From NCBI GenBank assembly GCA_015066045.1, contig SVPD01000011.1, positions 1 through 56,235 of the forward strand: DNA of 56,235 bases. Reading direction: 5' to 3'. The stretch is from Oscillospiraceae bacterium. Lineage in GTDB: Bacteria > Bacillota > Clostridia > Oscillospirales > Acutalibacteraceae. Positions 1 through 56,235 of this stretch are shown in pieces (the first letter of the stretch is position 1; every line of letters begins with the position of its first letter). A program made the position numbers and the translations under genes. Under the pieces are notes generated by a model. The model did not search any database. It was not told where the DNA came from and saw nothing but the letters and a program-made list of their open reading frames with translations.

Positions 1-315
1 TTTTGCTTCAAGTTTTTCGAAATCCCCTTTTGCAATTGCGCCTCTTAAGAGAATCGAGTTATCCGCAAATTCTTTTCTACATATGTTTGTTACAACTCTA
101 ACCATTTCTTCCAACGCTTCGCATGAGTTATCATCAGAATATATAACAAACGAATCACTAACAATATAACCTTTTAATCTGGATATATTTTCAATTTCCC
201 ATTGACGAAAAGCTGCTGTAGAAAAATTCCCAATAAACTCCGCAGCTTCATATTGCTTCATTTTTCCAAGTTTGTCTTTAAATCCTAAAACATCAAGAAA
301 AGCAACATATTTCAT
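1..315 (-). CDS. Class III nucleotidyl-cyclase-like protein (partial, C-terminus outside window)
   Basis: The first 105 residues of a gene that runs off the left edge. The start ATG is at 315-313. The N-terminus reads FLDVLGF (Asp8), then SDSFVIYS (Asp54), then LLRGAIAKGD. This order and the 46-residue spacing match the two metal-binding aspartates and the RxGIxxG strand of class III nucleotidyl cyclases. Proteins of this FLDxLGF type are widespread and mostly uncharacterised; some cyclases of this fold signal in anti-phage defence (Pycsar), but no effector gene is visible here. Base composition is AT-rich compared with the genes after 1.9 kb, which fits an accessory island. Function is inference; the open frame itself is clear. 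Confidence 0.6.
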   Translation of the reverse strand, partial: MKYVAFLDVLGFKDKLGKMKQYEAAEFIGNFSTAAFRQWEIENISRLKGYIVSDSFVIYSDDNSCEALEEMVRVVTNICRKEFADNSILLRGAIAKGDFEKLEAK

Positions 316-355
316 AAAGCACCCCTACATCCATAATGTTTTTATAAACAAACCA

Positions 356-571
356 TTATTTTTTTGATTGAATTAATTCTTTAGCCAAATCTTTTGCGCC
401 TGAAAGCAATTTCCTACGGTATGCCTTCTTATTGTTTGTATCTTGCTCAGATGCAAACATACTTCTATTTCTATCAAACACACCGCTAACTTTTTTTGCG
501 TTTATTGAAACCTCAAAAATATTCATAAGCAAGTGAATTACATCATCAACTGTAAACCATTCACCTTTTCC
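356..571 (-). pseudogene. Unknown 71-codon open frame, probably the 3' end of a broken gene
   Basis: The frame is open from directly after a stop at 574-572 to the stop at 358-356 and lies 40 bases upstream of the cyclase-like gene on the same strand. There is no ATG near its beginning; the first is at 526-524 and has no convincing ribosome site. The frame opens inside the overlap with the truncated integrase, so the 5' part of this gene may have been lost in the same deletion. The C-terminus is lysine-rich (ELIQSKK). I do not recognise the family. Confidence 0.4.
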
Positions 572-824
572 TTACACTCGTTTTCATTACCCATGTGTTT
601 TCTTTGAGTCTTTCTTCAAGGTCGCTTTTATAGATGTCGTAAAACTCTGCAAAGGTCATATTCAGGTCACCTGTGTTTTTGTTCAGAAATGTGTTCTCCC
701 AGGCAACTGCATCCTTACGGGTTTTGAAGCCCCGTTTTACCTTGCGGGCGTTTTCGCCTTTCCAGTCTGTGTAGTAAACCGAAACATACCATGTGCCGCG
801 TTTCTTGTCTTTATAGACTGCCAT
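561..824 (-). pseudogene. int: Tn916-type tyrosine integrase, truncated after the arm-binding domain
   Basis: The start ATG at 824-822 follows AAGGAG at 7 bases. The 87 residues match the N-terminal part of Tn916-family integrases: the arm-site DNA-binding domain (WYVSVYYTDWKG, KVKRGFKTRKDAVAWE) and the start of the core-binding helix (MTFAEFYDIYKSDLEERLKENTW). After VMKT the expected core-binding and catalytic domains, with the Arg-His-Arg-Tyr residues, are missing; the frame ends seven residues past VM. A full-length integrase has about 400 residues. The gene therefore cannot catalyse recombination. It follows the excisionase-like gene by 21 bases, the usual xis-int order of this family. 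Confidence 0.75.
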
Positions 825-845
825 TTGCATTCTCCTTTCTTTTAC

Positions 846-1028
846 TTAGTCTTTTTCAGGCATGCCGTAAATCTGTTCTGAAAGATAACGGCGGCTGACC
901 TTGCCTTTGATTACGAAGAAGCCTTTTGCTTCAAGCTCTTTGTTGAGCTTTTCCATAATCTGATAAGCAAGTGTTTTGGAAATACCGAGCTCTTCGCTGA
1001 TTTCCTTTGCTGTCATTAAAACTGCCAT
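846..1028 (-). CDS. xis: Excisionase-like helix-turn-helix protein
   Basis: A 60-residue protein. The ATG at 1028-1026 follows AAAGGAGG at a good distance; an upstream in-frame ATG at 1079 has no ribosome site. The sequence MTAKEISEELGISKTLAYQIMEKLNKEL is a winged-helix/MerR-like DNA-binding motif, and the basic C-terminus (GKVSRRYLSEQIYG) is typical of small excisionases and of HTH proteins next to Tn916-type integrases. It sits directly upstream of the truncated integrase. With the integrase dead, this is probably a leftover, although its own frame is intact. A plain transcriptional regulator is the alternative. Confidence 0.65.
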   Translation of the reverse strand: MAVLMTAKEISEELGISKTLAYQIMEKLNKELEAKGFFVIKGKVSRRYLSEQIYGMPEKD

Positions 1029-1063
1029 CTGGTTTTCCTCCTTTCGGTTGGTATTTATTACAA

Positions 1064-1077
1064 GTCGGTTGACCGAC
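1064..1077. promoter_or_regulatory. Small palindrome upstream of xis
   Basis: GTCGGT-TG-ACCGAC is a perfect 6-bp inverted repeat with a 2-base centre, about 35 bases upstream of the xis start. It could be an operator for the xis/int transcript; no regulator is identified. Confidence 0.3.
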
Positions 1078-1120
1078 ATTGAATACTGTAGGTTTCTTGA
1101 GTTTTTATGTCTTACTTAAA

Positions 1121-1786
1121 AAGTCCTCTCAAGGGGTGACTTTTAAAATGCCGATTTTTGGAAGTTTTTTCAAAACTTTTTTCAAAAACTTGAAATTTTG
1201 TAGCTTTGCACAAAAACGACATTTTGGTTTCGGTTGTTTTTACCCTCTCAAGGGGTAGGGATTTAGAAAGGCAAAAATGAAACCAAAATGCAGAAAAATT
1301 TTTTAAAATCTAAAATTTTGTAGCTTTGCACAAATAGGTGCGTTACTCTTTGTATAAAAACACCCTTCAATAGTTGGGACAGAGAATGGCGTTTTCTTAC
1401 CCTTGAAATTGAAAAAAGTTTCAAAAATCTGAAAATTTATTAATTCTATAAAAAACACCCTCTACTTGTAAGGACAAAAACTGCATTTTTCACCCCCCAT
1501 TTTTCAAAAAATTTTTCAAAAATTTGCAAGTTTGTGGAAATTGACGAAAAATACCCCTCACTTGTAAGGGAACGGGAGAGGCAAAAAAGCAACCCAAAAT
1601 CGTCTGTTTTTGATAAATTTTTTAAGTTTGTGAAATCTGCCAAATAAAATACCTCTCACTTGTAAGGAACGGGAAGCGGTAAAAGTCAGCCGTTTTTTGA
1701 AAAAACTTTTCAAAAAGTAAAAGTTTGTGAAATCTGCACAACAAAATTCACAGTATCACACTGCCGAAAAATAGGCATAAAAAATA
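1121..1786. repeat. Array of about six degenerate 95-120 bp non-coding repeats
   Basis: The stretch between xis and guaA repeats one layout. A short boundary hairpin comes first (CCTCTCAAGGGG or CCCTCACTTGTAAGGG, seen near 1125, 1243, 1362, 1457, 1554 and 1651). A low-complexity block of paired TTTTCAAAA/TTTTTGAAA motifs follows, and then an anchor, AAATTTTGTAGCTTTGCAC near 1194 and 1314 or AAGTTTGTGAAATCTGC near 1624 and 1721. Read on the minus strand, each boundary hairpin is followed by a T-rich run. There is no plausible coding frame and no CRISPR-like conserved repeat/unique spacer pattern. Candidate roles are integrase arm sites, a replication or transfer origin of the former element, or a structured RNA. 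Confidence 0.6.
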
Positions 1787-1823
1787 CCCCTCTCGAATGA
1801 ACTAAGTGTTCAAACGAGAGAGG
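1787..1823 (-). terminator. Terminator-like stem-loop downstream of guaA
   Basis: CCCCTCTCG at 1787-1795 pairs with CGAGAGAGG at 1815-1823, with an inner GAAC/GTTC pair. On the minus strand a TATTTTTT run follows, so it can end the guaA transcript. A weaker T-rich run on the plus side would allow bidirectional use. Confidence 0.6.
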
Positions 1824-1834
1824 TTTTCTCTTGT

Positions 1835-1965
1835 ATGAAATTAATGTGGGAAAGCCTTATACAGTATCATTTTTGTATCACGAGGCTTTATGAAAGTCCC
1901 GAAACCCTTGATATATAAGGCTTTGTGGACTTTTCGTTTCTTATTCCCACTCTATTGTTCCGGTC
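1835..1965. other. Possible attachment region at the guaA 3' end
   Basis: The last codons of guaA (GTIEWE-stop, about 1941-1965) are a known integration target of tyrosine-recombinase islands. The 100 bases beyond contain AAAGCCT/AGGCTTT inverted repeats (1851-1890) and an imperfect direct repeat beginning GGCTTTATG and GGCTTTGTG. The xis/int remnant lies 0.9 kb away. The other junction is outside the window, so no core duplication can be shown. Confidence 0.3.
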
Positions 1966-2945
1966 GGCTTAGGTGTGAGATCATATACCACTCGGTTGAT
2001 GCCTTCAACTTCGTGTGTGATACGGTCAGTAATGCGGTGAAGCACCTCATAAGGTATTTCTTCAATTGTTGCTTCAACTGCCTTAGCGGTATTAACTGCA
2101 CGGATGATTGCAGGCCATCCCTCATAACGCTTGCCGTCTCTTGAACCCACACTTGTAAAATCGGGCACGGAGATAAAATACTGCCATACAGTCTTTGAAA
2201 GGCCGCACTTATCAAATTCTTCACGGAGAATAGCGTCTGCTTCACGGAGTGCATTAAGACGGTCACGTGTAATTGCACCGAGACAGCGTACACCAAGTCC
2301 CGGGCCCGGGAACGGCTGACGGTCAACTAATTCCTCAGATAAGCCCAAAGCTTTACCTACTACTCTTACTTCGTCCTTATAAAGCAGTATAAGAGGCTCC
2401 ACTAACTCAAGAACCATCTCTTCACCCTCAGGAAGACCGCCGACATTGTGATGTGACTTGATGCCATCCTTACTTTCAGTAACATCAGGATAAATCGTAC
2501 CCTGAGCAAGATAAGGAATATCGCCATGCTTTGCTGCTTCTTCATCAAAGACCTTGATAAACTCTTCACCGATAATCTTTCTTTTCTTTTCAGGATCACT
2601 TACACCTTCAAGAAGGCCGAGGAAACGCTCTGTCTCATCACGGTAAACTAACTCTGCACCGAGCTGGTTTCTGAAAACCTCTACTACGCCTTCACTTTCA
2701 TTCTTACGCATAAGGCCGTGATTAACATGCACACAAAGAAGATTTTTTCCGATGGCTTTAATAAGAAGTGCAGCAACAACCGATGAGTCTACACCGCCGG
2801 AAAGCGCAAGAAGCACCCTTTTATCGCCTACTTTTTCACGAATAGCCGCAATCTGCTCATCAATAAAAGCCTGTGCAAGCTCAGGTGTGGTAATATCAAC
2901 CGCATCAGCAGGTCTTACCGGTAATTCTTTCTTTTCCATTTCCAT
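1941..2945 (-). CDS. guaA: GMP synthase, ATP-pyrophosphatase subunit only
   Basis: It amidates XMP to GMP using ATP. The 334 residues hold the PP-loop SGGVDSS near residue 50, the PFPGPGLGVRC motif of the synthetase and the C-terminal dimerisation domain ending GTIEWE. The N-terminal glutamine amidotransferase domain of ordinary bacterial GuaA (about 510-520 residues) is absent. The ATG at 2945 has AAGGAGG upstream and only 41 bases separate it from the preceding gene, so the domain was not lost from this locus by a nearby frameshift. This is the two-subunit layout known best in archaea and present in some Clostridia. A separate GATase subunit must be supplied elsewhere, or free ammonia is used. 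It is co-transcribed with the CofE-like gene. Confidence 0.92.
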   Translation of the reverse strand: MEMEKKELPVRPADAVDITTPELAQAFIDEQIAAIREKVGDKRVLLALSGGVDSSVVAALLIKAIGKNLLCVHVNHGLMRKNESEGVVEVFRNQLGAELVYRDETERFLGLLEGVSDPEKKRKIIGEEFIKVFDEEAAKHGDIPYLAQGTIYPDVTESKDGIKSHHNVGGLPEGEEMVLELVEPLILLYKDEVRVVGKALGLSEELVDRQPFPGPGLGVRCLGAITRDRLNALREADAILREEFDKCGLSKTVWQYFISVPDFTSVGSRDGKRYEGWPAIIRAVNTAKAVEATIEEIPYEVLHRITDRITHEVEGINRVVYDLTPKPTGTIEWE

Positions 2946-2986
2946 AATTTGTCCTCCTTGAATTATTTTATATATTTTAAATTAAA

Positions 2987-4180
2987 TCAGTTAGTATAGT
3001 TGTCGAAATATCCCTGAACGAGAACTACGGGTGTACCCTTGTCGCCCGAGCCGCTGGTAAGGTCACAGAGTGAACCGATAAGGTCTGTAAACTGTCTGGG
3101 TGTAGTGCCCTGAGAGGCCATATTACCTACAAGGCTTTCGTCACCCTTTTCTGCTATTCTCTTAGAGATGGCAGCCTTGAGCTCCTGACCTGTAAGGCCT
3201 GCAAAGTCATTGTCAGCGAGATATTTAAGCTTGAGCTCGTTAGGTGTACCCTTGAGACCGTCTGTGTATCCGGGAGAAACACAGGGATCGGCAAGCTCCC
3301 AGATTTTACCCTGGGGATCCTTAAAGGCGCCGTCGCCGTAAACCATAACCTCGATTTTCTTACCTGTCTTTTCGATAAGAAGCTTCTGAGCTCTGTTTAC
3401 GAAATCACCGCAATCTCTGGGAAAAAGCTTAACTGTATTTTCTGTAGATTTGTTTGAGCCTAAAAGACCGAAGCTCTCATTGAAGCCGTTGCCGTCAACG
3501 GACTCTGTAAGAATTTCGTCGAGACCGCAGACTTTCTTTGCACCGGCAGCTAAAAGAAGTCTCTTTGTACGGGCTCTGGTGTGAATGTCGCAGTTAAGGA
3601 TGCAGTCTGTGTAGTCAAGAATAGCCTTAGCCTGGTTAGCGAAAATAACCTCACACTCTGCACCGCATTCCTTTATGAGAGATGAATAGTATTCCACATA
3701 GTCTACGCCTGTGAACTCGTGCTTGTTTTCGCCGAAAAGCTCACGGTATTTCTTTTCAGTGAGTACATCACTGTAAGGGTTTATGCCTGCTTCATCGAGC
3801 TGGTCATAGGTAAGAAGATGGTTACCGACCTCATCGCTGGGATAGCTGAGCATAAGAACTATCTTTTTACAGCCCATAGCTATACCGCGAAGACATATAG
3901 CAAAACGGTTTCTCGAAAGAATGGGGAAGATTACGCCGACGGTTTCACCGCCGAGCTTTGCCTTTACATCCTTTGCGATAGCCTCTACGGAAGCATAGTT
4001 ACCCTGACTTCTTGCTAAAATTGACTCTGTAACTGCTACAACGTCCTTATCACGAAGCTCGAAGCCCTCGCTTTCAGCGGCCTCAATAACGCTGTCACAT
4101 ACGATCTGAGCAAGGTCGTCGCCTTCACGGATGATAGGACAACGGATGCCTCTCGAAACGGTACCTACTTTTCTTTCCAT
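2987..4180 (-). CDS. CofE-like (F420-0:L-glutamate ligase family) protein
   Basis: 397 residues, longer than archaeal CofE (about 250). The N-terminus (GIRCPIIREGDDLAQIV, RDKDVVAVTESILARSQGNY) and LSRNRFAICLRGIA resemble the F420_ligase fold, which adds glutamate to a cofactor. In organisms with F420 the enzyme is CofE; no other F420 gene is visible here and most Clostridia lack the cofactor, so the real acceptor is unknown, perhaps another folate- or flavin-like molecule. It heads the operon with guaA 41 bases downstream. AAGGGG lies 10 bases before the ATG, and a TTGATT-17-TAAAAT promoter is found at 4276-4248. Confidence 0.75.
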   Translation of the reverse strand: MERKVGTVSRGIRCPIIREGDDLAQIVCDSVIEAAESEGFELRDKDVVAVTESILARSQGNYASVEAIAKDVKAKLGGETVGVIFPILSRNRFAICLRGIAMGCKKIVLMLSYPSDEVGNHLLTYDQLDEAGINPYSDVLTEKKYRELFGENKHEFTGVDYVEYYSSLIKECGAECEVIFANQAKAILDYTDCILNCDIHTRARTKRLLLAAGAKKVCGLDEILTESVDGNGFNESFGLLGSNKSTENTVKLFPRDCGDFVNRAQKLLIEKTGKKIEVMVYGDGAFKDPQGKIWELADPCVSPGYTDGLKGTPNELKLKYLADNDFAGLTGQELKAAISKRIAEKGDESLVGNMASQGTTPRQFTDLIGSLCDLTSGSGDKGTPVVLVQGYFDNYTN

Positions 4181-4247
4181 TGATACATTACCCCTTATTT
4201 AATAAGACTTTTGGTAATATCAGCTTCTACTGATAAATTTACACTAT

Positions 4248-4276
4248 ATTTTATCACTATACAGACAAGAAATCAA
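4248..4276 (-). promoter_or_regulatory. Promoter of the cofE-like/guaA operon
   Basis: On the minus strand TTGATT (4276-4271) and TAAAAT (4253-4248) are separated by 17 bases, about 70 bases before the start codon of the CofE-like gene. Confidence 0.6.
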
Positions 4277-4382
4277 GTGTTTATTTAAGGATATTATGTG
4301 AAGAAATGCAATTTTTTTACATTTAACAAAAAGAGAAATATCCGTCAGTTTATTTTTAGAAAAATTTACAAAAAGATAAAAA

Positions 4383-4409
4383 GCACAGGAGTCGGGATTA
4401 CTCCTATGC
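4383..4409 (-). terminator. Terminator of the GNAT gene
   Basis: AGGAGT/ACTCCT stem (4387-4405) with a 7-base loop, followed on the minus strand by GTGCTTTTT. Confidence 0.6.
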
Positions 4410-4438
4410 CTTGTGGTATTCGATTTTTTGTAGAATCT

Positions 4439-4897
4439 TTAAAACCTACAATACATTTCCTGTGCTTTAGGTACAAAACCAAGTTTTTCATAAAGGGCTA
4501 TCGCTCCCTCATTCTTAACAAGAACATCAAGATTTATAAAACTGCATCCGTGCTCTTTTGCCCATTCCATCGCAGAATTCATAAGAGCAGTACCAAAACC
4601 TTTTCCGCGGTGACTTTCTGTTACGATTATATCCATTATGTAACAATATTTGCCGGGAATAATAAAATCAAAATCAGGTCTGATTTTTGCCTGAAGCAAA
4701 ATAAATCCTATCACAACACCGTTATGCTCATAAACAAGAATATCTGAATCTTCTTCAGAAATAGTTTTTTCAATAAAATCTACTCTTTGGTCACCTTCTT
4801 TTATAAAATCAGGTATCAATTTCGACATTTCTCTGAATTGCTCACGATAAATCACTGCTACAGCAGATATATCATTTATAGTTGCTTTTCTTACCAC
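4439..4897 (-). CDS. GNAT family N-acetyltransferase
   Basis: 152 residues starting at a GTG (4897-4895) with AAAGGAG 7 bases upstream; a longer in-frame extension to an ATG at 5002 would run through the promoter and is rejected. The acetyl-CoA-binding signature is VTESHRGKGFGTALMNSAMEWA, preceded by the IMDIIV strand and followed by NEGAIALYEKLGFVP. This is the standard GNAT fold of small N-acetyltransferases such as RimI or amine/antibiotic acetylases. The substrate cannot be told from the sequence. It stands alone, with its own promoter and terminator, divergent from the pseudouridine synthase. Confidence 0.85.
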   Translation of the reverse strand: MVRKATINDISAVAVIYREQFREMSKLIPDFIKEGDQRVDFIEKTISEEDSDILVYEHNGVVIGFILLQAKIRPDFDFIIPGKYCYIMDIIVTESHRGKGFGTALMNSAMEWAKEHGCSFINLDVLVKNEGAIALYEKLGFVPKAQEMYCRF

Positions 4898-4928
4898 AGT
4901 ATTGCTCCTTTCATATAATATCAAAGAA

Positions 4929-4957
4929 ATCATACCACCTGAAAATTCTTTTGTCAA
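4929..4957 (-). promoter_or_regulatory. Promoter of the GNAT gene
   Basis: TTGACA (4957-4952), 17 bases, TATGAT (4934-4929) on the minus strand, about 30 bases before the GTG start. Confidence 0.75.
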
Positions 4958-4995
4958 TGTATTCTGTCTGTCAAAACATTTTGCCCCTATGTGTA

Positions 4996-5024
4996 TTGCC
5001 ATACAGAACAGTTTGTGGTAGAAT
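4996..5024 (+). promoter_or_regulatory. Promoter of the RluA-family gene
   Basis: TTGCCA (4996-5001), 17 bases, TAGAAT (5019-5024). Transcription would start near 5031, leaving a structured leader of about 88 bases. Confidence 0.6.
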
Positions 5025-5042
5025 TAATAAGCATAACCTATC

Positions 5043-5092
5043 TGTCACTCCGTGACATCTCCCCTGACAGGGGAATCTCCTTTTGGGGGAGA
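5043..5092. repeat. Three adjacent short hairpins in the leader of the RluA-family gene
   Basis: TGTCAC-TCC-GTGACA (5043-5057), TCCCCT-GAC-AGGGGA (5060-5074) and TCTCC...GGAGA (5076-5092) lie side by side between the promoter and the ribosome site. This looks like an intergenic palindromic repeat unit of a kind common in gut Clostridia rather than a known riboswitch. Confidence 0.55.
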
Positions 5093-5118
5093 CAAATAGA
5101 AGTAAGGAGTAATTTACT

Positions 5119-6087
5119 TTGAAAAGCTTTACTATCGAAAAAAACGATGCCGACCAGAGGCTCGATAAATTCCTGACCAAATCCTGTCCCAAGCTTCCCA
5201 AGGCGCTGATGTACAAATATATCCGCATCAAGCGCATCAAGGTCAACGGCAAAAGGGCGGAGATTTCCACACGTCTCCATGTAGGAGATAAGGTGGATAT
5301 GTACATAAACGATGAGTTTTTCGAAAAGAAAGAAACCGTCTATGACTTTATGAGTGCATCGAAAAACCTCGACATAGTTTACGAGGATGAAAACATTATT
5401 CTTCTGAATAAAAAGGTAGGTCTTCTCTCCCACCCTGATGAGACGGAGTATGTAGACACGCTTATCACGAGAGTAAAACGCTATCTTTTCGAAAAGGGCG
5501 AATGGCATCCGGATGAAGAGACCTCATTTACTCCCGCCCTCGTTAACCGCATCGACAGAAACACCGGCGGTATCGTTATCTGCGCCAAAACTGCCGAGGC
5601 ACTCCGTGTTCTCAATCAGAAAATGAAGGACAGAGAGCTGCATAAAATCTATCTGTGCATAGTCCACGGTAAGATGAGTAAGGAAAAGGAGCTTCTTGAA
5701 GGTTATTTAGTCAAGGATGATAAGAAAAACAAGGTATTCGTTTCCAAAAAGCCGAAAGAAGGTGCGAAGCTTATCCGTACCGAGTACAAGGTTTTAGGCT
5801 GCAGAGACGGATTAAGCCTTTTAGAGGTAAATCTGCTTACGGGCAGAACACATCAGATAAGAGCCCATCTCGCCTCTGTCGGTCATCCCCTCGTAGGCGA
5901 CGGAAAATACGGCACTAATGAGCTCAATAAAAAGACAGGCTACAAAAAGCAGTGCCTGTGCTCGCATAAGCTGATTTTCGATTTCACCACCGATGCGGGC
6001 GGACTTGAATATCTGAATAAAAAAGAGTTTACAATAAATGATGTATGGTTCAAAACCGAATTTCTGAACGGTACATTAATAAGATAA
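5119..6087 (+). CDS. RluA-family pseudouridine synthase
   Basis: 322 residues, start TTG at 5119 with AAGGAG 9 bases upstream. An S4 RNA-binding domain covers about residues 12-62 (QRLDKFLTK, KVNGKRAE). The catalytic domain follows with NRIDRNTGG, where Asp146 is the nucleophile; the family norm is HRLDxxTSG, so the flanking His is Asn here. LLTGRTHQIRAHLASVGHPLVGD is the second conserved motif. It isomerises uridines in 23S rRNA (RluC/RluD type) or tRNA; the exact site is not predictable. ligA starts 10 bases downstream, so the two are probably co-transcribed. Confidence 0.88.
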   Translation: MKSFTIEKNDADQRLDKFLTKSCPKLPKALMYKYIRIKRIKVNGKRAEISTRLHVGDKVDMYINDEFFEKKETVYDFMSASKNLDIVYEDENIILLNKKVGLLSHPDETEYVDTLITRVKRYLFEKGEWHPDEETSFTPALVNRIDRNTGGIVICAKTAEALRVLNQKMKDRELHKIYLCIVHGKMSKEKELLEGYLVKDDKKNKVFVSKKPKEGAKLIRTEYKVLGCRDGLSLLEVNLLTGRTHQIRAHLASVGHPLVGDGKYGTNELNKKTGYKKQCLCSHKLIFDFTTDAGGLEYLNKKEFTINDVWFKTEFLNGTLIR

Positions 6088-6097
6088 GGTGACTTAA

Positions 6098-8080
<1,983 letters not shown>

Positions 8081-8113
8081 AAAAGAACTTTAAAAAAGCC
8101 AAGACAAAAACAT

Positions 8114-8149
8114 AGGGTTTCTATGGACTGAAAAATCCGTAGAAACCCT
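8114..8149. terminator. Bidirectional terminator between ligA and potD
   Basis: AGGGTTTCTA (8114-8123) pairs with TAGAAACCCT (8140-8149). T-rich tracts follow on both sides, fitting the convergent genes. Confidence 0.8.
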
Positions 8150-8154
8150 TTATT

Positions 8155-9375
8155 TTATTTGATTTCGGGAAAATCGTACCAATATTCCCTTTTCTTTTTC
8201 GTTACCGCTTTCTTTACGATAAAGAACAGAGCTGCGGCACCGACGAAGGCAAAGCCGAGATAAATGTGTGTATTATCCGTACCGTGAATTTTTATCTCAT
8301 TCCAGAGGGAAGAGAACATATCGAGCGTTTCCTGAGGAAGATTACGGAAATATTCTACATCGGGCATATTCTCCTCGGAAGGATAAAGATACTCATTATC
8401 CCTCATTTCAGCATAGTCGGGATGCTCCATAACACCCGTGTTAGGTGTGGCATAGCCTATATAAAGTGCGTTATTCACACCGATTTCGGGATCGAGAAGG
8501 AAGTTTATATATTTGAGCGCACCCTCATAATTCTGAGCACATTTCGGTATGCAGACCGCATCGACGAAAATGTTCACACCCTCTTTGGGATAAACGAAGT
8601 CAAGGTCGGGGTTTACATCCTTCATACATACGAAGTCGCCTACATAATAAGGAACGAGTGCGGCTTCACCGCTTTCCATTTTATTATAAATCTCGTCCAT
8701 TACATAGCCCTGTAAAAGCGGCTTCTGGTCAATAAGCATCTGTGCTACGTCGGAAAGCTCCTTTTCATCGGTGGAGTTAAGGGAATATCCGAGTATTTTC
8801 TGCGGAATGGCGAAAGCATCTCTCGGGTTATCAATCATAAGGATTTTTCCCGAATATCTTTCGTCCCAGAGTGCAGTCCAGCTGTCAGGCTTTTCCTCGA
8901 CCATTTTCGTATTATAGATAAGACCTACCATACCCACATTATAAGGAACGGAGAAGGAGTTATCAGGATCGTAATACATATTTCTGTATTCTTCAGAAAT
9001 GTAATGATAATTAGGAAGTGCCTCTGTGTCGATAGTATGAAGCATATTCTCAGCTATCATTCTCTGAATCATATAATCCGAGGGAATTACTATGTCGTAG
9101 CTCGCACCGCCGTTTTTGATTTTAGGATACATATCCTCATTGCTTTCGTAGGTTACATAGTTAACCTTGATGCCCGTAAGCTTTTCAAATTCAGCGTTTA
9201 CATCGAGCCTTCCGCCCTCATAGGTATCGGAAATGTATTCGCCCCAGTTAAAAACATTGAGAGTAGTTCCCTCTGAGCCCTTGTACCATTCTTCGTTTTC
9301 ATAAGCACCTGCACAGAAAGCAGAAGCAGAGATAAATGTAAGAAGGGCAAGAGTAAGAAATAAAAGCTTTTTCAT
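8155..9375 (-). CDS. potD: Polyamine ABC transporter substrate-binding protein with a C-terminal membrane anchor
   Basis: 406 residues. The signal peptide MKKLLFLTLALLTFISASAFC is followed by a PotD-type binding domain (LNVFNWGEYISDTYEG, YDIVIPSDYMIQRMI, SFSVPYNVGMVGLIYN). It captures spermidine/putrescine outside the membrane for PotBC. Unlike most Gram-positive binding proteins it has no good lipobox (SAFC). Instead it carries a hydrophobic segment near residues 370-388 followed by KKAVTKKKR, which would anchor it by the C-terminus. It overlaps potC by 4 bases and is the last gene of the operon. Confidence 0.92.
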   Translation of the reverse strand: MKKLLFLTLALLTFISASAFCAGAYENEEWYKGSEGTTLNVFNWGEYISDTYEGGRLDVNAEFEKLTGIKVNYVTYESNEDMYPKIKNGGASYDIVIPSDYMIQRMIAENMLHTIDTEALPNYHYISEEYRNMYYDPDNSFSVPYNVGMVGLIYNTKMVEEKPDSWTALWDERYSGKILMIDNPRDAFAIPQKILGYSLNSTDEKELSDVAQMLIDQKPLLQGYVMDEIYNKMESGEAALVPYYVGDFVCMKDVNPDLDFVYPKEGVNIFVDAVCIPKCAQNYEGALKYINFLLDPEIGVNNALYIGYATPNTGVMEHPDYAEMRDNEYLYPSEENMPDVEYFRNLPQETLDMFSSLWNEIKIHGTDNTHIYLGFAFVGAAALFFIVKKAVTKKKREYWYDFPEIK

Positions 9376-10208
9376 CCTTTTGCCCCCTTATCAAGCTTAT
9401 TATGCATCTTTTTCTCCCCTCTGACCTGTGAAACATTCAGCAGAATGAGAAGGAAAAGTATAGCCACGAAAATAAGAGTGGAGAGAGCGTACATATCGGG
9501 TGTAACTCTCTTTTTCGTCATAGAGAAAATGCGGATGGGCAGTGTTTCGAAGGACGGGCCCTGAGTAAAGTAGGAGATAACGAAATCGTCCAGTGAAAGA
9601 GTAAAGGACATCATCAGTCCCGAAAAAATACCCGTAGAAATAGAGGGCAGTATTACCTTGAAAAAGGCCTGCAGAGGTGTGCAGCCCAGATCCATGGCCG
9701 CCTCGGGAAGAAAGCGGTCAAGCTGACGGAGTTTCGGAAGCACCGAAAGAATAACATAGGGCAGATTAAAGGTAATATGAGCAATAAGCATAGTGCCGAA
9801 GCCGAGGGCGTCAGTGACACCCACCAGATTGGCACAGATAATGAAAAGAAGCATCATAGAAATACCCGTAACGATTTCCGGATTCATCATCGGAATATTG
9901 GTTACGCCCATAGTAGCCTTTTTGATGTGCTTATTTTTAAAAGCATTTATTCCCACTGCTGCCGCAGTACCCATCACCGTAGCAAAAAGAGACGATGTCA
10001 CTGCCAGAATAAGAGTATTTCTCAGCGCCGTAATGGTAGCCTGATCATAGAGAAGAGACTTGTACCAGCGAAGAGAAAAGCCGGTAATAACGCTGGTGCT
10101 GGCCGAATCATTGAAAGAAAAGAAAATCATAACAACGATAGGGGCATAGAGAAGGAGCATTATAAAGGCCACATAAAGTTTGGAAAGAGGCGACATTTTC
10201 ATTCTCAT
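9372..10208 (-). CDS. potC: Spermidine/putrescine ABC transporter permease
   Basis: 278 residues with six predicted membrane segments and the binding-protein-dependent transport (EAA) loop EAAMDLGCTPLQAFFKVILPSI, which docks on the ATPase. The N-terminus (LYVAFIMLLLYAPIVVMIFFSF) is typical of PotC. It forms the membrane channel with PotB. Four-base overlaps with potB upstream and potD downstream show translational coupling. Confidence 0.93.
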   Translation of the reverse strand: MRMKMSPLSKLYVAFIMLLLYAPIVVMIFFSFNDSASTSVITGFSLRWYKSLLYDQATITALRNTLILAVTSSLFATVMGTAAAVGINAFKNKHIKKATMGVTNIPMMNPEIVTGISMMLLFIICANLVGVTDALGFGTMLIAHITFNLPYVILSVLPKLRQLDRFLPEAAMDLGCTPLQAFFKVILPSISTGIFSGLMMSFTLSLDDFVISYFTQGPSFETLPIRIFSMTKKRVTPDMYALSTLIFVAILFLLILLNVSQVRGEKKMHNKLDKGAKG

Positions 10209-11032
10209 ATCAGCACACCTCCGTCATCATCTTCACCCGTAAAGCGGTTCATTACCATCATACAGACAATGATAAGCACCATAAGCACCAAGGAAAGTGA
10301 AGCACCTAAATTATAGTTGTTTGCACTCTTAAACTGCATTTCGATAACGTCACCGATAAGCGAGAAGGTGTTTCCGCCCAGCTTTTTCGAAATGTAGAAG
10401 GTAGAAACAGAGGGTACAAAGACCATAGTAAAGCCCGAAGCAATGCCGGGAAGACTCAGCGGCAGAACAATGTTTCTGAAAACGGTTATCTTGTTAGCAC
10501 CGAGATCCTCTGCAGCCTCGATAAGGTTATGGTCCATTTTCGCCATAATGGAATACAGGGGCAGAATCATATAAGGAATATAGTTATAAACCATACCCAG
10601 CACCACGGCACCCTGTGTGTTAATCATATGAACAGGCTCTATATTCAGCTTTTCGAGGAAGGAATTTATGATACCCGTGTCCTGCATAAGAATCATCATA
10701 GAATAGGTCCTTATAAGCAGATTCATCCACATAGGAAGCATAACGAGCATCATCATCGTTCTCTGCACATTGGCGGTGCTGCGTGCCATAATGTAAGCCA
10801 GAGGATATGCCAGAACGAGGCTTATGACCGTAGCGATGAAGCCCAGCCATATAGAATTCAGCATAACATCCTTATATTTACCCATTTCGCTCACATACTC
10901 GAGGGTAAAATTGCCGTTTGCATCAAAGAAAGAATAATAAACGACTATTATGAGCGGCACGATAATGAATATTCCTGCCCATACGAGATAAGGGGAAGCA
11001 ATAAGCTTTTTCGTAAGAGAGGTTTTTGCCAT
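10205..11032 (-). CDS. potB: Spermidine/putrescine ABC transporter permease
   Basis: 275 residues, six predicted membrane segments, with the EAA loop EAAEDLGANKITVFRNIVLPLS. The N-terminus (SPYLVWAGIFIIVPLIIVVYYSF) is PotB-like. It pairs with PotC as the heterodimeric channel. It starts 3 bases after the potA stop. Confidence 0.93.
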   Translation of the reverse strand: MAKTSLTKKLIASPYLVWAGIFIIVPLIIVVYYSFFDANGNFTLEYVSEMGKYKDVMLNSIWLGFIATVISLVLAYPLAYIMARSTANVQRTMMMLVMLPMWMNLLIRTYSMMILMQDTGIINSFLEKLNIEPVHMINTQGAVVLGMVYNYIPYMILPLYSIMAKMDHNLIEAAEDLGANKITVFRNIVLPLSLPGIASGFTMVFVPSVSTFYISKKLGGNTFSLIGDVIEMQFKSANNYNLGASLSLVLMVLIIVCMMVMNRFTGEDDDGGVLI

Positions 11033-11035
11033 TTA

Positions 11036-12160
11036 TCACTCCTCCTCTTCCGTAATGTCAGAAAGATGCTCGATTTCATCACTGAAGGAGCTGTAGTCAC
11101 CGAACATACCCGAATATTCACTCTTTTTCATTACGTGAATGGCATCCGGCTCGATCTGAATACCGATACGTGTGCCTACGGGATAGTAATCGGTGGTCTG
11201 TATCATCCATTTGAAGTTATCGATGTCTACAATCATTTCAAAATGTACACCCTTGAAGGTGTTTGAGGTGATAACACCGCTTATGGTTCCCTCCTCTACG
11301 GGGACCACGTCCACGTCCTCGGGACGGACAACTATATCGACAGACTCATTGACGGCAAAGCCTTTATCGAGGCACTGGAAAACTGCACCTGAAAACTTAG
11401 CCTTGAAGTCATTGAGCATAATTCCGTCAAGAATGTTACTTTCGCCGATGAAATCTGCTACGAAAGCGTTTTTCGGCTCATTATAAATGTCGATAGGTGT
11501 GCCTATCTGCTGAATTTTACCGCCGTTCATAACTACGACAGTATCACTCATGGAAAGAGCCTCCTGCTGGTCGTGGGTAACATAGATAAAGGTGATACCC
11601 ATTCTCTTCTGAATATTCTTAAGCTCGACCTGCATATCCTTTCTCAGCTTAAGGTCAAGAGCACCTAAGGGCTCATCAAGCAGAAGCACTCTGGGCTCTA
11701 CTGCCAAAGCACGTGCGATGGCGACTCTCTGCTGCTGACCGCCGGAAAGAGAAGCGATGTTCCTTTTCTGAAAGCCTTTAAGGTTCACAAGCTCAAGCAT
11801 TTCGTGTACCTTTTTGCTGATATCCTTTTCCTTCATTTTCTTGATACGAAGGCCGAATGCAATATTGTCATATACATTAAGATGAGGAAAAAGAGCATAT
11901 CTCTGAAAAATAGTATTTACCTGTCTTTTATGAGGCGGAAGATTGTTTATATCCTTTCCCTCGAAAAGCACCTGACCGCTGTCGGACTCCAAAAAGCCTG
12001 CGATTATACGCAAGGTAGTAGTCTTGCCGCAGCCGGAGGGGCCGAGAAAGGTCATAAACTCTTTATCTTTTATAGACAGATTGATGTTATCGAGAATAAC
12101 ATCATCTTCAAATTTTTTGGAAATATTCTGAAGTTTGATAATTACATTATCTTCCATCAT
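11036..12160 (-). CDS. potA: Polyamine-importing ATPase
   Basis: 374 residues from the ATG at 12160, which has AAAGGGG 7 bases upstream; the frame stays open further but without a ribosome site and into the promoter leader. Walker [11 protein letters not shown]-loop [10 protein letters not shown], signature [15 protein letters not shown] and Walker B LLLDEP are all present, and a TOBE domain occupies the last 120 residues. It drives uptake through PotBC. First gene of potABCD, with a TTGACA-17-TATATT promoter about 75 bases upstream. Confidence 0.95.
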
Positions 12161-12241
12161 TATTAAACCCCTTTCCCTTGCAATTATGAGGAGAAATCCC
12201 CCCATTATCCCAGAATAAACAATATATTCTGTATAAGACAC

Positions 12242-12270
12242 AATATAAAACATTTTTTAGCAAATGTCAA
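12242..12270 (-). promoter_or_regulatory. Promoter of potABCD
   Basis: TTGACA (12270-12265), 17 bases, TATATT (12247-12242) on the minus strand. Confidence 0.8.
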
Positions 12271-12416
12271 CATTTTTTTCAGTCTTTTCAGCAAAAATCG
12301 GGTGCGAAATTGGCGGATTATTTGAAAATCTTTGATTATCTTTGATTTGCTCTGTTTTTCTCTGCTTTACTCAAAAAAACTTTTTTCATTTCCGTCAGAG
12401 ATTAAACAAGAAAAAA

Positions 12417-12432
12417 GAGAGCGATCGCTCCC
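12417..12432 (-). terminator. Terminator of the 12.4-kb hypothetical gene
   Basis: GGGAGC-GATC-GCTCTC on the minus strand followed directly by TTTTTT. Confidence 0.75.
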
Positions 12433-12441
12433 TTTTAACCG

Positions 12442-12765
12442 TCAGCCGAAATAGCTCTCTGCCATTTCCTCCAGCCATTTTTTTATTTCAGTCAGGCTTT
12501 CCTCTTCAAAATCGAAAACCCTTACAGTTATAGCGTCCTCGTTCTGATTTTCATAGCTTTTCAGACCGTAATAAACGGCTGCCTTTAATATTTCCTGCTC
12601 GTCAAGCTTTTCAATCCAGATGCGATAATTAAAAATATCCTTTCCCATGCAGCCCGTTTCACCGTCAGTACCGATAGAGGCACAGTATGTGTTATAGCTG
12701 CCGCCTATGCGTGAGCCGCCGATAAGCCAAGGGAAAAGAGGCACAAATATATCGTAATTCGCCAT
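12442..12765 (-). CDS. Hypothetical 107-residue protein
   Basis: The ATG at 12765 has a modest GTGAGG site upstream. The N-terminus is MANYDIFVPLFPWLIGGSRI, with three cysteines in the first half and an acidic second half ending in an amphipathic helix (EESLTEIKKWLEEMAES). It has no signal peptide and no membrane segment. It is a single gene with its own terminator between potA and a membrane protein. I do not recognise the family; the regular codon pattern and ribosome site make it likely to be real. Confidence 0.6.
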   Translation of the reverse strand: MANYDIFVPLFPWLIGGSRIGGSYNTYCASIGTDGETGCMGKDIFNYRIWIEKLDEQEILKAAVYYGLKSYENQNEDAITVRVFDFEEESLTEIKKWLEEMAESYFG

Positions 12766-12830
12766 AGGTAAACCTCACTTTGCTTTTTATCTATATTATA
12801 ATATCAAAAGTGAGCAGATTTGTAAATAGG

Positions 12831-13604
12831 TTATATCTCTTTTGCCTTCATAAATTCTGCTGCAGCCACGGCCAGCGACTGATTATAGTAGCCCCATACA
12901 TAGGGTACAGGCACCAGCAGCAGACACAGTGCAAACCAGCCGCAGAAGCTCAGCTTAAGGCCTGTAAGAATAGTGCCTTTATTTCTCATATCCCTCTGAG
13001 AGCACGAAATAAGATGACGGAAGGAAAGACAGGTGCCCTCTATATAGTAATAATCACACAGAAAAAAGGAAGAGTAAAAAAGCGAATAAAAAACTCCCCC
13101 GTTTACCGCCAGACACACCGCCGTCACCGTCATAGCCAGACAAACAAGTGCCGACACACCCTGCCGTGAAAAGCGGTCAACGGTAAAAAAGCAGACCGCA
13201 GAGGGCAGAAAGCAGAAAGCAAGCAGAGCCGCCTTTACCGCTGCCATTCCGACACAATAGAAGAAAGCCGAGAAAAATCTGAGCGGTCTGAAATAAAAGA
13301 ATATATCTCCCGAGGAGGGCTTTTTCTTAAGTGCCTTTTTCAGCAGATAACGCTTGGTGCCGAGCTTCACCGAAAAATAAACGCCCAGAGCCATAAATAA
13401 GCATACTGCTCCGACGGAAAAATCCAAAGCGGCAGAAAGTAAACCCTCACCGACAGAAAAAGCAGGCAGAATAAGCTTAACATAAACCGACGGCAGCAGA
13501 TTTACCGCCACCAGCAGAGCTGCCCCCGTAAAAAAGGTCAGAGTCATTATAGCAGTATTATCTATCTGCAGTGCTCTGCCCTTAAGACGGTAAAAAGAAA
13601 CCAT
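12831..13604 (-). CDS. Integral membrane protein of unknown function
   Basis: 257 residues from the ATG at 13604 (AAGGGGAG 7 bases upstream). About five to six hydrophobic segments are spaced through the protein: TLTFFTGAALLVAVNLL, FSVGAVCLFMALGVYF, AAVKAALLAFCFLPSAVCFF, ALVCLAMTVTAVCLAVNGGVFY and GWFALCLLLVPVPYVWGYY. A basic cytoplasmic loop (GTKRYLLKKALKKK) lies after the second. The bacterial DUF975-like layout is comparable, but I cannot assign it. It stands between two unrelated genes. Confidence 0.6.
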   Translation of the reverse strand: MVSFYRLKGRALQIDNTAIMTLTFFTGAALLVAVNLLPSVYVKLILPAFSVGEGLLSAALDFSVGAVCLFMALGVYFSVKLGTKRYLLKKALKKKPSSGDIFFYFRPLRFFSAFFYCVGMAAVKAALLAFCFLPSAVCFFTVDRFSRQGVSALVCLAMTVTAVCLAVNGGVFYSLFYSSFFLCDYYYIEGTCLSFRHLISCSQRDMRNKGTILTGLKLSFCGWFALCLLLVPVPYVWGYYNQSLAVAAAEFMKAKEI

Positions 13605-13655
13605 AATATCACTCCCCTTTTTATTATTGTCGGAAAGAGAGAAGATAAACAAAAG

Positions 13656-13683
13656 CACCGCAAATCCGAAAGAATCTGCGGTG
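13656..13683 (-). terminator. Terminator of the Thr-rich lipoprotein gene
   Basis: CACCGCA...TGCGGTG stem, followed on the minus strand by CTTTTGTTT. Confidence 0.65.
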
Positions 13684-13689
13684 AAAAAA

Positions 13690-14430
13690 TTATACTGTGA
13701 CAGATGAGCTATAGCTGAGATTATATTGTGAGCCCGACTGATTTTTTACTATACCGGTGGGAATGGTAAAGGATACCACATCACCCGAATTTACGGACTG
13801 CTCGGGAACGGTGATTTTGATTTCATAAATACCGTTACTTTTTTTAGAGGGTACAGAGCAGGTAGCCGATGTAGCCAAAGCGGTGCCGTTTACCTTGATA
13901 GAAATATTCTGACTGGCAGCAGCAAAGTTTCCGTCCCAGTTTGAGGGATCGACCTCCACATAAATGACGCCTCCGCCGTAGCCGTAGGAATTTACGATCA
14001 GTGTAACGGGCTCAGCATCTTTATTTGTGGTTTCCTTTTCGCTTTTGGTGGTGCCGGAGGGCTTCTGAGTAGTGGTAGCGGGAGCTACAGAGGTATTTAC
14101 GTTAGGCTTCTGGATTTCACCTACATTAAAGGAGATATCATAATCGGAGGAGCCTGCATTCTGAGTGGGGATATTTGTAAGGTTATCAGTACCGACCTCG
14201 GTAAACTCAAATCTGGTAGTAGATGCCCAGGGTGCCGTCTGTCCCGTCTGTGTGGTGAGAATATAAGACGCTTCAGCGGTAGATGGCTCTGTGGTGGTAG
14301 GCTCTGTGACAGGAGCATACTGAGTGCCTATAGGTGCCGTAGTAGTAACTTCGTCTCCGTTCTTGCCGCAGGCAACTGCCACTGCCATTATAATAGCAAG
14401 CACTAAAAAAACTGCAGTAATTTTACGCAA
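13690..14430 (-). CDS. Secreted Thr-rich lipoprotein with C-terminal beta domain
   Basis: 246 residues, start TTG at 14430 with AGGAGG 8 bases upstream. The signal peptide ends in AVAVAC, a probable lipobox with the acylated Cys at 21. A low-complexity Thr/Pro/Ser linker follows (TTTAPIGTQYAPVTEPTTTE, ATTTQKPSGTTKSEKETTN). The last 110 residues are a beta-rich domain (TLIVNSYGYGGGVIYVEVDP, SIKVNGTALAT) that looks Ig-like. It is a cell-surface protein tethered by a flexible stalk; ligand unknown. It has its own TTGACT-17-TATAAT promoter. Confidence 0.7.
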   Translation of the reverse strand: MRKITAVFLVLAIIMAVAVACGKNGDEVTTTAPIGTQYAPVTEPTTTEPSTAEASYILTTQTGQTAPWASTTRFEFTEVGTDNLTNIPTQNAGSSDYDISFNVGEIQKPNVNTSVAPATTTQKPSGTTKSEKETTNKDAEPVTLIVNSYGYGGGVIYVEVDPSNWDGNFAAASQNISIKVNGTALATSATCSVPSKKSNGIYEIKITVPEQSVNSGDVVSFTIPTGIVKNQSGSQYNLSYSSSVTV

Positions 14431-14465
14431 TTCCGACGCCTCCTAAAAATAAAATAAATCAATTA

Positions 14466-14494
14466 ATTATACTATTAAAGAAAGTAAAAGTCAA
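14466..14494 (-). promoter_or_regulatory. Promoter of the Thr-rich lipoprotein
   Basis: TTGACT (14494-14489), 17 bases, TATAAT (14471-14466) on the minus strand. Confidence 0.75.
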
Positions 14495-14506
14495 CTCAAC
14501 AAAGTG

Positions 14507-15115
14507 TTAATTTTTCACGGCGTTGAAGTTATTTTTTATATATTTTGCACCCTCTGCTTTAATTTTTGTTAAAATATTATCCCTGAGGATTAATTCATTC
14601 ATCTCGGCTATTTTATTTTTGTTAAAGGAAATTTCTTCGTTTTCCTCGTCATACATACCGTAGATATCCTTAAGCTTAAGTGCGAAATCGCCCATTCCTA
14701 TCATATCAAGAGCGGGAAGAATTCTGCTTTTTACTATTTTTCCGTTTTCGGAAAAGAATGTCCTGACATCGCCGTCGGCACAGAAAACATCCAGAACATA
14801 AAGCTTCTGCTTTTCTTCACCGAGAAGCTCAAAGGCCTTTTCGGGCTCTTCCTGCTTCTGCAGTCTGAGCTGATAAGAAAGTGCCACACCCTCGAGAAGC
14901 TCGCCTTCGTCGGCAGAAGCGAGGGTTTCCTCGGTAAAATTCATATATCTTTCCTTAAGAGCGAGAAGACGCTTCATCTCTGCCTCCTGAGCCCTGTAAA
15001 GAGCGTTATGCTTCGAATAGGCTCTGACAGCGAAATAAAAAATCACTGCCGCCAGAATGCAGACACCTGCAAAAACAAAAAGCAGATAGCCGTGCTGAGA
15101 TAACCATTCCTTCAT
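14507..15115 (-). CDS. Single-pass membrane protein of unknown function
   Basis: 202 residues. One N-terminal membrane segment (YLLFVFAGVCILAAVIFYFAV, about residues 10-30) is followed by a charged, largely helical cytoplasmic part with a coiled-coil-like stretch (YRAQEAEMKRLLALKERYMNF). The ATG at 15115 follows AAAGGA. It comes 27 bases after rsmI on the same strand, so it is probably the third gene of the trmN6-like/rsmI transcript. I do not recognise the family. Confidence 0.6.
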   Translation of the reverse strand: MKEWLSQHGYLLFVFAGVCILAAVIFYFAVRAYSKHNALYRAQEAEMKRLLALKERYMNFTEETLASADEGELLEGVALSYQLRLQKQEEPEKAFELLGEEKQKLYVLDVFCADGDVRTFFSENGKIVKSRILPALDMIGMGDFALKLKDIYGMYDEENEEISFNKNKIAEMNELILRDNILTKIKAEGAKYIKNNFNAVKN

Positions 15116-15142
15116 TATTTTTACATTCCTTTCGATGTAATA

Positions 15143-15961
15143 TTACTGCAGAGCCTTATAGATGTCTCCCTTTTTTATGCCTGTTTCCTTGGCAGCCTGC
15201 TTAGCCGCCATAGAAGCACCCATACCCTCATCCATAAACCTTCTGGCGAGAACAAGAGCATCGTCAAGGGTTATTTCGCTTTCCTCTTCCTCTTTTTTAC
15301 CTTCAATAACGAGCACTATTTCGCCCTTGAGAGAATTGTCGGCATATTTTTCTGCAGCGAGAGCAAGAGTAGTCTTGATAACATCCTCGTGAATTTTAGT
15401 GATTTCTCTGACTATGGTAATTTCTCTGTCGCCCAAGGTCTCGTATAAATCCTTTAATGTGGCGGCAAGCTTATGGGGTGCCTCATAGAAAACCATAGTC
15501 CTTTTTTCGTCACGCACCGAGGCAAGATGCTCTCTTCTGCTCTGCTTATTCATACTGAGGAAGCCCTCAAAGGTAAATCTGCCCACATTCATTCCCGAAA
15601 GAGCGAGAGCCGCCACAAAGGCAGAGGGACCGGGCACCACGCTTACCTTCACTCCCCTTTCGTGACAGAGAGCCACGAGGTCCTCACCGGGATCGGACAC
15701 TGCAGGCATACCCGCATCAGTGATTACGGCACAGACCTCACCGCTGAGAATACGGCCAACGATAATCTCGCCCTTTTCTCTGCGGTTATGCTCGAAATAG
15801 CTTATCATAGGCTTTTTTATGCCGAAGTGATTTAAAAGCTTAAGGCTTACTCTGGTATCCTCGGCAGCTATGAAATCAACCTTTTCCAGAGTTTCGAGAG
15901 CACGTGGAGATATATCGCCCAAATTTCCTATAGGAGTGCCGACTACATATAGCATACTCAT
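15143..15961 (-). CDS. rsmI: 16S rRNA (cytidine1402-2'-O)-methyltransferase
   Basis: 272 residues, the usual RsmI length. The tetrapyrrole-methylase fold shows VVGTPIGNLGDISPRALETL at the N-terminus, AAEDTRVSLKLLNHF, AVITDAGMPAVSDPG for SAM binding, and VPGPSAFVAALALSG. It 2'-O-methylates C1402 in the decoding centre of 16S rRNA together with RsmH. It lies 15 bases after the trmN6-like gene, a pairing conserved in Firmicutes (yabB-yazA-yabC region). Confidence 0.95.
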   Translation of the reverse strand: MSMLYVVGTPIGNLGDISPRALETLEKVDFIAAEDTRVSLKLLNHFGIKKPMISYFEHNRREKGEIIVGRILSGEVCAVITDAGMPAVSDPGEDLVALCHERGVKVSVVPGPSAFVAALALSGMNVGRFTFEGFLSMNKQSRREHLASVRDEKRTMVFYEAPHKLAATLKDLYETLGDREITIVREITKIHEDVIKTTLALAAEKYADNSLKGEIVLVIEGKKEEEESEITLDDALVLARRFMDEGMGASMAAKQAAKETGIKKGDIYKALQ

Positions 15962-15976
15962 TTTAATTTTACCACC

Positions 15977-16720
15977 TTACTGATGTCCGTCCATATAATC
16001 ACCGAACATACTTCTGAATTCGTCCGTATTGGTTCCGTCACTGTTTTTCATAATCAGGTCAGGCATTACGGTAACACCGCTTTTACCTCCCTTTTTACCC
16101 TCTACGAGCACAAGCCACGGTGCTTTACCCTCAGTCTGCTTTACAAAACGGATTTTCTTGACCTCGACGCCTCCGCTTCGCATACTTACGATAATATCGC
16201 AGAGCCTTTCGGGGCGGTGACACATACAGAAGCGGCCGCCGTATTTCAGAAGCCTCGATGCAGCGGCTACGGCATTATCCACCGTGCAGGTAACCTCGTG
16301 TCGGGCTATCCGCTCCGCCTCGCTGACGCTTTCGATGCCCGTGCCCACGGGCTTATAAGGCGGATTCATGGTAACAAGGTCAAAAACACCCGCTTCCATT
16401 ACGCCCTTGAGGGAGCGGAGATCACAGTTGACCGGTACTATTCTGTCACCGAGACCGTTATGCAGCAGAGACTTATTCACCTGTTCGATAGCCTTCGGCT
16501 GGATATCCAGAGCATAAACTTTATTCGTTTCACCCTTACACCATATGAGCGGGATAATTCCGCAGCCTGTTCCCATATCACAGGCAAGGTCTTTTCTTTT
16601 TATTGAAGCAAAATCAGCAAGGAGAATGGCATCCGTACCGAAGGTATGTGACGGAGACACGACTATCTCCATATTATTTCCTAAGGGCTCGATTTTTTCA
16701 TCCGGAGCAAGATTAATCAT
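15977..16720 (-). CDS. tRNA1(Val) (adenine37-N6)-methyltransferase-like protein
   Basis: 247 residues from the ATG at 16720, 7 bases after AAGGAG; an ATG two codons earlier overlaps the spacer. The SAM-binding motif DMGTGCGIIPLIW and the N6-adenine catalytic motif NPPY (TMNPPYKPVGTG) are intact, as in TrmN6/YabB. It methylates N6 of an adenine, by family precedent A37 of a tRNA. It is first in a transcript with rsmI, under a TTGCCT-17-TATAAT promoter with an extended -10. Confidence 0.88.
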   Translation of the reverse strand: MINLAPDEKIEPLGNNMEIVVSPSHTFGTDAILLADFASIKRKDLACDMGTGCGIIPLIWCKGETNKVYALDIQPKAIEQVNKSLLHNGLGDRIVPVNCDLRSLKGVMEAGVFDLVTMNPPYKPVGTGIESVSEAERIARHEVTCTVDNAVAAASRLLKYGGRFCMCHRPERLCDIIVSMRSGGVEVKKIRFVKQTEGKAPWLVLVEGKKGGKSGVTVMPDLIMKNSDGTNTDEFRSMFGDYMDGHQ

Positions 16721-16752
16721 AAGCATTCTCCTTTCTTTTGCACACTTTTTTT

Positions 16753-16781
16753 ATTATAACACAGATAACGCTAAAAGGCAA
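16753..16781 (-). promoter_or_regulatory. Promoter of the trmN6-like/rsmI transcript
   Basis: TTGCCT (16781-16776), 17 bases ending in TGT, TATAAT (16758-16753) on the minus strand. Confidence 0.7.
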
Positions 16782-16803
16782 GGCTGAGAAAAGCACAAAA
16801 AAA

Positions 16804-16823
16804 CTGCCCACATATGTGAGCAG
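16804..16823 (-). terminator. Terminator of the C/A/T cassette
   Basis: CTGC-T-CACATATGTG-G-GCAG stem on the minus strand followed by a run of T. Confidence 0.7.
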
Positions 16824-16831
16824 CTCTTTTA

Positions 16832-17062
16832 TCAGTCTTCCATATACTTCTGGATGATTTTGATAGCATCGCCGAGAGTTTCGAGATTGCCGACCTCACG
16901 GTCAGGTATCTCTACATCAAATTCGTCCTCGATAGCTACAGCGATATTGATAAGCTCAAGTGAGTTAAGACCGAGCTCGCTTCTGATGTTTGTGTCTTCC
17001 GTTAGCTTTTCGGGATCAATGGAAACATAACGGCAGATAACTTCTCTGATTCTGTCAAGCAT
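16832..17062 (-). CDS. Free-standing acyl/peptidyl carrier protein
   Basis: 76 residues from the ATG at 17062 (AAAGGAGG 8 bases upstream; the longer in-frame start has no ribosome site). The 4'-phosphopantetheine site is the Ser of LGLNSLELINIAVAIEDEF, and the acidic helix II is typical of ACPs. It is the last gene of a cassette with a condensation-like protein and an AMP-dependent ligase, so it most likely carries the acyl or aminoacyl group activated by the ligase. It is not in a fatty-acid synthesis (fab) cluster, so a dedicated carrier is more likely than the housekeeping AcpP. Confidence 0.88.
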   Translation of the reverse strand: MLDRIREVICRYVSIDPEKLTEDTNIRSELGLNSLELINIAVAIEDEFDVEIPDREVGNLETLGDAIKIIQKYMED

Positions 17063-17113
17063 AGTTTCATCCTCCTTTAAAAATAATTCTTTTATATAAT
17101 ATACCAAAAATAA

Positions 17114-18877
17114 TTATTTTGCAATAGTTTTTGTATATCTGTCGATAACTTTTTGTCTGATAACCTTTCTGGTGGAGTTCTTTTCAAACTCATCAAAGGA
17201 TACATATACATTCTGTACCTTTCTGTAAGCGGGCTGACCTTTGTTTGATGCGGCTACATCAGCCTTTGTTTTTTCGATGATTTCCTCATCGGTCATACCC
17301 TTGAGCTTATTTTTATCCACATAAATAGCCGCAGACATTACCACATTTTCTCTGCCGAGAATTTCTACCTTTTCTTCGAAGGCAACAACCTCAACGGCAT
17401 AAAGAAGATTTTCCATAATATTGCTTTCTACGGTTTCAGGGAAGATGTTTTCTCCGTTAGGAAGAATAATGAGGAATTTCTTTCTGCCGGTGATGTAAAG
17501 CTCTCCGTCCTCGTCTACTCTGCCGTAGTCGCCTGTTTTAAACCAGCCGTCCTCGGTAAAGGAAGCCTTGGTAGCCTCTTCATCCTTATAGTAGCCCTGA
17601 GTAACATTGTCACCTCTGACCTGAATTTCACCGATGCCCTCTTCATCGGGATCGTCAATTCTGAACTGTGCTCTGGGGAAGGCCTTACCTGCGCAGAGAG
17701 GCTTCTTTCTGCCGTTTTTATGAAGAGTGATGGTGGGAGATGCCTCTGTCATACCGTAGCCGGAAATGATGTTAAAGCCGAGCTCGGAAAGGTTTTTGAT
17801 ATGGTCTGCTCTGGCAGGTGCGCCGCCGCAGGACATGGTGGGGAACTGTCCTCCGAAGTTTTCCTTGATCTGCTTGAAAACGATGGGACGGATGTCGATA
17901 CCGATTTCGAGAAGCTTGTTGCTTACCTTGATAGCCTTACGCATTACATCTGCCTTACCGCTTGCCTCAGCCTTAGCCCAAATGCCGTTATAAATGGCCT
18001 CCAGAACGAGAGGAACGACTGCCATGGCAGTAGGCTTGAAGTCATTGATATTGGGAAGGATGTTCTTAAGGCTGTCATTGATGTAAATGACACCGTACAT
18101 ATAGATAGCCGTAAGAATACTGCAGGAAAGCTCATAAACGTGGTTCATGGGGAGAATGGACATAGTGGACTGCTCAGGTCCGAGGAACTCGAGAAGACCG
18201 TCCACATTGGATGCAAAATTAAAATGAGTGAGCATAACACCCTTGTTTGTGCCCGTGGTGCCCGATGTGAACACGATAGCAGCGAGCATATCGCCTGTGA
18301 TTTCCTTATCGATAAAGCGTCTGTCGCCTGCTTCCACGAGCTTTTTACCCATTTCTGCCAGCTCATCGACCGTAAGGAATTTGCCGCCCTCGGCCTTTGC
18401 GCCGGGAGTCATATTAAAGCAATACTGGCAACGCTCATCCTGCTCCGTATGAAGCTTTGCGGTTTCCTTATAGTTTTTACTGTGACAGAGAGCTACTGCG
18501 TCACCCTTTGAGATAAGCATACTGATATCCTTGTCAGAAAGCTCCTTATCGATGGGCACTGCTACACCGCCACCGCATACGATAGCGTAAAACATTACAA
18601 TCCAGCTATAGGAGTTTTCACTGACTATAGCAATATGCTTACCGCCCAGACCGATTTCATAAAGAGCAGTACCTACATATCTTACTCTGTCATGAAACTC
18701 TTTAACTGTGTAGCAAACATCCTGCTTCTTAATCTTTTCCACTACGGCAATTCTGTCACCGAAGGCCTCACTTCTTACAAACATTTCCTTGATTGTAGAG
18801 CAGGGGCCCATATTGTGGAGCTTAGTTCTGAGTTTTGCTATTTCTTTCTTTTCTTTTTTACTGTGCTGAATGGTCAT
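17114..18877 (-). CDS. AMP-dependent acyl/aminoacyl ligase (adenylation enzyme)
   Basis: 587 residues of the ANL superfamily. The nucleotide loop FTSGTTGTNKG is at 203-213, GYGMTE at 373-378, the TGD hinge motif at 448-450, GRKK at 464-467 and the catalytic Lys in STRKVIR at 571. The closest look is to long-chain acyl-CoA synthetases (FadD type), but the neighbouring carrier protein suggests loading onto a phosphopantetheine arm rather than CoA. It activates a carboxylate as acyl-AMP; the substrate is unknown, with a fatty acid favoured by the FadD-like N-terminus. It lies 43 bases after the condensation gene and 51 before the carrier gene. Confidence 0.85.
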   Translation of the reverse strand: MTIQHSKKEKKEIAKLRTKLHNMGPCSTIKEMFVRSEAFGDRIAVVEKIKKQDVCYTVKEFHDRVRYVGTALYEIGLGGKHIAIVSENSYSWIVMFYAIVCGGGVAVPIDKELSDKDISMLISKGDAVALCHSKNYKETAKLHTEQDERCQYCFNMTPGAKAEGGKFLTVDELAEMGKKLVEAGDRRFIDKEITGDMLAAIVFTSGTTGTNKGVMLTHFNFASNVDGLLEFLGPEQSTMSILPMNHVYELSCSILTAIYMYGVIYINDSLKNILPNINDFKPTAMAVVPLVLEAIYNGIWAKAEASGKADVMRKAIKVSNKLLEIGIDIRPIVFKQIKENFGGQFPTMSCGGAPARADHIKNLSELGFNIISGYGMTEASPTITLHKNGRKKPLCAGKAFPRAQFRIDDPDEEGIGEIQVRGDNVTQGYYKDEEATKASFTEDGWFKTGDYGRVDEDGELYITGRKKFLIILPNGENIFPETVESNIMENLLYAVEVVAFEEKVEILGRENVVMSAAIYVDKNKLKGMTDEEIIEKTKADVAASNKGQPAYRKVQNVYVSFDEFEKNSTRKVIRQKVIDRYTKTIAK

Positions 18878-18920
18878 TTCTGAGTCTCCTTAAAAGTTTT
18901 TTCTGTTTCTTTAGTATATA

Positions 18921-20315
18921 TTATTCCAGGCACATATCGAGAAGCTCACCGACGGTGATATCGGGATTTTCGATACCTGTAAGAATAACCTTGAGTGCAT
19001 TTTCGTGAAGAGCCTGTATCTGCTCTTTATTTGAAAGCTTCACTCTGTACATATAGTTAAGGTTAAAGCCCTTATCACGGGGATCAGTGGAGCAGATAAC
19101 ATAAAGAGGTGTGAAATATCTGCCGAGGTCATAGGTCCTGAAATCGAGCTTAAGTCCGTGGTCACCAAGGTCAAAGGGAACGGGAATCCACGAGAACATA
19201 AGGCAGGCCGGCCCCTGAATAAGGCCGTAATTAAACATATCTCTGGACATATCACGTGCGGTGATATAGGGATATTCGGAGTGCCTGTAAAGCTGGGTTC
19301 TGACATTGGTATATTCATCCACGCCCTGACGGAAGGTTTTATCCTCACTGATGATGGTACGTACCTGAATAGGCTGAGCGAGACATCCGCTCATATTCTT
19401 TTCCTTGATGGTAGAGCGTTTAGAGCAGGTAGCCATCATAAATACATCCTCTGTACGGTAGTTGATGGCGGAAGCGTGGCAGCGAAGACCGAACATAAAG
19501 AGGCTTTCGGGTGCGATACTGTTTTCGATACAGAAGTTAAGTATCTTTTCTGCGTCCTCTGTGCAGATATGATTGCTTATCATATTACATTTGTCATAGA
19601 TAGGATTATATGCTGCGGGAACACGGAGATTGGGATCCTTTTTCTTCTTTCTCATCTTTTCGAGGAAGGCAGGACCGTGAACGCCTGCATAGAAGGGCTC
19701 ACCGCCCTTTGCAAAATACTCTCTGTAGAATTTCTCGTGCTTTTTCTGCTTCTTTTCGTTGGTTATACGAACGAGCTCCTCCTGTATGTATTCCTCATAG
19801 GAATCAAGAGGCTTAGGCATTTCAGCACCGTAACAGAGATGTCTGTAGACAGAAATAAGGTCCATATAGAATATCATCGATCCGAGTGCATCCATATTAA
19901 GATGACTTACATTAAAGTAAATGCCGTTTGTTCCGTTTGCATTTTTAAAGAAGTAAATTCTGAAGCATTCGTCCTTAAGGAAATAAACAGGCTTCTGTGC
20001 ATCTGCGGCAATAAACTCCTCCTGCTGCTTTTCGTCGCGGAAATACTTACAGGGAACCTTATTCATTCTGAAGGACGGAAGAAAATACTGCTTGATCTGC
20101 TTGTCTACCTTTTTAAATCTCAGACGAAGCGAATCGTTTCTTTCAAATTCGATGTTAAGTGCTTTCGTAAGAATGTCGAAATCCATATCCTTATCAACGG
20201 CAAAGGATGTGGGTATCTGAGTAAGCTGCTTACTGAAGCTGTACTTAACCATAAGATACATTGTCTGCTGAGACGGTATCAGATCATAATATTTTTCCGG
20301 TGTGTATTTTTTCAC
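18921..20315 (-). CDS. Free-standing condensation-domain-like acyltransferase
   Basis: 464 residues, the size of one NRPS condensation domain. The N-terminus DLIPSQQTMYLM resembles core motif C1. The active-site region NVSHLNMDALG (135-145) keeps the catalytic His138 and Asp142 of HHxxxDG but has Ser for the first His and Ala for the Gly. The second half (DVFMMATCSKRSTIKEKNMSGCLAQPIQVR) matches the latch/floor region of C domains. It should join an acyl group on the carrier protein to an amine or alcohol acceptor. First gene of the cassette, with its own promoter at 20380-20352. Confidence 0.75.
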   Translation of the reverse strand: MKKYTPEKYYDLIPSQQTMYLMVKYSFSKQLTQIPTSFAVDKDMDFDILTKALNIEFERNDSLRLRFKKVDKQIKQYFLPSFRMNKVPCKYFRDEKQQEEFIAADAQKPVYFLKDECFRIYFFKNANGTNGIYFNVSHLNMDALGSMIFYMDLISVYRHLCYGAEMPKPLDSYEEYIQEELVRITNEKKQKKHEKFYREYFAKGGEPFYAGVHGPAFLEKMRKKKKDPNLRVPAAYNPIYDKCNMISNHICTEDAEKILNFCIENSIAPESLFMFGLRCHASAINYRTEDVFMMATCSKRSTIKEKNMSGCLAQPIQVRTIISEDKTFRQGVDEYTNVRTQLYRHSEYPYITARDMSRDMFNYGLIQGPACLMFSWIPVPFDLGDHGLKLDFRTYDLGRYFTPLYVICSTDPRDKGFNLNYMYRVKLSNKEQIQALHENALKVILTGIENPDITVGELLDMCLE

Positions 20316-20351
20316 AACTACACTCTCCTTCCGATTTTTTCTAACTTAATA

Positions 20352-20380
20352 ATGATACCAAAAAGCAAATAAAAAGTCAA
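20352..20380 (-). promoter_or_regulatory. Promoter of the C/A/T cassette
   Basis: TTGACT (20380-20375), 17 bases, TATCAT (20357-20352) on the minus strand, 37 bases before the start codon. Confidence 0.7.
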
Positions 20381-20490
20381 TGAAAAACCGTTAAATAAAG
20401 TTACACTTTGTCAGAAATACATCATCGTGATGCAAAATATAAAATCCGTTCTTCCTAAATGTTAACTATTTGTTACAGAACGCAAAAAAA

Positions 20491-20513
20491 GCTACCGGTA
20501 TTTAACCGGTAGC
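20491..20513 (-). terminator. Terminator of the sporulation/division operon
   Basis: Perfect 9-bp stem GCTACCGGT/ACCGGTAGC with a 5-base loop and a T-run on the minus strand; it closes the long transcript ending in the S1 protein gene. Confidence 0.85.
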
Positions 20514-20520
20514 ATAATAT

Positions 20521-20973
20521 TCAGCTTCTGCCTGAGCCACGGCGTGAATAACCGCCGCCGTGCTTTGAGTCGGAATTTCTCTTAAGGTCTGTCATTTTCT
20601 CGTCACTGACCTGCTTAAAGCGTGCCATCATATCCTCGAAGGACATAGCCTCTTTATTCTGTTTGGGCTGCCCCTGCCAGACATTGGCACGTGCAGGCTT
20701 TTCAGTTTTACGGGGAGGACGTGAATTTTCCCTTTTGGGTGCTTCCTCTGCCTTTCTGATGGAAAGACTGATTTTTCCCTCTTCGGAAATGCTCACAATC
20801 TTTACCTTTACTGTCTGACCTTCCTTCAGAAACTCCTTTATGTCCTTAACGAAACCGTTTGATACCTCGGAAATATGTACCATACCGCTTTTACCGTCGG
20901 GAAGACTTACAAAAGCTCCGAAGGCTGTGAGACCTGTTACTTTACCCTCTAAAACTGCGCCAACTTCAAGCAT
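20521..20973 (-). CDS. yabR: S1-domain RNA-binding protein (YabR-like)
   Basis: 150 residues. One S1 domain covers about residues 1-72 (VGAVLEGKVTGLTAFGAFVSL, GMVHISEVSNGFV, KVKIVSISEEGKISLSIRKA). The basic, disordered tail ends KHGGGYSRRGSGRS. It binds RNA, probably on ribosomes. Its place after divIC matches yabR of B. subtilis, which supports the name. Confidence 0.87.
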   Translation of the reverse strand: MLEVGAVLEGKVTGLTAFGAFVSLPDGKSGMVHISEVSNGFVKDIKEFLKEGQTVKVKIVSISEEGKISLSIRKAEEAPKRENSRPPRKTEKPARANVWQGQPKQNKEAMSFEDMMARFKQVSDEKMTDLKRNSDSKHGGGYSRRGSGRS

Positions 20974-21009
20974 AAAAAGACTGAATCCTCCTAAAAATAT
21001 ACATCCGGC

Positions 21010-21336
21010 TTACTCGCCGTAAGATGAATTATAATATACCTTTTCGCCCGGCTTACAATAGCCGTACTCTTCTCTGGCGATTTTTTCAAAATATGCCTGA
21101 TGGTTTTCTTCCTTCAAGGTTTCGGAAATTTCAGAGCTTTCCTCGCTTACAGACACTGCAAGAGCCTCGAGCTCAGCTGCCTCACGGTTATACTCTGCTG
21201 CACGGGCATAGTTAGACACACACTGCGAAACAAGTAACACGGTCATAACTGCAGCGACGAAAATCATTAATATATGAACTTTTTTGATTTCTCTTTTTTT
21301 AGCTTTTCTGGCTTCACTGAAGTTCCTGACTGCCAA
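21010..21336 (-). CDS. divIC: Septum formation initiator, DivIC/FtsB family
   Basis: 108 residues from a TTG at 21336, 6 bases after AAGGGGTGG; the ATG further up has no site. A basic cytoplasmic N-terminus (SEARKAKKREIKK), one membrane segment (ILMIFVAAVMTVLLVSQCVS) and an external coiled coil (EYNREAAELEALAVSVSEES) are followed by the family ending AREEYGYCKPGEKVYY. It works in the FtsL-FtsQ-DivIC divisome complex. It sits between yabQ and yabR as in B. subtilis. Confidence 0.85.
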   Translation of the reverse strand: MAVRNFSEARKAKKREIKKVHILMIFVAAVMTVLLVSQCVSNYARAAEYNREAAELEALAVSVSEESSEISETLKEENHQAYFEKIAREEYGYCKPGEKVYYNSSYGE

Positions 21337-21391
21337 GCAAATCCACCCCTTAAAAATCTCAGCGCATAAATTAAAATACACCCATCCATAA

Positions 21392-21895
21392 TTATACAGA
21401 TTTGTTTTTATTTTTCAAGAGGATTTTGGCAATAATACAAAAATTTTTCTGATTTTTTTCTTTATTTTTCATCTCTGACAGCTTTTTTTCGAGCCTGCGG
21501 AAAATCCTGCCCGAAAAATCACGTAAATGCTCCGCCGTTTTGATAAAAGGTCTTGCCAAAAAAGCGAAAAAATTCCTCACGCAGGCAAGATAAGCCGCAT
21601 ACCGCCCCAGTATATATCTGCCCAGTGAAAAATGAAAGGCCACACCTCCGACAAGCTCGGCGAGTATGATATTAAGCCTCACCTGCCCCGAATTATAAAT
21701 AACCATAAAGAAAAAGGAAAGGAGCGATGCCATAAGAAAATAAAGGGTGTCAAAGAAAACATAAACACCCTTTCTCTCACCGAAAAGCATACGCACGGCG
21801 CACACGGCACCGTAAAGCAGGCCGAGAAGTATTCCGCAGCCCAGAGCTCTGCAGAAAACCACTATCTGACTGACAAGAGGCTCGGAATAATTCAT
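21392..21895 (-). CDS. yabQ: Spore cortex biosynthesis protein YabQ
   Basis: 167 residues with three to four membrane segments in the first 100 residues (VSQIVVFCRALGCGILLGLLYG, FFDTLYFLMASLLSFFFMVI) and a basic tail (EKKLSEMKNKEKNQK). By homology it acts in the forespore outer membrane in cortex synthesis. Its start overlaps the yabP stop by 4 bases. Confidence 0.85.
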   Translation of the reverse strand: MNYSEPLVSQIVVFCRALGCGILLGLLYGAVCAVRMLFGERKGVYVFFDTLYFLMASLLSFFFMVIYNSGQVRLNIILAELVGGVAFHFSLGRYILGRYAAYLACVRNFFAFLARPFIKTAEHLRDFSGRIFRRLEKKLSEMKNKEKNQKNFCIIAKILLKNKNKSV

Positions 21896-22167
21896 CTGAA
21901 CACCTTTGAAAAAAAGGAAGTGCTGCGCGGCTGATTATCCAGATAAACCAGAGAGGACACTGTGCCGTCTATGGAAAGCTCACCTGTGTCTGTGTTAAGC
22001 ACACTGATATGCAGTCCCTCCCCCTTTACCGTCAGCTCACCGTAATCGGTGTAGGCGGTTATAAGATTTTCGTCAAAGGAATCTACATCGGTAACTCCGC
22101 TTAAGGTAAGCTGATTCCTGTCCTTAAGAATAAGACTGTGGGGCATTTTGATTTTATTTTCGGTCAT
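21892..22167 (-). CDS. yabP: Sporulation protein YabP
   Basis: 91 residues, beta-rich (MPHSLILKDRNQLTLSGVTDVDSFDE, ELSIDGTVSSLVYLDN), matching YabP, which works with YabQ in spore cortex formation. The Shine-Dalgarno AAGGAGG lies 7 bases before the ATG but inside the 3' arm of a terminator-like hairpin (see 22175-22206). It is coupled to yabQ by a 4-base overlap. Confidence 0.88.
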   Translation of the reverse strand: MTENKIKMPHSLILKDRNQLTLSGVTDVDSFDENLITAYTDYGELTVKGEGLHISVLNTDTGELSIDGTVSSLVYLDNQPRSTSFFSKVFR

Positions 22168-22174
22168 AAAAAAA

Positions 22175-22206
22175 CCTCCTTCGGAAAAAGTTTATTCCGA
22201 AAGGAG
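22175..22206 (-). promoter_or_regulatory. Terminator-like hairpin that sequesters the yabP ribosome site
   Basis: On the minus strand CTCCTTTCGGAA pairs with TTCCGAAGGAG (one bulge) and is followed by G and seven T, then the yabP ATG. The 3' arm contains the only good ribosome site of yabP. The element can act as a terminator of the rqcP transcript, as a translational switch for yabPQ, or both. Confidence 0.6.
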
Positions 22207-22231
22207 ATTTATTATTCTTCACAGGTGCTTA

Positions 22232-22471
22232 TCACAGTATTTCGTACATAAGACCTGCATCGTTTTTAGTAGCGTGCTCCGTAACGATAAGCACACGGGC
22301 CTTAAGAAGGTTTTCGCCCATCTGTATTTCGATTACATCGCCGACCTTCACATCATAGGAGGCTCTGGCGACCTTACCGTTTACCGTCACATGCTTGGCA
22401 TCACACACCTCGTTTGCGATAGTTCTGCGCTTTATAAGGCGTGACACCTTAAGATATTTGTCGAGTCTCAT
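22232..22471 (-). CDS. rqcP: S4-domain ribosome quality-control protein
   Basis: 79 residues from the ATG at 22471, 5 bases after AGGTGG. An S4 RNA-binding domain covers nearly all of it (MRLDKYLKVSRLIKRRTIANEVCD, HVTVNGKVARASYDVKVGD). By homology (YabO/RqcP, Hsp15-like) it binds obstructed 50S subunits and helps RqcH add alanine tails. The mazG-(hup)-rqcP-yabP-yabQ order matches the B. subtilis block. Confidence 0.88.
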   Translation of the reverse strand: MRLDKYLKVSRLIKRRTIANEVCDAKHVTVNGKVARASYDVKVGDVIEIQMGENLLKARVLIVTEHATKNDAGLMYEIL

Positions 22472-22491
22472 TTTTACCACCTAAAAATTCA

Positions 22492-22513
22492 GGACTGCTC
22501 CGAAGAACAGTCC
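22492..22513 (-). terminator. Terminator after hup
   Basis: GGACTG/CAGTCC stem with a 10-base loop; a T-rich tract follows on the minus strand. It overlaps the rqcP leader and may be partly read through. Confidence 0.55.
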
Positions 22514-22531
22514 GAATAAGCTGAAATTTAA

Positions 22532-22804
22532 TTATTTTACAGCGTTCTTAAGAGCTGCGCCTGCCTTAAAGGAAGGAATCTTAGCTGCTGCGATCTCGAT
22601 GGATTCGCCTGTTTTGGGGTTGTGGCCTGTTCTGGCTGCTCTTTCCTTAACTTCGAAGGTACCGAAGCCGATAAGCTGAACCTTGTCACCCTTAACGAGT
22701 GCTTCTTCGATGGAAGCGATAACTGCTGCAAGAGCCTTATCAGCGTCCTTCTTTGAGATTTCTGCCTTTGCTGCAACTGCATTAATTAATTCAGTTTTAT
22801 TCAT
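22532..22804 (-). CDS. hup: HU-family DNA-binding protein
   Basis: 90 residues from the ATG at 22804 after GGAGG. The text [25 protein letters not shown] is a standard HU N-terminus, and the arm ([21 protein letters not shown]) carries the RxGRNPxTG-like motif with an intact Pro. It compacts and bends DNA in the nucleoid. It is inserted between mazG and rqcP, a position seen in Clostridia but not in B. subtilis. Confidence 0.95.
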
Positions 22805-22845
22805 TTTTGTTTTCCTCCAAAAATATGATTTATTTTTCCACGGGA

Positions 22846-23658
22846 TTAATCCCGATTGGATACTAAGTTTTTCTTCGCCTGAGCCCAAAGCTTGTCCAGC
22901 TCCTCGATAGCAGAGCTTTTCATATCGATGTTTTCTTCGGCGGCGAGCCTTTCTACCTCGAGAAAGCGGGTGATGAACTTTTCTGTAGAGAGATTGAGTG
23001 CTTCCTCGGCATCGACACCGATAAACCTCGCTACATTTACACAGGAGAAAAGGAGGTCACCGAATTCGTCGGTTACGCTCTCACTGTCACCTGATTTCAT
23101 CGCTTCCTTAAGCTCGGCAATTTCACTTTCAAGTGCTTCAAGGGCACCGCTAACCTCATCCCAATCAAAGCCGGCCTTTTTAGCCTTCTGCTGAATTTTC
23201 TGCGCTCTCATAAGTGCGGGAAGCTCTTTGGGAACCTTCAGCATAGATGAGCCCTGTGTTTTCTGCCCTTTGCTTTTACGCTTTATGTCGTCCCAGTTGC
23301 TGAGCACCTCGTCGGTGCCGCTAACCCTGACCTCGCCGAAAACATGGGGATGACGCTCGATGAGCTTTTTACAGATACCGTCACAGACATCTGAGAAATC
23401 AAAGGAGCCGATTTCCTTTTCAATCTGGGCGTGAAAGACCACCTGTAAAAGCACGTCGCCGAGTTCTTCCTCGAGTAAGTCTTTATCTTTTTTATTGATA
23501 GCCTCTATGACCTCATAGGTTTCCTCGATGAAATCCTTTTTTATGCTTTCGTGAGTCTGCTCAGCGTCCCAGGGACATCCTCCGGGAGAACGAAGCACAG
23601 CCATAATCGAAAGCAGGTCATCTATGGTATATTTATCCTTGAAAGTAAAATTTTCCAT
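22846..23658 (-). CDS. mazG: Nucleoside triphosphate pyrophosphohydrolase MazG
   Basis: 270 residues with two MazG repeats. The first has [26 protein letters not shown] and [15 protein letters not shown] with the EExxE...EExxD metal ligands; the second has [11 protein letters not shown] and [15 protein letters not shown]. It hydrolyses NTPs to NMPs, cleaning damaged nucleotides and possibly lowering ppGpp precursors. It lacks the N-terminal SAM-dependent methylase domain of B. subtilis YabN. It follows the flippase gene by 24 bases. Confidence 0.94.
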
Positions 23659-23682
23659 TTTCTTTACCTCATTGCTCCTATT

Positions 23683-25452
23683 TTAACCTAATAATCCAAA
23701 TTTTGCAAGGACTTTTGCAATTTTTTCTCCTTTTGGAAGCATTTCTATGTCATCTTTTACAATTCCTTTAAGTAAAAGTATAGAAATTGCATAAAAACCT
23801 GCGCCTACGCCCACTGCTAAAAGGGTAGTAAGGCGGCTTTCGATGGAGAGAACGTCCACTAAAAGGTAGTTTGCACCCCATGCACCTACGCCGCACATCA
23901 GGGCTGCGAGGAAGGGCTTAAGAAATACGGAGACAAGATTAAGCTTCACATCCACGGTTCGGGTAAGGATGTTATAGTTTATAAGCACCATCACGATGTA
24001 GCAAACCGTAGAGCTGATACAGGCACCCTTGATATTGATTTCGGGATTGGCAATCATTATAAAATTAAGTGCTATTTTTATAACGGCACCTATGGACATA
24101 GTCACGATGGGCACCTTGGTTTTGCCTACTGCCTGAAGCATATTCGTCAGAGGTGATGCCATGGCAAAAAGAGGTAATGCCAGACCGTAGACGAACATCA
24201 TCGGTGCGGCGGCAGGAGCAAACTCCGGATTATTTCCGCCGTAAAGCAGGTCAAGAATAGGCTCTGAGAGAACTGCTATACCGATACCGGCAGGCATAGC
24301 GATAAGCATAGCCACACGGATGGCTGACTCTACGCAAAGCTTGATTTCACCTTTATTTTTAGCGGTCCACGCTTTGGAAAGAACGGGAATGGCACTGATG
24401 CCGAGAGTAAGCGTGATAGTAGGAATAAGGTTTTTGATATTGATTACGGAGCCGTGCATACCGTAAAGATAGGTGGAGATATTTTCATCCAGAGTCTGCG
24501 AAACGGCAAGAGTATCCCCATACATAGTCTTGATGGTGTCGAGACCGTTTTCCAGAGCGTAAACGAGTCTGCTTCTGATGGTAACATCGTCGATAAGATT
24601 GCTCACATTCAAAACCAGAGAGGATGCCGCAACAGGTACGGAAATGCGAAGAATGCTTTTAAGGATAGATTTATCGCTATCAGCCTCGGGAGAATTAACC
24701 AGCTCCTCACGGGTAAAGCCGAAGCCCTTTTTCTTATATCTTATGAAAAGATACACAAGTCCGAAGGCAGAGCCCAGAGTAACGCCTAAAATAGCCACGG
24801 CAGCACCGTAGGGATAAATAGCCGCCATAGCCTCAGCCTTATTGGTTACGTCCACACCGAAAAGCGTCATAGCACCGTTTACTGCATTTTCCTCGTAATA
24901 GGAAATGGCTCCGTTCATAAAGACATAGGTAGCCGAAAGGCCGAAAATAAGCTTGACCGCAGCCTCGATAACCTGAGAAACTCCCGTGGGTGTCATATTG
25001 TTAAGTCCCTCGTAATAGCCTCTGAAGGAGGACATCATGCAGCAGAAGAGCACACAGGGAGCTACGGCGAGAACGCTTATGTAATTCATAGGAGCCTTAG
25101 CGGAATAAACGGAATACGGCACTGCTATGGCCATAAGCACCAATGTACCCACTAAGCCCACGAGGAAAAACAGCTTACGTGAAACTTTAAAAATAGCCTT
25201 GGCATCCCTTACTCTGCCAAGCTCCATATTCTGCGATACGAGCTTGGACACTGCCACGGGAAGTCCCGCCATAGAAATAGCATAAAGAGGCGTGTAAACG
25301 GCATAAGCACCCGTGAAATAGCCGTAGCCCTCGGTACCGAGAAGGTTATTCATGGGAATCTTATAAACCGCTCCGATTAATTTAACGACTATCGTAGCTA
25401 TAGCAAGCACGCCCGCACCCGCAAGCAAGGACTGTCTTTTTCTTTCAGCCAT
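23683..25452 (-). CDS. SpoVB-like polysaccharide/lipid flippase (MOP superfamily)
   Basis: 589 residues with about 14 membrane segments. The N-terminus (SLLAGAGVLAIATIVVKLIGAVYKIPMNNLLGTEGYGYF) is typical of SpoVB/MurJ-type exporters. It probably moves lipid-linked peptidoglycan or cortex precursors across the membrane. Its place before mazG matches yabM in B. subtilis, which supports a role in cortex or wall synthesis rather than drug efflux. Confidence 0.85.
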   Translation of the reverse strand: MAERKRQSLLAGAGVLAIATIVVKLIGAVYKIPMNNLLGTEGYGYFTGAYAVYTPLYAISMAGLPVAVSKLVSQNMELGRVRDAKAIFKVSRKLFFLVGLVGTLVLMAIAVPYSVYSAKAPMNYISVLAVAPCVLFCCMMSSFRGYYEGLNNMTPTGVSQVIEAAVKLIFGLSATYVFMNGAISYYEENAVNGAMTLFGVDVTNKAEAMAAIYPYGAAVAILGVTLGSAFGLVYLFIRYKKKGFGFTREELVNSPEADSDKSILKSILRISVPVAASSLVLNVSNLIDDVTIRSRLVYALENGLDTIKTMYGDTLAVSQTLDENISTYLYGMHGSVINIKNLIPTITLTLGISAIPVLSKAWTAKNKGEIKLCVESAIRVAMLIAMPAGIGIAVLSEPILDLLYGGNNPEFAPAAAPMMFVYGLALPLFAMASPLTNMLQAVGKTKVPIVTMSIGAVIKIALNFIMIANPEINIKGACISSTVCYIVMVLINYNILTRTVDVKLNLVSVFLKPFLAALMCGVGAWGANYLLVDVLSIESRLTTLLAVGVGAGFYAISILLLKGIVKDDIEMLPKGEKIAKVLAKFGLLG

Positions 25453-25494
25453 TATTTATCATCTTCTTTCCTGTAATTGTCTTATCTGATTATC

Positions 25495-26406
25495 TTAACC
25501 TATAAATTCATTCAGGAGTGAGCCCTCAGGAACGGAGGCTTCACCGATGGAAATGAACTTCGAAATTTTTTCTTTTAGCTCCTGTGCCACAGGGTAGTAT
25601 ATACTCTTTTTGTCCGTGCGGTCAAGTACTTTTTCGGCAACATCCTTAAAAGCACATACTTCATAAGGATGAATGGAGTCTATTTTAATATCTGCCCTGT
25701 CCTCGAAGGGAAAGAGGTATCTGTCCTCGCCCATTCTCACACCGTTCCACAGATAAAAGGTGTTTTCAGGCGAAGAGTCACGGTGGTGATAGTCCCTTAT
25801 CATACGGCGCAGAAGCCTTATGTCACGCTTTGACATCAGAACCTCGTCACCGTCGAAAATACGTGAGGATACGCTGACATATATTTTCACCATCTGCTCA
25901 TTTTCAAGCTGGTCGGTTATCACGGGATTAAGGGCGTGAAGACCTTCCACGATGATGATGTCATCCTGTGCAGCCACCGTTTCCACATAATACTCCCTCT
26001 TTTTGGTTTTAAAGCTGAAGCGGGGCAGCCTGCATCTGCCCTCATTCATAAGAGAATGCAGACACTCACCGATATAATCCACATCGAGAGCCTTTACCGT
26101 TTCATAATCCACGGTGCCGTCCTCAAAGGTGTAGATAGCTCCGTGACTTCTGTAAAAGTCATCCAGAGAAATCATCTTGGCCCTTCTCCCCTTTTCCTCT
26201 ATGGCTTTTTTAAGAAGCTTTGAGGTAGTGGTTTTACCCGAGGAGGAGGGACCTGCCACCATCACGAGAGTTCTGCCCTTCGAAGAGCATATTCTTTCAG
26301 CGGTGGTATCAATTATGCTTTTATATCTGTTTTCACTTTCCGATATTATTTTTTCAGGTGCTTCTTTAACTGAGGTGTTGATATAATCAACGGTAAGCTT
26401 GTTCAC
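25495..26406 (-). CDS. Uridine kinase / phosphoribulokinase-family protein
   Basis: 303 residues from a GTG at 26406 after AAAGGGTG; an ATG at 26433 lies in hemZ without a site. The P-loop AGPSSSGKTTTSKLL, SLDDFYR, EGLHALNP and RRMIRDYHHR motifs fit the uridine-kinase family, which phosphorylates uridine or a related metabolite. Many Clostridia carry such a single-domain kinase of unproven substrate. It is part of the long operon, between hemZ and the flippase gene. Confidence 0.82.
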   Translation of the reverse strand: MNKLTVDYINTSVKEAPEKIISESENRYKSIIDTTAERICSSKGRTLVMVAGPSSSGKTTTSKLLKKAIEEKGRRAKMISLDDFYRSHGAIYTFEDGTVDYETVKALDVDYIGECLHSLMNEGRCRLPRFSFKTKKREYYVETVAAQDDIIIVEGLHALNPVITDQLENEQMVKIYVSVSSRIFDGDEVLMSKRDIRLLRRMIRDYHHRDSSPENTFYLWNGVRMGEDRYLFPFEDRADIKIDSIHPYEVCAFKDVAEKVLDRTDKKSIYYPVAQELKEKISKFISIGEASVPEGSLLNEFIG

Positions 26407-26410
26407 ATAA

Positions 26411-27880
26411 TCACCCTTTAAAATATTTGTCATAAAAAATTTTAATCTGCTCTTTTCGCTTTATTATTTCATCAAAGGAGCCGATATATTCATAAGGATA
26501 TTTATAATTGAAAACACGCTCGATAGAACTGTCATAAGGTGCTTTAAGCTTAGTTACGGCTCCCGCACCGACGGCAAAAACCGAGTGTATTTCTTCCATC
26601 ATATAAACATTATAAAGTCCCTCATAGCCTTTTTTTGCCCAGCCCACGTTTTCGAGGTTTCCGAGGCATTTGCTCTGTCGGTACATATAATAAGGAATAT
26701 ATCCCTCACTGAGGAGTGTTTTCTGCGTAAAAGAGAGCATTTCCGAGGCTGCCTGCCCCGAATTGGTGCCTCTTTTTTCCGTCACGATAGCTGACGAACG
26801 CTTCAGAGCGAGAGTATGTACGGTAATGTTTTCGGGAGAAAAGGACAGAGCCCTGCGAAGAGTAGCCTCATAGTTTTCCGCAGTGTCCGTGGGAAGACCT
26901 GCGATAAGGTCCATATTGATGTTATCAAAGCCCTTTTCTCTGGCGGCAAGAAAGGCATCGACAGTCATCTGACTCGAATGGTTTCTGCCTATAGCCTTAA
27001 GCACATCATCGGAAAAGGTCTGCGGATTGATGCTGATACGGGTAGCACCGCAGCTTTTGATTATTTCCAGCTTTTCATCCGTTATACTGTCAGGTCTGCC
27101 CGCCTCTATAGTATATTCACGGACAGAGGAAACAGGAAAGCTTTCGCTGACGGCATCGGTAACCCTTTTAAGCAGCTCTGCAGTAAGAGCAGTGGGTGTT
27201 CCGCCGCCCATATAAATGCTTTCAGCCTTAAGCCCCAGCTCTCTTGCGATAGCACCCGTAACCCTTATTTCCTCACAGAGCTTTTCCACATAAGCGGGCA
27301 TAAGCTTTTTTGCACTCTCATTCGAATGGGAGATAAAGGAGCAGTAGCTGCAGCGTGAGGGGCAGAAGGGAACGGAGATGTAAAGCGAATAGGATTTTTC
27401 CGTGTTCACCTGCATAAGAGGTGCTTCATTTTTGGCAACCATAAGTGCCAAAGCAGTCTTTTCTTCACTTACCTTAAGCTCATTCATAAAATAAGCTACG
27501 GCTTTTTCTTCACCCATAGAAGAAATAAGCTTAGTCATCAGCTTGGCAGGTCTTACACCCGTAAGAATACCCCATGGAGGTGTATACCCCGTATAAGAGC
27601 AAAGAAGGCCGAAAAGCATTACGGCACCCTTACGCTCTAAAAAGCTTTCATCTGTTTCTCCCTCCTCCTTATCGTCGAAGGAGAAGAATTTTTCATCAGA
27701 TAGTCTTTCACCCGAAATGAAAAGCTCGATTTTAACCCTGCTGCCCTCAGTTTCGAAAATGCACCGGTCCTCCCCTTCCGTGGCTACTTCGGCACAGTGG
27801 AATTTTTCCTCAGGGAAAAAGACACGCAGCAGATTTTCCGTTTCGTAGTGATATGAATTATTTATATTAATTATCTGCAT
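26411..27880 (-). CDS. hemZ: Coproporphyrinogen-dehydrogenase-like radical SAM protein HemZ
   Basis: 489 residues. The radical SAM motif VPFCPSRCSYCSF binds the 4Fe-4S cluster, GGGTPTAL follows, and the C-terminal HemN-like region (YYMYRQSKCLGNLENVGW) is present. An N-terminal extension of about 160 residues with TGVRPAKLMTKL is diagnostic of HemZ. It is annotated as an oxygen-independent coproporphyrinogen oxidase. No other haem gene is in the window, so the real substrate is open. It overlaps tightly with neighbours (1 base to the MBL gene). Confidence 0.9.
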   Translation of the reverse strand: MQIININNSYHYETENLLRVFFPEEKFHCAEVATEGEDRCIFETEGSRVKIELFISGERLSDEKFFSFDDKEEGETDESFLERKGAVMLFGLLCSYTGYTPPWGILTGVRPAKLMTKLISSMGEEKAVAYFMNELKVSEEKTALALMVAKNEAPLMQVNTEKSYSLYISVPFCPSRCSYCSFISHSNESAKKLMPAYVEKLCEEIRVTGAIARELGLKAESIYMGGGTPTALTAELLKRVTDAVSESFPVSSVREYTIEAGRPDSITDEKLEIIKSCGATRISINPQTFSDDVLKAIGRNHSSQMTVDAFLAAREKGFDNINMDLIAGLPTDTAENYEATLRRALSFSPENITVHTLALKRSSAIVTEKRGTNSGQAASEMLSFTQKTLLSEGYIPYYMYRQSKCLGNLENVGWAKKGYEGLYNVYMMEEIHSVFAVGAGAVTKLKAPYDSSIERVFNYKYPYEYIGSFDEIIKRKEQIKIFYDKYFKG

Positions 27881-27881
27881 T

Positions 27882-28511
27882 TTATATACCTTTCATATAA
27901 GGGTTATAGGCTTTTTCATAATCAAGGTCAGATACTGCCTCGTGTCCCGGATAAACCTTATAAAAGCCCTCGAGAGCCTTCAGCTTTTTCACGGAGGACA
28001 TCATTTCGGTCATACTGCCGCCCGGAAAATCCGTTCTGCCCACAGACAGACGGAAAAGGGTGTCACCGCTGAAAAGATTATTTCCCATTATAAAGCAGAC
28101 ACTGCCCACCGTATGTCCGGGAGTGTGCATTACCCTGATTTCTCCGTCACCGAAATCAAGAGTGTCTCCGTCCTCGAGTATAATATCCTCCTTAAAGGCT
28201 CTGAACGGATAGCCGAACATCGCTGCTCTGCTTTCATTCGAGCTTTCGAGACAGGGTGCATCGAGACGGTGTATGGCTATTTTACCGCCGAAGCTCTGTC
28301 TGAATTTATCTGCACCCGTGATATGGTCGAAATGGCCGTGGGTAAGAAGAATATATTTAAGCTCGCTTATCCCCTCTTCCTCCATTACTCTGCGCAGTGC
28401 AGGACCGAAGGAGGCGGGATCGATAACGGCAGCATCACCGTTTTCCGCTTTGATTATATAGCAGTTAGTCCCGAGAGGAGCCAGCGGACAGATTCTTACA
28501 CTTATATTCAT
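27882..28511 (-). CDS. Metallo-beta-lactamase-fold hydrolase (glyoxalase II type)
   Basis: 209 residues from the ATG at 28511 after GGGGTG. The zinc ligands are in LLTHGHFDHITG, HTPGHTVGS, SGDTLF and PGHE, which is the complete set. It is a hydroxyacylglutathione-hydrolase-like thioesterase/hydrolase of the short YcbL kind. The substrate is not predictable. It sits between dtd and hemZ in the operon. Confidence 0.9.
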   Translation of the reverse strand: MNISVRICPLAPLGTNCYIIKAENGDAAVIDPASFGPALRRVMEEEGISELKYILLTHGHFDHITGADKFRQSFGGKIAIHRLDAPCLESSNESRAAMFGYPFRAFKEDIILEDGDTLDFGDGEIRVMHTPGHTVGSVCFIMGNNLFSGDTLFRLSVGRTDFPGGSMTEMMSSVKKLKALEGFYKVYPGHEAVSDLDYEKAYNPYMKGI

Positions 28512-28525
28512 AAAGTCACACCCCG

Positions 28526-28987
28526 TTATTTTTTCTTCCATTCATCCGTGTCCATTATTATGGTAACAGGGCCGTCATTTACGAGCTCCACATCCATATC
28601 CGCACCGAAAACACCCTTGGCGACCTTTTTCACCCCGTGAGCAGCCACCAGCTCCTCACAGAATTTTTCATAAAGCTCATTTGCGATGTCGGGAGGTGCC
28701 GAGCCGATAAAGGACGGTCTTCTGCCGTGAGAAACATCGGCACACAGAGTAAACTGCGAAACCACTAAAACCTCACCGTCAACCTTGTCAAGAGAAAGAT
28801 TCATTTTATCGTTTTCATCGGTGAAAATCCTAATCTGAGCCACCTTTTTGGCCAGAAGTCTCATTTCCTCCTCCGTGTCACCCTGTACCACGCCCAGCAG
28901 AACAAGAAAGCCCTTTCCGACCTCTCCCGTTATTTTGCCGTCCACGGTGACGGAGGCTCTTTTTACTCTCTGTATAACTGCTTTCAT
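28526..28987 (-). CDS. dtd: D-aminoacyl-tRNA deacylase
   Basis: 153 residues, full length. The N-terminus MKAVIQRVKRASVTVDGKITGE, the SQFTLCAD motif and the NDGPVTI Gly-cisPro motif are intact. It frees tRNA from mischarged D-amino acids and glycine. It follows relA by one base, the rel-dtd pair common in Firmicutes. Confidence 0.96.
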   Translation of the reverse strand: MKAVIQRVKRASVTVDGKITGEVGKGFLVLLGVVQGDTEEEMRLLAKKVAQIRIFTDENDKMNLSLDKVDGEVLVVSQFTLCADVSHGRRPSFIGSAPPDIANELYEKFCEELVAAHGVKKVAKGVFGADMDVELVNDGPVTIIMDTDEWKKK

Positions 28988-28988
28988 A

Positions 28989-31175
28989 TTATAAACCCGA
29001 ACGCTCTGTTTCGAGAACGCCCTTTACCTTCTTTAATTTTTCACAGACACTCTTAAGATGCTCTGCACCGTTTACGGTGATGGTCATATAGATGGTGCAT
29101 CTGCCGTCGGAGGCATCCTTGGTGAAAATGGAATGAATCATAACGTGCATATTCGCTATAACCGCAGACGTATCGGCGAGCATACCCATACGGTTCATAC
29201 AGGTTATGGCGAGGGTTACACGGTAGGAATTCTGCACCTTTCTGTCCCACGAGGCGTTTATCCACCTTTCGGGCTCTGCGGCTTTCGAAATATCCTTTGG
29301 CACATTTACGCACTTTTTCGTATGAATAGACACACCGTGGCCCCGTGTTATAAAGCCGATGATGTCGTCACCGGGAAGAGGATCGCAGCAGCGTGAGAAC
29401 TTGATAAGACAGTTATCGATACCCTCGATGATAATACCCTCTGTGCTTTTGGTGGTCTTTTTAGGCACAGGCCTTACGGCTACCTGTGCTTCGGGAGACA
29501 TTTCCTTTACGAGCTTAGAATAGTCCTCCTTTATGCGGGGGATGATTTTATTCAGAGAAAGACCTCCGTAGCCGATGGCTGCAAAGAACTCATCGACACT
29601 GTTGCAGTGCTGCCTTTCGGCTATTTTGCCGAGAAATTCGAGCATCTGCTTTTCGGGCAGAACGATGTTGTTACGCTTAAACTCACGCTCGACCTCTGCC
29701 TTGCCCTCGATGATATTTTCTTCTCTTTTTTCTTTTTTGAACCAGCCTCTGATTTTAGTTCTGGCCGATGTGGTTTTGGCTATCTTTATCCAGTCACGGC
29801 TGGGGCCCTTGCCCTGCTGAGAGGTGGTAAGGATTTCGATGATTTCACCGTTATTTACCTTATGGTCGAGGGTGGTTATTCTGCCGTCCACCTTGGCGCC
29901 TATCATTTTGTTACCTACGGCAGAGTGAATGGCATAGGCAAAGTCGATAATACACGAGCCCATGGGAAGACTGATAACGTCACCCTTGGGAGTGAAGGCA
30001 AAGACCTCCTCGGGAACGAAGTCGGTTTTGATGGTTTTTACGATTTCCTCTACGTCGTCGCTTTCCTTCTGACTCTCCAGAAGCTGCCTAATCCACGAAA
30101 GACGCTCCTCAAATTTAACCTTGCCGCTCATACCGAGCTTATATTTCCAGTGAGCAGCGATACCGAATTCGGCAGTGTGGTGCATTTCCCATGTCCTTAT
30201 CTGCACCTCAAAGGGCACACCCGCCTTACCGATGACCGTGGTATGAAGTGACTGGTACATATTCGGCTTAGGAGTGGAGATGTAATCCTTGAAGCGGCCG
30301 AGAATCGGGTTAAACATATCGTGAATGATGCCCAGACAGCAGTAGCATTCATAAACAGAGTCCACGATAAGTCTCACGGCATAAATGTCGTAGATTTCAT
30401 CGATGGTTCTGTTTTGCATATAGGTTTTACGGTAAATACCGTGAACACTTTTTATTCTGCCCTCTATGTGAACATTGGGAACATCCTTACGGACTCTTTC
30501 GAAAATTTCGTCCTTTATGTTATCAAGAAAGCTCTGACGTGACTCCACCTGCTTTTCGAGGGTTTTGGCAATCTCACCGTATGCCACGGGATCAAGAAAG
30601 CTGATAGCGAGGTCCTCAAGCTCCTCTTTGAATGCACGGATACCGAGACGGTGAGCAATGGGAGCGTAAATCTCCAGAGTTTCTCTGGCCTTATATCTCT
30701 GCTTTTCCTCGGGCATAAACCTGAGAGTACGCATATTATGAACACGGTCGGCCAGCTTAATGATAACCACTCGGATGTCACGGGACATAGCAAGAAACAT
30801 CTTTCTGATGTTTTCGCTCTGCTCCTCCTCCTTGCTTGCCGACAGAGGAATCTGTCCGAGCTTGGTAACACCGTCTACGAGATGCTCCACATCCGCACCG
30901 AACATTTCCCTGATTTCTTCGCCTGTAGTGGGTGTATCCTCCACCACATCGTGTAAGAGTGCAGCACAGACCGAGTCTGCGTCCATACCCATATCCGCCA
31001 GAATACGGGCTACTGCAATAGGATGAATGATATAAGGCTCGCCCGAGCGTCTGCGCTGCTGCTTATGAGCTTCATCGGCTACGGTAAAAGCCTTTTTTAT
31101 TTTGGCTATGTCCTCGGCCGAAAAGCTTTCCTTTACCGCCTGTGTAAGCGCCTCGAAATCTTTATAATAATCCAT
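28989..31175 (-). CDS. relA: Bifunctional (p)ppGpp synthetase/hydrolase
   Basis: 728 residues from the ATG at 31175 after AAAGGGGG. The HD hydrolase domain (HPIAVARILADMGMDADSV, LLHDVVEDT) is intact. The synthetase domain has RFKDYISTPKPNMYQSLHT with the RxKD form seen in bifunctional Rel/SpoT enzymes. TGS (VFAFTPKGDVISLPMGS), zinc-finger (CCDPLPGDDIIG) and ACT domains follow. It makes and degrades the stringent-response alarmone on starved ribosomes. It lies between recJ and dtd. Confidence 0.96.
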   Translation of the reverse strand: MDYYKDFEALTQAVKESFSAEDIAKIKKAFTVADEAHKQQRRRSGEPYIIHPIAVARILADMGMDADSVCAALLHDVVEDTPTTGEEIREMFGADVEHLVDGVTKLGQIPLSASKEEEQSENIRKMFLAMSRDIRVVIIKLADRVHNMRTLRFMPEEKQRYKARETLEIYAPIAHRLGIRAFKEELEDLAISFLDPVAYGEIAKTLEKQVESRQSFLDNIKDEIFERVRKDVPNVHIEGRIKSVHGIYRKTYMQNRTIDEIYDIYAVRLIVDSVYECYCCLGIIHDMFNPILGRFKDYISTPKPNMYQSLHTTVIGKAGVPFEVQIRTWEMHHTAEFGIAAHWKYKLGMSGKVKFEERLSWIRQLLESQKESDDVEEIVKTIKTDFVPEEVFAFTPKGDVISLPMGSCIIDFAYAIHSAVGNKMIGAKVDGRITTLDHKVNNGEIIEILTTSQQGKGPSRDWIKIAKTTSARTKIRGWFKKEKREENIIEGKAEVEREFKRNNIVLPEKQMLEFLGKIAERQHCNSVDEFFAAIGYGGLSLNKIIPRIKEDYSKLVKEMSPEAQVAVRPVPKKTTKSTEGIIIEGIDNCLIKFSRCCDPLPGDDIIGFITRGHGVSIHTKKCVNVPKDISKAAEPERWINASWDRKVQNSYRVTLAITCMNRMGMLADTSAVIANMHVMIHSIFTKDASDGRCTIYMTITVNGAEHLKSVCEKLKKVKGVLETERSGL

Positions 31176-31192
31176 TACGGTATCCCCCTTTC

Positions 31193-33223
31193 TCACAGAT
31201 ATTTTTTAATATGCTTTATGATACGGGAATCATCCAGATTTACCTTTACCGAGGTATCTCTTATGCTGATTTCCCCTTCTTCCTTTTTAAGTATTCCCAG
31301 CTCACTGAGAACATCGATGGCCGTAAGCACCGTACAGGCGTTACTGCCGTCTCCGCCAAGCCTGTAGCACAGAACATCACTGTCAAAGGACCATTTTCCG
31401 ATGCTTCTGATGTAGCGGAACACATCTGCCACGACCTGTCTCGACGGAAGGATGAAGGCGGCCTCCTTAGGTGAAAGCCTCTCCTTACGGCGCATTTTTT
31501 CGTAAAGACGGACACTTTTAAGGTATTTTTCATCATCGGTGCCCGACATTCTGATGTCTTTTATGTATATACTTACTCTTACCTGCCCCATATATTCGTT
31601 TCTTTCCAGCTTTACGGCCAGATCAAGGCTGTCACCGGGCGCATAAGGAAGCTCCTTTTCCGTAATGCCGAAATAAAGAGCCGTAAAGGAGGTGGTTCCT
31701 TTTCTGAAGCTGAGCCTCAGATGCTTTCCCGAGCCGATAGGCTGAACAGAGGAAAGAGTGACTGCGTAAAGGCCGAAAACCGGCTGAGGGTTGCCTGCAC
31801 CGAAGGGCTCGAGAGCCGAAATGACGGAAAGAATATCTGACGAAATGAACTCCGGCTTCAGTCTGCAGTCGAGCTCAGTCACCGGAAAGGGCATTTCGAC
31901 TGTTTTGGCATAGTCGGCTATGGCTTTTTTAAAGGCGGAAAGATTTTCACTTTTCATTCCGAAGCCCGCGGCAAGAACGTGACCGCCGTAATGAGTCAGA
32001 AGCTCTTTTGCGGAGGATATGGCATCATAAAGAGAGAAGCCCTCAATGCTTCTGCCTGAGCCCTTGGCCTCAGTGCCGTCATCGGTTATGACTATACAGG
32101 GCTTACCGTATTTCCCCACCAGACGTGAAGCAACTATGCCTATTACGCCGCCGTGCCAGTTTTTACCGGAGAAAACAAGCACTCTTTCACAAAGCATATC
32201 CGGATTGTTTTTTATCTGTTCCTCGGCTTCGGCAGTAATCCTCTTTTCGATTTCCTGTCTGTCATTATTTGATTTATCTACAGTATCGACAATAGCCAAA
32301 ACCTCTCTCTCTTCCTCACCTAAAAGGAGCTCGAGAGCCTTGGAGGCGTGAGCCATTCTGCCGATGGAATTTATTCTGGGTACAAGTGAAAAGGCTACAG
32401 AGGTAGCATTGAGAGTTTTACTGTCAACTCCCGCCTGCTTTTTCAGTGCCGAAACACCAAGACAGGTGTCACCGTTAAGGCTACGCAGACCGTGCTTTAC
32501 TATAGTGCGGTTTTCACCCGTAAGAGGCACGATATCACCGATGGTGCCTATGGTAACCAGATCGGAAAACATAGAAAGCATCTCTTCGTCATCGGCACCC
32601 GAAACTGCACAGATAACCTTGAAGGCTACGCCTACTCCAGCCCATAATTTATAGGCACAGGGGCAGTCCTTTCTGTGAGGATCGACGACGGCCTCTGCAC
32701 GGGGCAACGTGTCGCCCGCCTTATGATGGTCGGTGATGACGAGCTCCATACCGTTTTCATAGATATACTCGGCCTCCTCAAAGGCAGAAATACCGTTATC
32801 TACGGTTATGATAAGCTCTGCGCCCTGCTTTTTAAGCTCTCTGATTGCTTCTTTGTTAAGGCCGTAGCCCTCACTGTTTCTGTCGGGAATATAGGTTATA
32901 ACCTCGCAGCCGTTCATTTCGAAAAAGCGGTACATAAGAGCGGTGGAGGTAACACCGTCGGCATCATAGTCACCGTAAACGGCTATTTTTTCGCCGTTAT
33001 CCATAGCGCGGCCTATTCTTTCTGCCGCCTTATCCATATCCTTGATTTCAAAAGGGCTGATAAGAGAGGTGCTCTCCGAGAAAAACTCGGCGATTTCACT
33101 CTCGTCGGTGATGCCTCTCGAAACGAGAAGCAGCGCCGCAAAGGGATCTATGCCGTACTCTTCCGCTATATCGGAAGCGAGCTCTTTATCGAGCGAGGAA
33201 ACTATCCATTTTTTGCGGCTCAT
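31193..33223 (-). CDS. recJ: Single-strand DNA 5'-3' exonuclease
   Basis: 676 residues. The DHH motifs are VYGDYDADGVTSTALM and ITDHHKAGD, the DHHA1 motif is HYGGHVLAAGF, and an OB fold follows. The C-terminal 100 residues are an extra domain found in Firmicute RecJ. It degrades 5' ssDNA in recombination and mismatch/base-excision repair, and acts with RecQ, encoded just upstream. Confidence 0.95.
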   Translation of the reverse strand: MSRKKWIVSSLDKELASDIAEEYGIDPFAALLLVSRGITDESEIAEFFSESTSLISPFEIKDMDKAAERIGRAMDNGEKIAVYGDYDADGVTSTALMYRFFEMNGCEVITYIPDRNSEGYGLNKEAIRELKKQGAELIITVDNGISAFEEAEYIYENGMELVITDHHKAGDTLPRAEAVVDPHRKDCPCAYKLWAGVGVAFKVICAVSGADDEEMLSMFSDLVTIGTIGDIVPLTGENRTIVKHGLRSLNGDTCLGVSALKKQAGVDSKTLNATSVAFSLVPRINSIGRMAHASKALELLLGEEEREVLAIVDTVDKSNNDRQEIEKRITAEAEEQIKNNPDMLCERVLVFSGKNWHGGVIGIVASRLVGKYGKPCIVITDDGTEAKGSGRSIEGFSLYDAISSAKELLTHYGGHVLAAGFGMKSENLSAFKKAIADYAKTVEMPFPVTELDCRLKPEFISSDILSVISALEPFGAGNPQPVFGLYAVTLSSVQPIGSGKHLRLSFRKGTTSFTALYFGITEKELPYAPGDSLDLAVKLERNEYMGQVRVSIYIKDIRMSGTDDEKYLKSVRLYEKMRRKERLSPKEAAFILPSRQVVADVFRYIRSIGKWSFDSDVLCYRLGGDGSNACTVLTAIDVLSELGILKKEEGEISIRDTSVKVNLDDSRIIKHIKKYL

Positions 33224-33280
33224 CCGTCTCAGTCCTTTCTGAAAAATTTTTATAAATAATTTGATATTATAGCACTTATT

Positions 33281-35092
33281 TTAATTTTTTTCAATATTTT
33301 CGCCACAGTGTCTGTTAATTTCTTTAAGAAATACTGCACCGAATTTATTAAGCTTATGCTCGGAAATACCCTCGATTTTACGAAGCTGCTCCATATTTTT
33401 CGGCTTTTCCGCAGCAATTTTTACCAGAGCATAATCCGTCAGCACCGAATAGTCGGGTACTCCGCTTTTATTCGCCAGAAGCTTACGGAGGGTTTTCAGC
33501 TTAAGAAGAAGTCTGATGTCCACATCCTGAGAGGTACCGGCAGCAGTTTTTTCACTTTTTTCGGCAAACTTACGGACTCTTTTACCCTTCCAGAGAATGT
33601 CGGAGCATTTTTCCTCCAGATAAAGGCTGCCCGTTCTTTTTTCGGAAATGTAGGCATATCTGATAAAGTGGTCGATATGCTTTTCTATTTCACTTTCGGC
33701 ACTGTCACTCATCGTACCGAAGGTTTTCAGCAGATTATATTTTTTGGAGAGGATGTATTCTGTTTCATTACCCTTAAGAATGTCGAGAATAACCCTTTTA
33801 TTTTCGCTTTCCCTCACCCTTTTGATGCAGGAAAAGATTTTCTGTGCAGGCACCGTAACATCGATGCTCATTTCGTTACCGTTGCAGCCTGAGCAGCTGT
33901 TGCATTTACCCTTGGTGCGCTCACCGAAGTAATTAAGAATATAATTTCTAAGACAGGATGCCTTGGTAGAGTAATAAATCATTTTTTCCAGCTTCTGCAG
34001 TCTGAGCTGACGCAGAGTTTCTATCTCCTCGTCACTGAGAGAAGGGTTTTCCTCGGGATTATCGATAAAATATTTCTGCATTCTGATGTCGCCTGCACCG
34101 TAAAGTAAAACACAGTCAGCGTCGGCACCGTCTCTGCCTGCTCTGCCCGCCTCCTGATAATAGCTTTCTATATCACCGGGCATATTGTAATGAATTACGA
34201 AGGAAACATTTGATTTATCTATGCCCATACCGAAGGCGTTGGTAGCAATAATAATCTCTTTTTCGTCACCGATGAAAAGATCCTGATTAATCCGTCTTTC
34301 CTGTTTGGTAAGACCTGCGTGATATCTGGTAACACTGTATTTTTCCTTACGGAGAGTTTCGTAAAGCTCGTCCACGGTTTTTCGTGATGAGCAGTAAACG
34401 ATACCGCTTCTGCCCGAATAAAGATCCAAATAGCGTCTGAGTGCCACGAGCTTGATTTTAGGCTGAACCACCTCGAAATAGAGGTTTTCTCTGTCAAAGC
34501 CAGTCACTACCCTCAGCGGATTTTCCAGACCTATGAGAGCTTCTATGTCATCTCTTACCCTCTGAGTGGCAGTAGCGGTAAAGGCCGTTACCACCGGTCT
34601 TTCGTCAAGAGAGGAAATAAATGTGCTTATGTCGAGATATGCCGTACGGAAGTCGTGTCCCCAATGGGAAACGCAGTGTGCCTCGTCTATGCAAAGCATA
34701 GAGATTTTAACCTTGCTGCAGAAATCCGTAAAAGCAGGAGTAAGAAGCCTTTCGGGCGCCACATATATTATTTTATACTGACCTGCACGTGCTCCGGCAT
34801 AGACTGTATTCTGTTGCTTTTCGGAAAGGGAGGCATTTATATATGCACTTTTAATTCCCAGCTGAGTCAGAGCGTTCACCTGATCCTTCATAAGAGAAAT
34901 CAAGGGTGAAATAACAAGAGTGATACCCTCAAGCATAAGTGCAGGCACCTGAAAGCAGACAGACTTACCTGCACCCGTAGGCATTATTCCCATCACGTCT
35001 CTGCCCTCTAAGATGGCATCGATGAGCTCCTCCTGTCCCTGACGGAACATACCGTATCCGAAATATCTGTTCAATACTTCAAATTTATCCAA
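33281..35092 (-). CDS. recQ: ATP-dependent DNA helicase RecQ
   Basis: 603 residues. Motif I MPTGAGKS, motif II CIDEAHCVSHWGHDFR with DEAH, motif VI QEAGRAGRDG, the four-Cys zinc-binding RQC site (CLRNYILNYFGE...CNSCSGC) and a C-terminal HRDC domain (NMEQLRKIEGISEHKLNKFG). It unwinds DNA 3'-5' for recombination and fork repair. It is adjacent to recJ, its usual partner. Confidence 0.96.
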   Translation of the reverse strand: MDKFEVLNRYFGYGMFRQGQEELIDAILEGRDVMGIMPTGAGKSVCFQVPALMLEGITLVISPLISLMKDQVNALTQLGIKSAYINASLSEKQQNTVYAGARAGQYKIIYVAPERLLTPAFTDFCSKVKISMLCIDEAHCVSHWGHDFRTAYLDISTFISSLDERPVVTAFTATATQRVRDDIEALIGLENPLRVVTGFDRENLYFEVVQPKIKLVALRRYLDLYSGRSGIVYCSSRKTVDELYETLRKEKYSVTRYHAGLTKQERRINQDLFIGDEKEIIIATNAFGMGIDKSNVSFVIHYNMPGDIESYYQEAGRAGRDGADADCVLLYGAGDIRMQKYFIDNPEENPSLSDEEIETLRQLRLQKLEKMIYYSTKASCLRNYILNYFGERTKGKCNSCSGCNGNEMSIDVTVPAQKIFSCIKRVRESENKRVILDILKGNETEYILSKKYNLLKTFGTMSDSAESEIEKHIDHFIRYAYISEKRTGSLYLEEKCSDILWKGKRVRKFAEKSEKTAAGTSQDVDIRLLLKLKTLRKLLANKSGVPDYSVLTDYALVKIAAEKPKNMEQLRKIEGISEHKLNKFGAVFLKEINRHCGENIEKN

Positions 35093-35123
35093 AATTTACC
35101 TCCCTGAGGCAGTTAATTTAAAA

Positions 35124-35843
35124 TCAAAGGAAAAAGCGTTCAGATGCCCATCTTCTTATAGTCTTGCTCGAATAGGCGTAGAAGAAAAAGCATGCTACGG
35201 CAAGTAAAGAAACAAAGCAGATTATACCTATTTCCGTACCGTAGGCGAAAACACCCGAAGCATTAAGGATAATGCCGCTCAGAAGAAGTGCCAGTGAAAG
35301 AGCCAGAAAAACAAAAGCGATTTTCAGAATTATGTGCCTTTTTTTCCTGTACCAGAGCATATAAGCCAGAACACACACGCTGCAGGAGGCTATCATAGGC
35401 AGAAGACAGCCTAAAAACAGACTCATATCACTGTAAAGCCAAACGAAGGTAAGGGAATTAAGACAGGCCAGAGCACTGTCCGCTGCCCAGAGGATGTAGG
35501 GGTGGGGCTTTTTAGTGGCGAAGGGCAGAACAAAGGCTGACCAAAGAAAAAGGCTGCCCGAAAGAACACCGAGGGACCAGGGAGTTCCTTTAAAAACAGT
35601 GAGGTTAAGAAGGATGCATACCAGATTAGGTATGGTCATAACGGTGGTAACGATGGCCAGAATGAGCTTCTTTCTGCCGTAGGGCGAAAGCTCCTCGGGA
35701 AGATGGATACGGTCGGAAAAGGGATGGATAGCCTCCGCCTGCTCAGACTCGGTTTTATTGGGATTATATACGGCAGTGCCGCAGAGGACACATTTACGGG
35801 CACTGGCATCAAGCTCTACGCCGCAGTTTACACAGTAAGACAT
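35124..35843 (-). CDS. Zinc-ribbon membrane protein (DUF6320-like)
   Basis: 239 residues. An N-terminal zinc ribbon (CVNCGVELDASARKCVLCGTAVYNP, two CxxC) is followed by about six membrane segments (LILAIVTTVMTIPNLVCILLN, IILKIAFVFLALSLALLLSGIIL). It starts 17 bases after the HxxxDG acyltransferase and is almost certainly co-expressed with it. From memory this two-gene pair recurs in Clostridia, with the membrane protein annotated DUF6320; I cannot verify that here. A role in presenting or exporting the acyltransferase product is inference. Confidence 0.65.
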   Translation of the reverse strand: MSYCVNCGVELDASARKCVLCGTAVYNPNKTESEQAEAIHPFSDRIHLPEELSPYGRKKLILAIVTTVMTIPNLVCILLNLTVFKGTPWSLGVLSGSLFLWSAFVLPFATKKPHPYILWAADSALACLNSLTFVWLYSDMSLFLGCLLPMIASCSVCVLAYMLWYRKKRHIILKIAFVFLALSLALLLSGIILNASGVFAYGTEIGIICFVSLLAVACFFFYAYSSKTIRRWASERFFL

Positions 35844-35860
35844 TTTTATTCTCCTTTGTA

Positions 35861-37132
35861 TTAATCTCTGTTGCTTTCGATTTTTACATGGATACCCATT
35901 TTGACCAATCGGGTAAAGAACTCTCTCTGAATATCTGTTTCCTCATAGCAGCTGGAAAAGCCGAAAATGAGAGTATCTCCCGTGCTCATTACAGAGCAGC
36001 GGGCACCGTTAAGCTTGCCTGCACCCGTGTAGAAGATGTATTTTTCCACATGCTCATACATTTCCTCGGGCAGCTTGACCAAGCCCACATTTGAAAGCAG
36101 AATAGAGGTTTTCTGCTCAGCGGTAATCAGAAAGGTTATGGCTACGCCTAAATCCTTTATGGGAAGAGGAAGAAGTCTGGCTACAGGGTTTCTCTCTATT
36201 TTCATATTGTCCGTCATAAGGGAATTGATAAGCTTGGGATCATTGGCCAGACGGAGCTGAAGAGAAACTGAGCGCAGTATTTCCTCGAAGGTATACTCGC
36301 CGAGATTAGGATTGATACGTACCACCAGACAAAGCACAAAGTTTCTCAAGGTTTTGGACGGAAATGCTTTGCGAAGATTAACGGGAACCTGCACACTGAT
36401 TTCCTTTTGCTTTTTCTTTTCTCTGAGTTGCTTATGATAGTGAATATCGATAAGCATAGCCGTCAGAAACTCCGTCACGGTTACACCGTAGCCTTTGGCG
36501 ATTTTATGAAGCTCACTGAATGACATAATACCGGTGATGTAATTTCTCTCGTGTCTGGGAAGACGAGTCTGCTTGGCGTGATAAGCCCATTTGTCTCCGC
36601 GGTCAAATTTTACCTTGGAGGAGGCATACTTACTGTAGGAGTCTTCAAGCTCCTCCGGCTTCGGCTCTTCGTTTACATCGAGAACAAACTCATTATGGGA
36701 AATGGTGTGTCCCTGCAGACGAAGGTACTCAGCCGCCAGAGTAGAAACGAAAATCACCGCACCGTAGCCGTCACACAGAGCATGGTAAACATCCACGCAG
36801 ATTCTGCAGCCGTGATAATAGGTACGGAAGAGAAAGCCGTTATTTTCTTTGAAATTTATACGGTAGCAGGGGTTATTTATGTCGGGACACACGAGAGGCT
36901 TTTTAGGATTTTTTTCGAAATAATGCCAGAAAAAGCCGTTCCGCATACACACATTAAAGGTAGGTATTCTTTTCAGGGTTCTTTCGAGAGCTTTTTCGAG
37001 AAGCTGCGGATCTATCTCCTCTTTAAGCTCCACACCGAAGCGGAAAACATTTGACCAGGTGCGTGAATTCTGACCGGGAAAAATCTTCGCCGCATTATCA
37101 AGCCTGAACCATTCAAAGGTATTCTTTCTCAT
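35861..37132 (-). CDS. HxxxDG acyltransferase (condensation / alcohol acetyltransferase superfamily)
   Basis: 423 residues. The catalytic motif is VYHALCDGYGAV with His117, Asp121 and Gly122 intact. The second half contains VPVNLRKAFPSKTLRNFV and the IKDLGVAITF region of CoA-dependent BAHD/WES/PapA5-like acyltransferases. It transfers an acyl group from CoA or a carrier protein to an alcohol or amine. It is the second enzyme of this fold in the window; unlike the one at 18921-20315 it keeps the canonical motif. Its promoter at 37218-37190 may drive the whole recQ-relA-yabR run. Confidence 0.78.
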   Translation of the reverse strand: MRKNTFEWFRLDNAAKIFPGQNSRTWSNVFRFGVELKEEIDPQLLEKALERTLKRIPTFNVCMRNGFFWHYFEKNPKKPLVCPDINNPCYRINFKENNGFLFRTYYHGCRICVDVYHALCDGYGAVIFVSTLAAEYLRLQGHTISHNEFVLDVNEEPKPEELEDSYSKYASSKVKFDRGDKWAYHAKQTRLPRHERNYITGIMSFSELHKIAKGYGVTVTEFLTAMLIDIHYHKQLREKKKQKEISVQVPVNLRKAFPSKTLRNFVLCLVVRINPNLGEYTFEEILRSVSLQLRLANDPKLINSLMTDNMKIERNPVARLLPLPIKDLGVAITFLITAEQKTSILLSNVGLVKLPEEMYEHVEKYIFYTGAGKLNGARCSVMSTGDTLIFGFSSCYEETDIQREFFTRLVKMGIHVKIESNRD

Positions 37133-37189
37133 AAAAATATTTCTCCTTAGTATATTAAATAAAATAGCTAAAATAGAAACATATATTTT

Positions 37190-37218
37190 ATTATACTATA
37201 CTGAAATAAAAATGACAA
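37190..37218 (-). promoter_or_regulatory. Promoter of the acyltransferase/recQ superoperon
   Basis: TTGTCA (37218-37213), 17 bases, TATAAT (37195-37190) on the minus strand. Confidence 0.7.
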
Positions 37219-37245
37219 TAGCAAATTGAAAATTAGAAAAAAAAT

Positions 37246-37270
37246 ACAGAGGGATCAGGCATCCCTCCGT
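37246..37270 (-). terminator. Terminator of the small-ORF pair
   Basis: AGGGAT/ATCCCT core with flanking pairs and a 5-base loop; eight T follow on the minus strand. Confidence 0.8.
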
Positions 37271-37278
37271 ACTGTATC

Positions 37279-37461
37279 TTATTTCGTTTCAGGCATATGA
37301 CTCTGCACGAGTCTGTCTGTATCTATCCCCGTAATCCTGTCGTATTTCGGTATAAAGGAATAAATCTTTTTTGCCGCTCTTACGGTCTTATTTACTACCT
37401 TGGCAGCGATAACGAATTTAAGTATTTTTCTCGGTAAATTTATTATAGTTTCTCTGTCCAT
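37279..37461 (-). CDS. Small hypothetical protein (60 residues)
   Basis: The ATG at 37461 follows GAGGAG. It is a basic protein (MDRETIINLPRKILKFVIAAKVVNKTVRAAKKIYSF) with one weakly hydrophobic amphipathic helix. It lies 10 bases after the next small ORF on the same strand and ends at a good terminator, which supports a real gene. Family unknown. Confidence 0.5.
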   Translation of the reverse strand: MDRETIINLPRKILKFVIAAKVVNKTVRAAKKIYSFIPKYDRITGIDTDRLVQSHMPETK

Positions 37462-37471
37462 AATCTTCTCC

Positions 37472-37660
37472 TCAGTCATCAATAGAAATGGTGTAGCCGC
37501 ACTCACCGAAATAGCGCACAAGGAACTTTTTATTGTTTCCCTTGCTGAGCCACAGAGTGGACACCTTTCCCGTTTTTATTATATCGTCGAGAAGCTCTTT
37601 ATTTCCGTTAACCCATGCCTTATATTCGATATCCGGCATAAATATAACATTACCCGACAT
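37472..37660 (-). CDS. Small hypothetical protein (62 residues)
   Basis: The ATG at 37660 follows GGGGTGA. It is a soluble, mixed alpha/beta sequence (MSGNVIFMPDIEYKAWVNGN, KFLVRYFGECGYTISIDD). First gene of a two-ORF transcript with its own promoter candidate. Family unknown. Confidence 0.5.
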   Translation of the reverse strand: MSGNVIFMPDIEYKAWVNGNKELLDDIIKTGKVSTLWLSKGNNKKFLVRYFGECGYTISIDD

Positions 37661-37706
37661 AAAATCACCCCGTAAATATTTCTCGATAGGATTATTGTCA
37701 TCTTTT

Positions 37707-37736
37707 ATTATATTATATTCAGCAAAGAAATATCAA
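37707..37736 (-). promoter_or_regulatory. Promoter of the small-ORF pair
   Basis: TTGATA (37736-37731), 18 bases, TATAAT (37712-37707) on the minus strand. Confidence 0.45.
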
Positions 37737-37815
37737 TAGTAATCAGAAAATATTTTATCTTTTTTTATTGTATGTTTTACACAAAAATAGTTCTCTGCAA
37801 ATGGTTAATTTCAAC

Positions 37816-37844
37816 TTGCCATTAACGGAAAACCGTGTTAAAAT
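37816..37844 (+). promoter_or_regulatory. Promoter of typA
   Basis: TTGCCA (37816-37821), 17 bases, TAAAAT (37839-37844), 36 bases before the start codon. Confidence 0.65.
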
Positions 37845-37879
37845 ATATAAGTTAAATATTTTTAAAATCAGGTGAAATA

Positions 37880-39700
37880 ATGGACGTAAGAAACACTGTA
37901 AGAAATGTAGCTATTATTGCCCACGTTGACCACGGTAAAACCACCATGGTTGACGAGCTTCTCAAGCAGAGCGGCACCTTCCGTGAAAACGAGCAGGTAG
38001 CCGACAGAGTTATGGATTCAAACGATCTGGAAAGAGAAAGAGGCATTACCATCCTTTCCAAAAACACTTCCGTAAACTACAGGGATGTCAAAATAAACAT
38101 CGTTGACACACCGGGACACGCCGACTTCGGCGGTGAGGTGGAGCGCATACTTATGATGGTAGACGGTGTGCTTTTACTCGTCGATGCCTTTGAGGGCTGT
38201 ATGCCTCAGACTCGCTTCGTGCTCAAAAAGGCTCTCGGACTCAAAAAGAAGGTTCTCGTGGTAGTAAATAAAATAGACCGCCCCGGTGCCAGACCTGCCG
38301 AGGTTATCGATGAGGTGCTCGACCTTTTCATTGATCTCGGCGCAGACGAGGATCAGCTCGATTTCCCCGTTATCTATGCCTCAGCCAGAGACGGCTATTC
38401 ATCAAAGGACGAAAACGTCAGAGAGGGCGATATGAGGCCTCTGCTCGACGCTATTCTCGAAAACATCGATCCGCCCTCCGGCGATCTTCAGGGCCCCACA
38501 CAGATTCTTTTCTCCTCTCTCGACTACGATGACTACATCGGCAGAATAGGTATCGGCAGAGTGGAAAGAGGCACCGTAAGGCAGGGACAGCAGGTGGTTC
38601 TCTGCAATAACGACGGTGAAAGAAAAAATGTCAGAATTTCAAAGCTTTATCAGTTCGAAGGACTCAAAAGAGCAGAGGTTTCTGACGCTTCTCTCGGTGA
38701 CCTTATCTGCGTTTCGGGTATCTCTGAGCTTAACATAGGTGATACGGCCTGTGATCCCGAGCATGTGGAGCCTCTCCCCTTCGTTAAAATCGACGAGCCC
38801 ACCATCTCAATGAACTTCATCGTAAATAACAGTCCCTTTGCAGGTAAGGAGGGTAAATTCGTTACCTCCAGAAACATAAGAGACCGTCTTTTCAAGGAAG
38901 TCGAAACCAATGTTTCGATGCGTGTAGAAGAAACTGAAACCACCGATAGCTTCAAGGTAAGCGGCAGAGGTGAGCTTCATCTCTCCATCCTTATCGAAAC
39001 CATGCGCCGTCAGGGCTATGAATTTTCCGTTTCACGTCCCAAGGTTATTCTCAAGGAAGAAAACGGAGTAACCATGGAGCCTATGGAGCTTCTCATAGTA
39101 GAGGTTCCCGAGCAGTATGTGGGTGCGGTAATCGAAAAGCTCGGCTCACGTAAGGGTGAGCTGGAAAATATGGGTGCCAGAGACGGCGGCTCGACTCATC
39201 TCGAGTTCAGAATCCCCTCCAGAGGTCTCATCGGCTACAGAAGTGAATTTATGACCGACACCAACGGTAACGGCATCATGAATCAGCTTTTCGCAGGCTA
39301 TGAGCCCTACAAGGGTGACATAGTAACCAGAGAAAGAGGCTCCATCGTCGTTCACGAAACAGGCGAAAGCTCAGCCTACGGCCTTTTCAACACTCAGGAC
39401 AGAGGCAGACTTTTCATCGGTGCAGGTGTACCCGTTTATGAGGGTATGATAGTCGGTGAATGCGCCAAGGCAGAGGATGTGGTCTGCAACGTATGCAAGC
39501 AGAAGCACCTTACAAACACCCGTGCCTCGGGCTCAGACGATGCTCTGCGCCTCGTTCCTCCCGTCACACTCTCACTCGAGCAGTGTATGGAATTTATAAA
39601 GGATGACGAGCTTTTAGAGGTTACTCCCCTCTCGCTCAGACTCAGAAAGACTATTCTTTCAAAAGAGCAGAGAATGAAAAAGCAGTTCAAGAAGAACTGA
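37880..39700 (+). CDS. typA: Translational GTPase TypA/BipA
   Basis: 606 residues, full length. G1 [22 protein letters not shown]2 RERGITI, G3 [13 protein letters not shown]4 NKIDR and a SAR motif, followed by the TypA-specific C-terminal domain ([34 protein letters not shown]). It is a ribosome-binding GTPase of the EF-G family needed for stress and cold growth and 50S maturation. It starts after AGGTG and ends at a strong terminator. Confidence 0.97.
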
Positions 39701-39715
39701 CAGATAATAAATTCA

Positions 39716-39741
39716 CCTCACAGTTCACTCGGACTGTGAGG
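39716..39741 (+). terminator. Terminator of typA
   Basis: CCTCACAGT/ACTGTGAGG, a 9-bp perfect stem followed by CTTTTTT. Confidence 0.9.
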
Positions 39742-39789
39742 CTTTTTTCGTATCGGAAAATGAATACGGCTGCGTTTAAATTTATGTAA

Positions 39790-39865
39790 GGCGGGCCAAG
39801 TGACCGTGCACGGTCACTCCCGCCGCAGGGCGGCGGGAGTCCCTGTATACAGGGCTTGGCCCGCC
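39790..39865. repeat. Perfect three-leaf palindromic cloverleaf element
   Basis: An outer 11-bp stem (GGCGGGCCAAG at 39790-39800 with CTTGGCCCGCC at 39855-39865) encloses three adjacent hairpins. They are the 16-nt palindrome TGACCGTGCACGGTCA (39801-39816), a 10-bp stem CTCCCGCCGC/GCGGCGGGAG with loop AGG (39817-39839) and the 14-nt palindrome CCCTGTATACAGGG (39841-39854). Only about four bases lie outside a stem before loop constraints are considered. It is GC-rich against its neighbours and sits between the terminators of two convergent genes. It lacks tRNA consensus bases. Confidence 0.85.
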
Positions 39866-39876
39866 TGCGACGTAAA

Positions 39877-39909
39877 AGGTCAGCACCCGCCCGAAGCAAG
39901 TGCTGACCT
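39877..39909 (-). terminator. Terminator of the ABC exporter gene
   Basis: AGGTCAGCAC/GTGCTGACCT, a 10-bp perfect stem; TTTT follows on the minus strand. Confidence 0.75.
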
Positions 39910-39912
39910 GTA

Positions 39913-41652
39913 TCACTGTTCATTTTCATTGAGACGTCTGTAAATACCGTTTTCTTTCGCCATCAGCTCCTCATGGGTACCCTGCTCTTCGATGCCCTTT
40001 TCCGTAAGCACAATAATACGGCTGGCATTTCTGACAGTAGAAAGTCTGTGAGCGATGGTAAAGGTAGTTCTTCCCTTGGTAAGCTCTGCGAGAGATTTTT
40101 TGATATACTGCTCGCTTTCATTATCAAGAGCGGAGGTTGCCTCATCTAAAACTACCACCGGCGGATTCTTTACGAAAACTCTGGCTATGCTTATTCTCTG
40201 CTTCTGACCGCCCGAAAGCATCACGCCTCTTTCGCCTACATAGGTATCGTAGCCGTCAGGTAAGGACTCGATAAAATCGTGAGCACCGGCTCTTTTGGCC
40301 GCTTCCACCGCATCCTCTCTGGTGGCACCGTCCTTGCCGTAAAGAATGTTTTCAAGCACGGAGCCCGAGAAAAGATAAACGTCCTGCTGAACTACACCGA
40401 TAGCCGACCGCAAAGACTCAAGCGAAAGGTCATTTATATTTTTTCCGTCCAATTTAATACTGCCGCCCGTGAGCTCATAAAAGCGTGAAAGCAGACTGCA
40501 AAGTGTAGTCTTGCCGCTGCCCGAGGGACCTACGATAGCGATATTTTCACCCTTTTTCACGGAAAGATTGATATTTGCCAGAACATTACCCTTTTCACTG
40601 CTATAGCTGAAGGTTACGTTTTCGAAGTCAATATCGCCCTTCACGTCAGTTATTTCCTCTGTGGCCTCGTAGCCCTTTTCCGAAGGTGTTTCCAGAATCT
40701 CGGCAAAGCGCATTACGCCCGTAACGCCCTTTTCAAACTGCTCGGTAAACTCCACTATTCTTTTAATAGCCGAAATGAGCATACCGATGTAGAGTAGATA
40801 AGCGGTCATATCTGCTGCGGTAATTTTACCCTTGATGAGAAATACACCGCCCAAAAGAATCATAATGAGGTACATAAGACCGTCGAAAAGCCTTACAACC
40901 GCATTAAGACGAGCCATATACTTATAGGAAGCAGTCTGAACGGCAGCCAGCTTTTCGCTTTCATTATTGAATTTTCCTCTTTCGATGCTCTCGTTACCGA
41001 AGGATTTTACCACTCTTATGCCTAAAAGAGTGGTTTCCGTCTGGGCGTTTACATCACCGGCTATTACTCTTCTTTCAGCGAAAACCTTTCTCATTTTTCT
41101 GCGGAAATACATCGTTCCGCAGAAAATAAGAGGTATTACCACAAAGGTGGAAACAGTCAGCAGAGGATTTATGGTGGTCAGCACGGCGAAGGAGACCGCC
41201 ACCTTTATTCCTGCTATAAAGAATTCCTCGGGACAGTGATGTGAAAACTCAGCGATATCGAAAAGGTCAGTGGTTATCCTCGACATAAGCTGACCTACCT
41301 TGGTTTTATCGAAATAGCTGAAGGGTGCCGTAAGCAGATGGGCGAACATATCCTCACGCATATCCCTTTCGATTTTTACGCCCATTCCGTGGCCTACATA
41401 AATCATATAATAGCCTGCGCACATATCTATAAGCTTGAAAACCGCATAAACTGCCGCCATGGACAGTATCAGCTCCACAGTTAATTTCGATATATCCGTA
41501 GTGGCGATATTGGTTATTTCTCTGACCATCATAGGAAGAATGAGCTCTGCTCCCGTAGTCAGTGCGGCACAGAAAAGGTCGAGAATAAGCACCCTTTTAT
41601 GCTTTTTGAAATACGGAAAAAACCATTTTACCATTACACCTTTGTTTTTCAT
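39913..41652 (-). CDS. ABC exporter, fused membrane and ATPase domains
   Basis: 579 residues. Six membrane segments fill about residues 1-310 (LILDLFCAALTTGAELILPMMV and others). The nucleotide-binding domain has GPSGSGKTTLCSLLSRFYE (Walker A), VMLSGGQKQRISIARVF (signature), VVLDEATSALD (Walker B) and the H-loop IAHRLSTV. It is an MsbA/LmrA-type half-transporter that works as a dimer; the substrate is unknown. It stands alone with its own terminator; the start ATG follows AGGTGATTCA. Confidence 0.92.
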   Translation of the reverse strand: MKNKGVMVKWFFPYFKKHKRVLILDLFCAALTTGAELILPMMVREITNIATTDISKLTVELILSMAAVYAVFKLIDMCAGYYMIYVGHGMGVKIERDMREDMFAHLLTAPFSYFDKTKVGQLMSRITTDLFDIAEFSHHCPEEFFIAGIKVAVSFAVLTTINPLLTVSTFVVIPLIFCGTMYFRRKMRKVFAERRVIAGDVNAQTETTLLGIRVVKSFGNESIERGKFNNESEKLAAVQTASYKYMARLNAVVRLFDGLMYLIMILLGGVFLIKGKITAADMTAYLLYIGMLISAIKRIVEFTEQFEKGVTGVMRFAEILETPSEKGYEATEEITDVKGDIDFENVTFSYSSEKGNVLANINLSVKKGENIAIVGPSGSGKTTLCSLLSRFYELTGGSIKLDGKNINDLSLESLRSAIGVVQQDVYLFSGSVLENILYGKDGATREDAVEAAKRAGAHDFIESLPDGYDTYVGERGVMLSGGQKQRISIARVFVKNPPVVVLDEATSALDNESEQYIKKSLAELTKGRTTFTIAHRLSTVRNASRIIVLTEKGIEEQGTHEELMAKENGIYRRLNENEQ

Positions 41653-41716
41653 TGAATCACCTGATTCCCTTGATTTTTTATTACTCTAACATTTTTATTA
41701 GGATTTTTCAATATAA

Positions 41717-41739
41717 AAGGCTGCCTCAACGACAGCCTT
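41717..41739 (-). terminator. Terminator of the hom-lysC operon
   Basis: AAGGCTG/CAGCCTT stem with a 9-base loop and a short T tract on the minus strand. Confidence 0.7.
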
Positions 41740-41751
41740 AATTCTTTTTAA

Positions 41752-42954
41752 TCAGCCGAAGAATGCCTTATGAACGGCTGAAACAGCCTTGTCGGCAAGC
41801 TCCTTATCAATAAGAACGCTGATGGTGATTTCGCTGGTGGAAATCATAGAAATATTGATGCCTGCCTCATAGAGAGCACCGAACATCTTTGATGCGGTGC
41901 CTGAGTGGGACTGCATACCTGCACCTACAATAGAAACCTTGGCGATGGTGGTATCGGAGGAAACTACCGCACCCTCCATAGCGAAGATTTCCTCTAAGAT
42001 AGCTACTGCATCGTCAGCGCAGCTCTTTGCACAGGTAAAGGAAATATCCTTTGTGCCGTCACGGCCTACCGACTGAAGAATAACATCTATATTTATCTTT
42101 TTCTGAGCAAGTCTTGAAAACATTTTAAAAGCGTTACCGGGAATGTCCTTCATACCTACTACTGAAATTCTGGCAACATCCGTATCCTTAGTTACGCCTC
42201 TGATTAACATTTTTTCCATATTAGCAACCTCCCTGACGATAGTTCCGTTTTCTCTTACCATGCTTGAAAGAACTTCAAGCTCAACATTATATTTCTTAGC
42301 CATTTCTACTGAGCGGTTATTAAGAACCTGTGCGCCCAGTGTAGCAAACTCAAGCATTTCATCATAGGTGATGTCTGCGAGCTTCTGTGCATTCTCTACC
42401 TTTCTCGGATCGGCAGTGAATACGCCTGTTACATCGGTGAAAATCTGACAGCGGTCTGCATGGAGAGCTGCCGCTATGGCAACTGCACTCGTGTCGGAGC
42501 CGCCTCTGCCGAGAGTGGTCAGGTCATCATATTTATTAAGTCCCTGGAAGCCTGCCACGATAACGATTTTTTTCTGGTCAAGCTCTCTTTCGAGTCTTTC
42601 TGTCTTTACCTCATGGATTCTCGCCATACCGTAAGCGGAATTGGTGGAGAAGCCTGCCTGCCAGCCTAAAAGCGAAACTGCGGGATAGCCGAGGCTTTCG
42701 ATAGCCATGGCCAGAAGTGAAATGGAAATCTGTTCACCGGCAGTAAGGAGCATATCCATCTCTCTTTTTGATGCATTGGGATTGATTTCCTTTGCCTTTT
42801 CGATAAGGTCATCTGTAGTGTCACCCTGTGCAGAAACGACAACCACTACGTTATTGCCCTTTTTATAAGTATCAGTAATGATGCGGGCCACATTCATCAC
42901 TCTCTCTGCATTTGCGACAGAAGAGCCGCCGAATTTCTGAACTATAAGAGCCAT
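41752..42954 (-). CDS. lysC: Aspartate kinase
   Basis: 400 residues. The catalytic part begins VQKFGGSSVANAERVMNVA and contains GRGGSDTSAVAIAAAL; two C-terminal ACT domains (ISVVGMKDIPGNAFKMF, VSIVGAGMQSHSGTASKMF) bind the feedback amino acid. It phosphorylates aspartate, the first step to lysine, threonine and methionine. It is 15 bases after hom in one operon, suggesting control by threonine or methionine demand. No leader riboswitch is visible before hom. Confidence 0.95.
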   Translation of the reverse strand: MALIVQKFGGSSVANAERVMNVARIITDTYKKGNNVVVVVSAQGDTTDDLIEKAKEINPNASKREMDMLLTAGEQISISLLAMAIESLGYPAVSLLGWQAGFSTNSAYGMARIHEVKTERLERELDQKKIVIVAGFQGLNKYDDLTTLGRGGSDTSAVAIAAALHADRCQIFTDVTGVFTADPRKVENAQKLADITYDEMLEFATLGAQVLNNRSVEMAKKYNVELEVLSSMVRENGTIVREVANMEKMLIRGVTKDTDVARISVVGMKDIPGNAFKMFSRLAQKKINIDVILQSVGRDGTKDISFTCAKSCADDAVAILEEIFAMEGAVVSSDTTIAKVSIVGAGMQSHSGTASKMFGALYEAGINISMISTSEITISVLIDKELADKAVSAVHKAFFG

Positions 42955-42969
42955 ACTCTTCCTCCTTTA

Positions 42970-44202
42970 TTAATAATCAACTGTTCTGATGGTGCTGATG
43001 ACAGAAAGAGGCAATTTAGCAAGTATTTTTCTCAGCTCTCTTTCTTTCATAGCGGGGGTAAGGAATGCGATTTCATCAAAGGCCTGTTTTTCTCTTTTAA
43101 GGAAGGAAACCTCACCGAGTGTATGTGCGATTTCCGCCACGGCATTTTCCATGCTCTCGACGGTCGCTCTGACATAAAGAGAGATTTCCTCGTCAAGATA
43201 ATCTGCGAGAAGGTCATCCTTGCCTTCGTCCCAGCCGAAAAACTTTCTTTCCTTTGTGTTGCAGGCACAGTCGATTACGTCACCTACCACGGCTGAAGCG
43301 GTGGCAAGCTTACCTGCGCCCTGACCGTAAAGGACCACGTCGCCAACTGCGTCACCTCTTACGAGACAGGCGTTAAACACACCGTTTACACCTGCGAGCA
43401 TGCTTTCGTTTTTAACGAGGCAGGGTGAAACCGTAAGACTGATTTTGCCGTCATCCATCTTCTTTGCCTTGGCAATAAGCTTTATCACACAGTCGCACGA
43501 GGAGGCGAAATCCACGTCCTCAAGAGTAATTTTTGAAATACCTTCGGTATAAACACCGTTAGGATAAACGTGATTTCCGAAGCAGAGTGAGGCAAGAATA
43601 CAAATCTTTCTCAGCGCATCAAAGCCCTCCACATCGGCAGTGGGATCCTTTTCGGCATAGCCCTTTTCCTGAGCGAGTCTGAGAGCCACGTCAAAGTCCA
43701 TATTTTCGGTAATCATTTTAGTGAGAATAAAGTTCGAGGTACCGTTAAGAATACCTGCCACCTCACTGATTCTATTGCCTGCCAGACAGCGGCTGATAGG
43801 TCTGATGATGGGAATACCGCCGCCTACCGCAGCCTCGAAAAGGAAGTTTACATCCTTTTTTCTGGCTATCTCCAGAAGCTCATAGCCCTTTACTGCCACC
43901 AGCTCCTTATTAGAGGTTACCACGTGCTTTCCTGCCTTCAGACAGGCAGAAACGAACTCAAATGCAGGACTGACTCCGCCCATGGTTTCCACGACTATGT
44001 CAACCTTACTGTCATTTAAAATATCATAAAAATCTTTGGTCATAATATCCTGAAAAGGACAGTTTTCGAAGTCCCTTATGTCAAGAATATGAGAAAGTGA
44101 TAAAGACACATTGCTGTTCTTTTTTATAATGTCGGCGTTTTTACTGATTACCTCAGCGACACCTGAGCCTACCACTCCGTAGCCTAAAATAGCAACGTTC
44201 AT
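42970..44202 (-). CDS. hom: Homoserine dehydrogenase
   Basis: 410 residues. An N-terminal NAD(P)-binding Rossmann motif (AILGYGVVGSGVAEVI), the catalytic domain with LNGTSNFILTKM and KGYAEKDPTADVEGFDA, and a C-terminal ACT domain (SLYVRATVESMENAVAEIA) make up the usual three-part enzyme. It reduces aspartate semialdehyde to homoserine. First gene of hom-lysC. A weak extended -10 (TGTTATCAT, near 44272) lies upstream without a clear -35. Confidence 0.95.
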   Translation of the reverse strand: MNVAILGYGVVGSGVAEVISKNADIIKKNSNVSLSLSHILDIRDFENCPFQDIMTKDFYDILNDSKVDIVVETMGGVSPAFEFVSACLKAGKHVVTSNKELVAVKGYELLEIARKKDVNFLFEAAVGGGIPIIRPISRCLAGNRISEVAGILNGTSNFILTKMITENMDFDVALRLAQEKGYAEKDPTADVEGFDALRKICILASLCFGNHVYPNGVYTEGISKITLEDVDFASSCDCVIKLIAKAKKMDDGKISLTVSPCLVKNESMLAGVNGVFNACLVRGDAVGDVVLYGQGAGKLATASAVVGDVIDCACNTKERKFFGWDEGKDDLLADYLDEEISLYVRATVESMENAVAEIAHTLGEVSFLKREKQAFDEIAFLTPAMKERELRKILAKLPLSVISTIRTVDY

Positions 44203-44412
44203 TTTTTCACGACCTTTCTGTGAATTTCTTTTTTCAAAAGATAAGCCTTCCGAATAAAAAAGTTATAGGATATGATAACACATTTTATTAATTAAGAAAA
44301 GAGTTTTCAACAAATTTTTTCTTATTTTATAACGATTTTCTTAATTTGATTGATTTTAGTCAAATTATAGGTTAATATAATATATGTAATTATGCAAAGT
44401 GAGGTGTATAAA

Positions 44413-45624
44413 TTGACTGACGTAGAAAAAAGACGTAAATTCATAATAAATGTAGCATATTTCGGAATAGTAATCGCTCTGTGCTTTTTCTTTTTCAAAT
44501 ACGCTATGGGTACACTTTCTCCGATTATAGTCGCTTTTATAATCGCCGCTCTTCTCCAGAGACCTAAAAATTTCATTCTCCGAAAAACTCCCGTAAAAAA
44601 AGGCTTGGCATCTACAATATGTGTTCTCGGACTTTTAGCGGTTGTGCTCTTTTTTACGGCCTTGATAGGTGTCAGGATAGCGCAGGAAATCGGCGGCTTC
44701 ATCGACTATGTAATGCTCCAGCTGCAGAACATCGACTCTCTGGTAAACACCATCGAAAACGCTCTGCTGAATTTCGTTTCGAATTTCCCTGCATTTTTAA
44801 GCACTACTCTTAAAGAAAACATCGCTACTCTTTTCGTGGAAATCCGTGAATGGCTCGCAGGCACGAGCGACAATTTCACTCAGGATATAGCAGGCACCCT
44901 TGGCGGCTCCTTCAGTCTTTCCTGGATTACCGCTCCTATTTCGGGAGTTATATCCACCGCCAGACAGATTCCCTCCGTAATTATCGCCACGGTTATTTCC
45001 ATCGTTGCAGCCTGCTTCATTACGGCTGATTACGACCTTATAAAGCAGTTCATAAAGGCTCAGCTCACCGAAAAAAAGGCAAAGGATGTGTCCAGAGCTC
45101 TGGCTCTGCTGAAATCCTCTCTGGGAAAAATGGGCAAGGCTTACCTTTCCATCATCTGCATCACCTTTATCGAGCTTTCCATCGGCTTTTATGTACTCAG
45201 ACTTTTAGGTATCTTTTCCTCAAATTACATCGCTATCATCTCTCTGGTTACTGCCATAATCGACATCATCCCTGTTTTGGGTACGGGCACCGTACTGCTT
45301 CCCTGGATAGCATATTCACTCATAACGGGCAATTTCCCTATGGCTATAGGACTGGCAATAATGTACGCCTCCATCACCGTTATCAGACAGATTATCGAGC
45401 CGAAATTCGTGGCAGGTCAGTTAGGTCTTCCCCCCTTCCTTACCATCAGTGCTATGTATGTGGGACTGAAAATAATCGGTGTTCTGGGTATGTTCATCGC
45501 TCCGATGATAATTATTATGCTCAAGCTTCTCAATGACGAAGGCATACTTAATCTGTGGAAGCCCATCAAAAAGGCGGAGGAAGCGGCAACCGCCGAGCCG
45601 GTAAAAGCAGAGAAAAAGAAATAA
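44413..45624 (+). CDS. AI-2E family transporter (permease)
   Basis: 403 residues from a TTG at 44413 six bases after GTGAGGTG; an ATG 21 bases earlier has no ribosome site. It has about eight membrane segments in the AI-2E/PerM arrangement: two at the N-terminus, a large loop, then a run including IAIISLVTAIIDIIPVLGTGTVLLPW, the family's diagnostic DxxPxxGT motif. The tail is basic and charged (EEAATAEPVKAEKKK). Members move small solutes or ions; AI-2 export is only one proposed role. TATAAT at 44376-44381 could be its -10 box. Confidence 0.88.
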   Translation: MTDVEKRRKFIINVAYFGIVIALCFFFFKYAMGTLSPIIVAFIIAALLQRPKNFILRKTPVKKGLASTICVLGLLAVVLFFTALIGVRIAQEIGGFIDYVMLQLQNIDSLVNTIENALLNFVSNFPAFLSTTLKENIATLFVEIREWLAGTSDNFTQDIAGTLGGSFSLSWITAPISGVISTARQIPSVIIATVISIVAACFITADYDLIKQFIKAQLTEKKAKDVSRALALLKSSLGKMGKAYLSIICITFIELSIGFYVLRLLGIFSSNYIAIISLVTAIIDIIPVLGTGTVLLPWIAYSLITGNFPMAIGLAIMYASITVIRQIIEPKFVAGQLGLPPFLTISAMYVGLKIIGVLGMFIAPMIIIMLKLLNDEGILNLWKPIKKAEEAATAEPVKAEKKK

Positions 45625-45649
45625 AGCTTAAAAATTTCTACCATATTTC

Positions 45650-46159
45650 AAAAAAATAACCCGTCATTTGGGCGGCACTTCATAAGGAAGTTAAGGTTTT
45701 TATTGGCTATTTTCCGCTTTGACGTTGCGAAAGGGGCTTTTGCACTACGCGCAGACCAAAAAGCAAAACAAAAACAGATGTGTTTAAGTCGCTTCTGACT
45801 TATAAAACACATCTGTTTTAATTGTTTTACGGAATAATATGGTGTTGCATATAATAAATATTTGCTTTTTTAGACGTTTTTTCGCCCTCTCGAGGTATAA
45901 TCATACATCTTCGGAGCGAAGAAAACGCCTTCTGCATCTTACTGCAACAGCCCCTTGTCACTTCCTCAAACCAAAAAAACATCTCAATAAAAACTGCTTT
46001 GCACCTTAAAATTCAGATAGTTTTGATGAAGAACAAGGCAAAAACGCTCGTAATCCTTGCGGATTATGAGCGTTTTTAACACAGTTATTCGCAAAAATAG
46101 CGAATTTTAAGGCTTAAATTCCTTATGATGTGTCGCCCTTTGACGGGTTTAATTTTTTT
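45650..46159. mobile_element. MITE-like non-coding element with imperfect terminal inverted repeats
   Basis: The left end (45650-45695: AATAACCCGTCATTTGGGC then GGCACTTCATAAGGAAG) matches the reverse complement of the right end (46118-46159: TTAAACCCGTCAAAGGGC then GACACATCATAAGGAAT) over about 40 bases with few mismatches. The roughly 430 bases between have no plausible ORF but hold strong hairpins: AACAGATGTGTTT/AAACACATCTGTT (about 45775-45820), AAAAACGCTC/GAGCGTTTTT (about 46041-46078) and a nested CCTTAAAATTC/GAATTTTAAGG pair (46004-46014 with 46102-46112). I read it as a non-autonomous transposable element; the parent family is not recognised. Confidence 0.65.
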
Positions 46160-46174
46160 GGCACGTATGCCTGA

Positions 46175-47092
46175 TTAAATATGAATATCAGCTATAACAG
46201 GGTAATGATCAGAGGGATACATACCCTGAACGGTATCCCTGATAACCTTATATGTATCTACGGGTGTGCCCTTGGTAAGGAAGATAAAGTCGATAGCGCC
46301 CTGTCCTTCGTCTGCCTTTTTGCCGTAATTATGGTAGGTTATACCTGCTCCGACCGCTACATCCGCAGTTATGGCGGCATCATCGGCACCTGCAGTCATA
46401 GATGCATAAACATCGCCGTCACTGTAGGTGTTAAAGTCACCCGTGATTACCACGGTGCCCTGTGTCTGTAATTTAGCCATTTCAGCTAAAAGCACCTTAC
46501 ACTGTGCATCTCTGGTGCTTTCGAGAACATGGTCGAGATGTGTGTTTATGTGAGTATAAACCTTACCGGTTTCCTTGTCCTCCAGAACTGCCCACGAAGC
46601 GATTCTTCTGCAGGCACTGTCGTAGTCTACGGAATATTTCTTATAGGGTGTCTCGGAAAGCCAGAAGGTGCCGCTGTCGAGAAGATTATACTTGTCCTTA
46701 AGATAATATACGCAGTTATACTCGCTTAAGGGGCCGAAGAAATCTCTGGCCTGACCGATACGGGCATATCTGTCCCCTACCTTTTCGTCGAGTATGCGGA
46801 GCCATTTCGGTGTGGCCTCCTGAATACCGAAGGAATCGGGTGCATACTGATTTATAACCTCGAGAGCAATCTGTGAACGGTTATCAATGCTTCCCTCCGG
46901 ATCATCCTTGCAGCGAAGATTAAAGGACATTACACGGGTGGCTCCGGCATCCTTTTCAGGCACACCGTCGAGAACGATTTCACCGAAGTCGATAAGGTCG
47001 GCCTTTTTACTCAGTGCCACACCTGCTGCTGCCACTGCACCAACGGCTATCACTGCCGCAAGGGCTATGAGAATTACTTTGCTTTTTTTCAT
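46175..47092 (-). CDS. Secreted endonuclease/exonuclease/phosphatase-family protein
   Basis: 305 residues. An N-terminal signal anchor (VILIALAAVIAVGAVAAAGVAL) precedes an EEP domain: MSFNLRCKDDPEGSIDNR, GIQEAT (catalytic Glu), THLDH, VITGDFNTYSDGD and SDHYPVIADI (catalytic His/Asp) are all present. It is a metal-dependent phosphodiesterase of DNA, phospholipid or phosphosugar at the cell surface; the substrate cannot be told. Its promoter is TTGATT-17-TAGAAT at 47148-47120. Confidence 0.88.
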   Translation of the reverse strand: MKKSKVILIALAAVIAVGAVAAAGVALSKKADLIDFGEIVLDGVPEKDAGATRVMSFNLRCKDDPEGSIDNRSQIALEVINQYAPDSFGIQEATPKWLRILDEKVGDRYARIGQARDFFGPLSEYNCVYYLKDKYNLLDSGTFWLSETPYKKYSVDYDSACRRIASWAVLEDKETGKVYTHINTHLDHVLESTRDAQCKVLLAEMAKLQTQGTVVITGDFNTYSDGDVYASMTAGADDAAITADVAVGAGITYHNYGKKADEGQGAIDFIFLTKGTPVDTYKVIRDTVQGMYPSDHYPVIADIHI

Positions 47093-47119
47093 ATTTTTTC
47101 CTCCTTGGTTTATAGATTT

Positions 47120-47148
47120 ATTCTACATCAGAATAGTAAAAAAATCAA
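47120..47148 (-). promoter_or_regulatory. Promoter of the EEP-family gene
   Basis: TTGATT (47148-47143), 17 bases, TAGAAT (47125-47120) on the minus strand. Confidence 0.6.
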
Positions 47149-47168
47149 GTAAAGAATTACATAAAAAA

Positions 47169-47188
47169 GCAGAGGATTAATCCTCTGC
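47169..47188 (-). terminator. Terminator overlapping the stop of the duplicated membrane protein
   Basis: GCAGAGGAT/ATCCTCTGC with the TAA stop codon of the gene at its apex; a T-run follows on the minus strand. Confidence 0.75.
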
Positions 47189-48697
47189 CTCATAAATAAC
47201 ATAATTCAGTCTGAACGGTCCCTTATGTCTGTAGGGATATATTTTCAGCACCAGTGTTCCGAGAAGAGCACCCGACACGTTAAGAACTATATCGCCCATA
47301 GTGTCCATAATAGCATAGCGGTTAATGTCTATATAATCAAACAGTGTCTGAAACTTAGGTGTACCCAAGGCCTTGGCATAGGACCAATGCTGAACATCAT
47401 TCGGCACACCGCTGAGCATACCCACTATCTGGTCACAGGAAAACTCAAATATTTCCCAGAAGGTGGTAGCCATAAAGCAGAAGCCTACGGATGCAATAAG
47501 AATAAGCGGGAATGCTGCCGTTTTCTTTTCCTTTCTGATAAGAGCGCAGGCAAATTCATAGCCGAAAAAGACTATGCCGAAGCCGCACATAAAATGAAGG
47601 AAGGAATCCCAGAGACGTACCTCATAATAAAAATTGAAAAGATAGCCTGCCACAACTGCGATAAAATCGACTATGATTATCGCCCACTGCATTATGGGGC
47701 GGATATACCTGAAAACTGTCCATTTCGGCATAGCTATACATACTTCCCAGGTAAACATTACACCTAAATTCATCAGTATTTCCACCGGAATAACAGGTGA
47801 AAAAGGCTTATCAAAGAGTGATTTGATAAAAAGTCCCACCATTGCAAGTCTTATTACCCACCAGAAAGCATAGGTACGGGGAGTGCAGTCGTTTTTCAGA
47901 CGGCTGATATAGCCTTCACCCTCCCGCTCGCTTTCGGGTGTTTTAACGTAGTTATTATCATAATCGATATCGTATCTGTATTTTCCTCTGAGTCGGTAAG
48001 GAAAAACATTAATGAAAATCAGAGCCGCAAAAGCACCTGCTGTATGAATAAGAATATCACCCATAATGTCCATCAGCGGATAACGGGCACTGTCGATGGC
48101 AGGGATAAAGCTCTCCGCTCTGACCTCCCCCGCCAGCTCAGCCGACCAGAACTGTGCATTACCTGCCGTTCCGGTAACAAGACCTAAAAGCTGGTCAGAA
48201 ACAAACTCTCCGAGCTCGTAAATGTTAAGAAAGATGAAGCTGACACCGAAGGCAGCGAAGAAAACCATAGCCTTGGTAGCGGCGAAACGGTATTTTTTCA
48301 CCACCGCATAGGCTATCTCGTAGCCGTAAAGAACAGACCAGACACCGAAAAACGCCGTAAGAAGCGGATCAAAAAGTCTGAGCTCGTAATATGCATTCAG
48401 AAATACCCCGCAGAACGAGGACAGGGCAAGACCTGTGTTAAGAGCCGTATGTACCGACACGGGCAGCAGACGGAAAATGCTTTTTTTCGGCATAGCCTGC
48501 GAAAACTCCCAGAGGAAGGACCCGAAAAAGCACAGAGCGATGTGTATTATTCCCGTTGCGGCAGTGCTTCCCTGCGCAATACGGTCAGTAAAAGAATAGC
48601 TGAAAAGAGCATAAAGCATCAGCACCCTGAGCAAGGACCAATACAGGAAAGTATGCAATTTGCAGCCGCCTTTAAGACGGGAAATATACTCTTTCAT
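47177..48697 (-). CDS. Membrane protein made of two tandem copies of one domain
   Basis: 506 residues. Residues 4-240 and 268-495 align as two copies: YISRLKGGC/YISRLKNDC, LWEFSQAMPKKSIFRLL/TWEVCIAMPKWTVFRYI, YYELRLFDPLL/YYEVRLWDSFL, YGYEIAYAVV/FGYEFACALI, YELGEFVSDQLLGLVTG/WEIFEFSCDQIVGMLSG and RYPLMDIMGDI/RYAIMDTMGDI. Each copy has about six membrane segments and conserved acidic residues within the membrane, resembling DUF2238/YjdF-type proteins. Function unknown; the repeated acidic pattern suggests an enzyme or ion-coupled transporter formed by pseudo-dimerisation. It has its own promoter and terminator. Confidence 0.7.
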   Translation of the reverse strand: MKEYISRLKGGCKLHTFLYWSLLRVLMLYALFSYSFTDRIAQGSTAATGIIHIALCFFGSFLWEFSQAMPKKSIFRLLPVSVHTALNTGLALSSFCGVFLNAYYELRLFDPLLTAFFGVWSVLYGYEIAYAVVKKYRFAATKAMVFFAAFGVSFIFLNIYELGEFVSDQLLGLVTGTAGNAQFWSAELAGEVRAESFIPAIDSARYPLMDIMGDILIHTAGAFAALIFINVFPYRLRGKYRYDIDYDNNYVKTPESEREGEGYISRLKNDCTPRTYAFWWVIRLAMVGLFIKSLFDKPFSPVIPVEILMNLGVMFTWEVCIAMPKWTVFRYIRPIMQWAIIIVDFIAVVAGYLFNFYYEVRLWDSFLHFMCGFGIVFFGYEFACALIRKEKKTAAFPLILIASVGFCFMATTFWEIFEFSCDQIVGMLSGVPNDVQHWSYAKALGTPKFQTLFDYIDINRYAIMDTMGDIVLNVSGALLGTLVLKIYPYRHKGPFRLNYVIYEAED

Positions 48698-48729
48698 CGT
48701 CTGCCTCCGTAAAATTCAAAATCTAAGGC

Positions 48730-48758
48730 ATTATAACACATATTTACCGATTTGTCAC
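48730..48758 (-). promoter_or_regulatory. Promoter of the duplicated membrane protein
   Basis: GTGACA (48758-48753), 17 bases ending TGT, TATAAT (48735-48730) on the minus strand. Confidence 0.65.
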
Positions 48759-48785
48759 GGTTTTTAAAAAATATATCAAAAAATA

Positions 48786-48911
48786 CTACATTTACGGCAT
48801 TTTTGTTTGATAAAAAAGCAAGGCTTATGCTTAGGACGATGATGCTTCACGAGGGTTTGCGGTTTGAGTAGAGCTACGATTTATAAATATGCGGGGCTTT
48901 TGGAAGGGTAA
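48786..48911 (+). pseudogene. Decayed 3' end of a helix-turn-helix gene
   Basis: Two overlapping frames read like one broken protein: KARLMLRTMMLHEGLRFE-stop, then in another frame GLSRATIYKYAGLLEG-stop (TAA at 48909). SRATIYKY is the recognition-helix pattern of resolvase- or regulator-type HTH motifs. An intact plus-strand terminator follows at once, as after a true gene end. This is a low-confidence reading of about 40 codons. Confidence 0.3.
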
Positions 48912-48917
48912 AAGTTA

Positions 48918-48940
48918 AAGGAACGGACGGACCGTTCCTT
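48918..48940 (+). terminator. Orphan plus-strand terminator
   Basis: AAGGAACGG/CCGTTCCTT with a 5-base loop followed by TTTTTTT. No intact plus-strand gene lies upstream; it probably belonged to the decayed gene. Confidence 0.75.
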
Positions 48941-49019
48941 TTTTTGTCAGACAAATTGGAATTTGCTCAATCTCTTATATGTGATTGGTTCGTTGTAGGT
49001 GTTCCTGCTTTAAGAGAAC

Positions 49020-49967
49020 TTATCGTTCATCTCGCATATTGTCGAGTGTTGGTGCTGGCGTTACAACTCTTCCGTTTTCGTCAAAACCAATTGGGTCTAT
49101 AGCCAACAGCTGTGTGTCGTGGTCCGTATCAAGTGTTATATGATATGCCGTCAAAAGCTCACCGTCTTTGTTTGTAAAAATACAGTTATGTCCACTGTGA
49201 TACAAGCCATCAACTCCGATGGGTGTTATAATCGGGTTTTTTGCATCTTTTATCCAAGGTCCTTTTATATTTTCTGCATACGCCACTCCAATCTCATATG
49301 AACGGGTGAAAGAACTGTAAAAACAGTAATATGTATTATTGTATTTAATTATGAACTGACCTTCGTTTTTAGTATCCCAGCCATTTTCAGAAGCTTCAAT
49401 AACGGACATTCCCTCTCCAATGAGTTTAGCATTTTCAAGATTGATTTCAAACATAAAAATCCCTTTGCCTGAACAAACGGATATGTAAGTTTTTCCATCG
49501 TTATCTGTAAACAAATTTGCATCATTTCCGTTAATGCATGGATGTAGTCCCTCATCATATTTCTTTTGAGTGAAATAGGGTTCTTTGTCATTTAATATTC
49601 TGTAATTTCCGTCAATTGTGTCACTTACAGCAATCAGCGGGTTCTGACCAACACCGATATCGTCATTTCTGCAATTTACAGTAAGGTAAAATTTGCCATC
49701 TTTCTTATGTATTTCCGGTGCCCACCAATAGTCACGAAACCACGAGTCATGACTGGCCAAACTCCTGTGAAGAATAAAACCAATTTTTTCCCATTTTTGA
49801 AGGTCTCCGCTTTTCCAAAGCATAACACCCTCACTTTTTCCGTTCCAGTACGGCGGTATTGTTCCCGTTAAGTAATAAGTATCTCCCTCAAGAATTATGA
49901 GTGGGTCACGGATGTTCCGGATGACATCCGTTGCGATAGGATTTTTATAAATGAAATCATTATACAT
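49020..49967 (-). CDS. Glycoside hydrolase family 43 enzyme
   Basis: 315 residues, no signal peptide, so probably cytoplasmic. It has the five-bladed propeller layout with the expected acids: Asp21 in NIRDPLI (general base), Asp149 in NGNDANLF (pKa modulator) and Glu202 in NEGQFIIKYNN (general acid). Family members cleave arabinosyl or xylosyl links from plant polysaccharide fragments; specificity is not predictable. Codons are more AT-rich than in the neighbours, and the gene stands alone between a decayed gene end and a repeat/tRNA region, which suggests transfer. Confidence 0.88.
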   Translation of the reverse strand: MYNDFIYKNPIATDVIRNIRDPLIILEGDTYYLTGTIPPYWNGKSEGVMLWKSGDLQKWEKIGFILHRSLASHDSWFRDYWWAPEIHKKDGKFYLTVNCRNDDIGVGQNPLIAVSDTIDGNYRILNDKEPYFTQKKYDEGLHPCINGNDANLFTDNDGKTYISVCSGKGIFMFEINLENAKLIGEGMSVIEASENGWDTKNEGQFIIKYNNTYYCFYSSFTRSYEIGVAYAENIKGPWIKDAKNPIITPIGVDGLYHSGHNCIFTNKDGELLTAYHITLDTDHDTQLLAIDPIGFDENGRVVTPAPTLDNMRDER

Positions 49968-50003
49968 TTCTTATACCTCTGCAAATTCTTGTTTGTAGTG
50001 CTG

Positions 50004-50032
50004 ATTATATCACACATAATCTGAAATTGCAA
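50004..50032 (-). promoter_or_regulatory. Promoter of the GH43 gene
   Basis: TTGCAA (50032-50027), 17 bases, TATAAT (50009-50004) on the minus strand. Confidence 0.65.
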
Positions 50033-50039
50033 TCGGGTG

Positions 50040-50145
50040 CGGGTGCCCCTCCCGTAATTATTAATTATTCATCAGCGAAGCGACTTCATTCTTCATTATT
50101 CATTCAAAAATCCGTTCTTTTGCACCAATGAAAAATGAATAATAC
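50040..50145. repeat. AT-rich intergenic repeat
   Basis: ATTATTAATTATTCAT and CTTCATTATTCATT direct motifs and an ATTATTCATT/AATGAATAAT inverted pair (about 50095-50142) fill the gap between the GH43 promoter and the tRNA terminator. It looks like a dispersed intergenic repeat; no gene is seen in it. Confidence 0.4.
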
Positions 50146-50185
50146 AAACAAAAATCCGCCCACTTACGTGAACGGATTTTTGTTT
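50146..50185 (-). terminator. Terminator of tRNA-Thr
   Basis: AAACAAAAATCCG pairs with CGGATTTTTGTTT directly after the tRNA 3' end; a T-rich strand follows on the minus side. Confidence 0.75.
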
Positions 50186-50260
50186 GGAGCTGATAACCGG
50201 ATTTGAACCGGTGACCTCATCCTTACCAAGGATGCACTCTACCTACTGAGCTATATCAGC
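50185..50260 (-). tRNA. tRNA-Thr (anticodon GGT)
   Basis: The minus strand reads GCTGATATAGCTCAGTAGG for the acceptor and D arm, the anticodon arm CATCC-TTGGTAA-GGATG with GGT in the loop, the T arm CCGGTTCAAATCCGG and the encoded CCA end. All four stems pair. It decodes ACC/ACU threonine codons. It stands alone with its own terminator. Confidence 0.95.
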
Positions 50261-50394
50261 ACGCTTTATTTGTGAAAGCCTATTGATTATAGCCTATTTT
50301 ATTTCACTTGTCAACCTTTATAGAGAAATTTTTAAAATTTTTTTATTCGACTGCCGTTACGGCTGCATTTCGCTATTATCTTGCCTGAAAAGCA

Positions 50395-50423
50395 TTGACG
50401 GAGTTTTTCCCGTGTGCTATACT
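50395..50423 (+). promoter_or_regulatory. Promoter of the 50.5-kb membrane protein
   Basis: TTGACG (50395-50400), 17 bases, TATACT (50418-50423). The 130 bases between the tRNA and this promoter hold nothing else that I can see. Confidence 0.7.
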
Positions 50424-50468
50424 TTTTTCGGGGGTTTCCCTAATACAGAAAGAAAAGGAGAAAATATT

Positions 50469-51113
50469 ATGTTATTCGGTGACGGCTCTTCTGCTGCAAT
50501 GGCAGCTGCCGAAGCGGCGGCCCAGGCAGTCAGAAGCACAGACAATTTCAACTGGACCTTCATCACTCTGCTCGCCCTGGTAGTATGCGGTGTTTATATC
50601 CCGCAGATCAAAAAGAAAAACTACAACGGTATTGCGGCGGCACTTGCACTTTACGGTGTTCATTGGTTTTATGAAATAATGAACGCTGTGATTGCTCACT
50701 TTTCGGGCTATGCCCTATGGACCGTAAGCCCTGAAAGCACCTCATTCATTCTGCTTATCGGTGTAAGCTGGGAGCTTTCTCTTATGTTCTCTATCGCCGG
50801 CTTTATGGCAGACCTTATGCCCGCAGACAAAAACAAGAAAATCCTCGGTATGAACAACAGAATCGCATTTGCCATAGGTAATGCGGCGTTCTTCTCAATA
50901 TTCGAGATTTTCCTCGCATCTACTCCCGCTTTTATCTGGGTTTACAAATGGTGGGGCGCGCTTCCCGTTTTCATTACCACCTACATACCCTTCTTCCTTG
51001 CCGCAAACCTCATTTACGACAAGCCGAGAAAAACTCAGATCAAATTTCTGGCAATTCTCTGGGGACTCGATGCCATTCTGCTCGCAGTTCTCATCCCCCT
51101 CGGCATCATCTGA
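50469..51113 (+). CDS. Six-segment membrane protein of unknown function
   Basis: 214 residues from the ATG at 50469 (AAAGGAG upstream; the longer frame to 50283 crosses the promoter). An Ala-rich N-terminus is followed by about six membrane segments (WTFITLLALVVCGVYIPQI, FILLIGVSWELSLMFSIAGFM, FFSIFEIFLASTPAFIWVY, FLAILWGLDAILLAVLIPLG). Conserved-looking polar positions include Glu and Trp within the segments. No family recognised. It has its own promoter and terminator. Confidence 0.65.
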   Translation: MLFGDGSSAAMAAAEAAAQAVRSTDNFNWTFITLLALVVCGVYIPQIKKKNYNGIAAALALYGVHWFYEIMNAVIAHFSGYALWTVSPESTSFILLIGVSWELSLMFSIAGFMADLMPADKNKKILGMNNRIAFAIGNAAFFSIFEIFLASTPAFIWVYKWWGALPVFITTYIPFFLAANLIYDKPRKTQIKFLAILWGLDAILLAVLIPLGII

Positions 51114-51126
51114 TTCATCATCTTTC

Positions 51127-51151
51127 GGACACTCCCTCGACGGGGGTGTCC
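51127..51151 (+). terminator. Terminator of the 50.5-kb membrane protein
   Basis: GGACACTCCC/GGGGGTGTCC with loop TCGAC, followed by TTTTTTT. Confidence 0.85.
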
Positions 51152-51169
51152 TTTTTTTGCCTTTAGCTA

Positions 51170-51197
51170 TTGACAAACGGAAAATAATGGCTATAAT
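51170..51197 (+). promoter_or_regulatory. Promoter of htpG
   Basis: TTGACA (51170-51175), 16 bases, TATAAT (51192-51197); the start of transcription would fall inside the CIRCE operator. Confidence 0.85.
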
Positions 51198-51202
51198 TAA
51201 TT

Positions 51203-51229
51203 TTAGCACTCTGATGAGCCGAGTGCTAA
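51203..51229. promoter_or_regulatory. CIRCE operator (HrcA binding site)
   Basis: TTAGCACTC, nine bases, GAGTGCTAA is an exact match to the CIRCE consensus, placed right after the -10 box of htpG. HrcA should repress htpG here until heat or misfolding titrates GroE. Confidence 0.93.
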
Positions 51230-51261
51230 AAAAGTATTTTTTAGACAGGAGTTAATATAAA

Positions 51262-53142
51262 ATGGCAAAGAAACAGTTTAAGGCAGAATCAAAAAAGCTG
51301 ATGGATATGATGATTAATTCCATCTATACCCATAAGGATATTTTCCTTCGTGAGCTTATCTCAAATGCGAGCGACGCTCTCGACAAAAGATACTACCGCA
51401 GTCTCTCTCAGGGCGAAAGCGGCAGCTCCAGAGAGGATTATAAAATAAATCTCGCCGTAGACAAGGAAAACCGCACACTCACCGTCTCCGATAACGGCTG
51501 CGGTATGAACGAAAAGGAGCTCGAAACCAACCTCGGTACCATCGCAAAAAGCGGCTCTCTTGACTTCAAGGGTGACATCGAAAAAGGCAGTGATGTGGAA
51601 ATCATCGGTCAGTTCGGCGTAGGCTTTTACTCTGCTTTTATGGTAGCGGACAAGGTTACCGTTATCAGTAAGGCTCTCGGTGAGGACAAGGCATATAAAT
51701 GGGAGTCCTCCGGTGTGGACGGCTACGTTATCAGCGAGGCGGAAAAGGCCGAGGAGGGCACCGTAATCACTCTGAAAATCAAAGAAAACACCGAAAATGA
51801 CAATTACGACAAATATCTCGACCAGTACGGTGTGCAGGACATCGTTACCAAATATTCCGACTACATCCGCTATCCCATTATGCTCGATATGAGCCACACT
51901 CAGCTCAGGGAGGGCACCGAGGACGAATATGAGACAGTTACCGAGCCTACTCAGCTTAACAGTATGGTTCCCCTGTGGAGAAAGAATAAAAACGAAATCA
52001 CCGCCGACGACTATAACAATTTCTATATGTCCAAATTCTATGATTTCGAGGCCCCGCTCAAAACAATTCATTCAAAAACCGAGGGACAGATTTCCTATGA
52101 TGCGCTGATGTATATTCCCTCTCACGCACCCTTCGATTTTTACTCAAAGGACTACGAAAAAGGTCTCCAGCTTTACTCAAACGGTGTGCTTATTATGGAT
52201 AAGTGCGCAGAGCTTCTTCCCGACTATTTCAGCTTCGTAAAGGGACTCGTGGACTCTGCCGACCTTTCTCTTAACATTTCCAGAGAGCTGCTGCAGCAGG
52301 ACCATATACTCAAGGTTATAGCTAAAAACGTAGAAAAGAAAATCAAAAACGAGCTTTCCAAAATGCTCACAAGTGACAGAGAGGCCTATGAGAAATTCTT
52401 TGCCGCCTTCGGCGTTCAGCTCAAATACGGTCTTTACAGTAACTACGGCATGAATAAGGAAACTCTTCAGGATCTGGTTATGTTCCACTCCTCAAACGAA
52501 AAGAAGCTTACCACTCTCAAGGAATACACCGAAAGAATGAGAGAGGAGCAGAAGACCATCTACTATGCCTCGGGCGAAACTATCGACAAAATAGACCTTC
52601 TCCCTCAGGCTGATGCAGTAAAGAGCAAGGGCTATGAAATACTCTATTTCACCGACGATGTGGACGAATTTGCTATCCAGATGCTTCGTGAGTATGACGG
52701 CAAGACCTTCACCAACGTCTGTGCCGCAGGCTTAGACCTCCAGAGTGACGAGGAAAAGGAGGCCGTAAGCAAAAAGAACGAGGACGAAAAGGAGCTTCTC
52801 GCCTTCCTTAAGGAAAGCATCGGCGACAGTGTAAGCGAGGTAAGATTTACCTCTTCGCTTAAAAATCATCCCGTATGTCTTACCACAGAGGGTATGCTCT
52901 CACTCGAAATGGAAAAGGTGCTTTCCGCTATGCCCGGTGCAAAAGGCGGCGCAAAGGCTACACTTATCCTCGAAATCAGCACAGAGCATCCCATCGCTGA
53001 AAAGCTGGTCAGCCTTTATGCCGAGGACAAGGAAAAGACCGCAAAGTATGCGAAAATCCTCTATGCACAGAGCTGCCTTATCGCAGGCAGAGCAGTGGAC
53101 AACCCTGCAGAGTTCAGCGAAATGATCTGTGAGCTGATGTAA
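51262..53142 (+). CDS. htpG: Molecular chaperone HtpG (Hsp90)
   Basis: 626 residues, full length. The N-terminal GHKL ATP-binding domain has ELISNASDALDK, VSDNGCGMNEKEL and GQFGVGFYSAFMVADKV; the middle domain has SRELLQQDHILKVI; the C-terminal dimerisation domain is present without the eukaryotic MEEVD tail. It is an ATP-driven chaperone of late folding. It is controlled by its own promoter with a CIRCE operator, unlike B. subtilis htpG. Confidence 0.97.
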   Translation: MAKKQFKAESKKLMDMMINSIYTHKDIFLRELISNASDALDKRYYRSLSQGESGSSREDYKINLAVDKENRTLTVSDNGCGMNEKELETNLGTIAKSGSLDFKGDIEKGSDVEIIGQFGVGFYSAFMVADKVTVISKALGEDKAYKWESSGVDGYVISEAEKAEEGTVITLKIKENTENDNYDKYLDQYGVQDIVTKYSDYIRYPIMLDMSHTQLREGTEDEYETVTEPTQLNSMVPLWRKNKNEITADDYNNFYMSKFYDFEAPLKTIHSKTEGQISYDALMYIPSHAPFDFYSKDYEKGLQLYSNGVLIMDKCAELLPDYFSFVKGLVDSADLSLNISRELLQQDHILKVIAKNVEKKIKNELSKMLTSDREAYEKFFAAFGVQLKYGLYSNYGMNKETLQDLVMFHSSNEKKLTTLKEYTERMREEQKTIYYASGETIDKIDLLPQADAVKSKGYEILYFTDDVDEFAIQMLREYDGKTFTNVCAAGLDLQSDEEKEAVSKKNEDEKELLAFLKESIGDSVSEVRFTSSLKNHPVCLTTEGMLSLEMEKVLSAMPGAKGGAKATLILEISTEHPIAEKLVSLYAEDKEKTAKYAKILYAQSCLIAGRAVDNPAEFSEMICELM

Positions 53143-53174
53143 TTTATCTCTTTCTGTGTAGGAAGTAATTATTT

Positions 53175-53220
53175 AAAGGAGCAGTCGCTGCCGTCTCATA
53201 AGGCAGTTTTCCGCTCCTTT
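53175..53220 (+). terminator. Terminator of htpG
   Basis: AAAGGAGC/GCTCCTTT outer stem with an inner CTGCC/GGCAG stem, followed by a T-run. Confidence 0.8.
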
Positions 53221-53229
53221 TTTTATTTG

Positions 53230-53258
53230 TTGACAGGGCAGCCGAGACTTGATATAAT
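53230..53258 (+). promoter_or_regulatory. Promoter of the GH26 gene
   Basis: TTGACA (53230-53235), 17 bases, TATAAT (53253-53258), the full consensus. Confidence 0.85.
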
Positions 53259-53278
53259 CGAAGCAGGGAGATGATTAA

Positions 53279-54268
53279 ATGAAGAAAAAGGTTTTGTTAG
53301 CTATATGTCCCGTTTTACTAATTATAGCAGTTTCAATAATCGTGGGATGTGTTCCTTTTGCGCCCGAGAGTGCGGTGTTATCCGCTACGAATGCGAGTGA
53401 AGAAGCGGTGGCACTGTATGATTTCATAGCAGCGGCAGAGGGTAATTACGTAATCTCCGGTCAGCAGGAGTCTACATGGATGGGCAGTCCCGATTATGAG
53501 ACGGATTACATCTATGAAGCGTCGGGCAGATTGCCCATAATCAAGGGCTTCGACTATATGAACGATGATTTCGACGGAGTCAACGAAAGAGCCGCCCAAT
53601 GGCACGAAAAAGGCGGTATAGTCACTATCTGCTGGCACTGCGGAAGTGATTTCAGCGGTGAATGGACCGACTGCAAGGAAACAGACATAGCCGACTGGGA
53701 AAAGGCTCTGACACCGGGTACAGAGGAATATAATACTCTCATCAAGGGAATGGATAAGGCTGCCGAGGCTCTTAAGGAATTACAGGAAAAGGGTATACCC
53801 GTGCTTTTTCGTCCCTTTCACGAATTTGACGGAGACTGGTTCTGGTGGAGCCGTGGCGGAAGCGAAAGCTTTAAAAAGCTCTGGCGGATAATGTATGAAA
53901 GATACACGGACTACCACGGACTCAATAATCTGATATGGGTGCTCGGTTATTCCCATAAGATGCTCGATGTTAAAGACTGGTATCCCGGCGATGAATACTG
54001 CGACATCATCGGTGCGGACACCTATGACATAGAGATAGTGCATAAGCTTTACAGAAAAATGAAAGGTGTAACCTATGCACCGAAGCCCCTCTGCCTTCAC
54101 GAATGCGGGAAAAACCCCACGGAAAAGGAGCTGAAAAGGTCACCATGGAGCTACTTTATGACATGGCACACGGAGTATCTGACAGACACCAATACACCCG
54201 AGGAGATAAAAGAGCTTTATAACAGTGAATTTGTGCTTACTATGAGTGAAGAGTATATATCGCAGTAA
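53279..54268 (+). CDS. Glycoside hydrolase family 26 lipoprotein (beta-mannanase-like)
   Basis: 329 residues. The signal peptide ends in IIVGC, so Cys24 should be lipidated and the enzyme tethered outside the cell. The catalytic domain has VISGQQES, FRPFHEFDGDWFWW with Glu182 as acid/base, and LHECG with Glu275 as nucleophile, the GH26 pattern. It probably cleaves beta-1,4-mannan or mixed glucomannan. No carbohydrate-binding module and no transporter gene lie next to it. It has its own consensus promoter and is followed by a surface protein gene. Confidence 0.9.
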   Translation: MKKKVLLAICPVLLIIAVSIIVGCVPFAPESAVLSATNASEEAVALYDFIAAAEGNYVISGQQESTWMGSPDYETDYIYEASGRLPIIKGFDYMNDDFDGVNERAAQWHEKGGIVTICWHCGSDFSGEWTDCKETDIADWEKALTPGTEEYNTLIKGMDKAAEALKELQEKGIPVLFRPFHEFDGDWFWWSRGGSESFKKLWRIMYERYTDYHGLNNLIWVLGYSHKMLDVKDWYPGDEYCDIIGADTYDIEIVHKLYRKMKGVTYAPKPLCLHECGKNPTEKELKRSPWSYFMTWHTEYLTDTNTPEEIKELYNSEFVLTMSEEYISQ

Positions 54269-54325
54269 GTGTAAAAAAAAGTGGGATTTTTTGCAGTTTT
54301 TGCTATTTGTTTTTTGGGAAAATAA

Positions 54326-54334
54326 TGTTATAAT
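54326..54334 (+). promoter_or_regulatory. Extended -10 promoter of the surface-protein gene
   Basis: TGT-TATAAT, 31 bases before the start codon; the -35 position (TTTGTT) is poor, so the extended -10 would carry the activity. Confidence 0.55.
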
Positions 54335-54365
54335 GCAATCACAAACAAAAAAAGGAGTAAACACT

Positions 54366-55568
54366 ATGAAAAAGAAAACAAAAATTTTATTATCAATCCT
54401 CGGAGTATTTTTAATACTCATCGCAGCTACCACCGTATTTTTAGCGAGTCAGGGCTTTTTTAAGCATATAAAGTCACCTGAGATCGAATCAATCGGCTTC
54501 TCAGATACAAACCCTGTTTCGGTTAAGGATTTAGAAGCTGCAAAAGCGAAAGATCTGGAAATGTATCCCGGCGAACTCCACGAAGACTATTATCTCGCTT
54601 TCGGAGAAGCAGGAATCTTAGGAGGAACAGGAATCGAATATACATATAAGGTAACCTATACTAACGGTACAGTTCAAGAAATTTCTTCTCTTTCCTTTGG
54701 CGGCACAAAAACCGAGGACGGAATGCATACCGTGTTCGTTTCTGCTTATGTCAGCTATAATGATTATATCAAAGCAAAGGAAGAAGGAAAAGACACTATT
54801 CCCGTATACCTCGAAGCAGAGATTTACAAAGCTGACTACGATCCCGCACCTGCTGATTATTATGAGGGTACGGCAGAAAAGAAATATACTGACGGTTTTG
54901 TAGAAGAAATCGAGCCTCTGTTTGATAAAGAATTAACGGTAAAGGGTACTGAGTACGAATTTGAAAAGAAAAAATTCAGAGTAAAATATACTGACGGAAC
55001 CGAAAAAATTCTCTCCCCTGTCAGCCATAAGGATAAAAACATCTACCGGGGCTATGATTACAGACGTTATTCACTTGACGGCACTTATATGGTACTCAGT
55101 GATAGATCCACAGAAGAAGGTCTGATACTTACCGTAAGATATCTCGACAGCGAAATGGAATTCAAAGTGAATTCTGTTTACACAGAAGATACTCTGCCCA
55201 TAGAAAAAATCGAAATCAAGGATTATGAAATCGATGCCAACACAGGAAAAGACATCTCAAAGGTTACCTATACCGTAACAAAAAAAGACGGAACATCTGT
55301 AGAAATAACTGCAGAAGCAGATGAAAAAGGAATTTTTGATTCAGGATATGTGGACGGATGCACAATCATCGTAAGAACTCAAAAAAGCCGTAAGCCTTCA
55401 GGTATAGTTTTAGGAGTAGGCTTAAGCAAAGGCCTCGGATTTGATGCTTATGACGTTGAGCAAATTGAGACACCCGAAAAGATTACTCTTCTTGACATCA
55501 TTGATTTCGAGTATCTCGGTGCTATATTCTTCGCATTCCTGCAGGGCATACCTGAAATGTTATCATAA
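54366..55568 (+). CDS. Cell-surface protein with repeated beta-sandwich modules
   Basis: 400 residues from the ATG at 54366 (AAAGGAG upstream). A signal anchor (ILLSILGVFLILIAATTVFLAS) leads into an extracellular part with three related stretches: YKVTYTNGTVQEISS, FRVKYTDGTEKILSP and VTYTVTKKDGTSVEITA, the pattern of bacterial Ig-like repeats. The C-terminus is hydrophobic (LGAIFFAFLQGIPEML), possibly a second membrane contact. Ligand unknown. Its own extended -10 promoter and terminator frame it. Confidence 0.65.
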   Translation: MKKKTKILLSILGVFLILIAATTVFLASQGFFKHIKSPEIESIGFSDTNPVSVKDLEAAKAKDLEMYPGELHEDYYLAFGEAGILGGTGIEYTYKVTYTNGTVQEISSLSFGGTKTEDGMHTVFVSAYVSYNDYIKAKEEGKDTIPVYLEAEIYKADYDPAPADYYEGTAEKKYTDGFVEEIEPLFDKELTVKGTEYEFEKKKFRVKYTDGTEKILSPVSHKDKNIYRGYDYRRYSLDGTYMVLSDRSTEEGLILTVRYLDSEMEFKVNSVYTEDTLPIEKIEIKDYEIDANTGKDISKVTYTVTKKDGTSVEITAEADEKGIFDSGYVDGCTIIVRTQKSRKPSGIVLGVGLSKGLGFDAYDVEQIETPEKITLLDIIDFEYLGAIFFAFLQGIPEMLS

Positions 55569-55581
55569 CAAAATAATTTAA

Positions 55582-55607
55582 GGACAGACTTTTTACGGTC
55601 TGTCCTT
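55582..55607. terminator. Terminator between the surface-protein gene and thrS
   Basis: AGGACAGAC/GTCTGTCCT with an 8-base loop followed by TTTTT on the plus strand; it lies between convergent genes. Confidence 0.75.
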
Positions 55608-55625
55608 TTTGTTTGTCTGTTAAAA

Positions 55626-56235
55626 TTACCAGATAACTCTCGTTGCGATGTCTTCTTTAATAAGAGCAACGAAGGCTTCTGTTGACATAGAGCCCTGATC
55701 ACCGTGACCGCGCTTTCTGACGGAAACGGTGCCCTCCTCGGCTTCCTTGTCACCGATTACGAGCATATAGGGAATCTTGTCGAGCTGTGCCTCACGGAGC
55801 TTATAGCCGAGCTTTTCGCTTCTGGTATCTACATCCACGTCGTCGATACCTGCAGCCATAAGTGCATCCTTTACTGCATAAGCAGCATCCTGATGGCGGT
55901 CTGCGATGGGAAGGATGCGTACCTTTTCGGGTGCGAGCCATACGGGGAATGCACCTGCATACTTTTCGATGAGAAGAGCAAGTGTTCTCTCATAGCAGCC
56001 GATGGATGTTCTGTGGATGATGTAGGGATTTTTCTTGGTTCCGTCGGGAGCGACATACTCCATACCGAACTTTTCAGCAAGCATCTGGTCAATCTGGATA
56101 GTGATAAGAGTGTCCTCCTTGCCGTGAACATTCTTAATCTGAATGTCGAGCTTCGGACCGTAGAAGGCTGCCTCACCGATACCGATTTTATAATCGATGC
56201 CGAGCTTGTCGAGAATTCTGCCCATCATACCCTGT
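55626..56235 (-). CDS. thrS: Threonyl-tRNA synthetase (partial, N-terminus outside window)
   Basis: The last 202 residues of a gene that enters from the right edge. The catalytic-core text YKIGIGEAAFYGPKLDIQIK, the motif 3 region RTSIGCYERTLALLIEKYAG and the anticodon-binding domain (KVRILPIADRHQDAAYAVKDAL, RKRGHGDQGSMSTEAFVALI) are clear. It charges tRNA-Thr. No T-box can be judged because the leader is outside the window. Confidence 0.96.
   Translation of the reverse strand, partial: QGMMGRILDKLGIDYKIGIGEAAFYGPKLDIQIKNVHGKEDTLITIQIDQMLAEKFGMEYVAPDGTKKNPYIIHRTSIGCYERTLALLIEKYAGAFPVWLAPEKVRILPIADRHQDAAYAVKDALMAAGIDDVDVDTRSEKLGYKLREAQLDKIPYMLVIGDKEAEEGTVSVRKRGHGDQGSMSTEAFVALIKEDIATRVIW

Follow-up and report, generated by a model that had tools for sequence, protein, structure and literature searches.

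We found that three adjacent genes in the genome of an Oscillospiraceae bacterium probably constitute a variant of the fatty-acid-amide (CTA) cassette of gut Clostridia, putatively coupling a fatty acid with a small amine. They encode a stand-alone condensation-domain protein (C), an acyl-adenylating ligase (A) and an acyl carrier protein (CP), and lie in the window, that is, the whole stretch of DNA analysed (56,235 nucleotides; contig SVPD01000011.1, assembly GCA_015066045.1). Judged by sequence comparison, the trio is not a CTA cassette proper: it falls on a separate branch, has another gene order and carries an altered motif.

The CTA operons of gut Lachnospiraceae consist of genes for C, carrier and fatty-acid ligase (Chang et al. 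2021, via PMC13060934 and PMC13142362), with the carrier between C and A in all CTA homologues (PMC13060934). OaaC is the amide-forming enzyme of one such cassette (PMC13142362, PMC13060934). In Coprococcus eutactus the OaaC/OaaA/OaaACP system makes oleoyl aminovaleric acid (PDB 12KH), and in vitro OaaC formed amides from acyl-ACP and free amines, while oleoyl-CoA gave no product (PMC13142362). Moreover, the output of acyl amines was higher in two CTA+ Blautia species than in two that are CTA- (PMC13060934). Both the OaaC amides and the Blautia acyl amines support reading the window's trio as a CTA variant.

A three-gene locus flanked by terminator-like sites

The features of the locus are as follows.

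16795..16832, minus strand: terminator-like hairpin with T run, directly 3' of CP (stem search)
16832..17062, minus strand: acyl carrier protein (CP), PF00550, 76 aa from an ATG preceded by AAGGAGG
17114..18877, minus strand: FadD/ACSL-like acyl-adenylating ligase (A), 587 aa ORF, PF00501 and PF23562
18921..20315, minus strand: stand-alone condensation-domain protein (C), 464 aa ORF, GTG start, PF00668
20352..20380, minus strand: promoter-like site before C, TTGACT-17-TATCAT with extended -10 (10/12)
20491..20513, minus strand: terminator-like hairpin separating the trio from the S1-domain gene upstream (stem search)

The genes run C-A-CP on the minus strand, with 43 bases from C to A, and no other gene lies between the two terminator-like stems. 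The sequence-only reading was right about the three adjacent genes. Terminator-like stems number 9 in the region, against 3.0 +/- 1.3 in shuffles. The single promoter that it also proposed is plausible: a second promoter-like site (20465-20436, also 10/12) lies upstream of C, and the 13 promoter-like sites of the region are hardly above the 8.9 +/- 3.1 of shuffles. No Rfam RNA element reached the gathering score between 14000 and 24000 of the window, and the same scan of five relative loci gave one tRNA and no other RNA element.

Each protein belongs to the family predicted for it. C matches PF00668 at 97.9 bits (cut-off 30.6) and carries the motif S137-H138-L-N-M-D142-A143 (SHLNMDA), in which His138 and Asp142 are, by homology, the predicted catalytic residues. 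A matches PF00501 (196.1 bits) and PF23562 (31.2 bits), each above its cut-off. For CP, the open reading frame of 91 aa from the TTG at 17107 is a mechanical call; the ATG at 17062, with AAGGAGG upstream, gives 76 aa, which is also the length of many CP orthologues. In the 91-aa reading CP scores 51.4 bits against PF00550 (cut-off 20.8), and its attachment Ser, in LGLNSLEL, is kept in 69/69 aligned carrier ORFs, a set in which one or more stretches are duplicates and which also takes in the other carriers of this genome. The genome holds three PF00550 carriers, CP among them, and one phosphopantetheinyl-transferase-like gene, which supports the CTA-variant reading. No multidomain NRPS C domain was found in the genome, as had been claimed: its four PF00668 matches all lie in open frames of 447-518 aa.

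C, A and CP are all under purifying selection and the trio is not a chance arrangement. At high dS, the dN/dS of the window gene was 0.030-0.060 for C (three close orthologues), 0.015-0.023 for A (three, one of them partial) and 0.016-0.023 for CP (two).

The condensation protein is a sister lineage of OaaC

Among solved-structure sequences, OaaC was the sole strong match of C (E 4.4e-50, residues 5-460 of 464), and the best NRPS C domain followed at E 4.3e-5; this difference supports reading the trio as a CTA variant. NRPS C domains (tyrocidine synthase 2, VibH, rhizomide synthetase) share PF00668 with C, but match it at E 4.3e-5 or weaker as single sequences; C itself is a single-domain protein of 464 aa with SHLNMDA, not an assembly-line domain with HHxxxDG in a multidomain protein. 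The likeness to OaaC extends to the whole system: in both cases three stand-alone proteins include an acyl carrier protein and no acceptor carrier, the two condensation proteins are homologous over nearly their full length, and the second His and the Asp of the motif (H138 and D142 in the window) are common to both. A further trait of the OaaC-type cassette is a C homodimer taken apart by holo-ACP. The AlphaFold2 model of C, built from four sequences (the window's and L035-L037, 90-94% identical), had a mean pLDDT of 38.9.

We built a tree of 115 C proteins, comprising 96 free-standing rows and 19 NRPS C domains; it leaves aside G290, three rows in which C is incomplete (L083, L179 and L180) and, of 20 NRPS stretches, one of 342 aa, as well as the 127 FAA C sequences already published and any labelled starter C domains. 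The free-standing rows split from the NRPS rows with support 100, and the 58 window-type rows form the sister clade of the group with the OaaC and CTA rows. The window's C has nine columns of the free-standing type (kept in >=85% of the 96 free-standing C and in <25% of the 19 NRPS C domains), namely D152, P167, L218, P228, R278, N285, P378, Y405 and T454; they are no independent test, the 96 proteins having been gathered by similarity to the window's C or OaaC, with both included. Together with the tree split, these columns favour the CTA-variant reading.

The motif sets the lineage apart. Its first position is S, T or C in 43/43 rows of the window's subgroup and D in 15/17 OaaC/CTA rows (SHxxxDA in the window's C against DHxxxDS in OaaC), and 19 further columns distinguish the window clade from the OaaC clade. 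The earlier suggestion that the altered motif marks a separate subfamily thus agrees with the tree, although the motif is in part less odd than it had seemed: in the OaaC family, as already reported, the first position can be non-canonical (D/H) and the Asp can be followed by Ser or Ala (PMC13142362), and it is Ser, Thr or Cys in first place that goes beyond the text consulted there.

The departures in motif also bear on the product. Other members of the C/CAT superfamily make esters or thioesters, so that C may be thought to use an alcohol or thiol as acceptor instead of forming an amide, a reading to which we give little credence. Its first motif residue and the residue after the Asp are unlike those of canonical C domains and OaaC, and the 19 columns, which may or may not line the acceptor site, add to the difference. 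Against it, the nearest characterised relative makes amides, and such motif variation is already reported among the kin of OaaC (PMC13142362).

Some evidence does count against the CTA-variant reading. C is only about 24-26% identical to OaaC and falls in a sister clade, and contig 39 of the same genome encodes a nearer OaaC relative (32%, against 26% for the window's C). A clade uniting window-type with CTA C proteins to the exclusion of the OaaC-like copies found in the genus (and of L117 and L118) was rejected (p-AU 0.0016), which makes the contig-39 protein, not the window's C, the nearer relative of OaaC in this genome. The CTA row L178 clusters with the genus's OaaC-like copies and may weigh in this p-AU value.

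In the tree the ligase falls in its own lineage

A falls in a lineage of its own, outside the clade of CTA/A2 ligases, in a tree of rows of 470-700 aa from which all of L108 and L212 were excluded. This too would count against the CTA-variant reading, but one common clade of trio and CTA/A2 ligases (L208 included) was not rejected (p-AU 0.34), so the separation is not significant; the comparison concerns CTA-type ligases other than OaaA itself. A swap of ligase between the trio and CTA lineages is the best reading of the tree, though no more than a candidate at that p-AU value.

A could also make CoA thioesters only, which would count against the CTA-variant reading. We consider it highly improbable that A is an ordinary acyl-CoA ligase, with C and CP being relics or unrelated in function. 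The best NCBIfam models of A are indeed acyl-CoA ligases, all below cut-off (the first a long-chain-fatty-acid--CoA ligase subfamily, 221.5 bits against 476), and A's cluster also includes a 638-aa ligase of the same genome that lacks a C gene in the stretch read around it. This reading is opposed by dN/dS values far below 1 for all three genes, by the conservation of the carrier Ser, by the motif His and Asp kept in 58/58 window-clade rows, and by the complete trio at 18 loci.

The trio recurs in relatives, and C also has other partners

The window-type C lineage is present in 33/34 genomes of one genus, which includes three named records from the hindgut of goats and sheep; the nearest relatives of OaaC occur in genomes from other orders of the class. 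A search of genome contigs for related loci yielded three near copies, along with a short match (35%) in Parabacteroides. Eight matches of the search behind the 33/34 count were taken without their surroundings, namely G012:C153, G016:C75, G016:C39, G019:C13, G023:C50, G040:C35, G005:C67 and G006:C2; all except G019:C13 were partial or weak. Outside the genus there were 19 OaaC-type loci, G290 being without surroundings.

The complete C-A-CP trio was found at 18 loci, in differing gene neighbourhoods, and at 2 more cut by contig ends; this recurrence, with the purifying selection on all three genes, supports the CTA-variant reading. Conservation of the trio, which had been set as a refuting test, therefore held in part: a related C had CP but no A within the stretch read at 15 loci, which counts against the CTA-variant reading, stood directly after a GH3 gene in 5/58 rows of the window clade (one of them from the window's genome, another with its GH3 truncated at a contig end), and had no A, CP or GH3 partner in the stretch at 4 loci. 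CTA-type loci read C-CP-A in 17 of 18 cases, the remaining one being cut by a contig end. CTA operons and the trio are thus both rows of C, carrier and fatty-acid ligase genes in Clostridia, with the carrier in the middle in the former and last in the latter. The earlier lead towards gut-Clostridia fatty-acid amides was right in kind, but the trio departs from CTA proper in clade, order and motif.

These other partners raise the question of aminolipids. At the 15 C-CP loci, alpha/beta-hydrolase-like genes lie in the stretch at 14 and GH3 at 3. OlsH, a GH3 enzyme, and OlsI, an alpha/beta-hydrolase-superfamily O-acyltransferase, make ornithine lipids in a planctomycete (PMC12493201), and represent the same two enzyme types. 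The C lineage could then build aminolipids of the membrane or surface (N-acyl amino acids or ornithine-lipid-like compounds) and not diffusible fatty-acid amides, which we regard as unlikely. Neither GH3 nor a hydrolase-like gene adjoins the window's trio, and over the 20 trio loci a hydrolase-like gene is in the stretch at 1 and GH3 at 0. Moreover, some adjacency to C is to be expected, since the hydrolase-like family has about 14 genes in the window's genome (15 matches, two in one frame) and GH3 is present in 33/34 genomes of the genus. The likeness to OlsI is one of enzyme type, and a GH3 enzyme requires no C partner. None of three hydrolase-like members tried reached the cut-off of a Pfam family, and the main text of PMC12493201 mentions neither condensation nor an acyl carrier protein.

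A broader possibility, which we hold as rather doubtful, is that the OaaC-like C in this one genus has become a general acyl-transfer module, with a change of acyl supplier from locus to locus: in the window a FadD-like ligase with carrier, elsewhere a CTA-type ligase with carrier, a carrier next to alpha/beta-hydrolase proteins but lacking a ligase, or GH3 without carrier. This would maybe yield a set of aminolipids or acyl amides, with lipases supplying acyl groups at some loci.

Proposed mechanism

Returning to the CTA-variant reading, we infer the trio's reaction by analogy with OaaC. A would adenylate a fatty or related carboxylic acid and load the acyl group onto CP, in thioester linkage to the phosphopantetheine arm at the Ser in LGLNS. 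C would bind the acyl-CP, its His138 acting as a general base or in an orienting role, and a small nucleophile in solution (most likely an amine) would attack the thioester and release an N-acyl product; an acceptor carrier and a thioesterase would not be needed. The same steps had been proposed from the sequence: an acid is activated, passed to the carrier and condensed with a soluble nucleophile. They correspond to the mechanism reported for OaaC/OaaA/OaaACP (PMC13142362) and may hold for the trio by that analogy.

Implications

The literature examined, in the parts consulted, held no product for any member of the window-type sister clade; by title and abstract start, 10 of 20 matching rumen papers held no such cassettes beyond PMC13142362 and 10 of 72 matching Crohn papers none. 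None of 6 papers that speak of free-standing condensation domains and N-acyl products together mentions GH3, and, if the doubtful idea of a re-paired module were true, the GH3-C pair would represent a chemistry that we found described for no condensation domain.

The survey of CTA cassettes, which covered 7,781 isolate genomes and required 70% identity across 80% of the protein, detected homologues in 36 species, all Lachnospiraceae (PMC13060934); against OaaC, the window's C would fall short of that cut-off. If the trio makes an acyl amide, the organisms that do so would span a wider range than thought. Host receptors such as GPR119 respond to CTA fatty-acid amides, and the Blautia cassettes have been proposed to relieve fatty-acid toxicity (PMC13060934, PMC13142362). 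Host signalling, fatty-acid detoxification and a membrane aminolipid are candidate purposes of the trio's product. Moreover, with the same type of C, varied partners and a varied motif, the lineage offers a natural series for probing the choice of acyl group and amine in stand-alone condensation proteins.

Gene organisation and the closest characterised relative

The condensation, ligase and carrier cassette noticed in the sequence-only reading is present as three adjacent minus-strand genes, all with Pfam matches over cut-off. The features in and around this trio are:

18921-20315, minus strand: stand-alone condensation protein (C), 464 aa; Condensation
17114-18877, minus strand: FadD-like ligase (A), 587 aa; AMP-binding and AMP-binding_C_3
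16832-17062, minus strand: carrier protein (CP), 76 aa from its ATG; PP-binding
20513-20491, minus strand: terminator-like stem before the trio
20380-20352, minus strand: extended -10 promoter-like site before C, of a kind hardly commoner in the trio region than in shuffled sequence
16832-16795, minus strand: terminator-like stem directly after CP
8155-12253, minus strand: PotD/C/B/A-like spermidine/putrescine importer (ATPase over its NCBIfam cut-off, the others below theirs)

C and A are 43 bases apart, and the ATG of CP at 17062 is preceded by AAGGAGG, a site that the 91-aa reading frame from TTG 17107 lacks. The neighbourhood is unremarkable: upstream are genes for an S1-domain protein and YabP, downstream a TrmN-like methyltransferase gene and beyond it a gene that we take to be rsmI. 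No Rfam family reached its gathering score in 14000-24000. Elsewhere in the window, 35124-37132 (minus strand) holds a gene for an alcohol-acetyltransferase-like protein, with PF07247 above its cut-off, a sub-threshold Condensation match and YHALCDG in its sequence; it is followed by a gene for a protein whose zinc-ribbon and DUF6320 matches are both sub-threshold.

When C alone was searched against all PDB chain sequences, the single strong match was 12KH (E 4.4e-50, residues 5-460), followed by tyrocidine synthase 2 at E 4.3e-5. 12KH is OaaC of Coprococcus eutactus, reported in a preprint to make oleoyl aminovaleric acid together with OaaA and OaaACP, using acyl-ACP and free amines, with no product reported there from oleoyl-CoA (PMC13142362). 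The same source describes OaaC as a homodimer taken apart by holo-ACP; for the family it states the motif (D/H)HxxxDS, the motif Asp being followed by Ser in 42%, Ala in 36% and Gly in 17% (PMC13142362). Trios of C, carrier and ligase were named CTA operons in a Blautia wexlerae preprint, whose survey of 7,781 gut isolates placed them in 36 species, every one of the Lachnospiraceae. It reports that every isolate with the operon has the carrier in the middle, between C and A, and links the trios to the making of acyl amines and to relief from the toxicity of fatty acids (PMC13060934).

Phylogeny and distribution of the C protein

In a tree of 115 proteins, made by a quick method and midpoint-rooted, the 19 NRPS condensation domains stand apart from 96 free-standing proteins (support 100). 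The latter form a clade of OaaC, CTA rows, a protein on contig 39 of the window's own genome and its congener counterparts (37 rows, support 99), facing a clade of 58 window-type C proteins (support 100). The tree carries a long-branch warning, with L117 and L118 among the long branches, and L118 joins the window side weakly (support 85). As to the phylogenetic check that had been suggested, this tree separates C from the 19 NRPS domains and puts it as sister to the OaaC clade, not within it. Among the open-licence papers that our searches listed, we met none describing this lineage.

All 58 rows of the window clade retain His138 and Asp142. Within the window's subgroup (43 rows) the first motif position is S in 30, T in 11 and C in 2; it is H 9, S 5, I 1 in the 15 rows from A2-C-CP loci (A2 being the CTA-type ligase of the genus); D 15, H 1, Y 1 in 17 OaaC/CTA rows; Q 11, H 7, N 1 in the 19 OaaC-like rows of the genus; and H in 19/19 NRPS rows. 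After the motif Asp comes Ala in 43/43 subgroup rows, and N 9, F 5, A 1 in the A2-C-CP rows. Window C has all nine of the columns that mark the free-standing group, being shared by at least 85% of its 96 rows but by under 25% of the NRPS ones; they describe the group and are no independent proof, since similarity to window C or OaaC was the basis on which its rows were collected.

One survey took in 98 genomes: that of the window, 33 congeners, another 26 from the family and another 38 from the order. Window C had matches in 38 of the 98. Among congeners 32/33 reached at least 47% identity (one in pieces) and the remaining one only 24%; the rest of the family contributed 4/26 (49, 41, 41 and 21%) and the rest of the order 0/38. 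Some match was found in 69 of 391 genomes drawn from the class, none above 30% identity besides the window's own. With OaaC as query, the same draw yielded 19 loci outside the genus at 29-57% identity; of 18 whose surroundings were read, 17 were C-CP-A and one was cut by a contig end.

Conservation of the trio and other partners of C

Complete C-A-CP loci number 18, each in a different genome, with the window among them and one belonging to another genus of the family; at 2 further loci a contig end interrupts the row. At the window and L040 the S1 gene lies on the upstream side and trmN on the downstream side, and L039 shares the former; a polar-amino-acid-type ABC transporter lies upstream on the same strand at L042, L044, L045, L047-L050, L058 and L061, as called by gene families, with Pfam and NCBIfam run on L048 only; at L044 the permease is absent from the gene-family table. 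The surroundings vary among loci, and therefore the trio is kept as a unit and its neighbourhood is not. For C, dN/dS of the window against L039-L041 is 0.030-0.060; for A, with L039 partial, it is 0.015-0.023, and for CP, compared with L040 and L041, 0.016-0.023. With L045, which is more distant, C, A and CP give 0.134, 0.067 and 0.040. All these ratios are rough because dS is high (0.77-1.98).

The expected conservation of the trio holds at those 18 loci, but the same C type occurs without A at 15, where the stretch read (about 5 kb each side, less at contig ends) has C-CP: L051-L057, L059, L060, L062-L066 and L083 (C cut). In one such genome, G007, a ligase of the trio type is encoded at another locus (L208). 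An alpha/beta-hydrolase-like gene lies in the stretch at 14/15 C-CP, 1/20 trio, 2/5 GH3-C, 0/4 C-alone, 1/15 A2-C-CP, 1/19 OaaC-like (of the genus) and 0/18 CTA-type loci; we read the N-termini of its products as signal-peptide-like, and Pfam on three members gave at most sub-threshold Abhydrolase_1. GH3 directly precedes C at L068 (Pfam-confirmed), L071, L072, L073 (GH3 cut) and L075, and is in the stretch at three C-CP loci (Pfam for L062). Single adjacencies could be chance, since GH3 is present in 33/34 genomes of the genus and the window's genome has about 14 hydrolase-like paralogues; chance explains the repeated ones less easily, but these loci are kin to each other and not independent.

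The window's own genome has further members. L068 (contig 18, 156-3240) is an apparent operon of a GH3 amido-synthetase gene and a window-type C, 56% identical to window C. L069 (contig 39, 163-5078) is a second cassette, arranged A2-C; a PF00550 carrier (1876-2043) follows C, with an adjoining hydrolase-like gene, and the C of this cassette is the closest OaaC relative in this genome (32% identity). L070 (contig 54, 4923-6206) encodes a fourth PF00668 protein (427 aa, 37.1 bits), missed when searching with window C.

Ligase lineage and proposed function

Ligases of CTA-type loci group with the A2 ligases of the genus (47 rows, support 96). The trio ligases make up a second clade, of 18 trio rows plus a lone one (support 100), which lies closer to further ACSL-like ligases from the genus, although testing does not reject the placing of both groups in a single clade (p-AU 0.34). 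Window A is a distinct lineage, and the tree would most simply be read as a replacement of an A2-type ligase by it.

By homology to OaaC, A would adenylate an acid and load CP, and C would let a soluble nucleophile attack the acyl-CP, a scheme in which no thioesterase would be needed. The genome has one phosphopantetheinyl-transferase-like gene and three PF00550 carriers, the trio CP included. An amine is the most likely nucleophile, since OaaC, the relative that has been characterised, takes amines. The ABC transporter next to sister trios gives only a hint that an amino acid or amine is imported; the PotABCD-like importer, 4.6 kb from the trio, is likewise only a hint to the nucleophile.

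The earlier interpretation is right in kind, the OaaC homology pointing to a fatty-acid-amide type, but not as a CTA cassette proper. The gene order is C-A-CP where CTA-type loci have C-CP-A, the first motif residue differs, and C falls in a sister clade to OaaC/CTA; the trio is therefore a variant of that kind, and most likely works like a fatty-acid-amide cassette.
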